In this document: piece after piece, positions 1 to 64,000 of the stretch | How the letters are laid out: the number at the start of each line of letters is the position of its first letter | Numbering within the stretch: the stretch's first letter is position 1 | Source: Stenotrophomonas maltophilia | GTDB taxonomy: Bacteria > Pseudomonadota > Gammaproteobacteria > Xanthomonadales > Xanthomonadaceae | Length of the DNA stretch: 64,000 nucleotides | Direction: 5' to 3' | Assembly: GCF_002205165.1 (NCBI RefSeq) | Contig: NZ_NIVS01000007.1 | Location: 62,001 to 126,000, forward strand | The notes under the pieces: generated by a model | Told to the model about the DNA's origin: nothing | Databases searched by the model: none | Seen by the model: only the letters and a program-made list of their open reading frames with translations | Position numbers and translations under genes: made by a program

Positions 1-1857
1 GGCATCGGCTCGCTGGGCGTCGCCTCGACCAGCAACCTCGGCGGCACTATCCAGTACTTCTCGCAGGACCCGTCCACCGAGTTCGGTGGCAAGGCCAGCG
101 TCACCGTCGGCGACAACAACCAGCGCCGCGGCTACCTGCGCGTGGACACCGGCGACATCAACGGCTTCTCTGCGTACGTGTCCGGCGTGCACCAGGACGC
201 AGACATGTGGGCCGAGCCGAACCAGAACCAGACCACCCGCCAGTTCAATGCCAAGGCGATCTGGAACGTGGGCGACAACCGCTTCGGCGCGTTTGCCGCT
301 ACCTCCCGGGTCAGCCAGGCCAACTACGCCTACCTCTCCAAGAGCATGCTCGCGCGCGGCCTGGGCTGGGACTGGAACATCTACGCACCGGACTGGGATC
401 GCGCGGTCGCCGCAGCGTACTGCGCACCGGGCACCTACAACGCGCAGAAGTGTGCGTTCACCGGTGGCGTCAACAGCATCGATGATGCGTACTACCAGAG
501 CCGCGCGTTGCGCGACGACAACCTGTACTCGCTGGATGCCGATCTGGCCCTGGGCGACAGCGCGCGCCTGAAGCTGCTCGGCTACCACCACGAGAACCGC
601 GGCCAGGGCCACTGGTGGGCACCGGGCCAGCCCTCCAACCCGGGGACGCCGGAGATGCTGCCGATCTCCATCCGCAGCACCAACTACACCATCAACCGCC
701 AGGGCATCACCGCCGCACTGAGCTGGCAGTGGGGCATCCATTCGCTGGAAGCAGGGCTGTGGTACGAGCGCAACGACCACAACGTGGAGCGCAATTTCTA
801 CTACATCACCGGCCCGTTCCTGGATGACGGCTACCTCAACCATCCGGACCGCCGCCTGTTCGACCAGGACTTCGACATCCGCACGCGCCAGTTCTACGTG
901 CAGGACCGCATGCGCTTCCTGGACGACCGCCTGACCGTGGATGTGGGCATCAAGAGCCCGAATACCCGCATGACCGCCACTGCCAAGCCGGGCACCGAGG
1001 CCAGCTACGCCTCCGGCACCCTGACCGCCAAGGAATCGGTGCTGCCGCAGGCCGGTATCGGCTTCAAGCTGAGCCCGAACCAGGAAGTGTTCGCCTCGTA
1101 CTCGGAAAACATCGCCGCCTTCGTCGGTGGCGGCAGCGGCGGCCCGCTGCAGGTCTCGCCGGAATCCTTCGCGGCCAGCGCCGGGCTGGAGCCGGAAAAA
1201 TCCAAGACGCTCGAAGCCGGCTTCCGCACCTTCGGCGAGAAATACCAGGCCTCGATCGCGGCCTACCACGTGATGTTCGACAACCGCCTGCTCTCGCTCA
1301 ATCCCTGCACCAGCATCGAAGTCGGCACGCGCCCGGAGTGCATCACGCGCTTCATCAACGTCGGCTCGGTGAAGAGCCGCGGTGCGGAGCTGACCTTCAT
1401 CCTAAATCCGATCGACGGCCTGCAGTGGTACAACGCACTCTCCTGGAACAAGACCACCTACGAGGACAACTACACCTCGGGCGGTGCGATCGTGCCGGTG
1501 GCCGGCAAGATCACCGTCGATACGCCCGAGCGCATGGCCTCCAGCGAAATCAGCTGGAACCGGGATGGCTTCTTCGCGAGCTTGCGCGCGAAGTACACGG
1601 GCAAGCGGTACTACACCTACACCAACGACCAGTCGGTGCCGGGCGTGACCACCTTCGATGCGGGCATGGGGTATTCGTTCGGGCCGGGCATGGGCCTGCG
1701 CGATGTGAAGGTTTCGCTCAATGCGACCAACCTGACCAACAAGCGCTATGCCGGCCAGCTCAGTTCGTTCGCCCCGACGGATCCGACCGGCACCCGCTAT
1801 GCGATCCACGCCAGCGCGCCGCGCCAGCTGTTCATGACGGTCGCCGCGGAGTTCTGA
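1..1857 (+). CDS. TonB-dependent outer-membrane receptor, 5' truncated by window edge
   Basis: The frame is open from base 1, so the start, the signal peptide and most of the plug lie outside the window. What remains begins at the end of the plug domain (STSNLGGTIQYFSQDPS resembles the conserved plug/barrel junction) and continues as about 600 residues of beta-barrel. It ends in the usual receptor C-terminus: ATNLTNKRYAG, then a short strand finishing in the aromatic AAEF. Such receptors import siderophores, cofactors or sugars across the outer membrane using TonB energy. The substrate cannot be told from this part. A strong hairpin terminator follows the stop. Confidence 0.93.
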   Translation, partial: GIGSLGVASTSNLGGTIQYFSQDPSTEFGGKASVTVGDNNQRRGYLRVDTGDINGFSAYVSGVHQDADMWAEPNQNQTTRQFNAKAIWNVGDNRFGAFAATSRVSQANYAYLSKSMLARGLGWDWNIYAPDWDRAVAAAYCAPGTYNAQKCAFTGGVNSIDDAYYQSRALRDDNLYSLDADLALGDSARLKLLGYHHENRGQGHWWAPGQPSNPGTPEMLPISIRSTNYTINRQGITAALSWQWGIHSLEAGLWYERNDHNVERNFYYITGPFLDDGYLNHPDRRLFDQDFDIRTRQFYVQDRMRFLDDRLTVDVGIKSPNTRMTATAKPGTEASYASGTLTAKESVLPQAGIGFKLSPNQEVFASYSENIAAFVGGGSGGPLQVSPESFAASAGLEPEKSKTLEAGFRTFGEKYQASIAAYHVMFDNRLLSLNPCTSIEVGTRPECITRFINVGSVKSRGAELTFILNPIDGLQWYNALSWNKTTYEDNYTSGGAIVPVAGKITVDTPERMASSEISWNRDGFFASLRAKYTGKRYYTYTNDQSVPGVTTFDAGMGYSFGPGMGLRDVKVSLNATNLTNKRYAGQLSSFAPTDPTGTRYAIHASAPRQLFMTVAAEF

Positions 1858-1880
1858 TCTCCGCTTCCCAAGCCAGGGCT

Positions 1881-1905
1881 AGCCACCGACCATGAGTCGG
1901 TGGCT
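1881..1905 (+). terminator. Rho-independent terminator of the TonB-dependent receptor gene
   Basis: A perfect 10-bp stem (agccaccgac / gtcggtggct) with a 5-nt loop, followed by a T-rich stretch, 23 bp after the receptor stop codon. Confidence 0.8.
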
Positions 1906-1983
1906 TTGCTTTGTGCATCAGCAAGGGCGCAACACCAACAAGCGCAACGCCCAGAGCGCAAAGCTTCTCAGATGACCGTGTCA

Positions 1984-2091
1984 GGCGTGGGGTGTGTGGG
2001 TTGGCGGGACCCGCCGCAAGTACGTCCATGTAGGCTCGACAAGCGCCCTCCATGGCGCTTGACGGTCCCGCCAACCCACACACCCCACGCC
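1984..2091. repeat. Large extragenic palindrome with nested hairpin
   Basis: Two perfectly complementary 28-bp arms (1984-2011 and 2064-2091) flank a core that itself contains a 7-bp hairpin (aagcgcc / ggcgctt, 2041-2060). It sits in the gene-free stretch 1906-2582. The arms carry GGTGTGTGGGTTGGCGGGACC, related to the arms of the second palindrome at 2418-2505, so this is probably a dispersed palindromic family rather than a one-off terminator. Confidence 0.85.
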
Positions 2092-2258
2092 TCCGACAGG
2101 TGGCTGGTGATCATGGGGAGGCAAAGCGGGAGCCGCACATGGCCGAGCTGAGGTGAGCCGTCTGAGCGCTTGAAGCCTGAAAGCCCTGAAAGCTAAGTAA
2201 ATCCAGTAAATCCAGTAAACCGATGAAGCCGAGCGAGCTCTAGCTCAGCAGCACAACA

Positions 2259-2298
2259 GCTCGAAAGCTCAAAAGCTCAAAAGCTCAAAAGCTCAAGG
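2259..2298. repeat. 8-bp tandem repeat (GCTCAAAA), five units
   Basis: Five consecutive 8-bp units: the first is GCTCGAAA, three are perfect GCTCAAAA, and the last is GCTCAAGG. They lie in the same gene-free stretch, inside wider low-complexity sequence made of short AGC- and CAG-rich words. No protein reading is convincing here. Confidence 0.85.
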
Positions 2299-2417
2299 CC
2301 AAACAGCCAAGCAGCTAGATAGCCAGGCAGCGAAACAGCCGAACACCCGAACAGCAACGGCAGCGCTACGATCCAGCCTTTTCGTTGCGCACCGGTACCC
2401 TGTCAAAGGGTGGGCAC

Positions 2418-2505
2418 GGGTGGGTGTGCGGGACCATATGCCGCCATGGATGGCGGCATATGAGCCCCCATGGATGGGTTCACGGCGGGTCCCGCGCACC
2501 CACCC
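2418..2505. repeat. Second large extragenic palindrome
   Basis: Eighteen-bp arms (2418-2435 and 2488-2505) are complementary with one mismatch. They enclose a perfect 12-bp hairpin, catatgccgcca / tggcggcatatg, at 2435-2462. The arm sequence (GGGTGGGTGTGCGGGACC) resembles that of the palindrome at 1984-2091, which suggests one repeat family. Confidence 0.85.
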
Positions 2506-2550
2506 ACACCCCGCCTGGCCAGGCGGCCCAGCAAACCAAGGCTCCCGCCT

Positions 2551-2586
2551 TCAGGCTTTCAGGCTTTCAGGCTTTCAGGCTTTCAG
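2551..2586. repeat. 8-bp tandem repeat (TCAGGCTT), four and a half units
   Basis: Four perfect TCAGGCTT units plus TCAG. The last bases overlap the stop codon of rarD, so the end of that gene abuts repeat expansion. Nothing else is seen between the palindrome and rarD. Confidence 0.85.
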
Positions 2587-3503
2587 CGCTTCAACGCACC
2601 ACCCGCCCGCGACCGCCACACCCCGTCGCCGATGAACAACAGCAGCCCGGTCCAGATCGCAGCGAAGCCCACCGCCTTGGCCGTATCGAACGGCTCGCGG
2701 AAGAAGAACACACCCAACAGCAGTCCCAGGCTCGGCGCGATGTACTGCAGGATCCCCACCAGCGACAGCGGAATCCGCTTCACCCCGTACGCAAACCCGA
2801 TCAACGGCAACGCCGTCACCGCACCGCCGAAAATCAACAGCGCATCGTTGCGCCAACCCCAGCCACTGAAGAAACCACCGCCGTGTCCGTTCTCGCTCCA
2901 CAGCGCAAACCCGATCGCCGGCAGGAACAGATACAGACTCTCCACCCCGAGCCCCGCCACCGGGTCCACCGAGATCATCTTGCGCAGCAGCCCGTAAAGG
3001 CCGAACGAACAGGCCAGCCCCAGCGCGATCCAGGGCGGCGTGCCCGCGTCGACGGTCAGCCAGGCCACGCCAAGGGCCGCGCACCCCACAGCGAGCCACT
3101 GCAGGCGCCGCAGGCGCTCTTTGAGCACCACCACGCCGAGCACCACGCTCACCAGCGGATTGATGAAGTACCCCAGGCTGGTTTCGATCACATGCCCGGC
3201 GTTGATCGCCCAGATGTACAGGCCCCAGTTGAACGCGATCGCCACGCTGCTCAGCGCCAGCGTCGGCAGCGCGCGCGGCTGGGCCGCAATGGCCTTCCAC
3301 CAGCCCAGGCCGTTGCTCAACAGCAGCCAGGCCACCACCAGCACCGTGCTCCAGATGATGCGGTGCGCGATGATCTGCTGCGAGGGTATCGCCCGGAGCA
3401 GGTGCCAGTAGACTGGCACCAGACCCCACAGGGTGAAGGTGAAAGCGGTGATCGCAAAGCCGCGGCGCTGCTCCTGCAGGCTGTGTGGGGCCGGCAGGCT
3501 CAC
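2583..3503 (-). CDS. rarD: RarD, EamA-family permease
   Basis: A 306-residue protein of ten hydrophobic segments in the EamA duplicated 5+5 layout, matching the usual length of about 300 for RarD. The N-terminal part GFAITAFTFTLWGLVPVYWHL and the central LGYFINPLVSVVLGVVVLKERL are typical of RarD. It is an inner-membrane permease named for chloramphenicol sensitivity; the true substrate is not settled in the family. The start overlaps the stop of the upstream EamA gene by 4 bp, so the two are probably translated together. Confidence 0.88.
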   Translation of the reverse strand: MSLPAPHSLQEQRRGFAITAFTFTLWGLVPVYWHLLRAIPSQQIIAHRIIWSTVLVVAWLLLSNGLGWWKAIAAQPRALPTLALSSVAIAFNWGLYIWAINAGHVIETSLGYFINPLVSVVLGVVVLKERLRRLQWLAVGCAALGVAWLTVDAGTPPWIALGLACSFGLYGLLRKMISVDPVAGLGVESLYLFLPAIGFALWSENGHGGGFFSGWGWRNDALLIFGGAVTALPLIGFAYGVKRIPLSLVGILQYIAPSLGLLLGVFFFREPFDTAKAVGFAAIWTGLLLFIGDGVWRSRAGGALKR

Positions 3504-4402
3504 TTCGCGCGCGTCCGGGCCAGGGTCAGCACCACCACGCCGGCCAGGATCACCGCCATCGCCAGCAGGTCACGCCCGCCGAAATGCTCGTTGCCGATGA
3601 TCACGCCCAGGATCACCGCGATCACCGGATTGACGTAGGCATAGCTGGCCACCAGCGCCGGGCGCACGTTGTGCAGCAGCCACACGTAGGCGGTGAAGGC
3701 GACGATCGAGCCGAACATGCACAGGTAGGCCACCGCCAGCAGCCCATTCATGCTGGGCCAGGTGGTCGGGCGTTCGCCGCTGAGCAGGCCGAGCACGATC
3801 AGCATCGCGCCACCGCAGAGCATCTGCCCGGCGGCGGTCATGAACGGGCTGGGCAGGTCCAGGCCACGTGCCCAGATCGAGCCGAAGGCCCAGCCGACCG
3901 GGGCGATCAGCAGCAGGATCAGGCCCTGCGGGGAGGCGGTCAGGCTGCTGCCGGCGTTGAGCCAGACCACGCCAAGGAAGCCGATCGCGATACCCAGCCA
4001 TTCCCCGCGGCTGGCGTTCTGCCCGCGCATGGCGCCGAACAGGGCCATCCACAGCGGTACCGAGGCGACGGCCGTGGCGGCCAGGCCCGAGGACACCGTG
4101 CGCTCGGCCAGTACCACCATGCCGTTGCCCAGCACCAGCATGGTCAGGCCCATGATCGCCAGGTTGCGCCACTGGCGCCGGGTCGGCGCAGGCGAGCCAC
4201 GCCAGCGCAGCGCGGCGTACATCAGCGAACCGGCGATGATGAAGCGGCCGCCGGAGACCATCGTCAGCGGCAGTGCGCCGCCCTCCAGCGCCAGCCGGAT
4301 CCCCAGATAGGTGGACCCCCAGACCACGTACACCAGCAGCAGCGCCAGGACGACCAGGCCGCTGCGGGGAGCGGCCGACGGGGATTCGGGTAGGACGGCC
4401 AT
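3500..4402 (-). CDS. EamA-family drug/metabolite exporter, YedA-like
   Basis: 300 residues with ten predicted membrane segments. It opens LLVYVVWGSTYLGIRLALEGG, the YedA-type EamA signature, and has LMYAALRWRG and an internal second EamA repeat ending ILGVIIGNEHFGG. Members export amino acids or other small metabolites across the inner membrane. It is first in a two-gene unit with rarD (ATGA overlap). Its start faces the divergent MFS gene across a 177-bp intergenic region that must hold both promoters. Confidence 0.85.
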   Translation of the reverse strand: MAVLPESPSAAPRSGLVVLALLLVYVVWGSTYLGIRLALEGGALPLTMVSGGRFIIAGSLMYAALRWRGSPAPTRRQWRNLAIMGLTMLVLGNGMVVLAERTVSSGLAATAVASVPLWMALFGAMRGQNASRGEWLGIAIGFLGVVWLNAGSSLTASPQGLILLLIAPVGWAFGSIWARGLDLPSPFMTAAGQMLCGGAMLIVLGLLSGERPTTWPSMNGLLAVAYLCMFGSIVAFTAYVWLLHNVRPALVASYAYVNPVIAVILGVIIGNEHFGGRDLLAMAVILAGVVVLTLARTRAK

Positions 4403-4579
4403 GGGCCACCACGGTGCGGGGGAACACGAATTCTAGGCCGTTGCCGATGGCGCGGCACCCTTTGTGCTGGCACGCTGATTTCATCCGGCCGCACCGTGAT
4501 GCCTGACACGCACCCGTTTTTGACGTGCGGTAAGGTAACAAGAGCAATCAACGCTTCCCAGCCAGGACCCCTACCCTGC

Positions 4580-5914
4580 ATGAGCACTTCCGTCCCCGCC
4601 ACTGCGGCACACCCCGAACGGGCCGCCCTGCGGCGCTCCATCTCCAACACCCTCAAAGGCTCGGCCGGCAATCTGGTCGAGTGGTATGACGTCTACGTCT
4701 ACTCGGTTTTTGCGGTCTATTTCGAATCCCAGTTCTTCTCGGCCGCCGACAAGAACTCCACGATGTATGTGTGGGCGATCTTCGCCGCCACCTTCCTGAT
4801 GCGCCCCATCGGCGCGTGGTACTTCGGCCGCTTCGCCGACCGCTACGGCCGCCGCCTGGCGCTGACCGTCTCGGTCACGGTGATGGCCGCCTGCTCGTTC
4901 CTGATCGCGATCACCCCGACCGCCTCGCAGATAGGCATCTGGGCAGCGGTGATCCTGCTGTTCGCGCGCCTGCTGCAGGGCTTTGCCACCGGGGGCGAGT
5001 ACGGCACCAGTGCCACCTACATGTCCGAGGCCGCCATTCCCGGCCGCCGCGGCTTCCTGTCCTCGTTCCATTACGTCACCCTGGTCGGCGGCCACGTGCT
5101 GGCGCAGCTGACCCTGTTGGGCATGCTGACCTTCTGGGGCAAGCCGGAAATCTCCGCCTGGGGCTGGCGCGTGGCGTTCGGCATTGGCGGCGTCGCGGCG
5201 ATCGTGGTGTTCTGGCTGCGCCGCAGCATGGATGAGTCGCTGCAGTCCGATTCCATCGACGCCGCGCGCGACGGCCGCGCCAAGGCCTCCGGCTCGATGC
5301 GTGAGCTGTTCGTCAACCAGTGGCGTCCACTGCTGCTGTGCTTCCTGATCACCGCCGGCGGCACCGTCGCGTTCTACACCTACTCGGTCAACGGGCCGAA
5401 GATGATCCAGAGCGCGTTCGCGGGCGATGACGTCATGACCGGTACGATGATCAACCTCGGCGTGCTGACCTTCCTGATGGTGCTGCAGCCGATCGGCGGC
5501 TGGCTGTCGGACATGGTCGGGCGCAAGAGCCTGCTGGTGTTCTTCGGGATCGGCGGCGTGCTGTACAGCTGGTACCTGATCACCGAACTGCCCAACCAGC
5601 ACGATCCGTTCATGGCCTTCCTGGTGCTGGGCATCGGCTTCGTGATCCTGACCGGCTATACCTCGATCAACGCGGTGGTCAAGGCCGAACTGTTCCCGAC
5701 CCATGTGCGCGCACTGGGTGTGGGCTTCGGTTATGCGATGGCCAACTCGCTGTTCGGTGGTACCGCGCCGCTGCTGTACCAGGGTGCGCTGAAGACCGGC
5801 CAGGTCGGCATGTTCGCGGTGTACGTCACGGCGATCATCGCGGTGTCGCTGGTGGTCTACATGTTCTTCCTGACCAACAAGGGCCCGAACTGGCTTGATG
5901 GCACGCGCAAGTAA
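4580..5914 (+). CDS. MFS transporter, metabolite:H+ symporter (alpha-ketoglutarate permease-like)
   Basis: 444 residues from the ATG at 4580, which precedes MSTSVPATAAHPERAALRRS. An in-frame ATG at 4496 gives an unlikely extension. The sequence LKGSAGNLVEWYDVYVYSVF is the hallmark start of the MHS subfamily (KgtP, ProP, citrate and shikimate permeases). RFADRYGRRLAL and GGWLSDMVGRKSLLV are the two conserved MFS loop motifs, one per half. Twelve membrane segments are expected. It resembles KgtP most, but the substrate is a guess. It is transcribed divergently from the EamA pair. Confidence 0.87.
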   Translation: MSTSVPATAAHPERAALRRSISNTLKGSAGNLVEWYDVYVYSVFAVYFESQFFSAADKNSTMYVWAIFAATFLMRPIGAWYFGRFADRYGRRLALTVSVTVMAACSFLIAITPTASQIGIWAAVILLFARLLQGFATGGEYGTSATYMSEAAIPGRRGFLSSFHYVTLVGGHVLAQLTLLGMLTFWGKPEISAWGWRVAFGIGGVAAIVVFWLRRSMDESLQSDSIDAARDGRAKASGSMRELFVNQWRPLLLCFLITAGGTVAFYTYSVNGPKMIQSAFAGDDVMTGTMINLGVLTFLMVLQPIGGWLSDMVGRKSLLVFFGIGGVLYSWYLITELPNQHDPFMAFLVLGIGFVILTGYTSINAVVKAELFPTHVRALGVGFGYAMANSLFGGTAPLLYQGALKTGQVGMFAVYVTAIIAVSLVVYMFFLTNKGPNWLDGTRK

Positions 5915-5921
5915 CCGCCGC

Positions 5922-6338
5922 ATGGCCCACCCCGCGCTCAGGCGGGGTGGGTGGGTGCTGGCGATGCTGGTCCCGGCGTTCGCCCAGGCCAGCCCTTCCG
6001 CCCACGCAACCAGCGCCCCCGCGGGCGCTGCATTGCTATGGGTGGCTGCCGTGCTCGCCGCGGGCACGACCGTGGCGTGGGTGCTGCGACGGCCATCGGC
6101 ACAGGCCCGCTGGCCGCGGATCGGCTTCGGTGTGGCGCTGTTGGCGGTAGTGACCGCGCTGGTGCTGCAACTGGCGGCTGATCTGGGCAGCGGGCACAGC
6201 GTGCTGCAGCTGCGCTTCGGCCGGCATGTCGCCAGTGTGGACACCCAGCCGACGCGGTTCGGCTGGATGATTGCCTGTTACCTGGCCGCGCTCGCGGCCA
6301 GTGGCTGGGGCGCCTGGCGCCTGTTGCGGCGGCGCTGA
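5922..6338 (+). CDS. Small membrane protein of unknown function
   Basis: 138 residues from the ATG at 5922, eight bases after the MFS stop; an upstream start at 5895 would overlap that gene. It has a cleavable-looking N-terminal hydrophobic segment (WVLAMLVPAFAQAS) and three further hydrophobic stretches, ending in a basic tail (RLLRRR). I do not recognise the family. It probably shares a transcript with the transporter. It converges on the M28 peptidase, whose stop is only 20 bp away. Confidence 0.6.
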   Translation: MAHPALRRGGWVLAMLVPAFAQASPSAHATSAPAGAALLWVAAVLAAGTTVAWVLRRPSAQARWPRIGFGVALLAVVTALVLQLAADLGSGHSVLQLRFGRHVASVDTQPTRFGWMIACYLAALAASGWGAWRLLRRR

Positions 6339-6357
6339 GCGCCGCCAGCGGCCCGCC

Positions 6358-8010
6358 TCAACGGCGTGCCGATTCGCTCTTCTCGCGCTCGGCGCGGAAT
6401 TCGGACCCTTCTTCCCACTGCGGCCAGCGACGGCTGTTGGCCAGTTCCGCGCCCAGGTCGTAGACCAGCAGGGTGTCGGCGGCATGGCCACTCGGGTCCC
6501 AGCTCGGGGTCCACGCATCGCAGGCCTGGTGGTAGCAGGCGGCGAAGTACGCATCGCGCAGTTCACGGCCCTTCTCCACGCCACCCTCGCGCATGTCCAG
6601 CCCGGGTCCGATGGTGATCGCCGGCACGCCGAGACGGGCGAAGGCGAAGTGGTCGGCACGGTAGAAGAACCCGGCTTCCAGGTTCGGATCGGGCGAGTAG
6701 GTGCGGCCACGTGCCTTGGCCACGCGCTCCAGATCCCCTTCCAGCGAGACCCGGCCCTTGCCCCAGGAGGCGATGTCGCGGGTCGGGCCATCCGGGCTGA
6801 ACATCTCGATGTTCAACACGGCCGCGGTCTTGTCCAGTGGGGCCAGCGGGTGCGCGGCGTAATAGCTGGCGCCGAGCAGGCCCTTCTCTTCGGCGGTCAG
6901 CGCCACGAAGTACAGCGTGCGCTGCGGCTGCGGGCCGGCAGCGAAGACGCGGCCCAGCTCCAGCACGGTGGCCACGCCGGTGGCGTTGTCGATCGCGCCG
7001 CGGCGGATGCGGTCGCCCTTGGCATCGGGCTGGCCGATGCCGAAGGCGTCCCAATGCGCGGAGAAGATCACCGCTTCATCGGCGTGCGCGCCGCCCGGCA
7101 GCTTGGCCACCACGTTGCGGGTGATCACCTGCTCGCGCTTGAGCTTGAAGTCCACCGAGAGCTGCGCATCGCCCAGCGCGACCGGCTTGAAGGCCGGGGT
7201 CATCGCACGGCGCTTCTCGGCCTCGAAATCCAGGCCCGCATCGCGGAACAGCTGCTCGGCCAGGCTGCGCTGCATCCAGCCGCGCACCGGTACGTGCTGG
7301 GCCAGGGCCTGCTCGCGAGTGCGTTCGATATCGAACAGCGGCGAGGTGCCCGAGCTCTTCACCGTGGCCCAGCCATACGCGGCCGGCGCAGTCTCGTGCA
7401 CGATCAGCACGCCCTGCGCACCGCGGCGCGCGGCTTCTTCGAATTTGTACGTCCAGCGGCCGTAATAAGTCACGGCCTTGCCATCGAACGCGCCCGGCTG
7501 GTCGGCTTCGAAGTCCGCATCGTTGATCAGCACCACGGCGATCTTGCCGTGCAGATCGACGTCCTTGTAATCGTTCCAGTGACGCTCGGGGGCATCGATG
7601 CCGTAGCCGACGAACACCAGCGGGGCATTGCTGATCGCCACCGCGTCCTGCGGGCGCAGGCTCTGCAGGGTCACGTCCTCGCCATTGGTCAGGGTGCGCT
7701 GCTTGCCCTTCTGGCGCAGCTGCGCGCGCACCGGACCGTCCACCTGCGCACGCACCATCGGGACCGGTTGCACCCAGCTGCCGTCGACGCCGCCGGGCTG
7801 CAGGCCGTACGTCTTGAATTCTTCGATCAGGTACTGGACGGTGCGCTCTTCGCCGGGCGTGGCCGGGGCGCGGCCTTCGAATTCGTCCGAGGCGAGGATG
7901 CGTACATGCCGCGACAGGGCCTGCGGGTCGATGCCGCCACCGGGCAGGTCATTGGCGGCGTGGGCCAGGCCGCCCACGAACAGGCAGGACGACAGCAGCA
8001 GCATGCGCAT
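6358..8010 (-). CDS. Secreted M28-family metallopeptidase with PA domain
   Basis: 550 residues from the ATG at 8010, chosen because it gives a clean signal peptide (MRMLLLSSCLFVGGLAHA). A protease-associated insert lies around residues 120-230 (KIAVVLIND, GAQGVLIVHE). The zinc-peptidase core follows: H319-x-D321 in HWDAFG, D341 in DNATG, E374-E375 in TAEEKG, an acidic position in NIEMFSPDG, and H454 in ADHFAFA. This is the complete co-catalytic two-zinc set of the M28 aminopeptidase family. It is exported to the periplasm or beyond and probably trims amino acids from peptides. Confidence 0.88.
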   Translation of the reverse strand: MRMLLLSSCLFVGGLAHAANDLPGGGIDPQALSRHVRILASDEFEGRAPATPGEERTVQYLIEEFKTYGLQPGGVDGSWVQPVPMVRAQVDGPVRAQLRQKGKQRTLTNGEDVTLQSLRPQDAVAISNAPLVFVGYGIDAPERHWNDYKDVDLHGKIAVVLINDADFEADQPGAFDGKAVTYYGRWTYKFEEAARRGAQGVLIVHETAPAAYGWATVKSSGTSPLFDIERTREQALAQHVPVRGWMQRSLAEQLFRDAGLDFEAEKRRAMTPAFKPVALGDAQLSVDFKLKREQVITRNVVAKLPGGAHADEAVIFSAHWDAFGIGQPDAKGDRIRRGAIDNATGVATVLELGRVFAAGPQPQRTLYFVALTAEEKGLLGASYYAAHPLAPLDKTAAVLNIEMFSPDGPTRDIASWGKGRVSLEGDLERVAKARGRTYSPDPNLEAGFFYRADHFAFARLGVPAITIGPGLDMREGGVEKGRELRDAYFAACYHQACDAWTPSWDPSGHAADTLLVYDLGAELANSRRWPQWEEGSEFRAEREKSESARR

Positions 8011-8081
8011 CGGATTCACGGCAGACACCAGGGCGGAAAACAGGACACCGGAGTGTAACGTGACACCCCCGTGACCGTGCA

Positions 8082-9014
8082 CTAGCGCCGATCGCGATCC
8101 AGCCAGCAGGCCAGGCCCTGTGCGTTGAGTTCGATATCCATCGCCAGCACCCGGGTCACCGCCGCATCATCGAGCGGGCAGCCGTGAGCCTGTGCGCGTT
8201 CGAGGTAGAGCGCGCTCAGCGCGGCGACCAGGCACCGATGCCGATCCGGGCGCCCATCGCATTGGCGGCCGATCTCGACCATCGCGTCGATCTGCTCGAC
8301 CAGATCCGCTGCCAGCTTGCGCGGCGGTGCTACGCGCCCGTAGTGGGTCAGGTACATCGCCTGCGGGTCATGCGCCAGCATCTTCGCGATCGACTGTTTC
8401 AGCGGCTCCGGGTCGAACTGCACCGGCGAGGAGGTGGGCACGATGAATGCACCCTGCGCGCTGTCCAGCTCGCGGTAGGACAGCCCGAAGGTGTCGCCGG
8501 TGAACCAGCTGCGGCTGCGCACATCCCACACGCACAGGTGATGGCGTGCATGCCCGGGGGTATCCACGCACAGCAGCGGGCGGCCGGCCAGATCCACCGT
8601 GTGGCCATCTTCTGCGATCACCACCCGGTCTGCGGCGACCGCCAGGATCGGCCCATAGCTGCGCGCGATTTCGGCCTCGCCATACACCTCGGTGGCCCCG
8701 GCGATCAGGCGGGTCGGATCGATCATGTGCGGCGCACCGCGCGGATGCACCACCACGGTGGCGTTGGGCAACTGCTGCATCAGCAGGCCGGCGCCCCCGG
8801 CATGGTCCAGGTGCACATGGGTGAGGATCAGCCAATCGACCTGCTCGGGCGCGCAGCCGGCGCGCGTCAGCGCGGCGAGCATCGCCGGCACGGCCAGGCC
8901 GGTGCCGCAATCGATGAAGGCCGCCCGGCCGTTCTCGACGATCAGGTAAGCGGCGTCGAAATCATCGCGCTGGAACGCGGTGTCGATCGTATGAATGCTG
9001 GGGTCGGAGTGCAT
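8082..9014 (-). CDS. MBL-fold metallohydrolase
   Basis: 310 residues from the ATG at 9014, which has AGGG eight bases upstream; a longer reading to 9110 lacks support. The metal site is intact: H66-x-H68-x-D70-H71 in THVHLDHAGG, a later H in DTPGHARHH, D in FTGDTFG, and a final H in TLTHYGR-type context (YLTHYGR). The lactamase-like fold covers about the first 230 residues; the last 80 are helical. It lies 71 bp from the M28 peptidase start. The substrate is unknown; glyoxalase II-like or lactonase-like activity is possible. Confidence 0.82.
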   Translation of the reverse strand: MHSDPSIHTIDTAFQRDDFDAAYLIVENGRAAFIDCGTGLAVPAMLAALTRAGCAPEQVDWLILTHVHLDHAGGAGLLMQQLPNATVVVHPRGAPHMIDPTRLIAGATEVYGEAEIARSYGPILAVAADRVVIAEDGHTVDLAGRPLLCVDTPGHARHHLCVWDVRSRSWFTGDTFGLSYRELDSAQGAFIVPTSSPVQFDPEPLKQSIAKMLAHDPQAMYLTHYGRVAPPRKLAADLVEQIDAMVEIGRQCDGRPDRHRCLVAALSALYLERAQAHGCPLDDAAVTRVLAMDIELNAQGLACWLDRDRR

Positions 9015-9054
9015 CAACACATCCCTGGCACGAAACGCCCCCATCTTACGTCGA

Positions 9055-9384
9055 TCAGTGCAGCGGCTTCGATGCGGCTTTGGTCGCAGTCGCGCCCAGC
9101 AGTGGCCCACGCAGCAGCACCGCGGCCACCATCACCGCCAGGAAGGCACCGTAGGCGTAGAGCACGGCCAGCACCTGTCGCCAGATCGGCCCGGCATCGT
9201 TCTGGACCACGCCGATGTGATGGCCCCACAGCATCGCCAGGATGCTCAGCACGAAGGCCAGCACCAGCGCGGCGCCATCGAACAGGCGGCGCGCGGTGCC
9301 ACGCGGCTGGCGGGGGAACAACCAGTACAGCGTGCCCAACAGCACGAACCAGGGCAGGAACAACAACAACGACAACCAGGCCAT
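9055..9384 (-). CDS. Small inner-membrane protein of unknown function
   Basis: 109 residues from the ATG at 9384 (GGGAG about 8 bases upstream). Three hydrophobic segments are visible: LSLLLFLPWFVLLGTLYWLF, ALVLAFVLSILAMLWG and YGAFLAVMVAAVLL. A basic tail follows. The open frame extends upstream to 9585, but that part is Arg/Ser/Cys-rich and looks non-coding. It sits 40 bp from the MBL hydrolase and may be co-transcribed. Not recognised. Confidence 0.6.
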   Translation of the reverse strand: MAWLSLLLFLPWFVLLGTLYWLFPRQPRGTARRLFDGAALVLAFVLSILAMLWGHHIGVVQNDAGPIWRQVLAVLYAYGAFLAVMVAAVLLRGPLLGATATKAASKPLH

Positions 9385-9502
9385 CGCAGTCTCCCGTGCA
9401 GTCGCACGCCCCGCGGCGTGCAGGGGCATCATGCCATAGCGATGGCACCGACCAAGCGTCGATGCCTGCCGGATGGCGCGGTGGCTTGGTTGCCGGCCAG
9501 CG

Positions 9503-10792
9503 TTACTCGCGCAGTGCCTGCAGTGCGGCCAACACCACGTCCACCTCGGCCTCGAGCTTGAACAGTTCGCTCTGCAGCCCGTCACCGTGCTCGGTCTGCT
9601 TGAGCACGCCGATCAGCTGACCGGCGTCGCGCGGCGAATCGAAGCCCTCGCTCTGGATCAGCAGGGTGCCATCACCGGCCTGCAGCTTGAAGTAGAAGCG
9701 GCCGTCCTTTTCGCGGTACTGCTTGAACAGTGGCGGTGCCGCGCGCGCGGCCCCGCTTTCTTCACTGGGCACGTCACCGGCGGTGGACAGATCGCGCAGG
9801 CCAACCGCATGGCGCAGCTCCTTCAGCAGCGGCACCGCGAACTGCTCGCGCAGCTGCTGCCCACGACGGCGCAGCAGCGCTTCGATCTTTTCCGGCTCGG
9901 CCATCAGCGCGTCATAACGCTCGCGCAGCGGGGTGATCTCGCTGTCGATGCGCTCGAACAGCTGCTGCTTGGCATCGCCCCAGCTGATGCCCTCGGCGAA
10001 GGCCTGCGCGAATGCAGCGGTCTGCTCCGCGGTAGCGAAGGCCTGGTACATCTGGAACAGTGCCGAGCCTTCGGTGCTCTTGGGCTCACCGGGTGCGCGC
10101 GAATCGGTGAGGATGGAGAACACCAGCTTCTTCAGCTCCGCGCGGGGTGCGAACAGCGGAATGGTGTTGTGGTAACTCTTGCTCATCTTGCGGCCGTCCA
10201 GGCCCGCCAGCGTAGCGACCTGCTCATCGATCACCACCTCGGGCAGCGGGAAGAACTCCTGGCCGTAGACGTGGTTGAAGCGCTGCGCGAAATCGCGCGC
10301 CATCTCGATGTGCTGGATCTGGTCGCGGCCGACCGGCACGCGGTTGGCCTTGAAGATCAGGATGTCGGCCGCCATCAGCACCGGGTACATGAACAGCCCC
10401 GCGCTGATGCCGGCATCGTCATCCAGCTGTTCCTCGCGGTTCTTGTCCACGGCGGCCTTGTAGGCATGGGCGCGGTTGAGGATGCCCTTGCTGGCGATCA
10501 CGGTCAGGAACCACATCAACTCGGTGGTTTCGGGGATGTCGCTCTGCCGGTAGAACCACACCTTGTCCGGATCCAGCCCGCACGCCAGCCAACTTGCCGC
10601 GATCTCCAGCGTGGAGCGCTGGGTGCGCTCCGGCTCCTGCGCCTTGATCAGGCTGTGCAGGTCGGCCAGGAAGAAGAAGCTCTCGATATCCGAGGCCTGG
10701 CTGGCGGTGATCGCCGGACGGATGGCGCCGACGTAATTGCCCAGGTGGGGCGTGCCGGAGGGGGTGATGCCGGTAAGAACGCGGGTAGTCAT
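9503..10792 (-). CDS. trpS: Tryptophan--tRNA ligase
   Basis: 429 residues. The class I signatures are present: HLGN at residues 16-19 (variant HIGH) and KMSKS at 202-206. VLTGITPSGTPHLGNY and the DRVPVGRDQ-type motif (NRVPVGRDQIQH) are those of TrpRS. It charges tRNA-Trp in the cytosol. It is longer than the roughly 334-residue E. coli enzyme because of a C-terminal extension (about residues 340-429, IQSEGFDSPRDAGQLIGVLK), a form common in this bacterial group. Confidence 0.95.
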   Translation of the reverse strand: MTTRVLTGITPSGTPHLGNYVGAIRPAITASQASDIESFFFLADLHSLIKAQEPERTQRSTLEIAASWLACGLDPDKVWFYRQSDIPETTELMWFLTVIASKGILNRAHAYKAAVDKNREEQLDDDAGISAGLFMYPVLMAADILIFKANRVPVGRDQIQHIEMARDFAQRFNHVYGQEFFPLPEVVIDEQVATLAGLDGRKMSKSYHNTIPLFAPRAELKKLVFSILTDSRAPGEPKSTEGSALFQMYQAFATAEQTAAFAQAFAEGISWGDAKQQLFERIDSEITPLRERYDALMAEPEKIEALLRRRGQQLREQFAVPLLKELRHAVGLRDLSTAGDVPSEESGAARAAPPLFKQYREKDGRFYFKLQAGDGTLLIQSEGFDSPRDAGQLIGVLKQTEHGDGLQSELFKLEAEVDVVLAALQALRE

Positions 10793-10899
10793 GGGGAATC
10801 AATGCGGACAGATGAACCGCCCCAGTTTACCTGCCTGCGCTCGACCCCGTTGGCCGGGCCCGTGCGTTTGATCCTGCACCTGCCCTGTGGAGCCCTGCC

Positions 10900-11700
10900 A
10901 TGAAACGCCTGATCCTGCCCCCGCTTGCCGTGCTGGCCCTGTGCGGCTTCAAACCGGCGGTCCCGCTTCGCTACGACACCGGCCCGGTGCACCTGACCGT
11001 GATCGACCGCGACAGCGGCCACGCCCTGACCCAGTACCGCCAGCACGGCCAGCGCTGGATCGCCGGCCAACAGGGCCACCGTTACAGCGTACGCCTGCGC
11101 AACGGCAGCGCCGAGCGCGTGCTGGTGGTGCTCTCGGTCGATGGCCTGAATGCCATCAGCGGCGAGGTGGCGGCCCCGCACCAGACCGGCTACGTGCTCA
11201 ACCCGTGGCAGACCACCGATATCCACGGCTGGCGCAAATCCGCCGACGAGGTCGCCCAGTTCGTGTTCACCGATCCGGAGCGCAGCTATGCCGGCCGCAC
11301 CGGACGCCCGGCCAACATCGGCGTGATCGGCGTGGCCGTGTTCCGCGAGGCGGGCCGGGTGTCATGGGAAGCCGCGCCCGCCGTGGCCGGCTCCGCAGAT
11401 GCCAAGGCGCGCCCGCAGGCACGCTCGTCGGCCATGGAAAACGCCCGCGTGACCGGGTCCACCGCCCCGGCACCCCAACTGGGCACCGGCCACGGCGAAC
11501 GCGAGCTGTCGCGGGTGCGCAACACCGCGTTCGAGCGCGACACCGCGTCTCCGGCGCAGCAGGTGCAGGTCCGTTACGACAGCGAGCGCAACCTGGTGGC
11601 CCGCGGGATCATTGCGCAGGTGGAACCCGGGACGCGCGATGAGCCCGAGGCGTTCCCGGGCCAGTACGTGCCCGATCCACCGCGCTATCGCCGTCGCTGA
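10900..11700 (+). CDS. Conserved exported protein of unknown function
   Basis: 266 residues with a short hydrophobic N-terminus (MKRLILPPLAVLALCGF). A compact globular region of about 140 residues follows (LTVIDRDSGHALTQYRQHGQRWIAGQQGHRYSVRLRN), then a low-complexity linker and a basic Pro/Arg tail. The cysteine at residue 15 could be a lipidation site, though the surrounding box is poor. It is divergent from trpS and is followed by a strong terminator. No family assigned. Confidence 0.65.
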   Translation: MKRLILPPLAVLALCGFKPAVPLRYDTGPVHLTVIDRDSGHALTQYRQHGQRWIAGQQGHRYSVRLRNGSAERVLVVLSVDGLNAISGEVAAPHQTGYVLNPWQTTDIHGWRKSADEVAQFVFTDPERSYAGRTGRPANIGVIGVAVFREAGRVSWEAAPAVAGSADAKARPQARSSAMENARVTGSTAPAPQLGTGHGERELSRVRNTAFERDTASPAQQVQVRYDSERNLVARGIIAQVEPGTRDEPEAFPGQYVPDPPRYRRR

Positions 11701-11721
11701 TCACCGAAGCACGACAACAAA

Positions 11722-11745
11722 AACGGGCCGCTTTCGCGGCCCGTT
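11722..11745. terminator. Bidirectional terminator between convergent genes
   Basis: A perfect 10-bp stem (aacgggccgc / gcggcccgtt) with a TTTC loop. A-rich sequence precedes it and T-rich sequence follows, so it can serve both the exported-protein gene and the convergent csbD-like gene. Confidence 0.85.
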
Positions 11746-11790
11746 CCGGTTTCAACCCCCGACGGCGGTGCCGTCGTCATGGATCACCAC

Positions 11791-12012
11791 TCAGTGGTAA
11801 TCCGGATAATCCTTGCGCATGGCCGCTTCGAAGTCGCGGACTTCGGTTTCAGCGCGGTCGCGTGCCCAGCCATAGCGTTCCTGCAGGCGGCCTGCGAGGT
11901 ACTCGGCATTGCCCTCGGCCACCTTGAAATCGTCGTCGGTCAGGTCGCCCCACTTGGCCTGCGCCTTGCCCTTGAGCTGCGTCCACTTGCCGGAAATGAT
12001 GTCTTTGTTCAT
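11791..12012 (-). CDS. CsbD family stress-response protein
   Basis: 73 residues, a typical CsbD/YjbJ length. It opens [28 protein letters not shown], the family signature, followed by [20 protein letters not shown]. These are small, hydrophilic, helical cytosolic proteins induced by general stress; their molecular role is not known. It stands alone between a terminator and the entericidin gene. Confidence 0.92.
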
Positions 12013-12164
12013 GGGTTCGCTTCCTTGATTGCAACGGCCATCTCGCCGTGGGACCAGATTGCGCCAGGCCGCGTTGCCGCGCGGTCAAGCGGCGATGAAG
12101 CGCGCGCTCACGAGCTTGAATGGATTCACCCCCACCGGGTTGCGCCGTCATCCACCGGACATGA

Positions 12165-12190
12165 AAAAGGCCGGGAAATCCCGGCCTTTT
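12165..12190 (-). terminator. Terminator of the entericidin gene
   Basis: An 11-bp stem (aaaaggccggg / cccggcctttt) with a 4-nt loop. On the minus strand it ends in a run of T. It lies 23 bp after the entericidin stop. Confidence 0.85.
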
Positions 12191-12213
12191 CCGTTGACGA
12201 CTGATCCGTTGGA

Positions 12214-12351
12214 TCAGTTGCCCTTGGCAGCGCCTTCGACCGTTTCACCGGCCTTCTGCACGTCCTTGCCGGCACCGGCAACGGTGTTGCAGCCGGACAG
12301 CATGGCCACCGAGAACATCGACAACAGCATCAGTGCGATAACACGCTTCAT
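12214..12351 (-). CDS. Entericidin A/B family lipoprotein
   Basis: 45 residues from the ATG at 12351, preceded by GGAG. It has a lipoprotein signal with lipobox LSGC (Cys21), then NTVAGAGKDVQKAGETVEGAAK, the amphipathic repeat of entericidins. Entericidin B in E. coli is a small membrane lipoprotein tied to stationary-phase lysis. The role in this group is not established. It has its own terminator, so it is monocistronic. Confidence 0.9.
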   Translation of the reverse strand: MKRVIALMLLSMFSVAMLSGCNTVAGAGKDVQKAGETVEGAAKGN

Positions 12352-12542
12352 AGGGTTCTCCTGGTTGTTCAAATTCAATACCGAAATCCGGTCCCGCCTG
12401 TCAGAAGAGCACTCCAGCGCAGCTCCCCTTCCCGACCTGCAGTGCCGTGGGTTCAACCACACGGCGCCGCGTGAAGTGCAATCTGGCGGGAGAGGCGTGC
12501 AGCGGATGTGAATGCACGCCAATACGGTTCAGCCAGCCCTGC

Positions 12543-13463
12543 TCAATCGCGCATCAGCGTCGATTTTCCGAACAGGCTTTCGACCAGATCGACCGCCAGT
12601 TCGGCGGTGGCGTTGCGGTTGTCGAGCAGCGGATTCAGCTCGACGATGTCCAGTGAGCCCATGCGCCCGGTGTCGGCGATCATCTCCATCACCAGCTGCG
12701 CTTCGCGGTAGTTGACCCCGCCCGGCACCGTGGTGCCCACGCCCGGCGCGATGCTCGGGTCCAGGAAGTCCACGTCGAAGCTGACGTGCAGATGAGTGTT
12801 GGCATCGATGCCGGCCAGCGCCGCCTCCATGGTGCGCTTCATGCCGGCTTCGTCGATGTAGCGCATGTCGTAGACATCCACCTGGTGCTGCTTGATCAGG
12901 CGCTTCTCTTCCTGGTCCACCGAACGGATGCCGATCTGGTGCACCTGCTGCGGGCGGATCGCCGGTGCGTCACCGCCGAGGCGGGTCAGCGCGTCCGGGC
13001 CCAGCCCACACAGGCAGGCCACCGGCATGCCGTGTACGTTGCCCGACGGGGTGACCTCGCTGGTGTTGAAATCCGAATGCGCATCCAGCCACAGGACGCG
13101 CAGGTCCTTGCCCTGTTCGCGGCACCAGCGCGCAACCGCGGTGATCGAGCCGATCCCGAGACAGTGGTCGCCACCGAGCATGATCGGCATGCGCCCGGCC
13201 TGCAGCTCGCCGTAGGTCGCCTCCATCAGTGCACGGTTCCAGGCCACCACTTCATCGAGATGGCGGTAGCCCTGCACTGGCGCCGTCCACGGATTGCGCG
13301 GGCCGTCCAGGTTGCCGAGGTCGCGCACGTCCACGCCGCGCGCGGTGAGCGCGTCCCCCAGGCCCGCGATGCGCAGGGCGTCCGGTCCCAGACCCGCGCC
13401 ACGGTGGCCCGCCCCGATATCGGTGGGCACGCCAATCAGGGAAACCGGGGAATACATCGCCAT
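12543..13463 (-). CDS. rocF: Arginase
   Basis: 306 residues from the ATG at 13463 (GGAGG eight bases upstream). The ureohydrolase manganese motifs are all present: GGDHCLGIGS, WLDAHSDFN and SFDVDFLDPSIAPGVGT. It converts arginine to ornithine and urea in the cytosol. The length and the N-terminal PVSLIGVPTDIGAGHRGA fit arginase (RocF) better than agmatinase. It stands alone upstream of tRNA-Thr. Confidence 0.93.
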   Translation of the reverse strand: MAMYSPVSLIGVPTDIGAGHRGAGLGPDALRIAGLGDALTARGVDVRDLGNLDGPRNPWTAPVQGYRHLDEVVAWNRALMEATYGELQAGRMPIMLGGDHCLGIGSITAVARWCREQGKDLRVLWLDAHSDFNTSEVTPSGNVHGMPVACLCGLGPDALTRLGGDAPAIRPQQVHQIGIRSVDQEEKRLIKQHQVDVYDMRYIDEAGMKRTMEAALAGIDANTHLHVSFDVDFLDPSIAPGVGTTVPGGVNYREAQLVMEMIADTGRMGSLDIVELNPLLDNRNATAELAVDLVESLFGKSTLMRD

Positions 13464-13556
13464 CGCTGTTGCCTCCGTTGCAAAGAGGACCAGCATAGCC
13501 AGCGCGGGGGGATACGACTCGCGGCGCTGCAGCAGTCGTCAGCGACCGTGCATCGA

Positions 13557-13632
13557 TGGTGCCGGCACCCGGATTCGAACTGGGGACCTACCGCTTACAA
13601 GGCGGTTGCTCTACCAACTGAGCTATGCCGGC
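13557..13632 (-). tRNA. tRNA-Thr (anticodon TGT)
   Basis: A 76-nt cloverleaf on the minus strand. The acceptor stem GCCGGCA pairs with TGCCGGC, and the CCA end is encoded. The D-arm reads AGCTCAGTTGGTAGAGC, the anticodon loop CTTGTAA gives TGT, and the T-arm is GGTTCGAATCC-like (AGTTCGAATC). TGT reads ACA/ACG threonine codons. Confidence 0.96.
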
Positions 13633-13673
13633 ATGGGCATCGCGGCGGGACGACCCGTCGCGGAGCCGGGATT

Positions 13674-14513
13674 CTAGCGCAAGCGTGCGCATTCCAGCGA
13701 GCGTTGCTGGGCGGCCCCGCTGCGCTGGCGGGCCACGGCGGCGTCGGTACCGTCGGCCAGGGTCGCATCCAGCCACCACTGCGCGCTGCCATCGCCCCCG
13801 CTGGCGACCATGGTCGCCTTGAAACCGGCTGCGCTCAGGGCCGCGAGACGGCGATCCGCGCCTTCCCGGTTGCGGTACTGGCCCAGCGCGATGGCGTTGG
13901 TCTCCTCGCCCTGGGCAATGATGTAGTAGTCGCTCACGCCCGCTGCGACGATGCGCTTGACCGTGGCCTGCGCCTCCTCACGGCTGGCGGCGGGCGGCAG
14001 CAGCACGCGGTAACGGGTGGCGCTGGCATCGGCGACCTCGCGCAGCCTGGCCCCACGCAGAGCACCCCCGGCGCGCGACTGGGCGGCCTGGGCGGCGGCG
14101 CGGTCCGCGAACGGCCCCAGGCTCACGCAGTGGGCGGGCGTGGGCGTGGGCGTTGCGGTGACGGCCGCAGGCGCGGCTGCCGGTGCGGGAACTGCGGCCA
14201 CCGGGGCCGGTGCCGGTGCGCTGGCGACTGCCGTCGGCGCAGGCGCGTCAGCCAAGGCGGTGGCCGGTGCGGCGGCGGTCGCCTGCGGCGGGGCCACCGG
14301 CGCGGCGGCGGGCGTGACGTCTTGCAGTGCCGGCGCGGCGTTCAGCGGCGTTGCGGCAGCCGGCGGCGCCTGCGTGGACGGCAGCACTTCAAGCTGCGCC
14401 ACACCGGCCGGCGAGGCCGGTGGTGCGCTGACCGGTTCACCGCGCAGCAGCCACCACAGCGCGACACCGAGGTTGAGGATGACCAGGACGACGATCAGGG
14501 CACGGGTGAGCAT
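13674..14513 (-). CDS. SPOR-domain protein
   Basis: 279 residues. There is one N-terminal membrane anchor (ALIVVLVILNLGVALWWLL), a long Ala/Pro-rich linker (about residues 30-125), and then a SPOR-like domain (CVSLGPFADRAAAQAAQSRA through YYIIAQG, about 130-205). SPOR domains bind denuded peptidoglycan glycan strands, mostly at the division septum. It lies 9 bp downstream of coaX, and birA-coaX-SPOR looks like one operon. The Ala/Pro linker makes the opposite strand open in other frames; those are shadows. Confidence 0.85.
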   Translation of the reverse strand: MLTRALIVVLVILNLGVALWWLLRGEPVSAPPASPAGVAQLEVLPSTQAPPAAATPLNAAPALQDVTPAAAPVAPPQATAAAPATALADAPAPTAVASAPAPAPVAAVPAPAAAPAAVTATPTPTPAHCVSLGPFADRAAAQAAQSRAGGALRGARLREVADASATRYRVLLPPAASREEAQATVKRIVAAGVSDYYIIAQGEETNAIALGQYRNREGADRRLAALSAAGFKATMVASGGDGSAQWWLDATLADGTDAAVARQRSGAAQQRSLECARLR

Positions 14514-14522
14514 CGGCTGATC

Positions 14523-15260
14523 CTAGCCTGCCGACGGCGGTTGATGCACGGCCCAGCGGGCCAGCCCATCCAGCACCAGCGAGGGCTGGAATTCGGCATC
14601 GCCGAGCAGCGGCAGCAGCGCCGGTGCGCCGCCCCCGTGCACCAGCAGATGCGGCAGCGCGCCGAGGCGTTCACCGCCCTGCGCGCGGCTGCGTTCGATC
14701 AGCGCCACGGCTGCACCATCGCAGCCGGAGGCCAGCGCATCGGCGGTATCGTTGGCGAACTCACTGTAGTCACCGCCTGCGGCCGGCAACTGCACGGCGC
14801 GCGCATGCAGCGCTTCGCGCATGGTGGTTGGCGAGGCGGCAATGCGTCCGCCGTGATGCTGTCCCTCGGCGTCGAGCAGATCGATGGTGAGCGCGGTGCC
14901 CACCCCGGCGATCAGCACGGCCTGGCCACGCGCCGCCACGGCCAGCAGTGCCAGGTAGCGGTCCACGCCGAAGCGGGCGGGATCGGCGTAGGCGATCCGC
15001 ACCCCGGCATACTCGGCCTCGGTACGCGCGACCCGCACGTGGCGGAAGCGCGCCTGCAGCACATCCAGCATGGCGGCCGTCAGCGATGGTGCGGCGACGC
15101 TGGCCACATACGCGGTATCGCCCGAGGGCAGCGCCTCCAGTGCCAGCGCAGGCATTGCCTCGGCGCCGTGCGGCCACGCCTGCACGTCACCGGCGCGCAT
15201 GCCCTGCAGCGGCGCGAACTTGAAGCGCGAATTGCCCAGATCAAACAACCAGTCGCTCAT
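14523..15260 (-). CDS. coaX: Type III pantothenate kinase
   Basis: 245 residues from the ATG at 15260, giving MSDWLFDLGNSRFKFA, the N-terminal ATP-binding D-x-GN-[ST]-x-x-K/R motif of CoaX. RFGVDRYLALLA and GVGTALTIDLLD are the other conserved blocks. It catalyses the first step of coenzyme A synthesis in the cytosol. The start overlaps the stop of birA by 4 bp, so translation is probably coupled. This birA-coaX pairing is common in Xanthomonadaceae. Confidence 0.93.
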   Translation of the reverse strand: MSDWLFDLGNSRFKFAPLQGMRAGDVQAWPHGAEAMPALALEALPSGDTAYVASVAAPSLTAAMLDVLQARFRHVRVARTEAEYAGVRIAYADPARFGVDRYLALLAVAARGQAVLIAGVGTALTIDLLDAEGQHHGGRIAASPTTMREALHARAVQLPAAGGDYSEFANDTADALASGCDGAAVALIERSRAQGGERLGALPHLLVHGGGAPALLPLLGDAEFQPSLVLDGLARWAVHQPPSAG

Positions 15261-16234
15261 TGCGCCCTCACGCTGACTTCGCCCGCATGGAAAACCCGCT
15301 CGCTGCCGTCGATACGCACGCGCAGCGCTCCGTCGTCGGCCAGACCCAACGCCGTGCCGGCAAACAGCACCCCGCCTTCTTCCACCTGCACCTCGCGTCC
15401 GGCCAGGCTGTCCAGCGCGGCATAACGCGCAAGGAACGGCGCCAGACCCTCCTGCTCGAACGCGTCCAATGCTGGCAGCAGAGCGGCCAGGATGCGTGCG
15501 ACCACCGCGTTGCGCGAGGTCTGTTCGCCGGAGAGCGTGTCCAGGTCGGTCCAGGGCTGGGTGATCTCCGCTGCGAAGGCGGCTGGCATCCGCACATTGA
15601 CGCCCAGGCCGATCACGGCGCGCGCAGGGCCGGCGAATTCGCCGCCGCCTTCGATCAGCAGGCCCCCGAGTTTGCGGCCGTCGACGATGAGGTCGTTGGG
15701 CCACTTCAGTGCGACATCGCGAAAACCCGCCTCGCGCAGTGCTTCGGCCACCGCGACCCCGGCGACCAGGCTCAGCCCGCCCAGCCGGGACAGGCCACCG
15801 GCAAACCCACGCAGCACCGAGAGATAGATGTGCGCGGCCAGCGGCGACGCCCAGGCCCGCCCGCGGCGCCCGCGGCCCCGGGTCTGGCGCTCGGCCAGCA
15901 ACACCGCCACCCCGCGCTCCGGCGCGCTGCAGCGCAGCAATTCACTGTTCGTTGACGCGACGGACCAGGCGATCTCCAGCGAGGCCAGGTCGGCCGACAC
16001 CGGGGCCGGCAGCGCAGCCTGGATGGCATCGACCTCCAGCAGATCCAGCGGCTGCTGCAGCTGGTAGCCATCACCAGCACGGCCGTCGATATCGACCCCG
16101 GCGGCTCTAAGTCCTTGAATCCGCTTCCAAATCGCGGCGCGGGTCTGGCCCAGTTCGCGCGCCAGCGCGTCGCCGGACAGGCGCCCGGCGCCCAGTTTGG
16201 CCAGCAGTTGGCGGTCGTCCACGGCAGCTTCCAT
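15257..16234 (-). CDS. birA: Bifunctional biotin--protein ligase / biotin operon repressor
   Basis: 325 residues. An N-terminal winged helix (LSGDALARELGQTRAAIWKRIQGLRAAG, about 15-45) precedes the ligase core, which has the biotinyl-AMP loop TRGRGRRGRAW and KWPNDL. A short SH3-like C-terminal domain follows. It attaches biotin to acetyl-CoA carboxylase and, having the helix-turn-helix domain, may also repress transcription. It is first gene of the birA-coaX-SPOR unit. Confidence 0.94.
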   Translation of the reverse strand: MEAAVDDRQLLAKLGAGRLSGDALARELGQTRAAIWKRIQGLRAAGVDIDGRAGDGYQLQQPLDLLEVDAIQAALPAPVSADLASLEIAWSVASTNSELLRCSAPERGVAVLLAERQTRGRGRRGRAWASPLAAHIYLSVLRGFAGGLSRLGGLSLVAGVAVAEALREAGFRDVALKWPNDLIVDGRKLGGLLIEGGGEFAGPARAVIGLGVNVRMPAAFAAEITQPWTDLDTLSGEQTSRNAVVARILAALLPALDAFEQEGLAPFLARYAALDSLAGREVQVEEGGVLFAGTALGLADDGALRVRIDGSERVFHAGEVSVRAQ

Positions 16235-16350
16235 CGGGTAAACGGGAAAAGTATGCGGGAAAGCCGCCGCCAGCGCCCGCCGGGGGCCTTCCTATCCCCC
16301 GGCCGAATCGGGCTAGAATCGGGAACTTGACCCGCCGCTGGATGTTGACG

Positions 16351-16626
16351 ATGCGCCCGTTCGCCCATTGCCTGCTCCTCCTGATGGCCCCGCTGGCCGC
16401 GCACGCTTCCGATGCGCTCACCACGGCGGGCCGCGGCGCGTGTGTCTATACGGCCGGCGAGAACGAACGCAGTGCCCCGGCATCGGCCTCGGCCGCGTCC
16501 GCCCCGAACACGGTCAAGCCCAGCGCCAGCAGCGGGACCAGCACCGGTGGCGGCGGCGATGACGACGTGTTGCCGCGCCTGCGTGCACCGAAGTGGCACA
16601 GCTTCCTGCCGGGTATGTTCCGCTGA
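16351..16626 (+). CDS. Small exported protein of unknown function
   Basis: 91 residues from the ATG at 16351; an ATG at 16327 is also possible. It has a clear signal peptide (MRPFAHCLLLLMAPLAAHAS), then a Ser/Ala/Gly-rich unstructured region with GGGGDDD, and ends RAPKWHSFLPGMFR. Its 3' end overlaps the proposed mtfA start by 34 bp. No family recognised. Confidence 0.6.
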   Translation: MRPFAHCLLLLMAPLAAHASDALTTAGRGACVYTAGENERSAPASASAASAPNTVKPSASSGTSTGGGGDDDVLPRLRAPKWHSFLPGMFR

Positions 16627-17378
16627 TCGAACGACTGTTGGGCTGGCTGCGCCGCACGCCACGCGAGATCGACCCCACCCTCTGGGACCGCACCTGCCGC
16701 CGCGCGGCATGGCTGCAGCACCTCGACCCTGCCCGCCGCGAGCGCCTGCGCGTCCTCGCCGCTCGTTTTCTGCATGAAAAGACCATCAGCCCGGCCGCCG
16801 AACTGCAGCTCGACGAGGCCGATGGCGTGCTGTTGGCCGCGCTGTGCTGCCTGCCGTTGCTGGAACTGGGCGAGATCGGCCTGCGTGGCTGGTCGCAGCT
16901 GATCGTCTACCCCAACGCGTTCCGTGTGCATCGCAGCCAGGTGGATGCGGCCGGGGTGCTGCACGAGTGGGACGACGCGCTGATCGGCGAATCCTGGGAC
17001 AGCGGTCCGTTGATTCTGTCGTGGGCCGACATCCAGGCCGACATCGCCGACCCCGAGGCCGGGTTCTGCGTGGCGGTGCATGAGATGGCGCACAAGATCG
17101 ATGCGCTGGACGGGGCGATCGACGGCACGCCCCCGTTGCCACGCGCGTGGCAGAAGCAATGGGCGGCGGATTTCCAGCAGGCCTATGACGCGTTCTGCGC
17201 CGAGGTGGATCAGGGCCGCGAGACGCTGATCGATCCGTATGCGTCCGAAGCGCCGGAAGAATTCTTCGCGGTGGTCAGCGAGTACCACTTCTCTGCGCCG
17301 GCGCTGCTGGCGCGCGAGATGCCGGCGGTCGCCGGGCATCTGCAGCGGTTCTATGGTCCATCACCGCTGATGCGGTGA
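16593..17378 (+). CDS. mtfA: MtfA-type zinc peptidase (M90 family)
   Basis: Up to 261 residues, close to the usual 260-270. The zinc motif is HEMAHKID in FCVAVHEMAHKIDALDG, with a downstream glutamate in PEEFFAVVSEYHF. In E. coli MtfA binds the glucose repressor Mlc and has aminopeptidase activity. The start is uncertain: GTG at 16593 overlaps the upstream gene and has no clear ribosome site. The Arg-rich N-terminus (ERLLGWLRRTPREID) fits the family. Confidence 0.88.
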   Translation: MAQLPAGYVPLIERLLGWLRRTPREIDPTLWDRTCRRAAWLQHLDPARRERLRVLAARFLHEKTISPAAELQLDEADGVLLAALCCLPLLELGEIGLRGWSQLIVYPNAFRVHRSQVDAAGVLHEWDDALIGESWDSGPLILSWADIQADIADPEAGFCVAVHEMAHKIDALDGAIDGTPPLPRAWQKQWAADFQQAYDAFCAEVDQGRETLIDPYASEAPEEFFAVVSEYHFSAPALLAREMPAVAGHLQRFYGPSPLMR

Positions 17379-17393
17379 CCAGGGCCACGGCCG

Positions 17394-18821
17394 TTACGGC
17401 CCCGGCGGCAGCTTCACTTCGAAGCGCGCGCCACCCAGTTCCGGCGAGCGCTTGACCTGCAGTTCGCCGCGGTAGTCCTTGATCAGGTCCTGCACGATCG
17501 ACAGGCCGATGCCGTGGCCTTGCACACGCTCGTCGCCACGCACGCCACGCTGCAGCACCTTGGCGATGTCTTCCGGTGCGATGCCCGGGCCATCGTCGTC
17601 CACCGAAAGCACCAGGCCTGCGCGACGCGCACCGGGCGCCGGCAACGGATGCGCGGTCAGCAGCACGCGGCGCTTGGCCCACTTGAAGGCGTTCTCCAGC
17701 AGGTTGCCGAGCAGCTCCTGCAGGTCGCCAGGCTCGCCGTGGAAACGCGCGGCCGGGTCGATATCGAATTCGCACAGCACACCCTTGGAGGCGTAGACCT
17801 TTTCCAATCCGCGCACGATCTCTTCGGCATTGGATTCTATCGGCAGCGGCGCGGAGAACAGCTTGTGCCCCGACGACGCCGCGCGCGCCAGCTGATACGA
17901 CACCAGGTTGTTCATCCGCCGCAGCTGCACGTCGAACTCTTCGCGCAGATCCTCATCGCGCGCGCCGCTGTCGAGCTGCGTGCGCAACACCGCCAGCGGC
18001 GTTTTCAGGCTGTGCGCAAGGTCGGCCAGCGTGTTGCGCTGGCGTTCGAGGTTCTCGCGCTCGCTCTCGATGAAGGCGTTGATGCTGTCCGTCAGTGGCT
18101 CCAGCTCACGCGGATGGCGCTCGCTCATGCGCTCGGTTTCACCGCGCTGGACCTTGGTCAGCTCATTGATCACCCGCCGCATCGGGCGCAGGCTCCATTG
18201 CAGAATGACCGTCTGCAGCAGCAGCAGGATCAGACCGATGCCGCCGAGGTAGAACCACACCCGCCCGCGGAACACGCGCAGCTGCGCGCCGAGTGCGCGC
18301 GAGTCTTCGAGCACGTAGATCGTGTACGGGAATTCGGTGGCGGGGTCGGCGTCGGCATCCCAGACCAGGCCCATGCCGTAGCGGTAGGCCGAGCCCTCGC
18401 TGCCGTCGATCTGGATCATCGGCAACGGGCCTTCGAAGACTTCCTGGCGCGGGGCCAGCATGCCGCCTCCTACGGTGGGCAGCATCGGACCTTCGGCGGA
18501 CATGGAGTTGCCCTTGCCGTCCGGCATCACCACCTGCAGATACAGGCCGCTGCCTGGAACGTCGAAGCGCGGATCCGGTGGCTGCTCGCGGATGTACAGC
18601 GAGCGGTCGCGGGTGAAGTCGATGCCGGCCGCGTATGCGGTGGCGTAGTTCTTCAGCCGCTCGCGCAGGTTGGCCTTCGCGGTATCGGCGAAGGCGGCGT
18701 CCAGCGCGTAGCCGGCCAGGGCCAGGAAGGCCACCAGGCCCACCGAGGCGGCCAACAGCTGGCGCGCCTGCAGTGAGCGCGGCCGCCAGCGTTTAAAGAA
18801 CCACAGACGGCCGGACATCAT
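17394..18821 (-). CDS. phoQ: Sensor histidine kinase PhoQ
   Basis: 475 residues. Two membrane segments (about 20-42 and 190-212) flank a periplasmic PAS-like sensor region. A HAMP-like linker follows, then the H-box ADLAHSLKTPLAVLRTQLD (H270), the N-box GNLLENAFKWAKRRVLL, and the G-box VDDDGPGI. PhoQ senses low Mg2+ and cationic peptides and phosphorylates PhoP. It is the last gene of the operon, 13 bp after phoP. Confidence 0.9.
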   Translation of the reverse strand: MMSGRLWFFKRWRPRSLQARQLLAASVGLVAFLALAGYALDAAFADTAKANLRERLKNYATAYAAGIDFTRDRSLYIREQPPDPRFDVPGSGLYLQVVMPDGKGNSMSAEGPMLPTVGGGMLAPRQEVFEGPLPMIQIDGSEGSAYRYGMGLVWDADADPATEFPYTIYVLEDSRALGAQLRVFRGRVWFYLGGIGLILLLLQTVILQWSLRPMRRVINELTKVQRGETERMSERHPRELEPLTDSINAFIESERENLERQRNTLADLAHSLKTPLAVLRTQLDSGARDEDLREEFDVQLRRMNNLVSYQLARAASSGHKLFSAPLPIESNAEEIVRGLEKVYASKGVLCEFDIDPAARFHGEPGDLQELLGNLLENAFKWAKRRVLLTAHPLPAPGARRAGLVLSVDDDGPGIAPEDIAKVLQRGVRGDERVQGHGIGLSIVQDLIKDYRGELQVKRSPELGGARFEVKLPPGP

Positions 18822-18834
18822 CTATCGCCAGCGC

Positions 18835-19518
18835 TCAGCCTTCGTTGCGCGGAATGGCGAAACGGTAACCGCGGCCACGCACGGTTTCGATCGGCTTGAG
18901 TTCGCCGTCGGCATCGAGCTTCTTGCGCAGGCGGCCGATGAAGACCTCCAGCACGTTCGAGTCGCGGTCGAAGTCCTGCTGATAGATGTGCTCGGTGAGG
19001 TCGGCCTTGGAGACCAGTTCACCGGCATGCATCATCAGGTACTCGAGCACCTTGTACTCGTAGCTGGTGAGATCCACGTTGCTTCCGTTGACGCTGACCG
19101 TCTGCGCGGCAAGATCCAGCGCGACCGGGCCGCACTCCAGCGTCGGCTTGCTCCAGCCGGCGGCACGGCGCAGCAGCGCATTGACGCGGGCCAGCAGCTC
19201 TTCAACGTGGAACGGCTTGACGAGGTAATCGTCGGCGCCCTGCTTGAGGCCCTCGACCTTGTCCTGCCAGCTGGAACGCGCGGTCAGGATCAGCACCGGG
19301 AACTTCTTGCCCTCGTCGCGCAGCGCCTTGATCAGTTCCATGCCCGACATCTTGGGCAGGCCCAGATCGATGATGCCGACGTCGAACGGTACTTCGCGGC
19401 CCATGTACAGACCTTCCTCACCGTCCTGCGCAGCATCGACGGCAAAGCCTTCGCGCTTGAGCCGGGCTGCCAGTGTTTCCCGCAGCGGGGCTTCGTCTTC
19501 GACCAGAAGGATACGCAT
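18835..19518 (-). CDS. phoP: Response regulator PhoP
   Basis: 227 residues. The receiver domain has the acidic pair at E7/D8, the phospho-acceptor D51 in GIIDLGLP and the lysine in YLVKPF. It is followed by an OmpR-type winged helix (DLTSYEYKVLEYLMMHAGELVSK). It regulates envelope and virulence genes. It is paired with phoQ and preceded by the PepSY-like exported gene in the same direction. Confidence 0.92.
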   Translation of the reverse strand: MRILLVEDEAPLRETLAARLKREGFAVDAAQDGEEGLYMGREVPFDVGIIDLGLPKMSGMELIKALRDEGKKFPVLILTARSSWQDKVEGLKQGADDYLVKPFHVEELLARVNALLRRAAGWSKPTLECGPVALDLAAQTVSVNGSNVDLTSYEYKVLEYLMMHAGELVSKADLTEHIYQQDFDRDSNVLEVFIGRLRKKLDADGELKPIETVRGRGYRFAIPRNEG

Positions 19519-19595
19519 GAACTCTCCCTAGTGTCCTGGGTATGGCCCCATGGGGCCAGTGGGTAATGCAGATGACTGCGGACAACTATCCCTGT

Positions 19596-19964
19596 TCAGG
19601 GGTTATCGCCGCGTAGTGATGACATATCCGAGCGCGGCGTGCGGGGCTGTGAACGCGATGTCGCCGGATCGTCCATATAGCGGACGCGACCGCGATCATC
19701 CATGTACTTCACCCGGTTGATGTCGCGCCCGTCGAAGGGCACGCGCTCGGCGCCGAGGATGTGTCCACCGGTGGTCCGCTGCACGCGACGCACCGCATCG
19801 GACAGCGAGCGCTCCTGCGGGCCACCGCGTTCGGCCGTGCGCATCATCTCGGCGCGGGCCGCTTCCGGCGGTGGCATCTGCGCCCACGCACTGGCGGAAG
19901 CAGCTGCGCCCGTCGCCAGGAAGGCGAAGGCAGCAATGCGGCGGTGGCGGGTCACGGAGAACAT
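19596..19964 (-). CDS. Exported PepSY-like small protein upstream of phoPQ
   Basis: 122 residues with a signal peptide (IAAFAFLATGAAASASAWA, cut near residue 28). A stretch resembling a degenerate PepSY domain follows: LSDAVRRVQRTTGGHILGAERVPFDGRDINRVKYMDDRGRVRYM. Small PepSY proteins encoded with two-component systems can act as periplasmic inhibitors or modulators of the kinase. It is 77 bp upstream of phoP and co-oriented, so an operon is likely. The assignment is by pattern only. Confidence 0.7.
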   Translation of the reverse strand: MFSVTRHRRIAAFAFLATGAAASASAWAQMPPPEAARAEMMRTAERGGPQERSLSDAVRRVQRTTGGHILGAERVPFDGRDINRVKYMDDRGRVRYMDDPATSRSQPRTPRSDMSSLRGDNP

Positions 19965-20036
19965 CGGTCTGATCCTAGCGGAGCGCGGCTAAACGTTCAA
20001 AAGTTGTGAATCGGCAACCGCCAGCCTGGGCCGGCG

Positions 20037-20051
20037 CTTTACGAATCTTTA
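20037..20051. promoter_or_regulatory. Candidate direct-repeat regulator site upstream of the PepSY-phoPQ operon
   Basis: CTTTA-CGAAT-CTTTA is a direct repeat about 75 bp upstream of the operon's first start codon. PhoP boxes elsewhere are direct repeats of hexamers spaced by 5 bp, so autoregulation is conceivable, but the half-site differs from the enteric consensus and the period is 10, not 11. Confidence 0.25.
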
Positions 20052-20176
20052 GCGAATTCTTGGTTTTAGCCAGTGAATCCGGTCTGAACTTTTCCGGTTG
20101 CCTCCCCGCGCTGTTCATCTAAGTGAACATTGGCGGCCAAAGCGGGGCCCTTGTCAAGCCGACAGGGCGACGCGGC

Positions 20177-21187
20177 TCACGCCGCAACGCGTTCGGCCTG
20201 GGCGCGGGTCACCGCCAGCGCCTGCTCGATCAGGCTCCAATCGGCCCCGACCCGGTGCGAGCCTTCGCTCAGGATCTGGCGGAAGGCGCGCCCACCCGGC
20301 TGACCGTGGAACAGGCCCAGCAGGTGGCGGGTGATGTGCTTGAGCGCCAGCCCACGGGCCAGCTGGGCCTCGATGTACGGCTGCATGGCGCGCAGCAGCG
20401 CCTCGCGCGATTGCAGCGGGGCACCGGTCTGGGCGGCCTCCAGCTGATGCAGCACGTAGGGGTCGTGGTAGGCCGCACGGCCCAGCATCACCCCGTCCAG
20501 CGCCGGCAGTTGGGCCTGCGCTGCCTCGACCGTGGCCAGGCCCCCGTTGAGGACGATCTGCAACTGCGGCCGGTCGGCCTTGAGGCGGTGCGCCCAGTCG
20601 TAACGCAACGGCGGCACTTCGCGGTTTTCCTTCGGCGACAGGCCCTTCAGCCACGCGTTGCGGGCATGCACCACGAACATCGCGCTGCCCGCGTTGGCAG
20701 ATTGATCGACGAAGTTGACGAAGGTTTCGTAGTCGTTGTCATCATCGACGCCCAAGCGGCACTTGACCGTGATCGGGATGTCCACCGCGGCAACCATCGC
20801 GCCCACGCACTCGGCGACCAGCGTCGGTTCGCGCATCAGGCAGGCGCCGAAGCGCCCGGCCTGCACGCGGTCGGACGGGCAGCCACAGTTGAGGTTGACC
20901 TCGTCGTAGCCCCATTCCTGCGCGATGCGCGCGGCCTGGGCCAGCAGGGCCGGATCGCTGCCACCGAGCTGCAGGGCGAGCGGATGCTCGCTGCCATCGA
21001 AGCCGAGCAGGCGCTCACGGTCGCCGTGGATCACCGCGTTGGCGTGCACCATCTCCGTGTACAGCCGTGCGCCGGGCGCCAGCAACCGGTGGAAGTACCG
21101 GCAATGGCGATCCGTCCAGTCCATCATGGGGGCCACGGATAGGCGTATTTCGTTCTTTTTCAATAACTTATGCATTTTATGGCGCAT
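20177..21187 (-). CDS. dusA: tRNA-dihydrouridine synthase A, with a prophage-supplied N-terminus
   Basis: 336 residues from the ATG at 21187; an ATG at 21175 is an equal alternative and neither has a good ribosome site. DusA reduces U20/U20a in tRNA using FMN and NADPH. The FMN-site start RLSVAPMMDWTDRH and the catalytic cysteine in VNLNCGCPSDRVQ are intact. The first residues (MHKLLKKNEI) are unlike the native N-terminus, MTQPATDAAARYAASLRLSVAPMMD, which survives at 62,056 on the far side of the prophage. The prophage thus rebuilt the gene and now supplies its promoter and start. Confidence 0.95.
   Translation of the reverse strand: MRHKMHKLLKKNEIRLSVAPMMDWTDRHCRYFHRLLAPGARLYTEMVHANAVIHGDRERLLGFDGSEHPLALQLGGSDPALLAQAARIAQEWGYDEVNLNCGCPSDRVQAGRFGACLMREPTLVAECVGAMVAAVDIPITVKCRLGVDDDNDYETFVNFVDQSANAGSAMFVVHARNAWLKGLSPKENREVPPLRYDWAHRLKADRPQLQIVLNGGLATVEAAQAQLPALDGVMLGRAAYHDPYVLHQLEAAQTGAPLQSREALLRAMQPYIEAQLARGLALKHITRHLLGLFHGQPGGRAFRQILSEGSHRVGADWSLIEQALAVTRAQAERVAA
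21120..21145. other. attL, prophage/dusA junction
   Basis: Matches attR (61983-62008) at 23 of 26 positions, with an identical 8-bp block (tccatcat) at its dusA-internal end. On the dusA coding strand this is ATGATGGA inside the codons for APMMD. Sequence to the left is host dusA. Sequence to the right is phage that mimics the replaced codons. Confidence 0.85.
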
Positions 21188-21286
21188 CCTTGGTGCGCTC
21201 GGACTCCCGCTAAGTCCCTGTTTTTCACCCCTGATCCCGGTGTAATGTACCGCTGCTGCACCACGCAGCGGGAGGTGCACCAAGAC

Positions 21287-22300
21287 ATGGCAGTAGTCGA
21301 GAAGCGAGGCAAAAAGTGGCGGGCAATGATCCGCCTCAAGGGGCATCCTACCGCCTCGAAGACCTTCAACGGGCGCAAGGCGGCTGAGGATTGGGCTCGC
21401 GTTACGGAAGATGCATTGCGCGCCGGCCTGGCCCCTCCGCAGGAAAGCATGACCCTGGAGGCCTTGATCGACCGCTACGTCAAAGAGATGGACCGCTTCA
21501 AGCCTATTTCAGCGACAAAGCGTGGAAACCTGCGCCGCTGGGTGGAGTCGTTGGGCGGCCGGGAAGTAACCACCCTCACCGGCCAGGACGTTCTGAACCA
21601 TATCAGCGCGCGAACAGCAGGCCCCGCCACGATGGCCATGGAGCTTGGGTTCCTCGCCGAGGTGCTGTCGGCGGCCCGCTCGCTCTGGAACATGACGATC
21701 CCCGATGTCGTGACCGCGGCTAGGCCTGTGCTGCGGCGCGCGGGAGCGATCGCCAAGCCGCTGGAGCGCGACCGCCGTCCCACAGCAAAGGAGCTGGACG
21801 ACCTTGCCAGCTATTACCGGTTCAACTTCGGGACCATCCCGATGCGGGACCTGATCCCATTCGCCGTGGAGTCGGCCATGCGGATGGGCGAGATCGTCAG
21901 GCTTCGCTGGGAGGACTATCGCCCGGGCGAGAAGCCAATGATCCTCATCCGGGACCGCAAGGACCCTAAGGACAAGAAGGGCAACAACCAGTGGGTGCCA
22001 CTGCTTGGCAGTACTGCCGCCCTCATTGAGGCACAGGCCCGGCACGGGGACCTGATCTTCCCCTACAAGGCAGACAGCATTGGCGCGTCGTTCCGTAGAG
22101 CCTGTGTGCGCCTACAGATCGAGGACCTTCACTTCCATGACCTGCGCCACGAAGGAACGTCCCGGCTGTTCGAGCAGGGATATCAAATCCCCGAGGTCGC
22201 GATCGTCACTGGCCATCGTGACTGGAAGTCACTCAAGCGGTACACACAGCTCGTGCCTGCCTCTCTACACCGTTCCGTCGTCAAATCAGATCGCGATTAG
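21287..22300 (+). CDS. int: Tyrosine-type phage integrase
   Basis: 337 residues from the ATG at 21287 (GGAGG upstream); a longer frame to 21170 would overlap dusA's start. An N-terminal arm-binding region (KRGKKWRAMIRLKG) and SAM-like core-binding domain precede the catalytic domain, with R199, H284-x-x-R287 (HDLRH), H310 (TGHRDWKSL) and the nucleophile Y319 (KRYTQL). It recombines attP with dusA. It diverges from the phage-derived dusA start, so the 100 bp between them holds both promoters. Confidence 0.95.
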   Translation: MAVVEKRGKKWRAMIRLKGHPTASKTFNGRKAAEDWARVTEDALRAGLAPPQESMTLEALIDRYVKEMDRFKPISATKRGNLRRWVESLGGREVTTLTGQDVLNHISARTAGPATMAMELGFLAEVLSAARSLWNMTIPDVVTAARPVLRRAGAIAKPLERDRRPTAKELDDLASYYRFNFGTIPMRDLIPFAVESAMRMGEIVRLRWEDYRPGEKPMILIRDRKDPKDKKGNNQWVPLLGSTAALIEAQARHGDLIFPYKADSIGASFRRACVRLQIEDLHFHDLRHEGTSRLFEQGYQIPEVAIVTGHRDWKSLKRYTQLVPASLHRSVVKSDRD

Positions 22301-22359
22301 CTCAGCCAAGGTCTTGGTCGAGGACTAAGGCTGACTCCCCCAATTGCCGGAACCTTTTC

Positions 22360-23622
22360 ATGTCCTTTAAATGGTCAAAAAACGTCGACCCGACGCCGTT
22401 GCTGAAGTCTTTCTACTCGCGAGTAGAAATAGTGGATCGCGCCGTACACATAGTAGACATAAGGGCTTATGCAGATGCGGCGCTGATTTCCTCAATGCTC
22501 GGCGGCAGCCACCCCGATGGCGAGCCTAGCACGAAGAATGAATTGGTCTGGGAAGCTTTAATCAGCTCTGCAGGTGACCACACGAAAGAACGCTTACTCG
22601 CCGAGCTGAACTTGGCCACCGTAGCGAGGAAGAAGCGCGGGACGAAAAACTTTGTACTGGTGACGACCCTGTCAGCAAAGGCGTCTACGTTGCCGGAGCA
22701 GATGACTATAGTGGAGCTTTCGGCCCAGTTCTCTAGCACACTGCCGGAGAACTACTGTCTCGAACGAGATCGGATTGCAGCAGAGCAGCTAAGATTTGGC
22801 TCGATCAAAGCCGACAATGAAGATTACTGCTATGTGCGCATAGAAGTAGACGCTAACGACGTAGCCGAAGCTTTTACAAAGGCTAGCTGGGAACTAGATA
22901 TCCTGAGGGGCATGATTTGCCTCTTATCTAATCCCGGCTTCGAGAAATCGCTCATAGGCACTGAACACAAGCCAATAAACGTCACCAGGAAGGGTAGCTT
23001 TCATACCATGCATGACCCGGATGGCAACGCTGCCTCCGAAATAATTTGGTATGAACCAAACTATGAACGCAGGACAGTCACGGCGTGGAAAGAGCCAGAT
23101 AAGCTGATGAGCGTGACGCAGAGTGCATTAGAAACACTCAGAGCGCGTCCTTACAAAGGCAGGCTTGCATTAGCCATCGTGCGATTCGCCAGGGCATTTG
23201 ATGAAGTCGATCCAGACACAGCGTTCGTAAAAGGCTGGTCGGCTTTTGAATCCATTCTTAGCGACAGCCAGGCCGACTACCCTCAGCTCATTAAGAGATG
23301 TGTATTCCTCTTCCAAGACAGGGAGTACCATGCCGCGGCAATTAAACAACTCGCGGAGCATCGCAACGCAAGTGTGCACCGAGTATCTGACGCAAGTCTT
23401 TCAAGAACGTTCTGTTATCTCCTCCAAAATTACTTTTCAAAAGCTCTATCCTTCCATCTCTTCCACTACCATCACTTTGATAATTTCCAAGAGGCGCTCT
23501 CTTTTTTGTCCGGGCCGTACACTAGGTCAGACTTGTACAAAAGTGCCGCCCGCGCAGAGCTTGCGAAAAAGTTCCTTAAGATTGATTTTAAGAACGATGC
23601 GGAAGAAGTGCACGACGAGTAG
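22360..23622 (+). CDS. HEPN-motif cargo protein, candidate anti-phage RNase
   Basis: 420 residues. The C-terminal third has the layout of an ApeA-type HEPN domain: a helix FVKGWSAFESILSD, then LIKRCVFLF, then LAEHRNASVHR, which is the R-x4-6-H ribonuclease motif (R335, N336, H340). The N-terminal 250 residues have no motif I recognise. The gene is visibly poorer in GC than its neighbours and lies between int and the tail fibre, a usual place for phage cargo. HEPN proteins of this kind often cleave RNA to abort infection by other phages. That is inference; no partner gene is adjacent. Confidence 0.7.
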   Translation: MSFKWSKNVDPTPLLKSFYSRVEIVDRAVHIVDIRAYADAALISSMLGGSHPDGEPSTKNELVWEALISSAGDHTKERLLAELNLATVARKKRGTKNFVLVTTLSAKASTLPEQMTIVELSAQFSSTLPENYCLERDRIAAEQLRFGSIKADNEDYCYVRIEVDANDVAEAFTKASWELDILRGMICLLSNPGFEKSLIGTEHKPINVTRKGSFHTMHDPDGNAASEIIWYEPNYERRTVTAWKEPDKLMSVTQSALETLRARPYKGRLALAIVRFARAFDEVDPDTAFVKGWSAFESILSDSQADYPQLIKRCVFLFQDREYHAAAIKQLAEHRNASVHRVSDASLSRTFCYLLQNYFSKALSFHLFHYHHFDNFQEALSFLSGPYTRSDLYKSAARAELAKKFLKIDFKNDAEEVHDE

Positions 23623-23654
23623 CTTGGTTGGTCAGATTGTCCATCCCGCCAGCC

Positions 23655-24341
23655 TCAATAGCCGGTCATATCTATGACCGCCATAGCGCAGTTCTGCGAC
23701 GCCACGGTGTAGCCGGTCGGCACCTGAGTTCCTGTGTATGGTCCGTACTGCCGCAGGGACTGGGAGGTCATCCCCAGCACGACCGTGTCGCCCAACACCG
23801 CGCCGCCTGCGACGCTCACGGTCTCTCGCTGCCAGTACTGGTCAGGGCCTCCGGCGCCGGCGCGGGTGAACGTCATCACTGAGGAGAACGCATTCACCAG
23901 TGGCATGACGGCCCACTTGCGCCCGCCGCCCGGCATGCCAACGTTGCCCTGCCAGTTAGCGTTCCCTGGCCCGGCACGAAGCTCCACCACACGGGCTACC
24001 TTTTTCCCAGCGTCGAACATCAGCTGCTGTGCGGCGTTGTATATCTTCAGGCCGACGTTACTGGGCGCCCCTTGAGGCTGAGCAAACACCCACCATTCGA
24101 CAGTTTCGCCCGGGGGGCCGAACAAGTAGATGCCGCCGGAATAACCCTCGATGTAGTTGAACCGCTGGGTGCCCACGAGCGACACCGAGCGCACAGCCAC
24201 CTTGCCATCGTAGTTGCCGATGAACGCGCTCCCTGCCCCGTTCAACTGACTCACGCCCTGCGCAAGGACGGTGAGCACAGGGAACTGGTCATCGATCAAG
24301 ATGGTTCCGAAGTCGTTGACGATTTTGATTCCTGCGGCCAT
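23655..24341 (-). CDS. Tail-tip / fibre-associated protein
   Basis: 228 residues from the ATG at 24341, which shares a base with the upstream stop (TAATG), implying coupled translation. It is rich in beta-type, aromatic and glycine segments (FNYIEGYSGGIYLFGPPGETVEWWVF). The start, MAAGIKIVNDFGTILIDDQF, echoes that of the preceding gene (MATGIKVYNADGSLGFDSGQF). It is last in the late operon. Probably a minor tail or receptor-contact protein. Confidence 0.7.
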   Translation of the reverse strand: MAAGIKIVNDFGTILIDDQFPVLTVLAQGVSQLNGAGSAFIGNYDGKVAVRSVSLVGTQRFNYIEGYSGGIYLFGPPGETVEWWVFAQPQGAPSNVGLKIYNAAQQLMFDAGKKVARVVELRAGPGNANWQGNVGMPGGGRKWAVMPLVNAFSSVMTFTRAGAGGPDQYWQRETVSVAGGAVLGDTVVLGMTSQSLRQYGPYTGTQVPTGYTVASQNCAMAVIDMTGY

Positions 24342-24622
24342 TAGCGTGCCCAAATTTCCACGATGCCGGGCAGGCGATAAATCGCCGGCACGTTTGCGAA
24401 GTTCCAATAGATCGCGCTGTTGGCAACATCGAGCGTAAAAACCGGCGGATACCAACTGAGCGCCACCGGCGTAAGTGCGGTGTCCTCGGGGCGGCGGCCG
24501 AAGTACGAGCCGCCGTCCCCAGTTCCATAGTTGACACGCGCGACAATGCGGAACAGCCGGAACTGGCCGCTGTCGAAACCCAGCGACCCGTCCGCGTTGT
24601 AAACCTTGATGCCGGTGGCCAT
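24341..24622 (-). CDS. Small tail-tip protein
   Basis: 93 residues, beginning at an ATG that overlaps the fibre stop (TGATG). The N-terminus MATGIKVYNADGSLGFDSGQFRLF is related to that of the next gene, suggesting duplication of a short attachment module. The rest (GDGGSYFGRRPEDTALTPVALSW) is not recognised. Its position right after the fibre gene suggests a minor tail protein or an accessory to the fibre tip. Confidence 0.65.
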   Translation of the reverse strand: MATGIKVYNADGSLGFDSGQFRLFRIVARVNYGTGDGGSYFGRRPEDTALTPVALSWYPPVFTLDVANSAIYWNFANVPAIYRLPGIVEIWAR

Positions 24623-27600
24623 CAGATGTTGACTCCCATCGCCACGCGCAGCACGCCGCTGCCGTCATAGACGCGCCAGTTGCCATTGCTGTACTCCGTG
24701 CGCTCACCGCCCCCGGAAGGGCTGACGCGGAACCGGTCCGCCACGATGTCGAACACGGCCTCCTGTCCGGTCACGCCCAGGCGAACACCGCCCACCTTGC
24801 CATCTGCACGCACGTCCACCGCCCACTGTGCCTCCGCCGACTGTCCCGACACCGCGAACGGTGGCGGCTGGGTGGCACCTTCTGCCACCTCGCACAGCAT
24901 CGGTTGCCACAGCCACATGTAGGGCCATGCCTCGCCCAGGCCTCGCAACCGGATGGCGACGCGCATGAACGCAGTCCCCGGGGGCGCCTTCTGGATTCCG
25001 AAGTAGCGTGGGAACTCATTGAGGGGACCGGCGGTGCGGTTGGTGTTTACCACCTCCTGGCACGACACGCTGCCGATGATGGCGCCCGCCCCGTTCATGA
25101 ATTCCGCATAGAACAGCACACCGCAGCGGTGGGTATTGATGCCTGCCGCAATGCAGTAGGTCTTACCCGCGATGGCCGGAACGTTGTTGACCATGATGCC
25201 CCAGTTGTTGTCCGTCAGCGCCGCAGAACGCACTGTCGAAAGGGCCGTGCTGAATCCGTGCGGGATGTAGTTCGTGTCATTGGAAGAATTTCCCCACGGT
25301 GCCCACGTTCCCACCTGTCCCCAGCCTGTCCCGCTCCAGTTCGGGAACGTGCTGTTAGGGATGAGGTTGCCGCCTTCGCCCTGGTTGCGGACTTGGACCT
25401 GCATCGACTGCACAACCGCTGCATCGGCCTTGCCACCCAGCGAAGCCTGCACGCCCTGAATCTGCGATGCCTGCGCGCTGATCTGGCTACCCTGCTGCGT
25501 CACGGTGGACTGCATCTGCTGCCACGCGGTCGAATTGAAGTCACCTAGGCGAGTGTTCAGCGCGGTAATGCTGTAGGCGTTTGCAGTGATCTGATTACCC
25601 TGCTGGGTCACCTTGGTGTCCAGGCCGCTGATCGCGGTCGCCTGGGCGTCGATCGCCACCTCCTCGGTGATGTCGAACATCTCAATTCGATCAAAGATCA
25701 GACGGCCGGTCGTGGGCGTCCACAGCTGCAACATGAATTCGTTTCGGGTATCGCCGATCGGGACGGTCACGGTGTACCGCACCCACGCCGTCGTCACCTG
25801 GACCTTCTGGTCGTTGTTGCCCTCGCCGGAGGCATCACGGACGCGGGTGCGTACCGTCACCTCCATGGCACCGTCCAGGCCCCGCGCTACGAACGTGACG
25901 CGCAGGCGGCGCTGGGGCTTGCCCAGCTTTACCGGTGCCCATCGCCCGTTGTTGCTGAAGATAAACGGGCTGGCGGTGGCGGACGCCGGACGGGTAATCA
26001 TCAGGGCATTGCCCTGCTGACCACCGCCGACGACGTGAGTCACTGTGCTGCCGCCGCCCAAGCCGCCGGGGAGCCACAGCTGCATCCCATAGTCGAACGT
26101 CGGGTTCTCCACCAAACTCTCGCCACGATTCACCGTGGACAGGATCGTGGAATTCAGCTCGGTCACCTGCGTAGCCTGGGCATCAATCTTGCCCTCTGCC
26201 TGAGTCACGCGGGTCGTCAGGCCCTGCAACGCCGTAGCGGCACCGTCTGCCGCCTGCTGCGCATTGAACGCTTCGGTCACGTCAACGATGCGGATGTCAT
26301 CCAGATCCACCTTCACGCCTGCCGTGCGGCCGTTGTTCGGGATGGAGACCCACAGCTGCCATTTCTCGGCGTCGGCCCGGGTGGTCAGATAACCCGAATT
26401 CTTGACCCACTGGCCTTTGTTCTGCGCCAGCGATGCGAAGGAGCGCCCGAGGCCCGGCCAGTTGCGACTCGCCGTGGAACTGTTCGCCGCCTGCGACATC
26501 CACCCCACCGTGATCTGCCCGGTGGCAGGGGTGGCGCTGTCGTCACGCATACGGGCCCAATATTCAACGTAGAACCGACGTTCCGCACCCACCGCCGTGA
26601 ACTCGCCAAAGTAGGCATCGGCATTGCTGCCGTTGGCGGCAGCGGTCTCGATGTTCATGCCCAGGCGCCCGGTGCGCGCCGCGCTCGCCTTATAGGTGAA
26701 CACGTTACCGCCGGCGGCGGTGGCGTACACCTGCCCGTCGATACCGAACTCGAACGTGCCATACGGGAACAGGCTGTCGTCCCCGCTGAGGACTGTGCCC
26801 ATCTGGCTCTGCAGCCGGGTCACGTTTGTGGCTGCGCTGTCCACCCTGCCTTCCACTGCCGTGGTTCGCGTGGAGAGCTGCTGCAACGCGGTTGTATTCG
26901 CGCTGGTGTTGCTGGCTACGTCGGTGACTTCGCTGCGCAGAGCGATGATCTGTGCCGACTGCGAGTCCACAGTCGATCCAAGTTGGCTCACCGTCGATGT
27001 CAGGCCCGATACCGCGGAGGCAGTGGCGTTGATCGTGCCTTGTAGCTCGTTGGTGCTCGCGGACCACTGTGTAGCGACTTCGCCCTGTTGGAACTGGGCG
27101 TTATCCAGGTCCATCTGCACCGCGCCCAAGCCGCCAGCCACAGCCAAGAGGCGATAGATGACTCGTGCGTACGTGCCGGTGGGAGGGGCTTCAGTCGGTG
27201 AAGCTACAAAGCGTTGGAACGTGTCAGTCAGAACGAAGTCCTGCTGAAGAGTTGTTACCGCCGAGCCGGACTGCGAATTGACGTACTGCGTGATGAAACG
27301 CAGCTTGGCGCCCGGCGTACCCCGTGCCCACACCGATTGCACGTACTTTTCGCCGGCCGTCACCTTGGGGCGGTTCGCGTTCACCGGCTCAACGCCCAGG
27401 TATGCGCTGACGGTGGAAAGCGAACCGGAAAGGCTGAGGAAGCGCGACGATCCTGCAAGTAGGCTTGCACCGTACCCAACAGTGAAGGACTGCGATGTAT
27501 TGGTCTGCCAGTTCGGCAACAGGGTGGTGGTGCTGGTGCTGCTCTCGAAGCCGCTGTCGGTCAGCAGGTTGTCCCCGCCAATGTTTTGTAGCGACGCGTT

Positions 27601-29058
27601 GATGCTGGTAATCGACTGCGCCAGCGCGTTGGTGGTGGTTGCGGTGGATTCTTGGAGAGCCGTGACCGACGCCGTGGTGGCTAGCGAGCCCGACCCGGCC
27701 GGCATGCGCGCTTCCATCGTGCTGATGCGCTGCACCTGGGCCGAGTCCGCTGCCACCCGGGCGCGCAGTTCCTCGTAGGCGATCCCGGAGGTCAGCTGGG
27801 CCGGATCCGTGCCCGTGTAGTTCCCTCGCATCTGCACCGCAAGTGCGGTTCGCTGACTGGCCTCGGCGGCATCCGCAGTGATGCGCGCCTGGGTCTCCTC
27901 CTGCACCAGCGCCACCGACGCCCCCGGCTGGGGGCGGCCCACGGCGATGTAGTCGATCAGGTAGTAGTTGGCCACCGTCTGCGCAGCGCCCAGCTGCAGG
28001 CGGATCGCGTCCACCTTGGCCGGCCACCAGGCAACGTCCTGAACGTCTACCGTGGCCATGCCGTTCACGTCCCACGCCGGCTCCGGGATGGATGCACGCT
28101 TCTGCGTGTTCCATGCCTGGTCCGTCGCGGTGATCCACTGCAGGGAGCCGCCCCACGTTGGGGCTCCCACGCGCCTTACGCGCAGCTTGACGAAACGGTA
28201 AGCGCTGCCGTCGATGGCCAGCGCCACCGGTGACTGTACCCACGGCGCGGTGGCGTGGTTTGCAGGGCGCAACCAGCCATCCACCAACGTGGGGGCGCCA
28301 TTGCCGGTCCACCCCTCGGTGGTCTGGTTGAAAGGCCAGAGCTTGATGCTATCGAACTGCGTACCGCTGCCGGCCGCAACTTCCGACACAGCGCGCGCCA
28401 GCGACTCGTCGGCGCTCTGCCGCAACTGCTCCTCTCGGGTGATCGCGGCCTCGCGTGCCATCTTCTCGTTGAGGATGGCGTCGATGCGTGCTTGGGCTTC
28501 TGCGCCGATCGCCTGCATGGCCTCGCCCACCCCCTGCTGCCGTAGCAGCGCCTCAGCCACCAAGTCCTGCGCGGCCTGCGCCAGCCCCGCGGCGCGCGCG
28601 GCCGCCTCATCGGCGATGGCCTGAATTCGGGCACTGACCTCGGCTGCCAGCTTCGCCTGCTGCTCCGCCAGATCGGTCGACGTGGTCGGCGGGGTGACGC
28701 CCACCACGGTTCCCGTGCCGGTCTTTCCGCGCACGGTCGGGGTGATCTGGAACCACCAAGTGCTGCCACTGCCGTCGTTGTAGACGTAGCGGGTTTCGGT
28801 GGTGCGGTGGATCTCCGTCCACGGCCCGTCCTTGGTCTCGCTGCGTGAGATGACGTAGATCACACCTTCCAGGTCGACGGCATCCCACTCAAGGACAACG
28901 CCGTCGGCGACCGGCGTGGGGGTGACGCCGTTGGCCGGCGGCACATCCGGCGCCTTGAAGGGCACCGGGAACCACGTGGAGAAGCGCGGCGCCACCGGAG
29001 ATGCCGACGGCAGCGCGCCCACGCCGATCTCCACCAGCGTGAGTTTCCTTGCTTGCAT
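24622..29058 (-). CDS. Large central tail fibre / host-specificity protein
   Basis: 1,478 residues. A fibronectin-III-like module near the N-terminus (about 45-120, VLEWDAVDLEGVIYVISRSETKDGPW) precedes an Ala-rich coiled coil (DLAEQQAKLAAEVSARIQAIADEAAARA). Several jelly-roll-like segments with LLTDSGFESSTSTTTLLPNWQTN-type starts look like carbohydrate-binding folds, separated by TALQQL-type coiled-coil linkers. The end, WAVDVRADGKVGGVRLG through FRVSPSG, is typical of the DUF1983 tip of lambda J-like proteins. It recognises the host receptor. Confidence 0.85.
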   Translation of the reverse strand: MQARKLTLVEIGVGALPSASPVAPRFSTWFPVPFKAPDVPPANGVTPTPVADGVVLEWDAVDLEGVIYVISRSETKDGPWTEIHRTTETRYVYNDGSGSTWWFQITPTVRGKTGTGTVVGVTPPTTSTDLAEQQAKLAAEVSARIQAIADEAAARAAGLAQAAQDLVAEALLRQQGVGEAMQAIGAEAQARIDAILNEKMAREAAITREEQLRQSADESLARAVSEVAAGSGTQFDSIKLWPFNQTTEGWTGNGAPTLVDGWLRPANHATAPWVQSPVALAIDGSAYRFVKLRVRRVGAPTWGGSLQWITATDQAWNTQKRASIPEPAWDVNGMATVDVQDVAWWPAKVDAIRLQLGAAQTVANYYLIDYIAVGRPQPGASVALVQEETQARITADAAEASQRTALAVQMRGNYTGTDPAQLTSGIAYEELRARVAADSAQVQRISTMEARMPAGSGSLATTASVTALQESTATTTNALAQSITSINASLQNIGGDNLLTDSGFESSTSTTTLLPNWQTNTSQSFTVGYGASLLAGSSRFLSLSGSLSTVSAYLGVEPVNANRPKVTAGEKYVQSVWARGTPGAKLRFITQYVNSQSGSAVTTLQQDFVLTDTFQRFVASPTEAPPTGTYARVIYRLLAVAGGLGAVQMDLDNAQFQQGEVATQWSASTNELQGTINATASAVSGLTSTVSQLGSTVDSQSAQIIALRSEVTDVASNTSANTTALQQLSTRTTAVEGRVDSAATNVTRLQSQMGTVLSGDDSLFPYGTFEFGIDGQVYATAAGGNVFTYKASAARTGRLGMNIETAAANGSNADAYFGEFTAVGAERRFYVEYWARMRDDSATPATGQITVGWMSQAANSSTASRNWPGLGRSFASLAQNKGQWVKNSGYLTTRADAEKWQLWVSIPNNGRTAGVKVDLDDIRIVDVTEAFNAQQAADGAATALQGLTTRVTQAEGKIDAQATQVTELNSTILSTVNRGESLVENPTFDYGMQLWLPGGLGGGSTVTHVVGGGQQGNALMITRPASATASPFIFSNNGRWAPVKLGKPQRRLRVTFVARGLDGAMEVTVRTRVRDASGEGNNDQKVQVTTAWVRYTVTVPIGDTRNEFMLQLWTPTTGRLIFDRIEMFDITEEVAIDAQATAISGLDTKVTQQGNQITANAYSITALNTRLGDFNSTAWQQMQSTVTQQGSQISAQASQIQGVQASLGGKADAAVVQSMQVQVRNQGEGGNLIPNSTFPNWSGTGWGQVGTWAPWGNSSNDTNYIPHGFSTALSTVRSAALTDNNWGIMVNNVPAIAGKTYCIAAGINTHRCGVLFYAEFMNGAGAIIGSVSCQEVVNTNRTAGPLNEFPRYFGIQKAPPGTAFMRVAIRLRGLGEAWPYMWLWQPMLCEVAEGATQPPPFAVSGQSAEAQWAVDVRADGKVGGVRLGVTGQEAVFDIVADRFRVSPSGGGERTEYSNGNWRVYDGSGVLRVAMGVNI

Positions 29059-29064
29059 TGCTGA

Positions 29065-32000
29065 TTACCTCGTGTAGTTGAGCGAACTGCGCAGCTCGGC
29101 GCTGCTGGCGTTGCGTACGCCTTGGGTGGTGGTAGACACGAGCTGGCGGAGCAGCTGGTTCTGCTCGGCGAGCAGAGCGTTGCTCTGCTGCACGGCGGCA
29201 GTGGTTTGCGTTTGGGCGTCGTTGTTCACCACCAGGTCGAACACAGCCCGGCTGAAGTTGTCCGGCAGCGCCTCGATGGCGTCGGCCAGCGCCCCCATGC
29301 TGGTTCCGTCCTGCAGGTCGAGGTTCCCGACCTTCATCCCGTCGATCAGGCCGGTCACCTGGTCGTAAAGGCCGTTGTAGTCCTGGCCGCTGGCGTAAAG
29401 GTTCCGACCAAAGCCCAGAGCCGCCTGTGCGGCCGCCTGCGCGGCGCTGGTGTCGCCACCGGCCACCGCACGCTCCAGCTCCTGCATCGTCTTCTGCAGC
29501 TTCTCCTGATCGGTCAGCGTCGAAAGGTCGCTGGTATCCAACCCGTACCGCATCGCCTTCTTGTCGGCGTCGATCTGGGCCTGCAGCTTGCCCATGTTCG
29601 TTGCCCGCAACGCCTCGATCTTGGCCAGGTCCTCGGCGCGGGCACCGGACAGGCCGAGCGCCTTGGCGTAGTCGTTGGCCGCCTTCACCTGCTGGCGATA
29701 CGTGCGCTCGATCGACAACGCCTGCGACTGGTACTGCGTCAGGTTCGCCGTCATCAGCTGCGTACTCACGTCGGCCATGAGGCTGGCGTAGTTCCCCAGG
29801 AGGCCCGTCACCTTCTCCACCTGCGTGGCCAAGTTCGTGCCGGCGACGCTGGCCAAGTCCTGGAAGTAGTCGACGGCTTTGTTGACCTTCTCCACCTCCA
29901 TGCCGTTCAGCGCGCGCCCCAGCTCGTCGGCGTTGCCAACAGCCAGTGCGATAGAAGCACTGAGGGCCGAGAACACGTCCGACGCTTCGAAGTAGCCATC
30001 CAGCTGCCCGCCGAACCCCGCCGCCTTCACTGCCTCGGTGAAGAGGCGATCCGTCATGTCGGCCAGGTAGGCTTCCAACTGCGACTTCGCTTCGGCCGAA
30101 TCGGCCGACAGCTGCAGCTTGCCCAGCGACACCTTCACGCCGGCCAGCTGCCCCGACAGGTCGATGCCGAGCTGTTTGGCCAGATCCGTGGTGGCGCCAC
30201 GCACCTGCCGCGCCGCCATGTCGAAGGTGCGATCGATGCCTGGGTCAAGGTCGCCGTACTGGGTCCACTTCTTGTCGCTGCGGAACATGCCCCCCTTGGC
30301 CTTGATGTCCGCGTAGGACTGGCCGTCGAAGCCACCGAAGCCGTAGCTGCCGGTGAGGCCCTGCCCGGTCACCTTGGGGGCGCTGCGCCCAAACAGCTTG
30401 GCGTGGATGCTGGACCCCGACAGGATCGATGCGGTCTTGTCGTTGAAGCCCAGGCCACGGAATCCCTTGTCTGCCAGGCCCACCGCACCGGCAGTGGCGA
30501 TCTTGCCGGCCCAGCTCTCCCCGTTGGCAATATCCCAGCCTTGGTCGAACAGCTCGGCGTTCTTCATCATGCCGGCAACGATCCAGCCGATGATGGGCAC
30601 CGCCGCCGCGGCAGAGCTTGCCGCACCCGCTCCGGCGCCGGCCCCGGCACTGCCCCCACCGATCAGCCCCGAGAAACTGGAGCCGGTCATCCCGGCCATG
30701 CTGGTCACGTCCCCGAAGCCGGTCAGGGATCCTGCCGCCGATCCTGCCGAGCTGCCGAATCCGAACAGGCCCTGCCCCTTGGACAGCAGGCCGGCTACCG
30801 TGCCCATGTTCTGACCGCCCGCAGCCGAGCCGTTGCCGCCGAACAGGCCCATCATGCTCTGCAGGTTCAGCCCGCCACCCTGCCCACTCATCCCGTTCAG
30901 AATCTGCGTCTGGATGGGGATAACCAGCTTCTGCTGCAGGAACTCCCGGGCCAGGTCGCGCAGTCCGCGCTTGGCCGCGTCCTTGAGGTCATCCCACAGG
31001 TTGTCGAAGTCGCGCATTCCCCCTGCCACGAAGTCAGCCATAGCATCGGCAGCATCGCCAACGCCATAGATCAGTACGTTGGCCCATGCCTCCACATTGG
31101 CAGCAGCCTCTTCCACCCGCAGCGATAGATCGGCCGATGCCCGGGCCGCGGCGAGCATGGATTGCTCGTATGCCTCGTAGGACGCCACACCCTTCCTACG
31201 GGCAAGCTCCTCTTTGCTCCCTGCCGCTTCCACGGCCTTCTGCAGCTCCTGCCGCATGTCACGCTCGTTCATCATCTGGCGGCGCGACAGCTCGCGCGCG
31301 CGCCCGACCTTGCCGAGCATGGCCACCTCGGCGTCCATGGTGGCCAGCATCGATTCCGGGCTGGACAGCGCCTTGTTGATTTCCGCGGTGGACTGCTCAA
31401 GTGCCTTCTGCGACTCCAGCACCAAGGCGTTGTACGCCGCCCGCTCGATGCGTCCCTCCTTGAGCGATTCCTTGAGCTTGTCCTCGAGCTGCTTCTGGCG
31501 CTCCGTGGCCTCGGCCAGCGGCCCCGCCATGGTCGCGGCGGCCATCGCCGCTTGCTCGTTGTAACGCTTGATTGCCTCCGCGTCGGCTTTGCGGTCCTTC
31601 GCGCCGGCACGCTCTGCCGCGGACGCCGCCTTGCGCGATTCGGTGAAGGTCTTCTGTGCGGCAGCAAGATCGGTCTGGAGCCGGATGTACTGGGCGCCCT
31701 GCTCGATGTACTGCTTGACCTTCGGATCGTCGCGCTTGGAGAAATCGACTCCGCCCGCCTGGGCCTCCTTGAACCAATCGGCCACATCCAGCTTTGCCAC
31801 GTCGGCAGCGCTCTTCCCGACACGAGCAAGCTGGCCAGGAAGCGACTGCATCGCCGATGCGATGCGCTTACCGGCGGCGCCGGCCGAATCCCCCAAGACG
31901 TTGAACGATCCCGACAGGGCGTCGGTTGCGCTCTTCGCTTGGTTGCTGCTGCCAGTAAAGGCCTCGAGAATCGACCTCTTACGGTCGACCTCCCGGCCAG

Positions 32001-33648
32001 CGGTAGCCGCTGCGGCCGTTTCTTCGGTCAAGCTCTTCGTGACGGCGGCGGCGGCCGGGGAGCCTTCAATCATGGCCCGCCAAGCAGCCTCAAGACCGGT
32101 GGCAAATTCGTCCGCCGTGACTTTTCCCGCCTTGAATGCGGCATCCAGCCGTTCGGTTTCCTTGATGAAGGCCGACGCCTGGCCGACGTTGGAGAAGTTG
32201 GTAGCTGCTGCCACCATCTCGCCAATCGAGCCGGTGATCGTCTTGTAGTTGGCGTCGATCTCCTTCTGCAGGCGCAGGATTTCGCCCGCCTGCTGCTGAC
32301 GGTTCAATTCGCGGAACTTTTCGATCGCGGTGTCGGCAGCACCGCCGAAATCGATCAGCGCGGCTGACGCGGTGTTGGTGTTGTCTCGGAAGATCAACCA
32401 ACCAGCTGCTGCCGTGGCCAGCATCGTGACGATGCCAGCAGGCCCGCCCAGCATGGCAAGCGTCGAGGAGCCTGCCCGCGCGAGCCAACCCGCGTTTGCG
32501 GCGGTGGCCTGGGCCTGCGCCTGAGCCAGCAGCAGGGTTGCTTGCCGGTGTTCAAGAGTCGCGGCCGCAGCCTTGGAGCTTACCGAAACGCTGCCGCCGA
32601 TCGCAGCTGTACGCCGGACCTCTGCCTGGGCATCAAGCATGGCAGCACGGGTGCGCAGCTCAAGCTGCTGAGCCGCAGCCAAGCTCTGCGCTGCGGCCGC
32701 CCGATCGGCAACCATCCCAGCGTTAGCTGCTGTCACCCGAGCGAGAAGAGCCTTCACCAAGGGGCCAGAGGCCAGTGCCGCGGAGGCGATCGCCACCGCC
32801 TGCAGGTTGTTTCCGAGGACGGCAATACCGGCAGCAAGAGCCTGTGACGCGCCAGTGGCCTCATCGGCGCGGCCAACCATCTCGGAGAGGTTGGTGTTAA
32901 GCAAAGTCAGTGACTGACCTACGGTCGCGTCCATCTTTCCGAACGCTTCGTCGACGGCGCCTGCCTGACGCTGAAGTGCATTGATGACCTGGTCTGCAGT
33001 TAGCTTTCCGGCCGCCCCCAGTTCGCGGAGTTTGCCCATTGGGACGTTGAGCCCCTTGGCGATTTCCTGAGCAAGGGCTGGGGCACCCGCCAGCACCGAG
33101 TTCAGCTCCTCACCACGCAAAGCGCCTGATGCGAACGCCTGGCCAAGCTGAACGAGTGCGCCCTCTGCCGCAGCGGCGCTGCTGCCGCTGATCACCAACG
33201 TCTTGCTGATCGTCTCTACGACCCGCGCCAGGCCGGCGCCAGACAGCCCCAGAGCATCCTGATTCATCGCAATACGCTGGTAGAGCTCGGCAGTCGCTCC
33301 CAACGGCTGACGAGTCGCCTTCGCGACCTGGATAACATCCTGTTGAGCCGCAACAAACGACGCCTGATCCTTGGTTACAAGGCGAAGCCGGTTGTTCAGG
33401 TTCGTCCATTCGTCCGCTTTGCCGATTACTGCCTTGACGGCGGCCAGCGCCGAAGTCATTCCCACGGCTTCGAACGCAACGCGACGAAAGCCCGCAGAGA
33501 CCTCATCCGCGCCGCGGCGGGTGGCGTCCGACATGGACGCCTGGATGGACTCCATGTCGCGCTTAACCACACGCGCGGCCTTCCCACTGTCGCGCTCGAA
33601 GGAGCCCGACTTCAGCAACAGGTCTACGGTAAGGGTGTAAAGGCTCAT
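29065..33648 (-). CDS. Tail tape measure protein
   Basis: 1,527 residues from the ATG at 33648 (MSLYTLTVDLLLKSGSFERD). An upstream in-frame start at 33690 adds 14 residues that fit less well. The N-terminal tape-measure domain contains WTNLNNRLRLVTKDQ and GAPALAQEIAKGLN. Long Ala-rich helices follow, with hydrophobic stretches (LAMLGGPAGIVTMLATAAAGWLIF) and a Gly/Ala-rich segment near 1000 (SGLIGGGSAGAGAG). It sets the tail length, implying a tail of roughly 200 nm by the usual proportion. It directs DNA passage through the host envelope. Confidence 0.92.
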   Translation of the reverse strand: MSLYTLTVDLLLKSGSFERDSGKAARVVKRDMESIQASMSDATRRGADEVSAGFRRVAFEAVGMTSALAAVKAVIGKADEWTNLNNRLRLVTKDQASFVAAQQDVIQVAKATRQPLGATAELYQRIAMNQDALGLSGAGLARVVETISKTLVISGSSAAAAEGALVQLGQAFASGALRGEELNSVLAGAPALAQEIAKGLNVPMGKLRELGAAGKLTADQVINALQRQAGAVDEAFGKMDATVGQSLTLLNTNLSEMVGRADEATGASQALAAGIAVLGNNLQAVAIASAALASGPLVKALLARVTAANAGMVADRAAAAQSLAAAQQLELRTRAAMLDAQAEVRRTAAIGGSVSVSSKAAAATLEHRQATLLLAQAQAQATAANAGWLARAGSSTLAMLGGPAGIVTMLATAAAGWLIFRDNTNTASAALIDFGGAADTAIEKFRELNRQQQAGEILRLQKEIDANYKTITGSIGEMVAAATNFSNVGQASAFIKETERLDAAFKAGKVTADEFATGLEAAWRAMIEGSPAAAAVTKSLTEETAAAATAGREVDRKRSILEAFTGSSNQAKSATDALSGSFNVLGDSAGAAGKRIASAMQSLPGQLARVGKSAADVAKLDVADWFKEAQAGGVDFSKRDDPKVKQYIEQGAQYIRLQTDLAAAQKTFTESRKAASAAERAGAKDRKADAEAIKRYNEQAAMAAATMAGPLAEATERQKQLEDKLKESLKEGRIERAAYNALVLESQKALEQSTAEINKALSSPESMLATMDAEVAMLGKVGRARELSRRQMMNERDMRQELQKAVEAAGSKEELARRKGVASYEAYEQSMLAAARASADLSLRVEEAAANVEAWANVLIYGVGDAADAMADFVAGGMRDFDNLWDDLKDAAKRGLRDLAREFLQQKLVIPIQTQILNGMSGQGGGLNLQSMMGLFGGNGSAAGGQNMGTVAGLLSKGQGLFGFGSSAGSAAGSLTGFGDVTSMAGMTGSSFSGLIGGGSAGAGAGAGAASSAAAAVPIIGWIVAGMMKNAELFDQGWDIANGESWAGKIATAGAVGLADKGFRGLGFNDKTASILSGSSIHAKLFGRSAPKVTGQGLTGSYGFGGFDGQSYADIKAKGGMFRSDKKWTQYGDLDPGIDRTFDMAARQVRGATTDLAKQLGIDLSGQLAGVKVSLGKLQLSADSAEAKSQLEAYLADMTDRLFTEAVKAAGFGGQLDGYFEASDVFSALSASIALAVGNADELGRALNGMEVEKVNKAVDYFQDLASVAGTNLATQVEKVTGLLGNYASLMADVSTQLMTANLTQYQSQALSIERTYRQQVKAANDYAKALGLSGARAEDLAKIEALRATNMGKLQAQIDADKKAMRYGLDTSDLSTLTDQEKLQKTMQELERAVAGGDTSAAQAAAQAALGFGRNLYASGQDYNGLYDQVTGLIDGMKVGNLDLQDGTSMGALADAIEALPDNFSRAVFDLVVNNDAQTQTTAAVQQSNALLAEQNQLLRQLVSTTTQGVRNASSAELRSSLNYTR

Positions 33649-33690
33649 CCCATCGTCCACAAAAAAGGCCCGCACTTGGCGAGCCGACAT

Positions 33691-33716
33691 AAAAAAAGCC
33701 GCCCAGATGGGCGGCT
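33691..33716 (-). terminator. Terminator after the lipoprotein gene
   Basis: An 8-bp stem (agccgccc / gggcggct) with a 4-nt loop, ending on the minus strand in seven T. It lies between the lipoprotein gene and the tape measure start, so it must be read through or bypassed in late transcription. Confidence 0.8.
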
Positions 33717-33731
33717 CCTATTTGCTAACGA

Positions 33732-34094
33732 TTAGTTAGCGCGAGACCTTCGAATCACTTCGTCATTGATCACCAGTTCCTTCAGGAAATGGCCGTCCAA
33801 GGTCATAAGGCATCGTGCTGTGGAATCGACGTTTGCACCAAATCCGTTCATCAGGGTCAGTCCGTCGCCGTGATCCCACTGAACGACAATCTGTTCACCG
33901 GCACGCCGGACCGCCCTCGGGTCGGGGATATTCACTGAGGACGGGTTCTTTGCCGACTCTTTGATCCACTGCTGACAGTTTTTGCTCGCCTCCCGGAAAG
34001 CGCGTTGCTCGGGGGAAACGCTGCCGCAGGATGCAAGTAGCGTCCCGACAGCCAAAATGAAGGCAGCGGTGGCCAAGGTCGTGGGAGTTCTCAT
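33732..34094 (-). CDS. Prophage lipoprotein inserted in the tail operon
   Basis: 120 residues from the ATG at 34094. It has a lipoprotein signal (TAAFILAVGTLLASC, Cys23), then a small hydrophilic domain (SKNCQQWIKESAKNPSSVNIPDP, RCLMTLDGHFLKELVINDEVIRR) that resembles small exported proteins of bacteria rather than tail parts. It sits between tail genes with its own terminator, the layout of a lysogenic-conversion gene. Some phage lipoproteins block receptors or injection. That role is possible here but not shown. Confidence 0.7.
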   Translation of the reverse strand: MRTPTTLATAAFILAVGTLLASCGSVSPEQRAFREASKNCQQWIKESAKNPSSVNIPDPRAVRRAGEQIVVQWDHGDGLTLMNGFGANVDSTARCLMTLDGHFLKELVINDEVIRRSRAN

Positions 34095-34155
34095 TGCGAT
34101 CCTCGCATCAGTGTCGCCGCAGATTCTCGCACTCTCCCCGGCCCCCAACAAACCG

Positions 34156-34917
34156 CTATGCCGGCACCTCTTCAAATTCCATGTAACCCGAGAAGTACTG
34201 CCGGCTGATGTTCTCGGCGCTGGGTAGCTGCGTCGGGTAGCCATAGAGCGCTGACCGAGCGGCGAGCAGTGGGTCGAACGCCTTCGTGGCCATGTCGCGG
34301 TACTGAGGGACGACACAGGAGCGGCGGCGCCCCGCGAGCGCGGCCCCGATCGTCTCCCAGTCCATCCCGCCCAAGCCGCCGCCGCGCACAACGGTGGTGG
34401 CCCGGCCAGACAAGGTACAGACCAGCCTGCGGTACAGCACCCCCGCAACTGTGTTTATCTGGCCGCCCTTCGTTCGGGTGTGGACACTGGTGTCGATCGT
34501 CGCCACGGACCAGCCGTCGCTGATTCCCACATCCAACGCCCGGAAGATCGCGATCTCGCCCACGTCCACGTTGGTCGCGGTGGTGGCCACCTCCACCGAG
34601 ACGGTCGACACCAGCGAGGCCGACTGCGGGAACAGCCAGGCGCACACGCTTCCGTCCGGCAATCGCACTGTCTTCCCGGTTGCTCCCGCGGCGCTGACCT
34701 GAACGTCGGCGGGCAGGTTCAAGCCAAGAATCGCAATGATCCCCGGGACCACCGCCTCGGCCAGATTGATCGTGATCGCCAGCGAACCGGTGCGTCGGAT
34801 TCGCGATGCACGGCCCGGCTTGCCGTCGAAGAGGGCCGCGCCCTGGTCGGCGCTGAGCCAGGTGCCCCCGGTAAGGGTGACTGTCGTGACTGCCGGCATA
34901 CCATATCCAATCAACAC
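34156..34917 (-). CDS. Minor tail protein
   Basis: 253 residues from a GTG at 34917, preceded by GGGGA; an ATG at 34899 is also possible. It is mostly beta-type (TVTLTGGTWLSADQGAALFDGKPGRASRIRR, VSTVSVEVATTATNVDVGEIAIFRALDVG), resembling a distal-tail structural protein. It is 4 bp downstream of the 658-residue tail gene. No exact family was recognised. Confidence 0.7.
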   Translation of the reverse strand: MLIGYGMPAVTTVTLTGGTWLSADQGAALFDGKPGRASRIRRTGSLAITINLAEAVVPGIIAILGLNLPADVQVSAAGATGKTVRLPDGSVCAWLFPQSASLVSTVSVEVATTATNVDVGEIAIFRALDVGISDGWSVATIDTSVHTRTKGGQINTVAGVLYRRLVCTLSGRATTVVRGGGLGGMDWETIGAALAGRRRSCVVPQYRDMATKAFDPLLAARSALYGYPTQLPSAENISRQYFSGYMEFEEVPA

Positions 34918-34921
34918 GTCA

Positions 34922-36898
34922 TCATCCCCACACCGTCAGAACCACGTCCCCCGTGGCAGGGTTGCGCTCAACCCGGCGCACCAGGACAGGCTTGCCGTCT
35001 TCGAGCCCATACCGGCTATAGGTCAGCCGGCCAATCTGCCCAGGCAACGGCGCCAAGTCCTGATCGCCACGCACCGCGAGTTGGTAGAAGTAGCGCTCAA
35101 CCCGGTAGAGGCTGAGGATCCGATCAATCTCCACCTGCGCATCGGCGGCGTGCCAGAACAGGGAGATCACCGGATCGGCCGCCTCAGCCCGCTGGTAGTG
35201 AGCGTGCAGCGGGCCAGCCCCGTATACCTGCCCCCGATAGAGCCCGCTCAACTCATCCCGCCGTGCCTGCGGGACGTCTACTACATCGGTCACCATGTCC
35301 GAGGCTCCCAGCGCCTGTCCATTGGGGCGGTAGGCCATGCGGCGAGTCAGATTCGGTGCCTCATCCGGGACCATGATCAAATCGACAGCGAGATCAGCCT
35401 CGGACAGATCGAAGGCGAACTCTCCGATATGGGTCTCAGGCGCAGTCACGCGGACGAAGCGCAGCACGCCCGACGCGTCTTGGTAGGACCCGGCTCCGTA
35501 GCTGGGCAGAATCGCGTTCAGTACCGCGCGGCCAGTGATGGCAGCGCCAGCGTAGTAGCCGATACCCATGTAGCCTGTGGCTTGGTCGATCAGCACGCAG
35601 TCACTGGCTGACCAGGCCTCCTTGCCCAGCCGGGCCATTACGTCGCCCACCGCCTGTTCCAGTCGCGCCGGCATCATGGCGGCCCCGACGCTCGACGCAT
35701 CCACAACCACCGGCATCACCGGGGGCGACTTCAGCAGCAGCTGCTGCCCGTCCGGCGCCGCGCTGTAGGTGCCGGCTTCCATCAGATCGCCGCGGTCCAT
35801 CACCGCGTCCATGTAGACCCGGCTATCGGCAACGAACATCGACGTGGCGTCCGAGTTGCCCCCCATCGCTGGAATGCTGGCCACCGCGCCAATCACGACC
35901 GGCTGGGGCTTCCACGCGAGCGATGGAACGTTCGGCAGGAACACGCCCCGGTTGATCGTCTCGTCCAGGTAGTCGTGCGCGTCGCGCAGGTGCAGAGTCT
36001 TGGTGCCGTCGTCGTTGATTTCGATCTGCTCGATCGCGCACCGGAATGCCGGGACCGCATCGGCGCGCATTCCACTCTCGGCCGCCAGCAGGATCTGCAC
36101 CGACCTCCCGGACGCGCCGGTGCCTGCCAGAGCATCCAGCAGGCCGTCCGCGTCCGTTACAACGCACTCCGCGGCTGCGGCCTGCGACACCGGGTCACCG
36201 CCCCACGGCCAGAACGCCAGCTCCTGTATCAGGCTGACGCCATCTGACACCAACCCCTCGTAACGAGCGTTTGCGGGACTATCGCCCGGCGCAGACAGCC
36301 AGTCCACGTCGGCCAAGTGCGTTGAGGCGGTGGGACTGAGCGCAGGTGTGGGCAACCGCCAGCCGGATGCGGCCGCTTCGCTGCGCGGCCCCCACTGCCC
36401 CGCGTTGACCGCCAGGTACAGCCCGCCGGCCTTCGATGCGCCCAGCGAAGCGGCGAAGAACAGCGGGCCAGACAGCTGCAGCTCCCGCAGGTGGATCTGC
36501 ACACCGTTGAGGTAGAGCCGCAGTTGGCGCGGATTGGAGAACACCACCTGCAAGCCGACAATGTCGCCGTGGACCACTACTGGCAGGCCCGTTGCGATCG
36601 CGCCTCCGGCCTGAAGCAAGCGCCCCGCAGCGAGATCCCAGCCGATGCTGGCCAGGTCTGCCCCGAGCGCCTTGTTCAACGCTGCGGGGCCGGTGGCGAA
36701 GCCGACAAGGGCCGTCACGGCGTCGTCGCCCCACACGGCAAACTCCACGCCCACGGTGCCCGCGTCCAGGCTGAAGTCGGAGCGTGCATGGCTGGTCGGG
36801 GCGGTCGCGCCCGTAGTGGCGAGCGTGAGCCCGCCATCCCGCGCCGCGAGCAGGGGCCCGATGGGGTTGGCGGCGAAGCGCCCGAAAGTGTCGGTCAT
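34922..36898 (-). CDS. Large tail protein with lectin/SPRY-like N-terminus
   Basis: 658 residues. The first 190 resemble a concanavalin/SPRY-type fold (TVGVEFAVWGDD, VGLQVVFSNPRQLRLYLNGVQIH, GPLFFAASLGASKAGG). The remainder, with EQIEINDDGTKTLHLRDAHDYLDETINRG and GQIGRLTYSRYGLEDGKPVLVRRVERNPATGDV, looks like a tail hub or baseplate-type protein that joins the tape measure and the fibre. Function is inferred from position. Confidence 0.72.
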   Translation of the reverse strand: MTDTFGRFAANPIGPLLAARDGGLTLATTGATAPTSHARSDFSLDAGTVGVEFAVWGDDAVTALVGFATGPAALNKALGADLASIGWDLAAGRLLQAGGAIATGLPVVVHGDIVGLQVVFSNPRQLRLYLNGVQIHLRELQLSGPLFFAASLGASKAGGLYLAVNAGQWGPRSEAAASGWRLPTPALSPTASTHLADVDWLSAPGDSPANARYEGLVSDGVSLIQELAFWPWGGDPVSQAAAAECVVTDADGLLDALAGTGASGRSVQILLAAESGMRADAVPAFRCAIEQIEINDDGTKTLHLRDAHDYLDETINRGVFLPNVPSLAWKPQPVVIGAVASIPAMGGNSDATSMFVADSRVYMDAVMDRGDLMEAGTYSAAPDGQQLLLKSPPVMPVVVDASSVGAAMMPARLEQAVGDVMARLGKEAWSASDCVLIDQATGYMGIGYYAGAAITGRAVLNAILPSYGAGSYQDASGVLRFVRVTAPETHIGEFAFDLSEADLAVDLIMVPDEAPNLTRRMAYRPNGQALGASDMVTDVVDVPQARRDELSGLYRGQVYGAGPLHAHYQRAEAADPVISLFWHAADAQVEIDRILSLYRVERYFYQLAVRGDQDLAPLPGQIGRLTYSRYGLEDGKPVLVRRVERNPATGDVVLTVWG

Positions 36899-36900
36899 GG

Positions 36901-37571
36901 TTATCCCAGTCCATCGAACCAGTCTTGCGCCTCGTCATCATCGGAACGGGGCACGAGGGCGTCTTGGTAGTGCTGAAAGGAGCGCTTGGTGCCGCCCTGG
37001 CTGTGGGAGGCGGTGATGTACGCGAGGAAGGCAGCGGGCTTTTGGTGCAGGCTCACCGGATCGATGGGGTTCCGCTTGTGGAACTCCCACCATTCAAGGA
37101 ACTCACGGCGCGAGATGGTCGCCTGCAGTTCGGACACCGTGCGGTGCAGGTGCCAGGCGAGGACTTTCCAGAACCAGTCCTCGCCCCGCTGCCTTAGTCG
37201 TTTCCCGCGTCAGCCTGGGCTTTGGCAGCCTCTTCCCCGAACCCGGAGTGCTTCATGGCGACGCGCTGCAGCTCGGCGGCTACCAGCGGCTTCAGCTGCG
37301 CCGCCTGAACGGTCGTCATCACCGGCTTGCCGTCTTCGTCGCAGATGGTGGCGGCGATCAGCTTGGCGCGGTCTGCGTCCTGCCAGAGCTTGCGGAATTC
37401 GGCGTCTGGCAGTTCGCGGACGTAGAACTGGGCCTTGTCGCCGTTGGGCAGCGTGATCGTATCGGCGTGCACGTCCTTCGACGCGAACATGCCCAGGCTG
37501 GTGAATGCCTGCAGCACCGTCTGCGAGGGAGCGACGGTTTCAAGCGGGAGGGTTTCGTTGGTCTTGCTCAT
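36901..37571 (-). CDS. Tail assembly chaperone, long form made by -1 frameshift (gpGT-like)
   Basis: Made if ribosomes slip at the heptamer G-GGA-AAC (37200-37206) near the end of the short chaperone. Reading then continues in the -1 frame as RLRQRGEDWFWKVLAW and so on to the stop at 36901, for about 223 residues. The downstream frame has no ATG, only a GTG at 37137 without a ribosome site, so frameshifting is the likely route. In lambda the GT form brings tail tube protein to the tape measure. Position, heptamer and hairpin all fit. Confidence 0.85.
37156..37185 (-). promoter_or_regulatory. RNA hairpin downstream of the frameshift site
   Basis: A perfect 10-bp GC-rich stem (ggcgaggact / agtcctcgcc) with a 10-nt loop, starting 14 nt after the slippery heptamer. 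The spacer is longer than the usual 5-9 nt, so its effect on slippage is plausible but unproven. Confidence 0.7.
37194..37571 (-). CDS. Tail assembly chaperone, short form (gpG-like)
   Basis: 125 residues (MSKTNETLPLETVAPSQTVLQAFTSLGMF), acidic at the C-terminus, sitting between the tail tube and tape measure genes where all long-tailed phages have this gene. It ends ADAGND-stop; the frameshift heptamer covers the codons for G and N just before the stop. The short form is made in excess and coats the tape measure during tail assembly. Confidence 0.85.
   Translation of the reverse strand: MSKTNETLPLETVAPSQTVLQAFTSLGMFASKDVHADTITLPNGDKAQFYVRELPDAEFRKLWQDADRAKLIAATICDEDGKPVMTTVQAAQLKPLVAAELQRVAMKHSGFGEEAAKAQADAGND
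37200..37206 (-). promoter_or_regulatory. Programmed -1 frameshift heptamer GGGAAAC
   Basis: On the minus strand the zero-frame codons are GCG GGA AAC, that is X-XXY-YYZ. The zero frame meets TAA two codons later. The -1 frame is open for 99 more residues. The lambda G-T site is the closely similar GGGAAAG. Confidence 0.88.
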
Positions 37572-37654
37572 TGGCCGTTTCCTTGAATGGCGACAGGGCG
37601 CGCGGGCCGCGCACGGCTAACACGCGGAGGATCCGCGCGCCCCGTCAAAGAGAT

Positions 37655-37672
37655 GGCCCGCCGAAGCGGGCC
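37655..37672 (-). terminator. Hairpin between the tail tube and chaperone genes
   Basis: A 7-bp stem (ggcccgc / gcgggcc) with a 4-nt loop, 27 bp after the tail tube stop. The sequence following on the minus strand (ATCTCTTTG) is only weakly T-rich, so it may be an attenuator or a messenger-stabilising hairpin. Confidence 0.5.
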
Positions 37673-37698
37673 GAGAGTGGTGCAGCCGTTCCCGCCCG

Positions 37699-38178
37699 TT
37701 ACGGGCCGCCAGCAGGCCGGTGAGTGGTCACCGCGCCGGACCCGCGGATGGTGACCGTTGCCTTCCAGACGTCGTTGTCCTGGCTGCTCACCGCGAAGTT
37801 CTGCACGAACCCGTCGAACTGCTTGGACAGCACCGTGGTCGGCGGGGTGATCGTCCCGTCAACCGCCGCCGGCTTCGCGACACCCTCCGTTTCGGACAGC
37901 GGTGCGGTTACCAGCCAGTTCACGACGGCGCCCGTCTTGTGCAGGTCTTCCAGCTTCTCGTGGTCGACGCTGTCGTAGATGATTTCGATGCTGGTGCTGC
38001 CGGTCTGCTTTCGGCCAGCGACGAACTGATCCCAGTCGTCGTCGTAGTCGGAGATATCGATCTCCGACGCCTGGCCATCGGGGAAACCAACAGAACGCAG
38101 GCGGGTCACCTTGATGACTTCGGCCGCGCCGATGGCGACGAACAGCTGCGAGTGCTTCGACTTGATTACCTGTCCCAT
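37699..38178 (-). CDS. Major tail tube protein
   Basis: 159 residues (MGQVIKSKHSQLFVAIGAAEVIKVTRLRSVGFPDGQASEIDISDYDDD), acidic and beta-rich like lambda gpV-type tube proteins. It has SSQDNDVWKATVTIRGSG near the end. It polymerises around the tape measure to form the tail tube. It is flanked by hairpins on both sides, consistent with a highly expressed structural gene given its own stable transcript. Confidence 0.85.
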   Translation of the reverse strand: MGQVIKSKHSQLFVAIGAAEVIKVTRLRSVGFPDGQASEIDISDYDDDWDQFVAGRKQTGSTSIEIIYDSVDHEKLEDLHKTGAVVNWLVTAPLSETEGVAKPAAVDGTITPPTTVLSKQFDGFVQNFAVSSQDNDVWKATVTIRGSGAVTTHRPAGGP

Positions 38179-38213
38179 AGGGATTTCCTTGTGTTGCGCC
38201 CGTCGCCGGGCAT

Positions 38214-38234
38214 AAAAAAAGCCCCTTGCGGGGC
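38214..38234 (-). terminator. Terminator-like hairpin ahead of the tail tube gene
   Basis: A 5-bp GC stem (gcccc / ggggc) with a TTGC loop, followed on the minus strand by seven T. It lies between the DUF3168-like gene and the tail tube gene. Confidence 0.7.
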
Positions 38235-38256
38235 CGGTGAGTTGCCGTTGTGTGGA

Positions 38257-38625
38257 TCAGCGCAGCTGCAGGAGCCGTGCGTCGAATGAAATTCCCATCG
38301 CATCCGTGCCGTCGCCGTCGGGCGTCGGGTTGTACGACTCGATGCTGCCCACGCGCTCGACCACATCACGGATGGCCACCGCGGCGCCGTTGGCTTGGGT
38401 CAGGCTGTCGCCCCATACGGTCAAGCGAACCCTCCACCCATCTGCAGGCGGTGGCTCGGACAGCATCGCCGTAGGCGACCCGCCGACGACCTCCCACGTC
38501 GCGTATGGGAGTGCGGTGTCCTGCGGTGCAGTGCCCGGCCAGACCCTGATGGGGTCGCCCAGCACTTGCCGGACACCCGCGTCGCCCTGCAACAGAGATT
38601 GGATCAAGGGGACCATCATCTCCAA
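38257..38625 (-). CDS. Tail completion protein, DUF3168 family
   Basis: 122 residues (MVPLIQSLLQGDAGVRQVLGDPIRVWPGTAPQDTALPYATWEVVGG), a DUF3168 pattern. WRVRLTVWGDSLTQANGAAVAIRDVVE follows. These proteins cap the tail at its head-proximal end, the role of lambda gpU-like proteins. Its start overlaps the stop of the gp10-like gene by 10 bp. Confidence 0.85.
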   Translation of the reverse strand: MEMMVPLIQSLLQGDAGVRQVLGDPIRVWPGTAPQDTALPYATWEVVGGSPTAMLSEPPPADGWRVRLTVWGDSLTQANGAAVAIRDVVERVGSIESYNPTPDGDGTDAMGISFDARLLQLR

Positions 38626-39119
38626 CCCTCCTTTCTCATCTGACTGTTGAGTGCGCTCCAGGTCTCATCGATGATCACCTGCGCCGCCTCCGGTCCCTTC
38701 GCTTCACCCGCGGGCGTCAGGAACGGCTGGGCCCTCAGCTTCTTGGTGCCGAACTCGAGGAACCGCCAGTAGTAGGCCCAGCCACGATCGACATACGACT
38801 TGCCAGCGCGACCACGTCTCTGATTGCGCTTGGTGTTGGCGTACTTCCGACGTCGGCCCGATTTGACCCCCACGGTGAAGTACTCGCCGCCTTTCCCGAC
38901 GCCGGCGCGCGTCCTGTTGCGAGCGTTGGCTCGGCGCGTGACGATTTGGCTTGCCATGAGTCCGGATGCCTTCGGCGCCCTACGCCTCGCGTCGTCCCGG
39001 ATCACGTTGCCGCCCTTGCGCATACCGGTCTGTACCGCCCTTCCCTGCACGGCCTTGGGAGCCTCTCGCAGCGAGCGCAGCAGGCCGTCCAGACCTTGAA
39101 TGGATACCTGCTCAGCCAT
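38616..39119 (-). CDS. HK97 gp10-like head-tail protein
   Basis: 167 residues (IQGLDGLLRSLREAPKAVQGRAVQTGMRKGGNVIRDDARRRAPKASG). The L-x-x-L-...-A...-AL...GA-x-x-v start and the RAQPFLTPAGE block near the C-terminus are characteristic of the HK97 gp10 family. It acts in neck or tail joining. It overlaps genes on both sides by a few bases, in line with a tightly packed operon. Confidence 0.88.
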   Translation of the reverse strand: MAEQVSIQGLDGLLRSLREAPKAVQGRAVQTGMRKGGNVIRDDARRRAPKASGLMASQIVTRRANARNRTRAGVGKGGEYFTVGVKSGRRRKYANTKRNQRRGRAGKSYVDRGWAYYWRFLEFGTKKLRAQPFLTPAGEAKGPEAAQVIIDETWSALNSQMRKEGWR

Positions 39120-39447
39120 CGCTCAACCCCGCTACGGAGATCACCGCCGTCTCGCTCCCATCGTTGCTGGTGCCGATGCTCTTGATGGCGTATGCCTTGC
39201 CTCTCGCAACAATGCGCCAGGTCGGATCAACCTGGCGCGGAAGCATGTCCCAGCGGACTTGCTCGCGATATCGCTCGGCCCCCGCTGCAACCGCCTCGGC
39301 AGTCGCACTGAGCTGGTTCGTCTTCTTTGCCCACGCCTCTGCAACGAACTGCCAACCCTTTTTGGATGGCCCGCCGAGCGGATCCCGGATATCGACGGGC
39401 CGCTCGAAGCGGATGAGGTGGCGGCGTTGTCCTGCTGGAGTAGCCAT
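39112..39447 (-). CDS. Head closure / head-tail adaptor protein
   Basis: 111 residues (MATPAGQRRHLIRFERPVDIRDPLGGPSKKGWQFVAEAWAKKTN), the typical opening of head-tail adaptors of the SPP1 gp16 type. MLPRQVDPTWRIVARGKAYAIKSI is the second conserved block. It plugs the portal channel after DNA packaging. It overlaps the gp10-like gene by 8 bp and the connector gene by 1 bp. Confidence 0.87.
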   Translation of the reverse strand: MATPAGQRRHLIRFERPVDIRDPLGGPSKKGWQFVAEAWAKKTNQLSATAEAVAAGAERYREQVRWDMLPRQVDPTWRIVARGKAYAIKSIGTSNDGSETAVISVAGLSDG

Positions 39448-39749
39448 CAGAACCGTTTCCTATACCAAAGAAGCCTGGACACGCCCAAGGCAATCTCCGA
39501 GCTCACCTCGCCCAGGGCACTGCGGTTTTCGGCCCAGCTGCCGACCAACAGCAGCACTGCCTGGCGAACGTCAGCCGTCAGTGCCATCTCATCCTCGCTG
39601 GACGGCTCACCCTCAACCAAGGTGCGATCACAGTGCATCTGCACGTGGGCGAGCGCGGCATCGACATAGGACTGCAACAGATGGTCGCTGACCTCATCGA
39701 CGATGCGGCACTGCTCCCGCACCAAAGCAAGATCGAGGGCGGCGACCAT
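39447..39749 (-). CDS. Head-tail connector protein (gp6-like)
   Basis: 100 residues, helical (LVREQCRIVDEVSDHLLQSYVDAALAHVQMHCDRTL, MALTADVRQAVLLLVGSWAENRSA), the pattern of the HK97 gp6 connector family. It forms a ring under the portal. It sits between the 173-residue hypothetical and the head closure gene. Confidence 0.85.
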   Translation of the reverse strand: MVAALDLALVREQCRIVDEVSDHLLQSYVDAALAHVQMHCDRTLVEGEPSSEDEMALTADVRQAVLLLVGSWAENRSALGEVSSEIALGVSRLLWYRKRF

Positions 39750-40270
39750 TACTCCACCTTCGCGCCCTGAGCGCTCTTCAGGGCTTCGGCCAGCTTGGCG
39801 ACACCCCAGCGACGATCGAAGACGGCACCGGCCGCTTCCAGCTCGGCGACCAGCGCGGCCTTCTCGGCGTCGGAACCCAGTTCGGCCGCTGCGGTGGGTG
39901 CCACTGTCGCCGGCGCGGTCGGTGCTGCATCGATGGGCGCCGCCTCGCCAGAGACAGGGGGAGCATCGGCTCCACTTTCCTCAGCACTGCCGGTCGACGG
40001 CCCGACCACCTTGATATCCGCCGGCGCTGGCTGGAGCGTCACGACGGGGCCGGGCTGGCTCGGGGAAGGTGCAGCGGCGGGTTTCGTGGCGGCAGGCGCC
40101 GCCCCATCGAACTGCTGCACCAGGCCCTTCCCGATCAGGGTGTATGCGTATTCGTCTTCGACGTTCTCGAATACCTGGCCGGCGCGCGTGGGCGAACGCG
40201 AGTCGCCGTTCGTGTCGGGGCCCAGCTTCTCCACGTCGCCGCAGAAGCCCCAAAGGACTTTGATCTTCAT
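39749..40270 (-). CDS. Hypothetical phage protein with HeH/LEM-like C-terminus
   Basis: 173 residues. A small N-terminal domain (KIKVLWGFCGDVEKLG, VFENVEDEYAYTLIGKGLVQQF) is joined by a long Ala/Pro linker to a 35-residue tail, AALVAELEAAGAVFDRRWGVAKLAEALKSA. That tail looks like the HeH/LEM helix-extended-helix motif found in head-operon proteins of other phages. It lies between capsid and connector. Possibly a capsid decoration or accessory protein. Confidence 0.65.
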   Translation of the reverse strand: MKIKVLWGFCGDVEKLGPDTNGDSRSPTRAGQVFENVEDEYAYTLIGKGLVQQFDGAAPAATKPAAAPSPSQPGPVVTLQPAPADIKVVGPSTGSAEESGADAPPVSGEAAPIDAAPTAPATVAPTAAAELGSDAEKAALVAELEAAGAVFDRRWGVAKLAEALKSAQGAKVE

Positions 40271-40336
40271 CTGTATGGATCTCCGGAAGGTGGTGCGGCC
40301 GCATGAGCGGCCGTCACCACGGGAAAGGCGGATGGG

Positions 40337-41545
40337 TCAGGCGGTGGGCTTGAAACGGCCCTTCACGAACGCCTCGCGGCGACGCTTGGCCAGACCCAGG
40401 CGCTCTTCGACCAGCAACACGCGCTGGTTCTTCACGAAGTCGTCGTTGATCATGCCGACCTTGAACAGGAAGTTCATGCGGTCATAGATCGTCGCGCCGC
40501 GCTGGAAGTTGGCCACCAGGAACTCGCCACCGGTGGTGGTGCCGTCACCTTCGTCCATGCTGTCCGAGGCAACCACCGGCCGGCCCCAAAGGATCGGGGT
40601 AACGAAACCCTGCAGGTTGGCGAACAGATAGCGGTTCTGGCTGTCCTTCTCCAGCTCGATGTTCATCCAGTCCAGCTCGGTCATCACCGTCGCGTCGGCC
40701 GACAGCTTGGACTGCTTGCGGACCTGGTAGATGGCGCGCCGCACGGTGTCGATGGAGGTATCGCTGGCCTTGGACAGGTCATCATCGAACACGAAGGCGT
40801 CGGTCATCAGGCCCGGCAGGTTGTTGCCCAGGCCGTCGCCCTTGAGGATCTGCGCTTCCTCTTCCAGCTTGAGGTCGTAGCGCAGCAGCTGCTGCAGGTA
40901 GCCGTACATCTGCGGCACGTCGTCCAGGGTTTCATCGGTCACCGGAATCCAGACGGCCAGCTTCTTGACCAGGTCGGTCTTCTGCTCGAACGTGACGTTG
41001 CTCTGCGGCTTGGCACCGCCCTCGGCCACCGGACCCGCACCGCGGGTGTGCAGCAGCTCGCGGAAGTAGGTGTAGCTCTGCCCGGTGACGGAGATCGACG
41101 GGATCAGGTCGCGGATACGCAGTTCCTGGCGCATGCCCGGCTGAATGGTCGGGTCGAAGTTGGGCACGACGATGCCGGCGCTGGTGACGGCCTTGGTCTC
41201 CATCGCGGCCAGCTCTTCCTTCTTGACTTCGATCTCGGCCGAGCCCTTCTCGCGGCTCAGCAGCGACTTGTACTCGCCGTTGTCCTTGATGAAGTCGATG
41301 AAGCCCTTCTTCTGGCCCGGCTGGTTGCCCAGCGCGACGCCCTTCTCTTCCAGCTTGAGCACCTTGTCCACCACCTTCTGGATCTCGTCGGTGGCGGTCT
41401 GAATCTGGCTCTTGAGTTCGTTGGTGACCTTGTTGCCCTTCTCGATCTCGGTCGAGGCGCTGTCGTACTTCTTCTGCAGGCCCGCGAAGCCTTCCTTCAG
41501 CTGCTTTTCCAGGCCTTCGCGGATATCGGTGATGTTGTCGCTCAT
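40337..41545 (-). CDS. Major capsid protein, HK97 fold
   Basis: 402 residues. An N-terminal coiled coil (about 1-75, REGLEKQLKEGFAGLQKKYDSASTEIEKG) acts as the scaffold or delta domain, to be removed by the protease. The core starts around AMETKAVTSAGIVVPNF, with ELRIRDLIPSISVTGQSYTYFREL typical of HK97 capsids, and ends in VEERLGLAKRRREAFVKGRF. It assembles into the icosahedral head. It is translated with a 4-bp overlap after the protease gene. Confidence 0.93.
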   Translation of the reverse strand: MSDNITDIREGLEKQLKEGFAGLQKKYDSASTEIEKGNKVTNELKSQIQTATDEIQKVVDKVLKLEEKGVALGNQPGQKKGFIDFIKDNGEYKSLLSREKGSAEIEVKKEELAAMETKAVTSAGIVVPNFDPTIQPGMRQELRIRDLIPSISVTGQSYTYFRELLHTRGAGPVAEGGAKPQSNVTFEQKTDLVKKLAVWIPVTDETLDDVPQMYGYLQQLLRYDLKLEEEAQILKGDGLGNNLPGLMTDAFVFDDDLSKASDTSIDTVRRAIYQVRKQSKLSADATVMTELDWMNIELEKDSQNRYLFANLQGFVTPILWGRPVVASDSMDEGDGTTTGGEFLVANFQRGATIYDRMNFLFKVGMINDDFVKNQRVLLVEERLGLAKRRREAFVKGRFKPTA

Positions 41546-42189
41546 GCGTGCATTCCCTCAAAAATGGATTGAATAGATGTGCCGAGGTGCTTCAGCTCTT
41601 TCACGGTCTCCGTGTCCGCCATGCCACCGTCTCGGTGGATCGCAGGAAAGCCGAGCGAGGCGACGGCAGCCGCCTCCTTTTGAGACAGGCCCATGCGTTC
41701 GCGCAGGGCACATTCGAAAGCGCGCAGGTCCGACTTCACACTGAGAACCTGCGCCTCCGGATTCATGCCGAAGGGGACGATCGACGCCTCCCACAGCTCG
41801 GCGCGCTTGATGACGCGGACGCGGCGCCCATCGCGGGTCTCCATCGCGTCCTCGATGGGGTTGTAGCCAACCGACATCTCATCGAGCGTGCCGGCCTTCA
41901 TCAGCTCGTAGGCGTCCTTGGCGTAGCTGACGTTGAGGTTGACCTTGCCCTTTAGCAGCAGGCCGTTGCCGTCCTGCTTGAACGCGGCGTCGCCGATCAG
42001 CCGCGTCAAGTTGTGGTACAGCGCCAGACGTAACCGACCAGTGCGCGTGGTCTTCACTGTGGTGAAGGCCCCGGGGACGATTACGTCGCCGCCCAGGTCG
42101 ATGTTGTCGAATACCGAGGCGTATCCCTCGAAGTTGCCCGAATCGTCAGCGGACTTGACCTCGAAGGGGCAGGCGAAGGTGTTAAGCAT
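41542..42189 (-). CDS. Prohead protease, HK97 family (U35)
   Basis: 215 residues from the ATG at 42189 (MLNTFACPFEVKSADDSGNFEGYASVFDNIDLGGDVIVPGAF). The catalytic histidine H59 (RLALYHNLTRLIG) and serine S106 (LDEMSVGYNP) are in place. It cuts the capsid delta domain during maturation. The tail past about 160 is helical. It overlaps the portal stop by 8 bp and the capsid start by 4 bp. Confidence 0.92.
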   Translation of the reverse strand: MLNTFACPFEVKSADDSGNFEGYASVFDNIDLGGDVIVPGAFTTVKTTRTGRLRLALYHNLTRLIGDAAFKQDGNGLLLKGKVNLNVSYAKDAYELMKAGTLDEMSVGYNPIEDAMETRDGRRVRVIKRAELWEASIVPFGMNPEAQVLSVKSDLRAFECALRERMGLSQKEAAAVASLGFPAIHRDGGMADTETVKELKHLGTSIQSIFEGMHA

Positions 42190-43444
42190 TTGCCGGATCT
42201 CCCGTGCTGTTGTCGTCCCCGATCGAGTCGGGCTTGTTGCTCGTCCATCGGGTGACCTGGTTGTATTGGTCACCGTCCAACACGGGCAGGTTTTCCTTCA
42301 CCCGGACCTCGTTGATGGTCATCCAGCCGGAGCCACCGGAGCCGCCCAGTGCGGTCTTGAAGTAGTTGCCTCGCGCGGTGCTGTCGGCCCGCAGCAGCCC
42401 CTCCACCACTGCCTCGATGAACATGCTGCTGTCGCCAAAGAGCTTGTCGTTGAGCTCGCTCTCGATGGCGTCCAGGTATGGCTTCAGGCCAAAGGTCACA
42501 AACCCACTGGTCTGCTGCTCGAGGTTCGACCCAAGCACGGACGTGGAGCGCGCCCTATTCGTGAGGTACAGCGGGACGCCCCAGATTCCGGCCAGCGCCT
42601 CTTCCTGGAACTGCTGCGACTCGATGAACTGGCTGTCTTTCTGCGTCATACCGGCCGGCGTGATCGTCGGCCCGCCCTGCAGGATCGCCATCTTTCCCAG
42701 GTCGTCTACGTCGCCTTGGCGAATGTCCGGCAGCTTGGCCTTGATTTGAGCCTGCTGTTCCTTGGTCAGGAAGCCCGGGTAGATGATGTAGCCACCGGTG
42801 AAGCCACCTTTCCGCATGAAGCGTGCAGACCAATCCTGCGCCGCACGCGCGAGCCCGATCGATTCGGCCTGGTACTCGATCGGCGACAGCCCCACGATGC
42901 CGTCCGTGCTGAACAGCTTGAAGTGCAGCATGTTGGCCGGGGACACCGGGGCTTCTTTTCCACCGATGTTCGCCCAGTAGAGCAAGCCGTCGTCAGCATC
43001 GATTCGGACGTTGTCCGCCGAGACCGGAATCAGTCCGATCCACTCACCGTCGTCGCTGCGCTGGATGATGGCAAAGGCATTACCGCGCAGCCCCATGTTC
43101 ACGACGATGGCTTTGATCAGGTCCAGCCATTTGACGTAGGGATTGGGCTTGGCCAGCAGCCGCAAAAGCCTGCGCCGCTGCGGGCTGCTGCCCTTGACCA
43201 GGGAACGCACACCGCCCACATCCTCGTAGAGCTTCCAAGGCAGGCCGGAGGCAGACTCGCTCAGCACCTTCAGACACGCCCAGACGATGCTTACCGTCAG
43301 CGCTGTCTTGGGGGTCACGCGCACACCGGCCTTGGTGCCTTTTCCACCCACCGACAGGTCGACCTCCACATAATTCCCGGTTGCAGGGTCGTCGTAGCCG
43401 AAGAACCGCCAGCTCATCGGGTTGTACCAGCGAAAATTTGTCAT
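42182..43444 (-). CDS. Phage portal protein, HK97 family
   Basis: 420 residues. GKGTKAGVRVTPKTALTVSIVWACLKVLSESASGLPWKLYED is the HK97-portal opening, with LLRLLAKPNPYVKWLDLIKAIVVNMGLRGNAFAIIQR and a later IWGVPLYLTNRARSTSVLGSNLEQQ stem region. It forms the dodecameric DNA gate at one capsid vertex. It overlaps the terminase stop by 4 bp. Confidence 0.93.
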   Translation of the reverse strand: MTNFRWYNPMSWRFFGYDDPATGNYVEVDLSVGGKGTKAGVRVTPKTALTVSIVWACLKVLSESASGLPWKLYEDVGGVRSLVKGSSPQRRRLLRLLAKPNPYVKWLDLIKAIVVNMGLRGNAFAIIQRSDDGEWIGLIPVSADNVRIDADDGLLYWANIGGKEAPVSPANMLHFKLFSTDGIVGLSPIEYQAESIGLARAAQDWSARFMRKGGFTGGYIIYPGFLTKEQQAQIKAKLPDIRQGDVDDLGKMAILQGGPTITPAGMTQKDSQFIESQQFQEEALAGIWGVPLYLTNRARSTSVLGSNLEQQTSGFVTFGLKPYLDAIESELNDKLFGDSSMFIEAVVEGLLRADSTARGNYFKTALGGSGGSGWMTINEVRVKENLPVLDGDQYNQVTRWTSNKPDSIGDDNSTGDPANA

Positions 43445-45348
43445 CCGATCAGTCCAAAAAAGCCGTTCTCGAGGTAGTCATCAATGCCGCCGGCTTCGGC
43501 CGGCATGGCATGCGCAGCGCCGAAGGCCATGCAAAGGGCCACCGCGGCGTCGATCTTGTTCACCGAACGCGCCTTGGATAACCAGCGGTTCTCCCACTTG
43601 TCCGACTCGATGACGGCCGACATGATTGCGGACACCAGCACGGGGTTTCCCTTGAGCCGAAGCCGGCCCTCCAGCAGCGCTTCTTCGAAGAGCCGCAGGG
43701 ACCCCGGCATCCACATACCTTCAGGCGGCGGCAGTCCTTGGTCCTCCGCTGCCTTCACCGCCACTTCCAACGGCCGGCCCTTCTTCGTGCCCCCTTGGGG
43801 GTGCTCAGCGAATGGCAGCGACAACCCAAGCTCGATCACTTCGTCTTCGAACTTGCGGAACGCATATCGGTCGTAGGCGATCAGCTCGACCAAGTAATCC
43901 CGGTCGTACTCGGCCAAGGTCTGAGCGACATGGCGGAAGCTGATCGTCTGTCCTTGCGGTGCGTGCAGATGCCCGCCATTGATCCATGTCCGGTACGGCA
44001 GCTTGTCGCGCAGCTCGCGCGCCGCGACGGTGTCGCCCGGGGTCCACGCTTCCACCCACCCGTCGTAGGTGGGCTTGCTGATCATCTGCGTCTGTCCGTC
44101 CACCACCACCGGCACCTCGACACTGCCGGTTTCCACCACCGCCCCTAGGGCCGTGATATCGCGGCTTTGCGAGAGGTCGAGCCCCAGATAGACCTTTGAT
44201 CCGTGATGCTGCGCAGGGTCGAAGTCGGCGAGCGCCGGCTCAAGAGTTGATCGGGTCATCCACGCCGTCTCCGCGTCGGTCCAGATGCAGAAATGAAGGC
44301 GAAGGATTCCGTTCAAGGAACCCGGAATCGCCTTCGCCTGTTTGACCAGGTCCGAGAGGTACTGCTCTGTGATGGTGACGCCGAGCAAAGGGTTGGCCTT
44401 TGCCCAGCACGTCGGGTCTTCCAGCGGGTCGTCACCGTCGTCCAGCGCACACACATAGCTGAAGGTCCGGTCGTCAATCGGGTCGCCCACGAAAGTTGGG
44501 TCGTTCACCGCGGCCGTGTGTCCCGCCGCGACCTTGACCGCGTGTTCGTGCTCTTCCCAGCAAACCGAAGTGCGGTCGCTACCGGAGTTGGTGATCATGA
44601 ACAGCAGCGGCTCGCGGCGGAATTTGAAGCCGCGCTCGAGCATTTCGATGATCTTGCGGTCGGGCAGCTCGTGGACCTCGTCCACCAGGACGAAGAACGG
44701 CCGCGGCCCGGAGCCCGTCTTGCCCGTGTCGCGAGATACAGGCCGGAAGAAGCTCTGGCTGGCTTGGTGGGCCATGTTGTACTCGCGTCCCTCGCCACCG
44801 GCGAACTCCACGCGCTTGGCCAGGGCCGGTGACTGCTTGACCATCTTCACGGCGTCGGCGAAGAGGATCCCGGCCTGGTCCTTTTTGGCAGCGGCAGAGT
44901 AGATCTGCGCGCCAGCCTCGCCGGCCGCGGTCATGCCCAACAGCCCGAGGCCGCCAGCGAGCGGGCTTTTCCCGTTGCCCTTTCCTTGCTCGATGTACGC
45001 CCGGCGGAAGCGACGGAACCCGTCAGCCCCCTTCCAACCAAACAGCGATCCGACGATGAAAGCCTGAGACGGATGTAGTTCGAACTTGTGGCCTTCAAAT
45101 TGACCCTCGGAAAGCCGGAGGATCCGTTCGAAGAAGCGGAAGGCGAACTCGGCCGCCTCCAAATCAAAGCGCAGCCCTCTCTCGGGGCCCTGCATCAGGT
45201 CCTGGAGGTGGCGCCTGCAGGCGTTGCGGACGTGCGGCCCGGCCACAATGCGACCGGCGAGCACGTCCAAGGCGTAGGCCTTAGTGCGATCGACCGGCGC
45301 CGGCGCCCCCGAAGAACTCATCGTCGGGGTCGTCTTCGTCTGTGCCAT
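43441..45348 (-). CDS. Terminase large subunit
   Basis: 635 residues from the ATG at 45348; the frame runs open upstream but that stretch overlaps the small subunit and is Arg/Ser-rich. Walker A is GKGNGKS (K127) and Walker B is FFVLVDEVHE (D223, E224). The RNase-H-like nuclease follows with its first aspartate in YLGLDLSQSRDITALG and a late acidic cluster at NKIDAAVALCMAF. It packages DNA into proheads and cuts it. It overlaps the small-subunit gene by 68 bp. Confidence 0.93.
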   Translation of the reverse strand: MAQTKTTPTMSSSGAPAPVDRTKAYALDVLAGRIVAGPHVRNACRRHLQDLMQGPERGLRFDLEAAEFAFRFFERILRLSEGQFEGHKFELHPSQAFIVGSLFGWKGADGFRRFRRAYIEQGKGNGKSPLAGGLGLLGMTAAGEAGAQIYSAAAKKDQAGILFADAVKMVKQSPALAKRVEFAGGEGREYNMAHQASQSFFRPVSRDTGKTGSGPRPFFVLVDEVHELPDRKIIEMLERGFKFRREPLLFMITNSGSDRTSVCWEEHEHAVKVAAGHTAAVNDPTFVGDPIDDRTFSYVCALDDGDDPLEDPTCWAKANPLLGVTITEQYLSDLVKQAKAIPGSLNGILRLHFCIWTDAETAWMTRSTLEPALADFDPAQHHGSKVYLGLDLSQSRDITALGAVVETGSVEVPVVVDGQTQMISKPTYDGWVEAWTPGDTVAARELRDKLPYRTWINGGHLHAPQGQTISFRHVAQTLAEYDRDYLVELIAYDRYAFRKFEDEVIELGLSLPFAEHPQGGTKKGRPLEVAVKAAEDQGLPPPEGMWMPGSLRLFEEALLEGRLRLKGNPVLVSAIMSAVIESDKWENRWLSKARSVNKIDAAVALCMAFGAAHAMPAEAGGIDDYLENGFFGLIG

Positions 45349-45685
45349 GCGAAACCTTTGACTCATCCACCGGTGTGGCGCCCAGCTTCGAGAGGATCGA
45401 GCTAAGCGCTTGGGTTGCAGACACACCGAAGTCAGCCTCGGGGTCGTCCATCTTGGCCGTCCAGAAGCACGCCAGCCTGAGCAGGACACGGTGCGAAGCG
45501 TTGAGCCAAGGCATCTCCTGCTCGAACTCCGCCCATGCACGCTTCTGCGCCGCCGTCATTGTTTTGTAGGGCTCGCCCAGCGCCCGCGTGCCTTTCGGCT
45601 TCTTCCTGCCGGCATGGCGCCCTGGGTTCTTGACGGCCGCACCGCCGGTCGCGGCTTTTGCGACGGGCAATCGGGGCCTGGCCAT
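45281..45685 (-). CDS. Terminase small subunit, P27 family
   Basis: 134 residues (MARPRLPVAKAATGGAAVKNPGRHAGRKKPKGTRALGEPYKTMTAAQKRAWAEFEQEMPWL), the basic N-terminus plus WAEFEQEMPWL pattern of P27-type small terminases. FGVSATQALSSILSKLGATP matches the family's C-terminal block. It recognises the packaging start on the phage DNA. The very acidic end (TDEDDPDDEFFGG) is the part that overlaps the large subunit. Confidence 0.88.
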   Translation of the reverse strand: MARPRLPVAKAATGGAAVKNPGRHAGRKKPKGTRALGEPYKTMTAAQKRAWAEFEQEMPWLNASHRVLLRLACFWTAKMDDPEADFGVSATQALSSILSKLGATPVDESKVSHGTDEDDPDDEFFGGAGAGRSH

Positions 45686-45888
45686 GAAAAACCTCTGTAA
45701 ATCCGCCCGTTTTCGACGGGTCGGGCGCCCCTCGCAGGGTCGTCCCGTGAATTGTGGATACGAAAGGAAAGGGGGGAGGTCGGTCTAGGAGCCGCCAAAC
45801 GCCATAAATTCACCCCCCCCTACCTGAATGGGGTGTTTCGTTCAGGTTTCTGTGGATAAGTGCGTCGGTCGGCGTTTCGCACCAGTGC
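45686..45888. other. Gene-free segment ahead of terminase, candidate cos region
   Basis: About 200 bp with no convincing frame, between HNH and terminase genes. It has a C8 run inside a G/C-biased imperfect repeat (CACCCCCCCC near 45809, GGGGTG near 45829) and a purine stretch (GAAAGGAAAGGGGGGAGG). In HK97-like phages cos lies next to terminase and HNH genes. Assignment is by position only. Confidence 0.4.
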
Positions 45889-46227
45889 TCACGCCTCGAT
45901 CGGCCATCCGTCGCTGTCACACCCGCGGACATGCACCCCACCCCGCTCTAGGCGCGCTTGATCGCTGCTGTGGCAGTTGGCGCACTGGCTATCGAAGGGT
46001 CCATTCCAGAACATCTCCTCGGTCTCCCCGGCTGGATGTCCGTTGGTGTGATTGCAGACCGTCGCCACTGTCACGTGGTTTCGGGCCTTGCACTTGCTGC
46101 ACAGCGGCTCACGCTCAAGCTGAGCCTTACGCGTGCGCTGCCAGCGGGCGGTGCCGTACAGATGCGCAAAGGCACTGCCGCCGTTCTGCCGGGTCCGTCC
46201 GCGGCGCTGTCCTGAGCCGGTGGCCAT
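45889..46227 (-). CDS. HNH endonuclease
   Basis: 112 residues. Zinc pairs C-x-x-C in EPLCSKCKAR and CANCHSSD bracket the HNH core VCNHTNGHPAG...NGPFDSQCANCH. In HK97-type phages an HNH protein next to terminase is needed for cos cleavage. Its place directly upstream of the terminase genes fits that role. The N-terminus is basic (GQRRGRTRQNGG). Confidence 0.9.
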   Translation of the reverse strand: MATGSGQRRGRTRQNGGSAFAHLYGTARWQRTRKAQLEREPLCSKCKARNHVTVATVCNHTNGHPAGETEEMFWNGPFDSQCANCHSSDQARLERGGVHVRGCDSDGWPIEA

Positions 46228-46517
46228 CAGTACGGATTCCCGTCCAGGTCCACACGCTCGGGCGCGGCGCCTTCTTCCTGCACTGGTGCGCCCGCTTCCT
46301 CACCCAGCAGCTGCGCGACGGCCTGCACCAGCAGTCCGACGTGCATACCCAGCTCGGCGATCTGCTTTCCCTGCTGCTCGATGACCCCGACCAAGCGGTC
46401 CATGCGGGCATCCGTGCTGGCGTCGATGCGCGCAGCCAAGGCCGCATCGGCTACAGCGCGCGCAGCCTGCTCAGCGCTCAGGGCGTTAGCCAACGCTTCG
46501 ATCTGTGCAACGTCCAT
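46227..46517 (-). CDS. Short coiled-coil protein of unknown function
   Basis: 96 residues from the ATG at 46517, chosen for the GAGGAG ribosome site 5 nt upstream. Helical and Ala-rich (ALANALSAEQAARAVADAALAARIDASTDARMDRLVGVIEQQGKQIAELGMHVGLLVQAVAQLL), with heptad-like spacing, then an acidic tail. It is linked by one-base overlaps to HNH and the DUF1064-like gene. No family recognised. Confidence 0.65.
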   Translation of the reverse strand: MDVAQIEALANALSAEQAARAVADAALAARIDASTDARMDRLVGVIEQQGKQIAELGMHVGLLVQAVAQLLGEEAGAPVQEEGAAPERVDLDGNPY

Positions 46518-46870
46518 CAGAACTCCTCCACTGCCCAACCACCACCGTCTCGCTTGGGCTTGACCTTCACCGCGATGAATCGAAATGGGTACATGGCCGC
46601 AGCAATCTTGATCTTGGCGCGCGCGTCATCCTGCCAGTGGCCTTTGACCTCGTGGCATTCCATGACGCCGTCCGAAGCCATCACCGCGAAGTCCGGGGTG
46701 TAGAACGTGTTGTCGGCCAGGCGCACCTTCAGCCCCTCGAACCGGTGCCACTGGATCTCGCCGGCGAACTGCAGCGCGCGCAACCGTTCCGCATATGCTG
46801 ACTCGGTCTTGTTCATCTGGCCGACCTTGAGCCGGCCAAGCGCCAACATGGCCTTGCCCTTCCCCGACAT
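46517..46870 (-). CDS. DUF1064-type PD-(D/E)XK nuclease
   Basis: 117 residues. MNKTESAYAERLRALQFAGEIQWHRFEGLKVRLADNTFYTPDFAVMASDGVMECHEVKG has the PD...E-x-K catalytic spacing of the restriction-like nuclease fold (PDF, then ECHEVKG), and matches the DUF1064 pattern. Relatives in phages are thought to act in recombination or DNA processing. It lies in the short block between lysis and packaging genes. Confidence 0.82.
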   Translation of the reverse strand: MSGKGKAMLALGRLKVGQMNKTESAYAERLRALQFAGEIQWHRFEGLKVRLADNTFYTPDFAVMASDGVMECHEVKGHWQDDARAKIKIAAAMYPFRFIAVKVKPKRDGGGWAVEEF

Positions 46871-47166
46871 CAGCGCGGGCTGCGGCGGCGGACCTGGGCC
46901 TTGGCCTTGGCTTTCTTGGCCTTCGGCAGCGGCGGCAAGCGGCCCTGCACTTCAATCAGGACCCCATTGACCGCGGCCAGCTGGCTGCTGAGCGAGGTGA
47001 TCTGCGAGCCGGCGGCGGAATCCACATTCTCGCAGTGCGCTTTGACCGCGTTGAGTTCGCTGCGCAGGGACTCACCGTCCGCCTCAACGGCACGCAGGCG
47101 CTGGGCAAGCCGCCGGGAGGGAGTCGGCCACAGGGTGACGCCGAGTACTTTGATCGTTCGGGACAT
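46870..47166 (-). CDS. Small coiled-coil protein with basic tail
   Basis: 98 residues: a short start (MSRTIKVLGVTLWPTPSRR), a helical middle (LRAVEADGESLRSELNAVKAHCENV) and a Lys/Ala/Arg-rich end (KAKKAKAKAQVRRRSPR) that may bind nucleic acid. It abuts the DUF1064-like gene (1-bp overlap). Not recognised. Confidence 0.55.
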   Translation of the reverse strand: MSRTIKVLGVTLWPTPSRRLAQRLRAVEADGESLRSELNAVKAHCENVDSAAGSQITSLSSQLAAVNGVLIEVQGRLPPLPKAKKAKAKAQVRRRSPR

Positions 47167-47217
47167 GGGTTTCTCTCTGTAGAAGGCGATCCGGCATTGC
47201 CGATCGTCAGGTTTTGA

Positions 47218-47499
47218 TCAGCGTTCCGGCGAGGGAACAGGCTTCCCTCCCAGCTGCTCGATTGCGTCAAGCTGAGCCTCGTACTGCAGCAGGCACCGCT
47301 TCCGCCCGTTGCTCACGTCGAACACCAGCGACGGCTTCCCGTCGCGCACCCAGCTGCAGCGCTTGGTCAGCGCAGCGTCGATGGGTACGTAGGTGGCCAC
47401 CGACACGTTGATGACGGCCGGCGGCGGCTGGTTCGGCCTGGTGGGCGCGGCCCGGCATGCGGCCAGCAACACAGCTATGACAATCACGATGACGCGCAT
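47218..47499 (-). CDS. Outer-membrane spanin lipoprotein (Rz1-like)
   Basis: 93 residues. A lipoprotein signal (MRVIVIVIAVLLAAC, Cys15) is followed by a Pro-rich stretch (APTRPNQPPPAV), as in Rz1-type o-spanins. It starts one base after the Rz-like stop. Together with the i-spanin it would fuse inner and outer membranes in the last step of lysis. It is longer than lambda Rz1, as is usual for separated rather than embedded spanins. Confidence 0.8.
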   Translation of the reverse strand: MRVIVIVIAVLLAACRAAPTRPNQPPPAVINVSVATYVPIDAALTKRCSWVRDGKPSLVFDVSNGRKRCLLQYEAQLDAIEQLGGKPVPSPER

Positions 47500-47500
47500 A

Positions 47501-47983
47501 TCAGTACCCCTTCAGCGCCGGGCAGGCGGAATCGAGCAGCTCGAGGGCCGCCTTGCAGGTGTCGGGGCGCCGTTCGTACCGAGCCTTCCAGGTGGCGGCA
47601 TCCTGCTCCGCTGCCTCAATCTTGGTGGCCAGGCCATTGAGTGCCGCGGCGCTCTCGGCCTTCAGCACCTTCAGCTTCTCGGCCTCAGCCCGCAGTGCCG
47701 CCGCAACGTCAGCCAAGCGCTGGTCGCGGTCTTCAACGTCGGCCTGCAGCCGGGATGCGTCGGCATCCCAGTCGGCCTTGACCTTGACCACCTGCGCGCT
47801 CAATTCTCGGATGCGCTGCTCTTTCTCGTAGGAGGACAGGCCGGAGACCATGCAGCCAAACGCCAGAACAGCGCAGACCACCTTGATCTTGCTGCCCGGC
47901 TTGCGCAGCCACTCCAGTGCGTCGGCAAGTGCCCCGACGACCAAGCGCCACAGCGCCCTCAGAAACCGGATGAACTCGCTCAT
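47501..47983 (-). CDS. Inner-membrane spanin (Rz-like)
   Basis: 160 residues. One N-terminal membrane segment (KIKVVCAVLAFGCMVSGL) precedes a long periplasmic coiled coil (RIRELSAQVVKVKADWDADASRLQADVEDRDQRLADVAAALRAEAEKLKVL), the layout of Rz. It begins within the 3' end of the holin gene (4-bp overlap) and is followed by the Rz1-like gene. Confidence 0.85.
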   Translation of the reverse strand: MSEFIRFLRALWRLVVGALADALEWLRKPGSKIKVVCAVLAFGCMVSGLSSYEKEQRIRELSAQVVKVKADWDADASRLQADVEDRDQRLADVAAALRAEAEKLKVLKAESAAALNGLATKIEAAEQDAATWKARYERRPDTCKAALELLDSACPALKGY

Positions 47984-48435
47984 GGCTTCTCACCTCCGAT
48001 GGTGCCCGTGGCCTTCTCGACCATGCGCACGTAGCCGGGCAACAGCCGACGAATCATTACGCCGGAAAGACCTGCAAGCGGCAGCTGCGGCGCCCCGGCC
48101 AGAGACGTAAAAATGGATGCCGCGACTGCGATGACCCATGCGGCCACGATGGCGTAGGCGACCACTGCCACGCCCAGTGCCAGCCAGCGCGCGACCGTCT
48201 GCAGGAGGCGGTGCCCCCGGCGACGGCCAGCATCTGCTGCGACCCGCTCGGCGTCTTTCTCCGGTAGCAGCAGCACACCAATAAGGGCCCCGGCCATCGC
48301 GACCAGCAGAACCGATTGGGGCACGCCCAGGATGATGCGCTCAGCTTCACGCAGTGCATCAGCTGTGGCAGGTGCCACTACTGCCGCGGTGAAGGTTCCC
48401 ACTGCGATTTTCATGGTGCTCACAGGCTCGGTCAT
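47980..48435 (-). CDS. Phage holin
   Basis: 151 residues from the ATG at 48435, which overlaps the endolysin stop. Three hydrophobic segments are seen (VGTFTAAVVAPATA, QSVLLVAMAGALIGVLLL, WLALGVAVVAYAIVAAWVIAVAASIF) with basic residues between. It is placed between endolysin and Rz as holins are. It would form the membrane lesions that release the endolysin. No named holin family was matched. Confidence 0.75.
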   Translation of the reverse strand: MTEPVSTMKIAVGTFTAAVVAPATADALREAERIILGVPQSVLLVAMAGALIGVLLLPEKDAERVAADAGRRRGHRLLQTVARWLALGVAVVAYAIVAAWVIAVAASIFTSLAGAPQLPLAGLSGVMIRRLLPGYVRMVEKATGTIGGEKP

Positions 48436-48920
48436 GGAGCGATCACCCCGCCGGCTTTCCGGTACGCGGCCAGAAGGCTGTCGAGCTTGTGCTCGAACTG
48501 GCCATAACCGGCACCCGGCAGGCTTGCCCAGATGTTGCGGGCGGCGGCAATGGCCTCGGGGATGCGACCGGCTTGGATCAGCGGCAGCGCGCGGCGCTCG
48601 CGGATCTGCTGCAGGGCGATCAGGTCTTGGCTCAGCGGCGAGAAGTCTTTCAGGCCCAGGCTCTTGCGGTAGGCGTCGTAGTAACGCCGCAGCAGCTGGT
48701 AGCGGCCCGCAGCCGTCGACTGAATGCCGAGCTTGGGCAAGTCGACCAGTACGCGCGGATGGTCTGCGTAGCTCGTGAACAGCTTGCCTCCCACGATCAC
48801 GTCGTAGCCGCGATCTTTGGTCGGCTGTCTGCCGTTGTCGGTCCCTTCGGACCAAGCCAGCATGTCGAGGAAGGCGACGACGTTCACGCCGCCAGCTTGT
48901 TGGGGTGTGATCTGCGTCAT
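48432..48920 (-). CDS. Endolysin, lambda R-type lytic transglycosylase
   Basis: 162 residues from the ATG at 48920. FLDMLAWSEGTDNGRQPTKDRGYDVIVGGKLFTSYADHPRV has the catalytic glutamate (E in AWSEGT) and the YDVIVGG block of lambda R; GIQSTAAGRYQLL follows. No signal peptide is seen, so it depends on the holin. First gene of the lysis block. Confidence 0.93.
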   Translation of the reverse strand: MTQITPQQAGGVNVVAFLDMLAWSEGTDNGRQPTKDRGYDVIVGGKLFTSYADHPRVLVDLPKLGIQSTAAGRYQLLRRYYDAYRKSLGLKDFSPLSQDLIALQQIRERRALPLIQAGRIPEAIAAARNIWASLPGAGYGQFEHKLDSLLAAYRKAGGVIAP

Positions 48921-48941
48921 AGCGTCTCCAGACAAAGAAAA

Positions 48942-48962
48942 AGCCCCGGCTGGGCCGGGGCT
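48942..48962 (-). terminator. Terminator of the two-gene membrane module
   Basis: A 9-bp stem (agccccggc / gccggggct) with a 3-nt loop, ending on the minus strand in TTTTTC. It lies 28 bp after the membrane-protein stop and just before the endolysin start, so it closes the module off from the late genes. Confidence 0.85.
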
Positions 48963-48989
48963 CTCTTCAAACATACGTTTAGTGCAGCT

Positions 48990-49532
48990 CTAAGATCTGT
49001 GTATCCGATCCGCGAGGTAGTGAATTCCAAAAAGCGTGATGGAGATCATCTGCCACAGGACAAACTGGTAAACGAAGTATCCGAGCGCCTTTAGCCAGCG
49101 AGCCATCTCCGGACTGGCCAACTTCACGGCCTCCTGGGGAAGATTCCGAAAGAGCATCGCGACAAGCATCGCCATGCTCAAAACGGCCAAGTACCCAAAG
49201 AGGTAGCCAAGGAGCTTTCGTCTCTTTATCTTCCCGCCGTCCAACGTCATGCGATGAACATCATTCTCTAGCGACAGAGTAGGAAAAGTGGCGATTGCTG
49301 CTAACGCGGCCACATAGAAACCGACCAAAATCTGCATGACTGCGCCAACGCCCACAAGGAGGCCGCTACCGCCGCCCAACGGCACCAGCGAGGGCCAGTT
49401 CCACCAAATGGTCGTTACGCCCGCAGCCAGCACCCCGGGCAGTAGCCAATCGATCATGACTTTGCCCCAGCCTTCAGCACTAATGCGCAAATAGGCCAGC
49501 GGTGTAATCAACTGACGTAGTGCTTTCCACAT
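48990..49532 (-). CDS. Four-helix membrane protein of a two-gene accessory module
   Basis: 180 residues with four hydrophobic segments: WLLPGVLAAGVTTIWW, LLVGVGAVMQILVGFYVAALAAIA, LLGYLFGYLAVLSMAMLVAMLF and LGYFVYQFVLWQMISITLFGIHYLA. A basic loop (GGKIKRRKLL) lies between the second and third. It starts 2 bp after the upstream 321-residue gene. I do not recognise the family. A small multi-pass partner of a cytosolic protein is a layout seen among phage-defence and exclusion systems, which is the only hint at function. Confidence 0.75.
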   Translation of the reverse strand: MWKALRQLITPLAYLRISAEGWGKVMIDWLLPGVLAAGVTTIWWNWPSLVPLGGGSGLLVGVGAVMQILVGFYVAALAAIATFPTLSLENDVHRMTLDGGKIKRRKLLGYLFGYLAVLSMAMLVAMLFRNLPQEAVKLASPEMARWLKALGYFVYQFVLWQMISITLFGIHYLADRIHRS

Positions 49533-49534
49533 GT

Positions 49535-50500
49535 CTAGTCGCCTTTTTCGTCAGCGAGCTTCCCTGCCATCTGCTTTGCGAAGGTCATCACAACCTCTGT
49601 GTGATCCCAGTTCATTGCCTCAGGCAGCTCAATCTTGCATGACCTGGAAACAAGCTTTTCGAGCTCTTCACCCGGATCCACCGCATCCTCGGGAACGTCA
49701 AGCACCGCTTGTTTATGCTTGCCGGTTCCCTCCTCCTTATAGTGAATTCGCACTTGCTCATAGTTTTCGCCGAACGCGATCTGGCGAGCCCGGGCGATGA
49801 CAGCGGAAACTCGCCCCTCTTCAGGATCTTGCCGGACATCGAGGCATAGGATCTGCCTACGACGTACCAACTCCTCGGGCTCATCCAAGCCTTGATCCTG
49901 CAACTCTTCCTTCACAAGATCAAAAGACAGCAATTCGCCCTTCTCGATCTCCTCGATCAAGCTTCTGCTCAGAAGGCCGTCCAGCGAAACCACCGGGAAC
50001 CAGTTATGGGTGTCATTCCCTTCTTTCAATTCTCGCTCACCAGCCTTGTGCAAGGGATGGTTCAGTCGACTCAGAACGACTGACGGCCCCAGCCCCGGCG
50101 ACTCTTCAAGAGCGCAAGGATACACTTGGGTAGTGCCTTGGAGAGTGTAGGAGAGGTCAATCACCAGATGTGCCTCGGTGCGATATCCCTCCCCGTCATC
50201 CTTGGCAAACGTACGCGCCGCTCCCGTCTGCATGTTCTCGTAGCTGGCATCAATATAACCAGCATCAGCCATTACAAAGAGAACAGCCGCATAAGGCCGG
50301 CCATTCTCCTCGAAGAATTCACAGTGCTTGATGCGCACGACCCTCTTCGCGCCATCCCTAACGGCCCGCTGATAAAAAGCGTTGCCCGCCGCCGTCGTCA
50401 GTATTGCGGTCAAATCCCATGGCTCCCGTGTCTTGGCACCGGTTCCGTGGGAGATCTTAATTTCAAGGAAACGCATTACACGACTGCTACTCGACTTCAT
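49535..50500 (-). CDS. Cytosolic partner protein of a two-gene accessory module
   Basis: 321 residues from the ATG at 50500, preceded by GGGGGAG; the open frame runs further to 50590 without support. No signal or membrane segment. Distinct stretches are RVVRIKHCEFFEENGRPYAAVLFVMADAGYIDASYENMQTG, LEESPGLGPSVVLSRLNHPLH and VSAVIARARQIAFGENYEQVRIHYKEE. Family not recognised. GC content is below that of the surrounding late genes. It has its own promoter and operator-like palindrome and is terminated at 48942, so it is expressed apart from the lysis genes, probably in the lysogen. Confidence 0.75.
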   Translation of the reverse strand: MKSSSSRVMRFLEIKISHGTGAKTREPWDLTAILTTAAGNAFYQRAVRDGAKRVVRIKHCEFFEENGRPYAAVLFVMADAGYIDASYENMQTGAARTFAKDDGEGYRTEAHLVIDLSYTLQGTTQVYPCALEESPGLGPSVVLSRLNHPLHKAGERELKEGNDTHNWFPVVSLDGLLSRSLIEEIEKGELLSFDLVKEELQDQGLDEPEELVRRRQILCLDVRQDPEEGRVSAVIARARQIAFGENYEQVRIHYKEEGTGKHKQAVLDVPEDAVDPGEELEKLVSRSCKIELPEAMNWDHTEVVMTFAKQMAGKLADEKGD

Positions 50501-50652
50501 TAGCTCCCCCTGTGATCTTCCGTGAACGGACAAGGATTGCATAAAACTCAGCCGGACATCATGCGCATCTTTGGCCAGGCCGCCAGGCATTCACGCAAAC
50601 GGCCCGCCGAGTGGCGAGCCGCGCAGATGAGACTCTCCCCACCTTACCGAGA

Positions 50653-50680
50653 ACTATACCAAAACGTTGGCAACGTTCAA
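50653..50680 (-). promoter_or_regulatory. Promoter with operator-like palindrome for the two-gene module
   Basis: On the minus strand: TTGAAC, 16 bp, TATAGT. Between and overlapping the -35 lies AACGTT-GCC-AACGTT (50663-50677), a repeat of a self-complementary hexamer well suited to a dimeric repressor. The start point would be about 145 bp upstream of the ATG at 50500. Confidence 0.6.
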
Positions 50681-50740
50681 GCGTTATTTGCATTCTTCTA
50701 GCGGTAGGATGGCCGCTCTACCCACAGCGGAGAACCGCGC

Positions 50741-51028
50741 TTGAACACGGACGATCAGACGAAACTCGCACGCTCCATTGGCCGCGACGTTGCCCACGAG
50801 AAGGCGCTCTCGACATACATCGGCAGCCCCCGCAGGAACGAGCCGGCGGCAATGGTGGACCTGCTGAAGATGAACTTCGAGATGGGCCGCACGCAGCTTC
50901 AGGGGCGCCTCGTTGAGGCCAACCTGCCGGCCGACCTCTACCGCACGGCCGAGGACGAATTCCGCAAGGTGAAGGACGCGGTGCTTGATGGCGTCAGGAA
51001 CGGCAAGTACCAGGTGCCTGCACGCTGA
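50741..51028 (+). CDS. Small plus-strand prophage protein of unknown function
   Basis: 95 residues from a TTG at 50741 with GGAGA upstream. Hydrophilic and helical (TKLARSIGRDVAHEKALSTYIGSPRRNEPAAMVDLLKMNFEMGRTQLQGRLVEANLPADLYRTAEDEFRKVKDAVLDG). It runs against all neighbours and has its own terminator, divergent from the two-gene module and sharing its control region. A regulator of that module is one possibility, but no DNA-binding motif is evident. Confidence 0.65.
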   Translation: MNTDDQTKLARSIGRDVAHEKALSTYIGSPRRNEPAAMVDLLKMNFEMGRTQLQGRLVEANLPADLYRTAEDEFRKVKDAVLDGVRNGKYQVPAR

Positions 51029-51036
51029 CCGCTGAT

Positions 51037-51062
51037 AACCGTCCTCCTTACGGGGGACGGTT
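51037..51062 (+). terminator. Terminator of the 95-residue plus-strand gene
   Basis: An 11-bp stem with one G-U pair (aaccgtcctcc / gggggacggtt), 4-nt loop, then GTTTTT, nine bases after the stop codon. Confidence 0.88.
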
Positions 51063-51150
51063 GTTTTTCCGGTTCCAACCCGGAGAAAGGTCGCGTTTGA
51101 AACCGTACCTTTGCTGAATCCGCAGGGGGCCGGCGGGCACTTCATCGTGC

Positions 51151-51636
51151 TCAAGCGACCTCAGCACCTCTGCGGCCGATTTCGTTGAAGAACAAAGGAT
51201 CGCTGGTCACTTCCTTCCCATCCTCTCCAACGAGCCATGCCCCCCAACTTCTGGAGTAGAACGCGCGCTCGGTGCTGAAACTCTTAGATTCGGTTCCCAC
51301 CACGGTCAAGTAGCGTCCGTTGAGCAAAATTGCCTGCTCCTTCCCGTCCACCGACCATGCCAGAGCGCCCATCGGCGGCTTCCCCGGCCCCTCGATAGCC
51401 CCAACAATCCGGAACACGACCCTCGCGCCGTCAGCGAGATGGACGCAACTGGATGGCGTATCCAGGCATCGAATTTCCCCGATTTCCTGGCCGCTGATTG
51501 CGACCGCTACGTCCAACATATCTTGGCGGTCCTTGGTTTGTGCCCGCATAAACCAAGTTCCCTCTGACTGAATCAAGGCCCCTAGCGGCCTGTCGAAGTC
51601 CTTCCCCACTGCAAACGCGCCTGCTTTGAATGGCAT
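51151..51636 (-). CDS. Hypothetical prophage protein
   Basis: 161 residues (MPFKAGAFAVGKDFDRPLGALIQSEGTWFMRAQTKDRQDMLDVAVAISG), beta-rich, without membrane segments; FYSRSWGAWLVGEDGKEVTSDPLFF near the end. AAGG lies just upstream. It converges on the plus-strand 95-residue gene and follows the early left operon. Not recognised. Confidence 0.6.
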   Translation of the reverse strand: MPFKAGAFAVGKDFDRPLGALIQSEGTWFMRAQTKDRQDMLDVAVAISGQEIGEIRCLDTPSSCVHLADGARVVFRIVGAIEGPGKPPMGALAWSVDGKEQAILLNGRYLTVVGTESKSFSTERAFYSRSWGAWLVGEDGKEVTSDPLFFNEIGRRGAEVA

Positions 51637-51697
51637 ACCTTCGCCTCCTCTGGCTGAAATTGGAGTCTACGCCCGCAGCGTTCTGCTGTGCCGGCTG

Positions 51698-52102
51698 TCA
51701 CTTCCTCCGCGCTTCATGTCGACTTCGCTCGGCACGCGTTGATTTCAGCACCATCAGTGATCCCAGCCCAAGCTTCTCCCATTGGGGGGATGCCTTTGCA
51801 ACTTCGCGGAAGGCCGCGTCCAGTGCATGCCGAAACGTGGCTCCTTCCGATCCGTAGTCAAACCGGTAGCCTTCACCGACGACATAGCGCGATGCCCACT
51901 GCCTCCGAAGCCTGCGAACCAAGAGCTTCGCGCGAGACTCGCTGCCAATCCAGGCCCACTGCGCGGCGACCAAATTGGACCGCCGGCGGATGCTGCCCTC
52001 CGGGGATCGGGTAACGCTGACGCGCACCACCCCGTCTGCACCGCACGCAGCGCATAGGTACACGGCGTCGCGGGCGAGCTGTGCTAGCGAATAGTCCCTC
52101 AC
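51698..52102 (-). CDS. Hypothetical prophage protein, basic
   Basis: 134 residues if it starts at the GTG at 52102, which overlaps the upstream stop as GTGA; a longer reading to 52159 is less likely. It has a C-x-x-C pair (LCAACGADG) and many Arg residues (SIRRRSNL, AKLLVRRLRRQWASR), so it may bind nucleic acid, but no family is recognised. Confidence 0.6.
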   Translation of the reverse strand: MRDYSLAQLARDAVYLCAACGADGVVRVSVTRSPEGSIRRRSNLVAAQWAWIGSESRAKLLVRRLRRQWASRYVVGEGYRFDYGSEGATFRHALDAAFREVAKASPQWEKLGLGSLMVLKSTRAERSRHEARRK

Positions 52103-52644
52103 GAGCGCTTTCCTTCCATGAACGCCATCCCCTTCTCTAATTCCTTGCGGTATTGCCACTTCGTCAGCGGGACACCCGCTTTTCTTGCCACCGCCTCCGC
52201 CCTGGCCGCCTGGCCACCTCGACCGATGAACTCCTCTATCACAACCAGCGCGCGAATCATGTTCTGCCGGTATAGATCAGACAGCGCGCGGTCGATCCAG
52301 CGGTATTCGTCGGGTGAGCCAGTCATCACCGCGGCGGTCGCCGACCTCGGCGCATGGGATCGGGTTTCTGCGCAAGGGATGTGGTCAACGAACACCTTTG
52401 ACACCGGCCGGTAGCCTCCGTGGCCGTCAACCAGCCCGGCAGCAGCCCCCATCAATAGTCGCCGAGCGAGACCGTCACGCTCCACTGGCTCCCGCGCCAC
52501 CTTTGTTCCACGGGCGAACTGCTGTGCCCTAACGAGTGGGTGCGTATCCATGGCGGGCGCCTCCTCGGCCTGCATCGGCGAGACGAATCTGTGCTCCTGG
52601 TAGTGGCCCCAATGCCGCATCTGTTCCTTGATGGAATGGCTCAA
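52099..52644 (-). CDS. Hypothetical protein, possible late-gene regulator
   Basis: 181 residues. The C-terminal half, DEYRWIDRALSDLYRQNMIRALVVIEEFIGRGGQAARAEAVARKAGVPLTKWQYRKELEKGMAFM, resembles the helix-turn-helix end of phage antitermination or late-activator proteins encoded at the end of the early left operon. The N-terminus is unremarkable. Position (after replication genes, before lysis) suits a Q-like function. This is pattern-level only. Confidence 0.5.
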   Translation of the reverse strand: MSHSIKEQMRHWGHYQEHRFVSPMQAEEAPAMDTHPLVRAQQFARGTKVAREPVERDGLARRLLMGAAAGLVDGHGGYRPVSKVFVDHIPCAETRSHAPRSATAAVMTGSPDEYRWIDRALSDLYRQNMIRALVVIEEFIGRGGQAARAEAVARKAGVPLTKWQYRKELEKGMAFMEGKRS

Positions 52645-52859
52645 GACTCACCCCCAGCGCGCGCTGCCAATTGCTGCTCCAGCCGCTCGAGCTTTGTCGC
52701 CTGCTGCCGCGCCAAGGAGGCGGACAGCCGGTAGGCGTCGGCTGTTGTGGACCGCTCTCCACGTGGGCGGCGCTGCAGGACATCACAGCGAGCGGCCTGT
52801 CCGTCCATTAGATCAGCGAAGTGCCGCAGGGCCTGGGACCCGGAAGGAAGGAAGCTCAT
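52641..52859 (-). CDS. Small hypothetical prophage protein
   Basis: 72 residues (MSFLPSGSQALRHFADLMDGQAARCDVLQRRPRGERSTTADAYRLSASLARQQATKLERLEQQLAARAGGES), helical, linked by 4-bp overlaps to the helicase upstream and the 181-residue gene downstream. No family recognised. Confidence 0.55.
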   Translation of the reverse strand: MSFLPSGSQALRHFADLMDGQAARCDVLQRRPRGERSTTADAYRLSASLARQQATKLERLEQQLAARAGGES

Positions 52860-54292
52860 TGACCTCGCCCCCCATAGGACTTGCGGCCAGGGCCATATGA
52901 GGGCGTTCTGCGTTGCCCGGCGCCCTCGTCCGGGGCGTCGGATTTGAAGGGTAGCGGACCTTCCCAGTCGTCCAAGCGCATTTGATCGAAGCGATTTCGC
53001 AGGTTGATCCGAGCGCCCGACCTGATGTTTCGCCCCTTGGCGAAGTGCATCTCGACGACGCCCTGCAAGTGGGTTTTTTGCTCGGGGGTGTCGTAGTAGT
53101 CCTCGCGGTGCAGCAAAACCACCACGTCGGCCTTCTGCTCTAGTTCGCCAGACTCACGAAGGTCAGCCAAGGTCGGCCGCTTTTCGGTGCGCCCGGTCAC
53201 CTGGCGGTTGAGCTGCGCCAAGGCAACAAACGGGATGTTCCACTCCTTCGCGAGGTCTTTGCCCTTCTGAAGGATTCGACCGTACTCGAAGCGGGCCATG
53301 CGAGGATCTACGTCGAAGTCGTGGACGTGGTCAGCCACCAGCAGGTGCAGCGGCGTTCGCTGGTGCATGCGCCGTGCTCGCGCCTCAAATTGCCGAATGT
53401 TCAGCGACGCCGTATCGTCGATATAGAGCTTCGCCGACCTGAGCTCCTTGATTGCCGGGGTCATCCGGTTCATGTAGAGCTCGGAATCCGGGTCGTCTTC
53501 GTTGGGGTCGCAGACGTAGTCATGCGGCACTTGAGCAACAGACGCCACGTTGCGGTTGTGGCAGTCGTCCATGCTCATTTCCAGGCTAAACAGCCCCACC
53601 GTGAGCCCCTTCAACGCCGCATGCGTCGACAGGTTCAAACCGGCCACGCTCTTACCCATGCTGGGGCGTGCGGCAAGCAGGTAGGCCGTCCCGGGCTGCA
53701 GGCCACGGGTGATCTTGTTGAACTCCGCCCATGGCGTCGGGATACCCGGCAGCGCACCTTTGGTCGACAGCTTGTCGGTCCAGCGCGACCACCAATGCCC
53801 CATCGTCTCAGCAGCCAAGCGCAGACCGCCGCGCTGAGCCGGCTGGAGGTCTGCCACCCTCTGTGAAGCGTCGGCTAGGATCTCGGCGAACTCCCTGCCA
53901 TCCCTGGCTTGGGCCGCAGCAATCATCTCCGCGCCGGCTTGGATCATCCTCCTGCGACCGAAGTGCTCGATCACAATTTCCGTGTATCCGGCCACGTTTG
54001 CGGCCGATGGCGTGGTGCTGGCCAGCTCGATCAGGTAGCCACCATCGCTAACCAGCTCCATTTTCCCCTGAGAGTCAAACCACTCGCCCAGCGTCACCGC
54101 ATCAAACGGGCGATCGCGCTCGGACAGCTCGCGGATGGCGCGGTAGATCATCTGGTGGTCGCGGCGGTAGAAGGCCTCTTCCGACAGAATGTCGGAAACG
54201 AGGGGCCACGCCTCGGGTGCGAGCATCAGTCCGCCAAGCACTGCCTGCTCTGCCTCGATGCTATGCGGCGGCAAGTTTGGTTCAAAGCGCAT
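52856..54292 (-). CDS. Replicative DNA helicase, DnaB-like
   Basis: 478 residues. The N-terminal DnaB domain starts PHSIEAEQAVLGGLMLAPEAW. The RecA-like motor has Walker A ARPSMGKS (K214) and FSLEMSMDD, followed by VALAQLNRQVTGR. It unwinds phage DNA at the fork after loading by the O-like initiator encoded just upstream (1-bp overlap). It is full length compared with host DnaB, so the phage need not borrow the host helicase. Confidence 0.93.
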   Translation of the reverse strand: MRFEPNLPPHSIEAEQAVLGGLMLAPEAWPLVSDILSEEAFYRRDHQMIYRAIRELSERDRPFDAVTLGEWFDSQGKMELVSDGGYLIELASTTPSAANVAGYTEIVIEHFGRRRMIQAGAEMIAAAQARDGREFAEILADASQRVADLQPAQRGGLRLAAETMGHWWSRWTDKLSTKGALPGIPTPWAEFNKITRGLQPGTAYLLAARPSMGKSVAGLNLSTHAALKGLTVGLFSLEMSMDDCHNRNVASVAQVPHDYVCDPNEDDPDSELYMNRMTPAIKELRSAKLYIDDTASLNIRQFEARARRMHQRTPLHLLVADHVHDFDVDPRMARFEYGRILQKGKDLAKEWNIPFVALAQLNRQVTGRTEKRPTLADLRESGELEQKADVVVLLHREDYYDTPEQKTHLQGVVEMHFAKGRNIRSGARINLRNRFDQMRLDDWEGPLPFKSDAPDEGAGQRRTPSYGPGRKSYGGRGQ

Positions 54293-55071
54293 TACCCCTG
54301 CCCCCCATTCCGGTTGTGGTGGTAGGTGCCCTCAACCACCTTGAGCAGGTTCTCTTCGGACTTGATCAGCCACGGCAGCGAAACTTGGAAGCTGCCGGCC
54401 CGTCCCATCAACCAGTCGCTTTCCTTCATCCACTCGAACAGGCCCCGCCACCACTCCACGGATTGCCGGGCCGGATCTTCCTTCCAGCGCGCGCGAAGAT
54501 GCTCTTGCCGTTTCTTGCTCCACCCACGCACCTCGGGGCAGGCCGGCAGTTCCTTGTGGTAGGCAGCGATGATTGCCTCATGGGGGCAACCGGCAAACGT
54601 CTTGCCGTCGAGTAGATCACGCCCTGCATCGGCATCGGCCTCGCCGCCGTCAGGTGGCGAAGGCGTTTCTACTTCCTGGTTAGATTCCTGTTTTGTAGTG
54701 CTGTCAGCCCCCACCCTCGGTGCTGTGTGCCCCGACCCCTCGGGGCAGTCAGCACCCACCCCCTGCATTTTTGGCACCCATTCCCCAGGTCGGCCTACCC
54801 CAGCAAGATCCAGGAAGAGGTCATATTGGTTCGGGAGGTTGACCCCTTCGTGCGAACGTCGAACGATGCCGACCAGGCCGCCAGCCTCAAGGGCTGAAAT
54901 CGCTCTTTTGACGCTGTCGGGGCTCATTCCACAGTCCGTTGCGAGCTTCTTGTGCGCGGGATCACAGCGACCGGTATCGGAGTTCGTTCTGTTGGCGAGC
55001 ATGATGAGAACCAGCTTCTGCTGAGCCGGGAGCTTCCATTTCACGGCCCAGGCCATCGCCTCAAAGCTCAT
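54292..55071 (-). CDS. Replication initiator with helix-turn-helix (O-like)
   Basis: 259 residues from the ATG at 55071, which overlaps the upstream gene as ATGA. The N-terminal winged helix is MSFEAMAWAVKWKLPAQQKLVLIMLANRTNSDTGRCDPAHKKLATDCGMSPDSVKRAISALEAGGLV. A disordered middle is followed by a C-terminal Trp-rich region (VEWWRGLFEWMKESDWLMG), as in phage replisome organisers. It binds the origin and recruits the helicase. In lambda the origin lies within O, so an origin here is possible, but no clear iterons were found. Confidence 0.85.
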   Translation of the reverse strand: MSFEAMAWAVKWKLPAQQKLVLIMLANRTNSDTGRCDPAHKKLATDCGMSPDSVKRAISALEAGGLVGIVRRSHEGVNLPNQYDLFLDLAGVGRPGEWVPKMQGVGADCPEGSGHTAPRVGADSTTKQESNQEVETPSPPDGGEADADAGRDLLDGKTFAGCPHEAIIAAYHKELPACPEVRGWSKKRQEHLRARWKEDPARQSVEWWRGLFEWMKESDWLMGRAGSFQVSLPWLIKSEENLLKVVEGTYHHNRNGGQG

Positions 55072-55406
55072 GCCGACGCTCCCGACACTTCCGGGAAGGC
55101 AGTCAGCATCAGCGTGGCGAAAGCCCCGAGGTGCTCGGCCGTGATCCAGCGCTTGCTGGACATCTGCTGGATCCACTCCAGCGCCTGCTGCGGCCCGGAG
55201 CAGTAGAAGTCGTAGGTGGGTTCATCCCCAGCGCGCGTGCGGTCGTAGATCTCGACGGCGACGCGCCCATCCGGCAGTCGCTCCTGCAGACGGACGAGGG
55301 GGCGCGCATGGCGCTCTTGGATGTGCCCGAGGGTGTCCCGCATCACATCGCTGTAGGCGCGCGGCCCGGGCTCATGCAGGTTTGCATCGGATTCGTGGTG
55401 TGGCAT
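55068..55406 (-). CDS. Hypothetical early prophage protein
   Basis: 112 residues from the ATG at 55406 (MPHHESDANLHEPGPRAYSDVMRDT); LVRLQERLPDGRVAVEIYDRTRAGDEPTYDFYCSGPQQALEWIQQM suggests a small alpha/beta domain. It lies between cro and the O-like gene. The 172 bp between it and the cro-like stop hold no convincing gene. Not recognised. Confidence 0.6.
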   Translation of the reverse strand: MPHHESDANLHEPGPRAYSDVMRDTLGHIQERHARPLVRLQERLPDGRVAVEIYDRTRAGDEPTYDFYCSGPQQALEWIQQMSSKRWITAEHLGAFATLMLTAFPEVSGASA

Positions 55407-55578
55407 ATTGGCCTCGCTCTCAACGAAGCCTCCGCACATGTCTGCCCGACAGCGGGGGCTTCGTCGTATCTGGACGTCGGGTTCTCGCGCCAGACACCCG
55501 AGCGGCCAATACCACGCCTGGGATGCACGCTTTCCTTCCCTGCGCTGGGGCCGTTCCTTCGACGCCAGCAGAAACGGC

Positions 55579-55821
55579 CTACTCGTTCTCGAGCGGCGCG
55601 TCCGACCCTACGAAGTTCCCGGCGGGGTCGAACCGCTCGGGGTACTTCGCGTGGAAGAACAGTGCCCACGGCCGAGGGATGCCCCGCCTGCGCCATTGGC
55701 TGATGGAGGGAGCTCGAACGGAGCAGAGGGCGGCGACCCGCTTCGTGCCCCCAAGGGAATCGATCAGCATCGATGCCTGAACAGGGTCGGTGATCGCAGA
55801 GACGGTGGTGGTCGTGGTCAT
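55579..55821 (-). CDS. Cro-like repressor
   Basis: 80 residues. Helix-turn-helix stretch LIDSLGGTKRVAALCSVRAPSISQWRRRGIPRPWALFFHAKYP, the Cro/YdaS pattern with recognition helix SISQWRRRG. It is divergent from cI across 82 bp of operators. It would turn down cI and early transcription after induction, and is first gene of the leftward early operon with the replication genes. Confidence 0.87.
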   Translation of the reverse strand: MTTTTTVSAITDPVQASMLIDSLGGTKRVAALCSVRAPSISQWRRRGIPRPWALFFHAKYPERFDPAGNFVGSDAPLENE

Positions 55822-55828
55822 GGCGAGG

Positions 55829-55857
55829 AAATTAGCAGTTCCTAATTTACTTTACAA
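55829..55857 (-). promoter_or_regulatory. cro promoter with CI/Cro operator
   Basis: Minus strand TTGTAA, 17 bp, TAATTT. The operator ATTAG-CAGTTC-CTAAT (55831-55846) overlaps the -10 so that its outer TAAT is part of it. The same geometry recurs at 56632-56660. Confidence 0.75.
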
Positions 55858-55883
55858 CAGCGGCGTGCGTAACATTGCCTAAT
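55846..55883 (+). promoter_or_regulatory. cI promoter with degenerate operator
   Basis: Plus strand TTTACT, 18 bp, TAACAT (55870-55875). A weaker operator copy (55868-55883, 12 of 16 matches to the other sites, perfect CCTAAT half) overlaps the -10, allowing autoregulation of cI at high repressor level. Confidence 0.55.
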
Positions 55884-55903
55884 CCCGTTCGCAGACCCTA
55901 ACG

Positions 55904-56578
55904 ATGGACCTCTCCTCCCGGCTCCGCACCGCCCTGTCACGCGCAGGCATCTCCCAACTTGAACTGGCGAAAGCAGTCGGCGTCTCGGCGCCAAGCGTCA
56001 ATGGATGGCTGAGCGGAAAGTCTCAGTCCATTCGTGGAGACGCCCTGGTCAAGGCCGCGCGCGTGCTAGGCGTACCAGCAATCTGGTTGGCCACCGGTGA
56101 GGGTTCCATCGATGACACACCCGATGCTCCTCCACTCTCCGTCCGTGAGACACCGCGGGGATACCTTCGCCTTGATCTATTGGATGGAGCAGCCGGTATG
56201 GGCGTAGGCGTAGTAAACGAGGAATTCCCCGAAGTAATCAGGAGCATGGAGTACGCCGAGTGGGACATTCGGCAGCGCCTGGGGTTCCTTCCTAAGCCTG
56301 GTCGGCTGAAGCTCATCACGGGCCGTGGCCCGTCCATGGCGCCGATCATCAACAACGGGGACGTTGTCATGGTAGATACGGCGGTCGACTACTTCGACGG
56401 CGACGCAATCTACGTGATCAACATTGGCGGAGAGACACAGATCAAAGGCCTGCAGCGCCGGACAGACGGCGTATACATCGTGAGCGCCAATCCCCTATTC
56501 CCGCCCTACATGGCCCCGGAAGACCTGTTCATCGCGGGCAAGGCCGTGGTCCAGTACAGCGCGCGTCAGATCGCCTGA
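55904..56578 (+). CDS. CI-type phage repressor, LexA/S24 family
   Basis: 224 residues. An N-terminal helix-turn-helix (ISQLELAKAVGVSAPSVNGWLSGKS, about 15-40) is joined to an S24 self-cleavage domain with Ser144 (GRGPSMAPI) and Lys181 (GETQIKGL) as the catalytic pair. A likely cleavage site is A97-G98. It keeps the prophage silent and would be lost by RecA-stimulated self-cleavage after DNA damage. It is divergent from the cro-like gene. Confidence 0.93.
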   Translation: MDLSSRLRTALSRAGISQLELAKAVGVSAPSVNGWLSGKSQSIRGDALVKAARVLGVPAIWLATGEGSIDDTPDAPPLSVRETPRGYLRLDLLDGAAGMGVGVVNEEFPEVIRSMEYAEWDIRQRLGFLPKPGRLKLITGRGPSMAPIINNGDVVMVDTAVDYFDGDAIYVINIGGETQIKGLQRRTDGVYIVSANPLFPPYMAPEDLFIAGKAVVQYSARQIA

Positions 56579-56631
56579 GCCCCGTACCTTAACGGCTTAA
56601 GAAATTAATTTAAGTAAATTCGAAATCCCTA

Positions 56632-56660
56632 TTGCACTTCGGATTAGCAATGCCTAATCT
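56632..56660 (+). promoter_or_regulatory. Second CI-controlled rightward early promoter
   Basis: TTGCAC, 17 bp, TAATCT. The perfect palindrome-type operator ATTAG-CAATGC-CTAAT (56643-56658) ends in the -10, the same layout as the cro promoter. It is downstream of cI and points to the small plus-strand genes, so CI probably represses both early operons. Confidence 0.75.
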
Positions 56661-56702
56661 AGGCTCATCAGGTCGGACGCACCGGCCGATGGGGAACAAC
56701 GG

Positions 56703-56957
56703 ATGTCACTGCAAAGGGAAACATGGCGGCGCAACTATCGCCTGGCCCGCCAACTCAACAGCCTTCGCAAGCGTTTCATCGGCCGCCTGCCTTCCCGAGG
56801 CATACCGCTCCTGGTAACGCACTGCCACGCCGACGCCACTGAAGCGCTCTTTAGTCGGGGCTGCGATTCGCTCGGCTTCTCTCTGATGCATCGGTATCGA
56901 TGCAAAGCCTTGGGTGTGCGCTACTCAATAGGCGGCCGCCCCAGGTTGCCGGCATGA
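56703..56957 (+). CDS. Small basic early protein, unknown
   Basis: 84 residues (MSLQRETWRRNYRLARQLNSLRKRFIGRLPSRGIPLLVTHCHADATEALFSRGCDSL), first reading frame after the CI-controlled promoter, with GGGG about 10 bases upstream. The strongly basic N-terminus suggests nucleic-acid binding, but no family was recognised and competing frames exist. Confidence 0.45.
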   Translation: MSLQRETWRRNYRLARQLNSLRKRFIGRLPSRGIPLLVTHCHADATEALFSRGCDSLGFSLMHRYRCKALGVRYSIGGRPRLPA

Positions 56958-57003
56958 GCTTCAACCCCACGACGGCGGGACTGCCTGGATGCAGCCGCGA
57001 AAC

Positions 57004-57381
57004 CTACTTGGCGGAGCCCTTCTTGCGGTCTGGCTTCTTCGTGGAAGCCTCAGTGATGAAGGCGTGCTTGTCATCCTTGGACAGCAGCAACCGGCTTCCG
57101 AGCTGCTTCGTGATCTTGCCGACCGCGGCTTTGATCTCCTCCTTGGACTCTGGCGCCATGTTGTCGTTCATCAAGACCGACAGGGACAGGCTCAGGAAGC
57201 CAACCAAGTCGAGCGCGTCGCCTTTCATGCCCATGTCGCTGACGCTAAAGCTGCGCTCCAGCCGACTCACGATCTCCGCATTCAAGGACCGCCCCGACTC
57301 ACTCGCAGCTGATTCCAGCCGCTCGCGCAACTCCTGCTGCATTCGCAGCCCGAAGGGATTGATGAAGGCTGGGCTCGTCAC
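57004..57381 (-). CDS. Arc-family ribbon-helix-helix DNA-binding protein
   Basis: About 125 residues from the GTG at 57381; a TTG at 57387 is also possible. NPFGLRMQQELRERLESAASESGRSLNAEIVSRLERSF is the Arc/Mnt ribbon-helix-helix pattern. The C-terminal extension (FLSLSLSVLMNDNMAPESKEEIKAAVGKITKQL) may be a multimerisation region. It is the only minus-strand gene among plus-strand early genes and partly overlaps the truncated antirepressor. In P22 such a repressor controls an antirepressor. Confidence 0.85.
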   Translation of the reverse strand: MTSPAFINPFGLRMQQELRERLESAASESGRSLNAEIVSRLERSFSVSDMGMKGDALDLVGFLSLSLSVLMNDNMAPESKEEIKAAVGKITKQLGSRLLLSKDDKHAFITEASTKKPDRKKGSAK

Positions 57382-57523
57382 ACACAAGACCCGCCGGTAT
57401 CAGCGTGAGGACGGTGAATGGTGCGAAGCGGACTACGTGCGCATCACCCCAAAGGGCATCGCCAAGCTCGCTCAGCAGCTGGCTAAGCGGAGCGAATTGT
57501 TCACCGGCAAGGAGCCTGCATGA
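57362..57523 (+). pseudogene. Truncated KilAC-type antirepressor, C-terminal remnant
   Basis: 53 residues from the ATG at 57362: MKAGLVTHKTRRYQREDGEWCEADYVRITPKGIAKLAQQLAKRS. This matches the very end of the KilAC domain of phage antirepressors (GLLEHK...DG...VTPKGL-x-x-LA). A full antirepressor is about 230-270 residues, so most of the gene is gone. The break lies against the start of the Arc-like gene. Confidence 0.7.
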
Positions 57524-57717
57524 TGCGCCCGCTTCGCATCGCTTGGACGGCGGTTTGCTTGGCCACGGTGATCGCGGTGCCGCTTCGGATCGCCGAGATT
57601 GTCGCCGCTCATAACCCTGGCGCTTTCATTTGCGTCGCTACATCGACTGACGCATTTACCCCGACTTTTGCATTTTCACACACGAACCTGAACCAAGGAA
57701 ACCTGAAAGATGAGTAA
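57520..57717 (+). CDS. Small membrane-anchored early protein
   Basis: 65 residues, starting at ATG in an ATGATG overlap with the remnant's stop. One hydrophobic segment (IAWTAVCLATVIAVPLRIAEIVAA) is followed by a short hydrophilic tail. The stop overlaps the next start by 8 bp. Not recognised. Confidence 0.5.
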   Translation: MMRPLRIAWTAVCLATVIAVPLRIAEIVAAHNPGAFICVATSTDAFTPTFAFSHTNLNQGNLKDE

Positions 57718-57907
57718 GGAAATCCCTACGCCGGCCCACAGCAGCACCCATCCCTTGGCCGGCTGTCGCGTGATCAAGCAGATCGAAGAAGGCGAGATCC
57801 GCATTGGAGAGAGCATCCACTTGGTCGTTCTCACAGCGCGCGACGGGAAAGCTCGCATCGCTATCAGAGCACCGCGCACCCTTGAGATCGTCGCCCCAAA
57901 ACAGTGA
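57710..57907 (+). CDS. CsrA-like RNA-binding protein
   Basis: 65 residues. The last 48, CRVIKQIEEGEIRIGESIHLVVLTARDGKARIAIRAPRTLEIV, follow the CsrA beta-strand pattern (compare the L-x-R-x-x-GE-x-x-IGD-x-I-x-x-x-VL...G-x-x-RIGI-x-AP of CsrA). The N-terminal 18 residues are extra, and the C-terminal HREE with its key arginine is missing. CsrA controls mRNA translation by binding GGA motifs; this version may compete with host CsrA or have another role. Confidence 0.6.
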   Translation: MSKEIPTPAHSSTHPLAGCRVIKQIEEGEIRIGESIHLVVLTARDGKARIAIRAPRTLEIVAPKQ

Positions 57908-57979
57908 CGGCCCGAGCGCGTCAACGCCCGAGCCGTCTGCCAAGTCGCACCCGTAACCGATCAGATCAAGGAAGCCACC

Positions 57980-58363
57980 ATGGCGAAGAACAGTGTACCC
58001 CCGGCCGCAGCGGCCGAAGAACCTCGGCTCGCGATCAGTGAGCACTACCTGACCACAATGTGGCGGGAAAACCCCCTCTCGGACTACCTGACGAACCGCC
58101 TCGTGCGGGTGGATCGCAACACCAAGGCCTCGATCGCAATCCTGGGTGTCCTGCACAGGGATTTCACGGCACGGCAGGACAAGCGGGACACCGGTTCCGA
58201 GGACGAGCCCGTCCTTTTTCAGGAGCTGCCCGAACACGCTTTCGATGGCCTGATGCTGGCAATGGAATCCCTCTTGGAGGAGTCGGAAGTCCTGCTCGAT
58301 TACGTCCGGGAGAACCAGAACAACGTCTGCGGCCAGCCGTTCAAGGGGGCAAGCCGTGGATAA
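57980..58363 (+). CDS. Hypothetical early prophage protein
   Basis: 127 residues from the ATG at 57980 (AAGGA upstream). Helical: ISEHYLTTMWRENPLSDYLTNRLVRVDRNTKASIAILGVLHRDFTAR and FDGLMLAMESLLEESEVLLDYVRENQ. It is first in a run of six genes with overlapping ends. Not recognised. Confidence 0.6.
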   Translation: MAKNSVPPAAAAEEPRLAISEHYLTTMWRENPLSDYLTNRLVRVDRNTKASIAILGVLHRDFTARQDKRDTGSEDEPVLFQELPEHAFDGLMLAMESLLEESEVLLDYVRENQNNVCGQPFKGASRG

Positions 58364-58607
58364 GCCGACCCTCACCAAGGAAGAGCCGTTCAGCCTCATC
58401 CCCAGTCAGGACAACGCACCAGTCTTCCGGGTCTGCGCCGGCATCGATACCGCGCACACGACCTTGAAGGCGAGCATCTACTTCGACTTCGTCCAGCGAC
58501 AGCTCTCGAACCTCAACAGCGGCGACATCACGGACGACGATATGTTCGTCCTTGCCGATCTGCTCGAGATGGTCAAGGCGCTGCGCTCCGCCTCAGGAGT
58601 CCGGTGA
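58356..58607 (+). CDS. Small hypothetical early protein
   Basis: 83 residues from a GTG at 58356 that overlaps the previous stop by 8 bp. FRVCAGIDTAHTTLKASIYFDFVQRQLSNLNSGDITDDDMFVLADLLEMVKAL has the look of a small helical regulator, sharing an LxxLLEM-type helix with its neighbours. Not recognised. Confidence 0.6.
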   Translation: MDKPTLTKEEPFSLIPSQDNAPVFRVCAGIDTAHTTLKASIYFDFVQRQLSNLNSGDITDDDMFVLADLLEMVKALRSASGVR

Positions 58608-58861
58608 TGGCCTTGGATCGCTCGAAGACACAGAGCCAGGAAATTGCCAACTCCCCGCTGTCAGTCGTGGCAGGTGCGGACGTGGACCTCGCACTGAGCA
58701 AGGCACGCCTACTCACCGACCACGTGCAGGAACTGCTGTGGCAGGGGATGCGCGACGCGGATGGCAAGGAAGTCGCGTTCGGATACGACACGGTCGTGAC
58801 CATGGATTTTCTACTCGACATCGTGACCGGCCTGTATCGGTCGGCGGGAGCGGAAGCATGA
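58607..58861 (+). CDS. Small hypothetical early protein
   Basis: 84 residues; the ATG at 58607 shares a base with the upstream stop (TGATG). DVDLALSKARLLTDHVQELLWQGMRDADGKEVAFGYDTVVTMDFLLDIVTGL is helical and somewhat similar in plan to the gene before it, possibly an old duplication. Not recognised. Confidence 0.6.
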   Translation: MALDRSKTQSQEIANSPLSVVAGADVDLALSKARLLTDHVQELLWQGMRDADGKEVAFGYDTVVTMDFLLDIVTGLYRSAGAEA

Positions 58862-59172
58862 GCATCTTTGAAGATTTTCTTGATATGCACTACGTGGAGC
58901 AGGAGCCGGAGTACCGCGTCGATGCAAAGGGTGTGCGCTGCATCCGTCGAGCGATCACCTTTGGTATCCACGCCCTGGTGCAGGTGGAGAAGGCACGGCA
59001 GGCACAGACCGTTGCCGAGGCACTGAACCAGCCGTGGCCGGAGGATGTTCGTCTGGTAGCGCCCGGTGAGTCGTTCTGCTCGTCCATGGAAGAGATGGCG
59101 GACGCGCTGCTCTGGATCGAGTACGCAAGCCACGTGAAGGAGGTGAGCCATGACGCTGCAGCTGCTGAGTGA
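58858..59172 (+). CDS. Hypothetical early protein
   Basis: 104 residues from the ATG at 58858 (ATGA overlap with the previous stop). MSIFEDFLDMHYVEQEPEYRVDAKGVRCIRRAITFGIHALVQVEKARQAQ, then FCSSMEEMADALLWIEYASHVKEV. Acidic overall. Not recognised. Confidence 0.6.
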   Translation: MSIFEDFLDMHYVEQEPEYRVDAKGVRCIRRAITFGIHALVQVEKARQAQTVAEALNQPWPEDVRLVAPGESFCSSMEEMADALLWIEYASHVKEVSHDAAAAE

Positions 59173-59641
59173 ACTGCGATCCGCCGCCGCGACCCTACGC
59201 GGGCCTGGTGGCACTACCACCGACCGAATCAGCGCCGAATTGATGGAACGCGCGGCCAATGCTCTTGCTGCCGCTCAACGTGCGCCGCTGCCCGCCACCG
59301 ACATCATCGAACTGCTGCCGTCGATGCAGGACGGGTGGTCGCTGGAAAACTACGGCACCTGGGCGGTCCGCGCGGCGGAGCGCGCGCACGGAATCGGAGG
59401 CGATGCGCCGAACCCTCGGCCCCCTAGTTGGGTCGAGGCCCCTGAAGGCTATAACTACCGAGCGATGGACAGCGACGGTCATTGGCACTGGTTTAATCAG
59501 CGTCCGTACACCGAGACGTTGGGTGACTACGACGGATGGGACGCCGAGGACGGCATACGCGAGGCACGCGGACTGCGCTTCTATCCCAGTTGGAAGGACA
59601 CGCTGGAAGTGCGCCCGGAGGTGACCGATGCCCGCGGCTGA
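59150..59641 (+). CDS. Hypothetical early protein
   Basis: 163 residues. A helical N-terminus (LLSELRSAAATLRGPGGTTTDRISAELMERAANALAAAQ) resembles ead/Ea22-like phage proteins. A Trp/Tyr-rich C-terminal part follows (SWVEAPEGYNYRAMDSDGHWHWFNQRPYTETLGDYDGWDAEDG). It overlaps both neighbours. The Ea22 comparison is only a resemblance. Confidence 0.6.
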   Translation: MTLQLLSELRSAAATLRGPGGTTTDRISAELMERAANALAAAQRAPLPATDIIELLPSMQDGWSLENYGTWAVRAAERAHGIGGDAPNPRPPSWVEAPEGYNYRAMDSDGHWHWFNQRPYTETLGDYDGWDAEDGIREARGLRFYPSWKDTLEVRPEVTDARG

Positions 59642-59837
59642 GCACTCAACTTTCTGGCTGCTCTATGGCCACTACGGGCCGACCATGACAGTCGAGAAGT
59701 TCCGTGCGGAGTTCATGCCCAATCTGACCATGAAGACCCTGCAGAACTGGATCGCCAGGGGAGACGCGCCGCGGCCGGTCAATGGTGTTTTTGACGTCCG
59801 AGACGTGGCGGAGTGGTGGGATCGTCAACGACGATAG
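59628..59837 (+). CDS. PrtN/excisionase-like DNA-binding protein
   Basis: 69 residues. TFWLLYGHYGPTMTVEKFRAEFMPNLTMKTLQNWIARGDAPRPVNGVFDVRDVAEWWDRQ has the winged-helix plan of pyocin activator PrtN and of small Xis/AlpA-type proteins (helix-turn-helix, then a short wing and DLAxYID-like end). It is last in the rightward early operon. It could be the directionality factor for int or an activator. Confidence 0.72.
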   Translation: MPAAEHSTFWLLYGHYGPTMTVEKFRAEFMPNLTMKTLQNWIARGDAPRPVNGVFDVRDVAEWWDRQRR

Positions 59838-59861
59838 ACCTAACCATGTCGTCAGTGGTGG

Positions 59862-60443
59862 TCAACGCAATGCCGGAAACCAAAGTCGCAAAAGGTGGAC
59901 GATTCTTTCACGCAGGTTCCTTGGAACAGAAGGAAGTACGCTGATAGGCTGTCGTGTACCGAGCCTGTCGCTCAGCAACTTGCGCCACTTCAAGTACTGC
60001 GAGCCGCTGACACCTGGTGCCAACTTGATCTCAGCGTGAGCCACGCTGTCAGAATTCGGCGTCTCGTACACACGAAAGACCTGCTCACCTGCAGCCCCAC
60101 GGACCGCATGGATTTCTGCGACGTGGCCCAACAGGACACCCTGCAATGCAAATCCCGCGCGTGGCTTCCCTCGTTGCCTCCGGTGTCGCTCTCGCCGCTC
60201 GGGCTCGTCCATCGCTAATTGGCGCGAATACAAAGAGAGGCGCTGGACAGAGAATCCGCGCTTTGTCAGGTCCTGCTGACTAATCTGGGACTCACGGAGA
60301 GTTAGCGTTGTGGGATCAATATCATCCGGATACTTTCCGTCCACAGTAATAGGTATGCCGGCCTTATAGCAAAGCCGGCATACCATTTCTTCTTCAGATA
60401 CAAGCGGCACGACGACCGCAGATCCCCCTGCAATCTCCCCCAT
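59862..60443 (-). CDS. Accessory cassette gene 3, unknown
   Basis: 193 residues from the ATG at 60443; the frame extends to 60545 but would overlap the gene before it. It has a C-x-x-C pair (MVCRLCYKAG) and conserved-looking stretches DLTKRGFSVQRLSLYSRQLA and PRAGFALQGVLLGHVAEI, then VYETPNSDSVAHAEIKL. I know this as a recurring pattern of uncharacterised bacterial proteins without a settled function. It is last of three co-directional genes and converges on the PrtN-like gene. Confidence 0.65.
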   Translation of the reverse strand: MGEIAGGSAVVVPLVSEEEMVCRLCYKAGIPITVDGKYPDDIDPTTLTLRESQISQQDLTKRGFSVQRLSLYSRQLAMDEPERRERHRRQRGKPRAGFALQGVLLGHVAEIHAVRGAAGEQVFRVYETPNSDSVAHAEIKLAPGVSGSQYLKWRKLLSDRLGTRQPISVLPSVPRNLRERIVHLLRLWFPALR

Positions 60444-60456
60444 CGAACAACCCCGG

Positions 60457-60966
60457 TTACTTGAGACGTTCGACGAAACTATGAAGTCCGGAATTGGGAA
60501 AGCGCTGCGGGCTAACCTCGTCCCCGAACTCTTCGACCCCATCAAGTCGACTGTAGTAGCTCAGAACGCCAACTTCGTCGATGTGAACGTGAAAAAGATC
60601 AACATCATTTCCATAGAGGAAGTTGATTTCTCCATCGTGGGAAAGTTCCAGGGAGAAGTCGAGACAGCTATCCCACAAGCCGTTTATGAATGCTTCGGCG
60701 GAACAGTAAGCCAGCTCCGTTGGCTCGGCAACGCCATCCATATCGGAGTGGGCGAGCAGCGCCGACTCGCTCCTGAGGTGCGCCAGGTGCGACGACCTCT
60801 TGGCATAAGCCAAGCTCGGCTTGGGCGCGGCGAGCTGCGGCCGAGCACCAACACGCTTAATGCGCCACCCTTTGGAAAAGTCGGATTCCCACACGCGCTT
60901 CGAGCGCGAAGTTACGCCCCAGCGCTCACGATCTAGATCGAAAGTATCAATGCATGGCATGTTCAT
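60457..60966 (-). CDS. Accessory cassette gene 2, unknown
   Basis: 169 residues. The second half, AEAFINGLWDSCLDFSLELSHDGEINFLYGNDVDLFHVHIDEVGVLSYYSR, looks like a small alpha/beta domain; the N-terminal half is basic. Its start lies within the 3' end of the first cassette gene (20-bp overlap), and 13 bp separate it from the third. No function assigned. Confidence 0.65.
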   Translation of the reverse strand: MNMPCIDTFDLDRERWGVTSRSKRVWESDFSKGWRIKRVGARPQLAAPKPSLAYAKRSSHLAHLRSESALLAHSDMDGVAEPTELAYCSAEAFINGLWDSCLDFSLELSHDGEINFLYGNDVDLFHVHIDEVGVLSYYSRLDGVEEFGDEVSPQRFPNSGLHSFVERLK

Positions 60967-61741
60967 TCGGACCCTCCTTGAGACCTACAAGTTCCAACAT
61001 TTCGTCGGTGATCAACCGCTTCATTAATGACCGGTTGTCACTATGGGCTTGATCCCACATCGACGAGAGATCCTTCTCACTGACTTTCGCACCGTCTTGG
61101 CTGGGAGACAGCCGCTGCCGATGTACAACTTCCGTTACATGAATCTTGCCGCCATCATCATCATTTCTATTTCCGACGTCTATGCTCAATGCGGCTCTAT
61201 TGCGCCAGCTACTTACCGCCGGGGCCTGCTCGATCCAATCCACCCAATAGCGCCAAGTAGCGCCCTGCTTGATGATGAACGGCGCTAGCAATGGTGTATC
61301 GGCCCGGAAAACGCTTTCTGAACGGTAGTCTGTCGCTTTGTCTGTAAGGAAGACGTCATGATAGGCCAAACCAACGGCACCGAGTTCTAGCACGCCGTCT
61401 CCGAGCAGGCTCAGTACCGGCTGTAGGCGCTCCAATGCGCCATCGCGGGAAAAAGGCCAGCCACGGTAATCAGACCAGACCACGTGCACGTAATTTTCGT
61501 GAACATGGACTTCTTCTGCGACCTGCTCATCGTCACTCCTTCGCTCGAAAGCGATGGCGTGGTCGTCGTCATCGTCCTCATCCGGCTCCACCCTATCCAA
61601 GCCAAACGTACTGAGATGGCTAGTCAACCGATCCACCAAAGTTGTCTTCGCGCCAGCATCAATTTCGCCACGGAAGATCAGCGCGAAATCTAGACGCGCG
61701 ATGGCATGCGCATCCGTGTAGGGCCTCGTAGCACTCACCAT
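60947..61741 (-). CDS. Accessory cassette gene 1, TIGR04255-like protein
   Basis: 264 residues from the ATG at 61741; the open frame to 61942 lacks support. The start PYTDAHAIARLDFALIFRGEIDAGA, the middle HVVWSDYRGWPFSRDGALERLQPVLSLLG...LGAVGLAYHDVF and the end MWDQAHSDNRSLMKRLITDEMLEL follow the plan of TIGR04255 family proteins. That family is widespread in accessory regions and of unknown function. It is first of the three-gene cassette beside attR. Confidence 0.65.
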   Translation of the reverse strand: MVSATRPYTDAHAIARLDFALIFRGEIDAGAKTTLVDRLTSHLSTFGLDRVEPDEDDDDDHAIAFERRSDDEQVAEEVHVHENYVHVVWSDYRGWPFSRDGALERLQPVLSLLGDGVLELGAVGLAYHDVFLTDKATDYRSESVFRADTPLLAPFIIKQGATWRYWVDWIEQAPAVSSWRNRAALSIDVGNRNDDDGGKIHVTEVVHRQRLSPSQDGAKVSEKDLSSMWDQAHSDNRSLMKRLITDEMLELVGLKEGPNEHAMH

Positions 61742-61966
61742 GGAAGCCGTCTCGGATTCGGACGTCTGGCAGCCATGCTTGGATTTAAGGTCACGCAGAT
61801 CTCCTGGGCAATCAGGGGAGTGCCAAGAAGGCGCATCTGCGCCATCGCTCCCCCGAACAGGCGGATTTATAGCAGCTAAGGGTGAAACAAGCGATGAAGT
61901 CCGACTTGCGACATGCTGGTAAAAGCACCAGCACTGCACCAAGAGCAGAATAACCCCATGATTACA
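61742..61966. other. Control region upstream of the three-gene cassette
   Basis: No gene seen. On the minus strand an extended -10 (TGC-TATAAA, 61866-61874) lies about 125 bp upstream of the cassette start; no good -35 accompanies it. The region runs to the attR-side dusA remnant. Confidence 0.35.
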
Positions 61967-62056
61967 TTAGGAATTCGCCCCATCCATCATCGGGGCGACG
62001 GACAGGCGCAGGGAGGCGGCGTAACGCGCGGCGGCGTCGGTGGCAGGCTGGGTCAT
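61967..62056 (-). pseudogene. Displaced 5' end of dusA
   Basis: Thirty codons from the ATG at 62056: MTQPATDAAARYAASLRLSVAPMMD, the native DusA N-terminus, then four foreign codons (GANS) from phage sequence, then stop. RLSVAPMMD is identical to residues in the rebuilt dusA at 21,187. It still lies downstream of the native dusA promoter, so it may be transcribed, and that transcription would run into the prophage. Confidence 0.92.
61983..62008. other. attR, prophage/host junction
   Basis: Matches attL at 23 of 26 positions with the identical 8-bp block tccatcat at 61983-61990. Host sequence lies to the right. Confidence 0.85.
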
Positions 62057-62225
62057 GGGGCGCGAGGCTATCTGGATTCACTGGCAATGCCAGCGCAATC
62101 AATAGTTTACCCCCTTCCCATGAACGCTGCCCGAGGGCGCAGGCGGCCGCCAGCCCAGATGCGGAGTACACGCCTGCAACGACGGCAGTAGACAATGCAG
62201 CCCTGCACGTCCCTCCCAGGCAGCC

Positions 62226-63182
62226 ATGCCCGCACTTCGCCTTCCCAGCTTCGACCCCACCACCGAACAAGGCGTCCTGCGCCTGTCGATCGCCGCCTCC
62301 TTGGCGATGGCCGCCGCGGCCGTGGCGTTCGGCCTGTTGGCCAACTCCTCGCTGATCATCTTCGACGGCATCTATGGGCTGATCGACGTGGTGATGACCT
62401 GGCTGTCGCTGCTGGTGGTGCGCCTGATCAGCCTGTCGACCCATGTGGATACCCTGCAGTCGCGCTTGAACCAGCGCTTCACCATGGGCTTCTGGCACCT
62501 GGAGCCGATCGTGCTCGGGGTCAGCGGCACATTGATGATCGGCGCGGCGCTGTACGCGGCGGTCAATGCGGTGGATGCACTGATGTCCGGCGGACGCGAG
62601 ATCGCGCTGGGGCCGGCGATCCTGTTCGCGGTCATTTCGATCGTGGCCGAAACCGGCCTGGCGCTGTTCGTAAGCCGGGCGAACCGGGCGATCGGCTCGG
62701 ACTTCATCGCGCTCGATGCGAAGAACTGGGTGGTCGCGGCGAGCATGTCTGCCGCCTACCTGGTCGCCTTCGTCGGCGGCTATGTGCTGGGCGGCACGCA
62801 GTGGGCGTGGCTGGTGCCGTACATCGATCCGGCGATCCTGCTGGTGGTGTGCCTGTTCGTGGTCGTCGCGCCGATGGGCACGGTGCGCCAGGCGTTGTCG
62901 GACATCCTGCTGATCACCCCGCTGGATCTGCAGACCCATGTGGACGAGGTGGCGCGCGATATCGTCGCCTGGCACGGTTTCCTGGAATACCGCAGCTACG
63001 TGGCCAAGGTCGGGCGCGGTGAGCAGATAGAACTGTTCTTCGTGGTGCGCGCCGATGATCCGCCGCGGGCGCTGATCGAGTGGGACCGGCTGCGCGATGA
63101 GATTGGTGAGGCACTGGGCGAGGAGTCGCCGGACCGGTGGTTGACGATCATGTTCACGACGGATCGGGAGTGGGCGATCTGA
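62226..63182 (+). CDS. Cation-efflux (CDF) transporter
   Basis: 318 residues. Six hydrophobic segments; the metal-site aspartates appear in FDGIYGLIDVVMTWLS (segment 2) and in SDFIALDAKNWVVAAS (segment 5). A cytoplasmic C-terminal domain (LQTHVDEVARDIVAWHGFLEYRSYVAKVGRGEQIELFFVV) is present as in CDF proteins. It moves divalent metals such as Zn2+, Co2+ or Fe2+ out of the cytosol; which one is not clear. It is divergent from the native dusA promoter. Confidence 0.88.
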   Translation: MPALRLPSFDPTTEQGVLRLSIAASLAMAAAAVAFGLLANSSLIIFDGIYGLIDVVMTWLSLLVVRLISLSTHVDTLQSRLNQRFTMGFWHLEPIVLGVSGTLMIGAALYAAVNAVDALMSGGREIALGPAILFAVISIVAETGLALFVSRANRAIGSDFIALDAKNWVVAASMSAAYLVAFVGGYVLGGTQWAWLVPYIDPAILLVVCLFVVVAPMGTVRQALSDILLITPLDLQTHVDEVARDIVAWHGFLEYRSYVAKVGRGEQIELFFVVRADDPPRALIEWDRLRDEIGEALGEESPDRWLTIMFTTDREWAI

Positions 63183-63203
63183 GCGAGGCCAACGTGCATC
63201 GCC

Positions 63204-64000
63204 CTATCGCTCGGTCGCCACACTGCCCTGCTTCCACTGCCGCGGCGACTGCCCGGTCTGCGCCTTGAACGCGCGCGACAACGCCGCTTCGCTGCCGTAG
63301 CCCACGTCGATGGCGATGCGCTTGAGCGGATGGCCGCGGCGCAGTGCCTGCTGCACCAGGCGGGTGCGCCAGCCCTGCAGATAGTGCCCGGGGGTGCTGC
63401 CGATGGTGTCGCGGAAACTGTCGGCGAAGGCGCTGCGTGACATGCCGGCACGCTGCGCGAGCGACTCCAGCGTCCACTCGTCGGCAGGCGCTTCATGCAT
63501 CGCCACCAGCGCGTGACGCAGGCGCGGATGGGCCATGCCGGCAAGCAGGCCGACGCGGATCTGCCCGCTTTCCATCAGCGCGCGCAGGATCTGGATGAGC
63601 ACGACTTCGAACAGGCGATCCAGCAGCGCCTGGCGGCCGCAGCGCTGCGCGAAGGCTTCTTCGAACAACAGCGACAGCACCGGCTGGCCGCCGTACAGGC
63701 CTTCCAGCGGCAGACAGACGATCGGCGGCAATGCTGCGGCCACCGGGTTGTTGGCGCCGCCTTCGAACTGCAGGTTGGCGCAGGCGAAATCCGCTCCGCG
63801 CGTGGGATCGGTGACGAAGCGGTGCGCGAGCGGGCGCGGGTACAGCAGTACGCTGGGCGTGGTGATCTGCAGCACGCTGCCGTCCGGATGCTCAACGCGC
63901 ACATCGCCGTCGCGGATCAGATGCAGTTGGCCGCGCTCGCCGTCGGCGGGCAGATCGTTGATGCCGCACAGCGCGCCGGCATGGAACACCTCGGCCGACA
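63204..64000 (-). CDS. AraC-family transcriptional regulator, N-terminus cut by window edge
   Basis: The C-terminal AraC domain is complete: WTLESLAQRAGMSRSAFADSFRDTIGSTPGHYLQGWRTRLVQQALRRGHPLKRIAIDVGYGSEAALSRAFKAQTGQSPRQWK, with both helix-turn-helix units. The cupin-type sensor domain (DLPADGERGQLHLIRDGDVRVEHPDGSVLQI) runs to the window end. The frame continues through 64000, and the GTG at 63989 is probably not the true start. It converges on the CDF gene; whether it controls it is unknown. Confidence 0.9.
   Translation of the reverse strand, partial: SAEVFHAGALCGINDLPADGERGQLHLIRDGDVRVEHPDGSVLQITTPSVLLYPRPLAHRFVTDPTRGADFACANLQFEGGANNPVAAALPPIVCLPLEGLYGGQPVLSLLFEEAFAQRCGRQALLDRLFEVVLIQILRALMESGQIRVGLLAGMAHPRLRHALVAMHEAPADEWTLESLAQRAGMSRSAFADSFRDTIGSTPGHYLQGWRTRLVQQALRRGHPLKRIAIDVGYGSEAALSRAFKAQTGQSPRQWKQGSVATER

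Follow-up and report, generated by a model that had tools for sequence, protein, structure and literature searches.

The window, a stretch of 64,000 nucleotides from Stenotrophomonas maltophilia, contains a prophage at the host gene dusA, and the integrase ORF of this prophage abuts the 5' end of dusA (Table 1). The two ends of the element carry imperfect 25-bp repeats; as a control, the left end was set against 20 randomly chosen stretches of the window, and at most 19 of 25 positions agreed. Since dusA-specific islands are described as bounded by 21-bp semiconserved repeats (PMC4482086), these repeats delimit a prophage of ~41 kb, with the gene studied here at its integrase end.

Table 1. 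Coordinates of the dusA prophage ends, the cargo gene and its neighbours in the window
Feature	Position	Strand	Basis or remark
dusA, host gene and integration site	20177..21346	-	tRNA-dihydrouridine synthase 3b0v, E 7.7e-93
attL-like repeat, 5' part of dusA	21120..21144	.	22/25 identical to 61983-62007
Tyrosine integrase of the prophage	21170..22300	+	PF00589, E 6e-18; phrog_1, E 5.8e-47
HEPN cargo gene	22360..23622	+	420 aa; open ORF, 28 relatives, GC 0.500
N-terminal domain, residues 1-243, alpha+beta	22360..23088	+	model pLDDT 88.3; no family match
Alpha/beta core (residues 94-227), weakly resembling a ferredoxin-like fold	22639..23040	+	
Conserved block, residues 205-233	22972..23058	+	G212, H218, G222, W230 in 43/43; 9 diverged loci
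Predicted HEPN helical bundle, residues 246-372	23095..23475	+	
R335-N-A-S-V-H340, presumed active site	23362..23379	+	R, N, H in 43/43
ORF matching phage tail fibre/tail proteins	24622-29058	opposite to HEPN gene	
ORF matching tail tip or tape-measure proteins	29065-33690		
attR-like repeat at the right prophage end	61983..62007	.	22/25 identical to 21120-21144

The gene begins 60 bp after the integrase stop codon, in the same orientation, and is an uninterrupted ORF present as a single copy in its own genome. A first-pass annotation of this DNA had called it AT-richer than its neighbours, and its GC content indeed lies below that of int (0.620), of the two large ORFs beyond it (0.651 and 0.649) and of the window as a whole (0.643). 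The position between int and a fibre gene also proved correct, and the nearer ORF (23655-24707) had no match among phage records. The proposed cargo status is supported, the gene being an acquired one adjoining the integration gene; the first-pass annotation gave it no phage structural role. A promoter scan of 21900-24000 found none, against a mean of 1.1 in shuffled sequences, and is not informative. Elsewhere in the same prophage, a 351-aa ORF in an AT-rich stretch (49535-50590, -) matched the PADLOC model PDC-M53A (E 3.5e-12) and is a candidate second defence gene. The right end of the prophage (59862-61942) is AT-rich as well (GC 0.55-0.56 at 60-62 kb), and its three ORFs had no PADLOC match.

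Domains and relatives of the cargo protein

Profile searches yielded 28 relatives, a third round adding none, and hence a 29-row alignment (A2). It grew to 43 rows when 14 proteins encoded at genomic, plasmid and viral loci were added, among which L003 shares 95% identity with an A2 row; a further locus, L007, was left out because a contig end cuts its gene. The first-pass annotation had recognized a HEPN domain from R335 and H340 within LAEHRNASVHR and from a helical block. The motif is present with this numbering (codons 23362-23364 and 23377-23379), and the block FVKGWSAFESILSD occupies residues 289-302, where the structure model places a helix (285-300). By our own arithmetic, a lone R-N-x3-H would be expected at random in ~1-2% of proteins this long; the motif goes beyond chance because R335, N336 and H340 are invariant in 29/29 rows of A2 and again in 43/43. 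D281, W293, E297 and H324 were also invariant in A2; the first three remained so in all 43 rows and H324 was kept in 39.

HEPN motifs are defined as Rx4-6H with a polar residue, usually N, D or H, directly after the R, and the superfamily has a conserved upstream acidic residue, typically in the form Ex3[KR] (PMC3710099). R335 with H340, N336, and E297 with D281 correspond to these three elements throughout the enlarged alignment; the window protein lacks Ex3[KR] in its precise form, having S301 at position +4 from E297. R335 and H340 both lie in a helix (321-340) of the structure model (pLDDT 87.6), and in a fold comparison the top match among 997 chains was a HEPN protein. DUF4145 (PF13643), described as a HEPN family (PMC3710099), matched 17 of the 29 members across the helices and the motif (best E 2.8e-4), with a best score among the members listed of 21.2 bits against a curated cut-off of 23.1; the window protein itself had no DUF4145 match in the Pfam search, and the DUF4145 descriptions on which we draw include no such N-terminal domain. 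The C-terminal half (~246-372) is therefore HEPN-like by motif, by profile similarity of its relatives and by fold comparison, in agreement with the initial assignment. DUF3644 (PF12358), likewise described as a HEPN family (PMC3710099), gave E 0.044 with the window protein, and this assignment was not used because only 2/29 members match. Comparison of A2 by hhalign with small sets for ApeA (2 rows), DUF4145 (6) and DUF3644 (1 row each) gave probabilities of at most 2% with profiles that are too thin; the DUF4145 and ApeA-HEPN alignments placed motif on motif, which at this depth carries no weight either way.

The N-terminal half had no match in any of the four libraries searched, consistent with the earlier remark that it holds no placeable motif and may be a new sensor fused to HEPN. 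The model suggests an uncharacterized alpha+beta fold with invariant residues of its own, gathered in a block with the consensus PINxxRxGxxHTxHxxxG..W(Y/F)(E/D)P. A profile search for this domain joined to another effector, covering 369 genomes of the class and 398 of the phylum (overlapping draws), returned only the own genome, and general-term searching of open-licence literature found no description of a HEPN family with this N-terminal block.

The family is rare (own genome counted, it occurs in 2 of 150 relatives and in 1 of 398 phylum genomes) and mobile: its loci comprise a plasmid as well as six genome contigs and seven viral ones. In all nine loci compared first, and likewise in six viral loci included afterwards, the family gene has a higher AT content than the remainder of the locus. 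All seven viral records contain an integrase match, one of them under the cut-off, and in 5/7 the integrase ORF lies within 8 kb of the family gene (0.5 kb in L066). Inspection by eye found no partner gene recurring in all the listed loci, for which reason we read the gene as a one-gene system; L063 and L066, and likewise L064 and L065, have neighbours in common. Repeats flank the gene in L006 (213-nt inverted arms, 84%, 9210-9422 and 11755-11967) and in L002 (162-nt direct copies, 88%, 9682-9843 and 11774-11935). None surround it in the window or L008, and repeat-flanked insertion was rejected as a family feature.

Cargo next to integrases of other dusA elements

Among 91 genomes of the genus, 11 (counting the own genome) had a match in an integrase search, and loci were taken from nine of the ten others (not G016); a dusA-like frame was found in eight, the exception being L059. 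Ten ORFs were hand-picked within ~4 kb downstream of int in six elements (L051-L056). Six of the ten had PADLOC matches (E<=0.001), at least one per element and five below 1e-15: ShosA (1.6e-96), PDC-S06 (2.1e-53), HEC-09 (1.7e-25), DpdB (2.9e-22), DUF4238-Pers (1.8e-17) and PDC-S50 (5.5e-4), several of these models standing for candidate systems. Among ten host and phage-core ORFs used as a control, none fell below 1e-15 and two matched weakly (4e-5 and 1.6e-4). Three ORFs of L058 and L059 had no PADLOC match, and L057 lay outside the scan. Defence matches in comparable places thus support, by position, the defence role initially proposed for the cargo gene, and further defence genes may be sought beside int in the dusA prophages of Stenotrophomonas.

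The integrase closest to that of the window (70%) belongs to L051 (genome G077), where ShosA and ShosT (6.6e-40) adjoin the dusA integrase at 9211-10816 (+). L052 at least is a P2-type phage, with a terminase 97% identical to that of Smp131, so the likeness to the window extends to the dusA integrase and its adjoining place but not to the whole phage. Cargo ORFs with neither a Pfam (E<=0.01) nor a PADLOC (E<=0.001) match lie near int at L053 9915-11129 (+), L052 11114-11644 (-), L054 2167-2823 (+) and L051 7537-8400 (+); possibly these are undescribed defence genes.

Interpretation and comparison with known systems

HEPN RNases are common defence effectors, and for many of them we know of no identified activating switch. 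With a probability of about 0.6, we read the cargo gene as a single-gene, prophage-borne anti-phage protein in which a HEPN RNase is gated by the N-terminal domain and shuts down the infected cell. This reading draws on the invariant R335, N336, H340, E297 and D281, on the DUF4145 matches and the HEPN-like modelled fold, and on the AT-rich gene adjoining int, the defence matches in comparable places and the precedent of Tha. The HEPN domain would act as a metal-independent RNase with R335, N336 and H340 as its active site, probably aided by E297 and presumably within the cleft of a dimer. The N-terminal domain would hold it off until an infection signal arrives; cell and phage RNA would then be cut, the infected cell would stop growing or die, and the lysogen population would be spared rival phages. 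Catalysis and anti-phage activity are what we infer for the window protein, and cleavage upon triggering of the N-terminal half is suggested by analogy with Tha-1. More tentatively, the protein may represent an undescribed family of single-protein anti-phage RNases. Its new alpha+beta domain, perhaps of ferredoxin-like fold, would then recognize through the invariant block a fixed trigger (for instance a nucleotide or an infection-made RNA end), not a variable phage protein, and the family would reside beside int in dusA prophages, a site at which defence systems are exchanged.

A rival reading is an RNase toxin of the stress or addiction type, acting alone and stabilizing mobile elements, not a phage sensor, with the N-terminal domain serving as a brake or as a reader of a host stress metabolite. 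In its favour, the N-terminal half is nearly as conserved as the HEPN half (mean identity, 0.43 versus 0.50), as would suit a fixed ligand, and toxin-antitoxin genes lie near the family gene in L003, L004 and plasmid L011. However, no antitoxin-like partner recurs among the listed loci by eye, and comparable int-proximal places hold defence cargo; we consider such a toxin improbable. A prophage life-cycle gene, co-expressed with int and tuning lysogeny or induction through RNA cleavage, is less probable again: the short co-oriented spacing from int in the window recurs in L067 (18 bp), but relatives are also present on a plasmid, next to structural genes (L008) and in contigs where no integrase lies close by.

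The defence reading retains most of the first-pass proposal of an abortive-infection HEPN protein (the HEPN domain, the cargo status, the unplaced N-terminal fusion and the defence role), but not the label "ApeA-like". Neither form of counter-evidence named in that proposal, R335 and H340 outside a HEPN helix or unconserved among homologues, was observed. ApeA has the same order, an N-terminal domain followed by a C-terminal HEPN with RNx3H, and the two ApeA loci found here encode ~460 aa and carry RNYLTH, versus RNASVH in the window protein. The Pfam matches listed for the protein and for its 29-row family include neither PF18739 (HEPN_Apea) nor PF18862 (ApeA_NTD1), whereas the ApeA HEPN model does find ApeA over its cut-off in 3/274 class genomes; the N-terminal domain is modelled as alpha+beta, in contrast to the mostly beta strands described for ApeA-NTD1. 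A search of the own genome gave no ApeA match, but no control genome matched in that search either, so this result carries no weight on its own. From the Pfam and N-terminal results we rejected membership of the ApeA family as very unlikely. Least probable is a HEPN domain that binds RNA without cutting, since R, N and H are kept in 43/43 rows, a pattern tied to active RNases (PMC3710099).

Tha-1 is described as a prophage HEPN RNase whose H270A variant no longer protects, and Tha as activated by phage tail proteins and accompanied by an antisense inhibitor gene, Ith (PMC11087260). In the record of Staphylococcus phage 80alpha, a 301-aa gene with R265-H270 adjoins int. Both proteins are thus encoded beside a prophage int and combine a C-terminal HEPN RNx3H (RNSIMH in Tha-1) with an N-terminal half lacking a known domain. 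They differ in length (301 versus 420 aa), and the N-terminal half of Tha was not confidently modelled by its authors (PMC11087260), whereas that of the window protein is. The tail trigger and antisense inhibitor are features described for Tha. In a single pairwise comparison the match was confined to 21 residues over the motif (E 0.14) and did not amount to homology, so the likeness to Tha-1 is one of working, not of shown kinship. Antisense ORFs lie at 22467-22739 (-) in the window (90 aa, gene positions 108-380) and at gene positions 108-437 in L008 (109 aa). Both stop at one and the same gene position, near which L002 and L003 have shorter ones, and their placement resembles that of the Tha inhibitor; antisense ORFs of 50-90 aa also occur elsewhere in the eight genes compared, and these two may have arisen by chance.

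BxaP, a DUF4145-containing protein with demonstrated phage defence, resembles the window protein as a DUF4145/HEPN protein but is described with an N-terminal DUF4145, a HEAT-like C terminus and a link to BREX (PMC10799925). P2-like phages and P4 satellites are described as carrying defence hotspots with variable cargo near int and HEPN among its domains (PMC9122126); the cargo place studied here is similar, although the phages differ, and dusA prophages and this gene are absent from the part of that description on which we draw. The HEPN effector type and its phage-carried setting were thus already known, and the undescribed N-terminal domain is new. Unmatched in the libraries and with invariant residues of its own, it would make effector and putative switch separable by mutation at two sites in one small gene, whose interest would grow if the conserved N-terminal block binds a defined infection signal.
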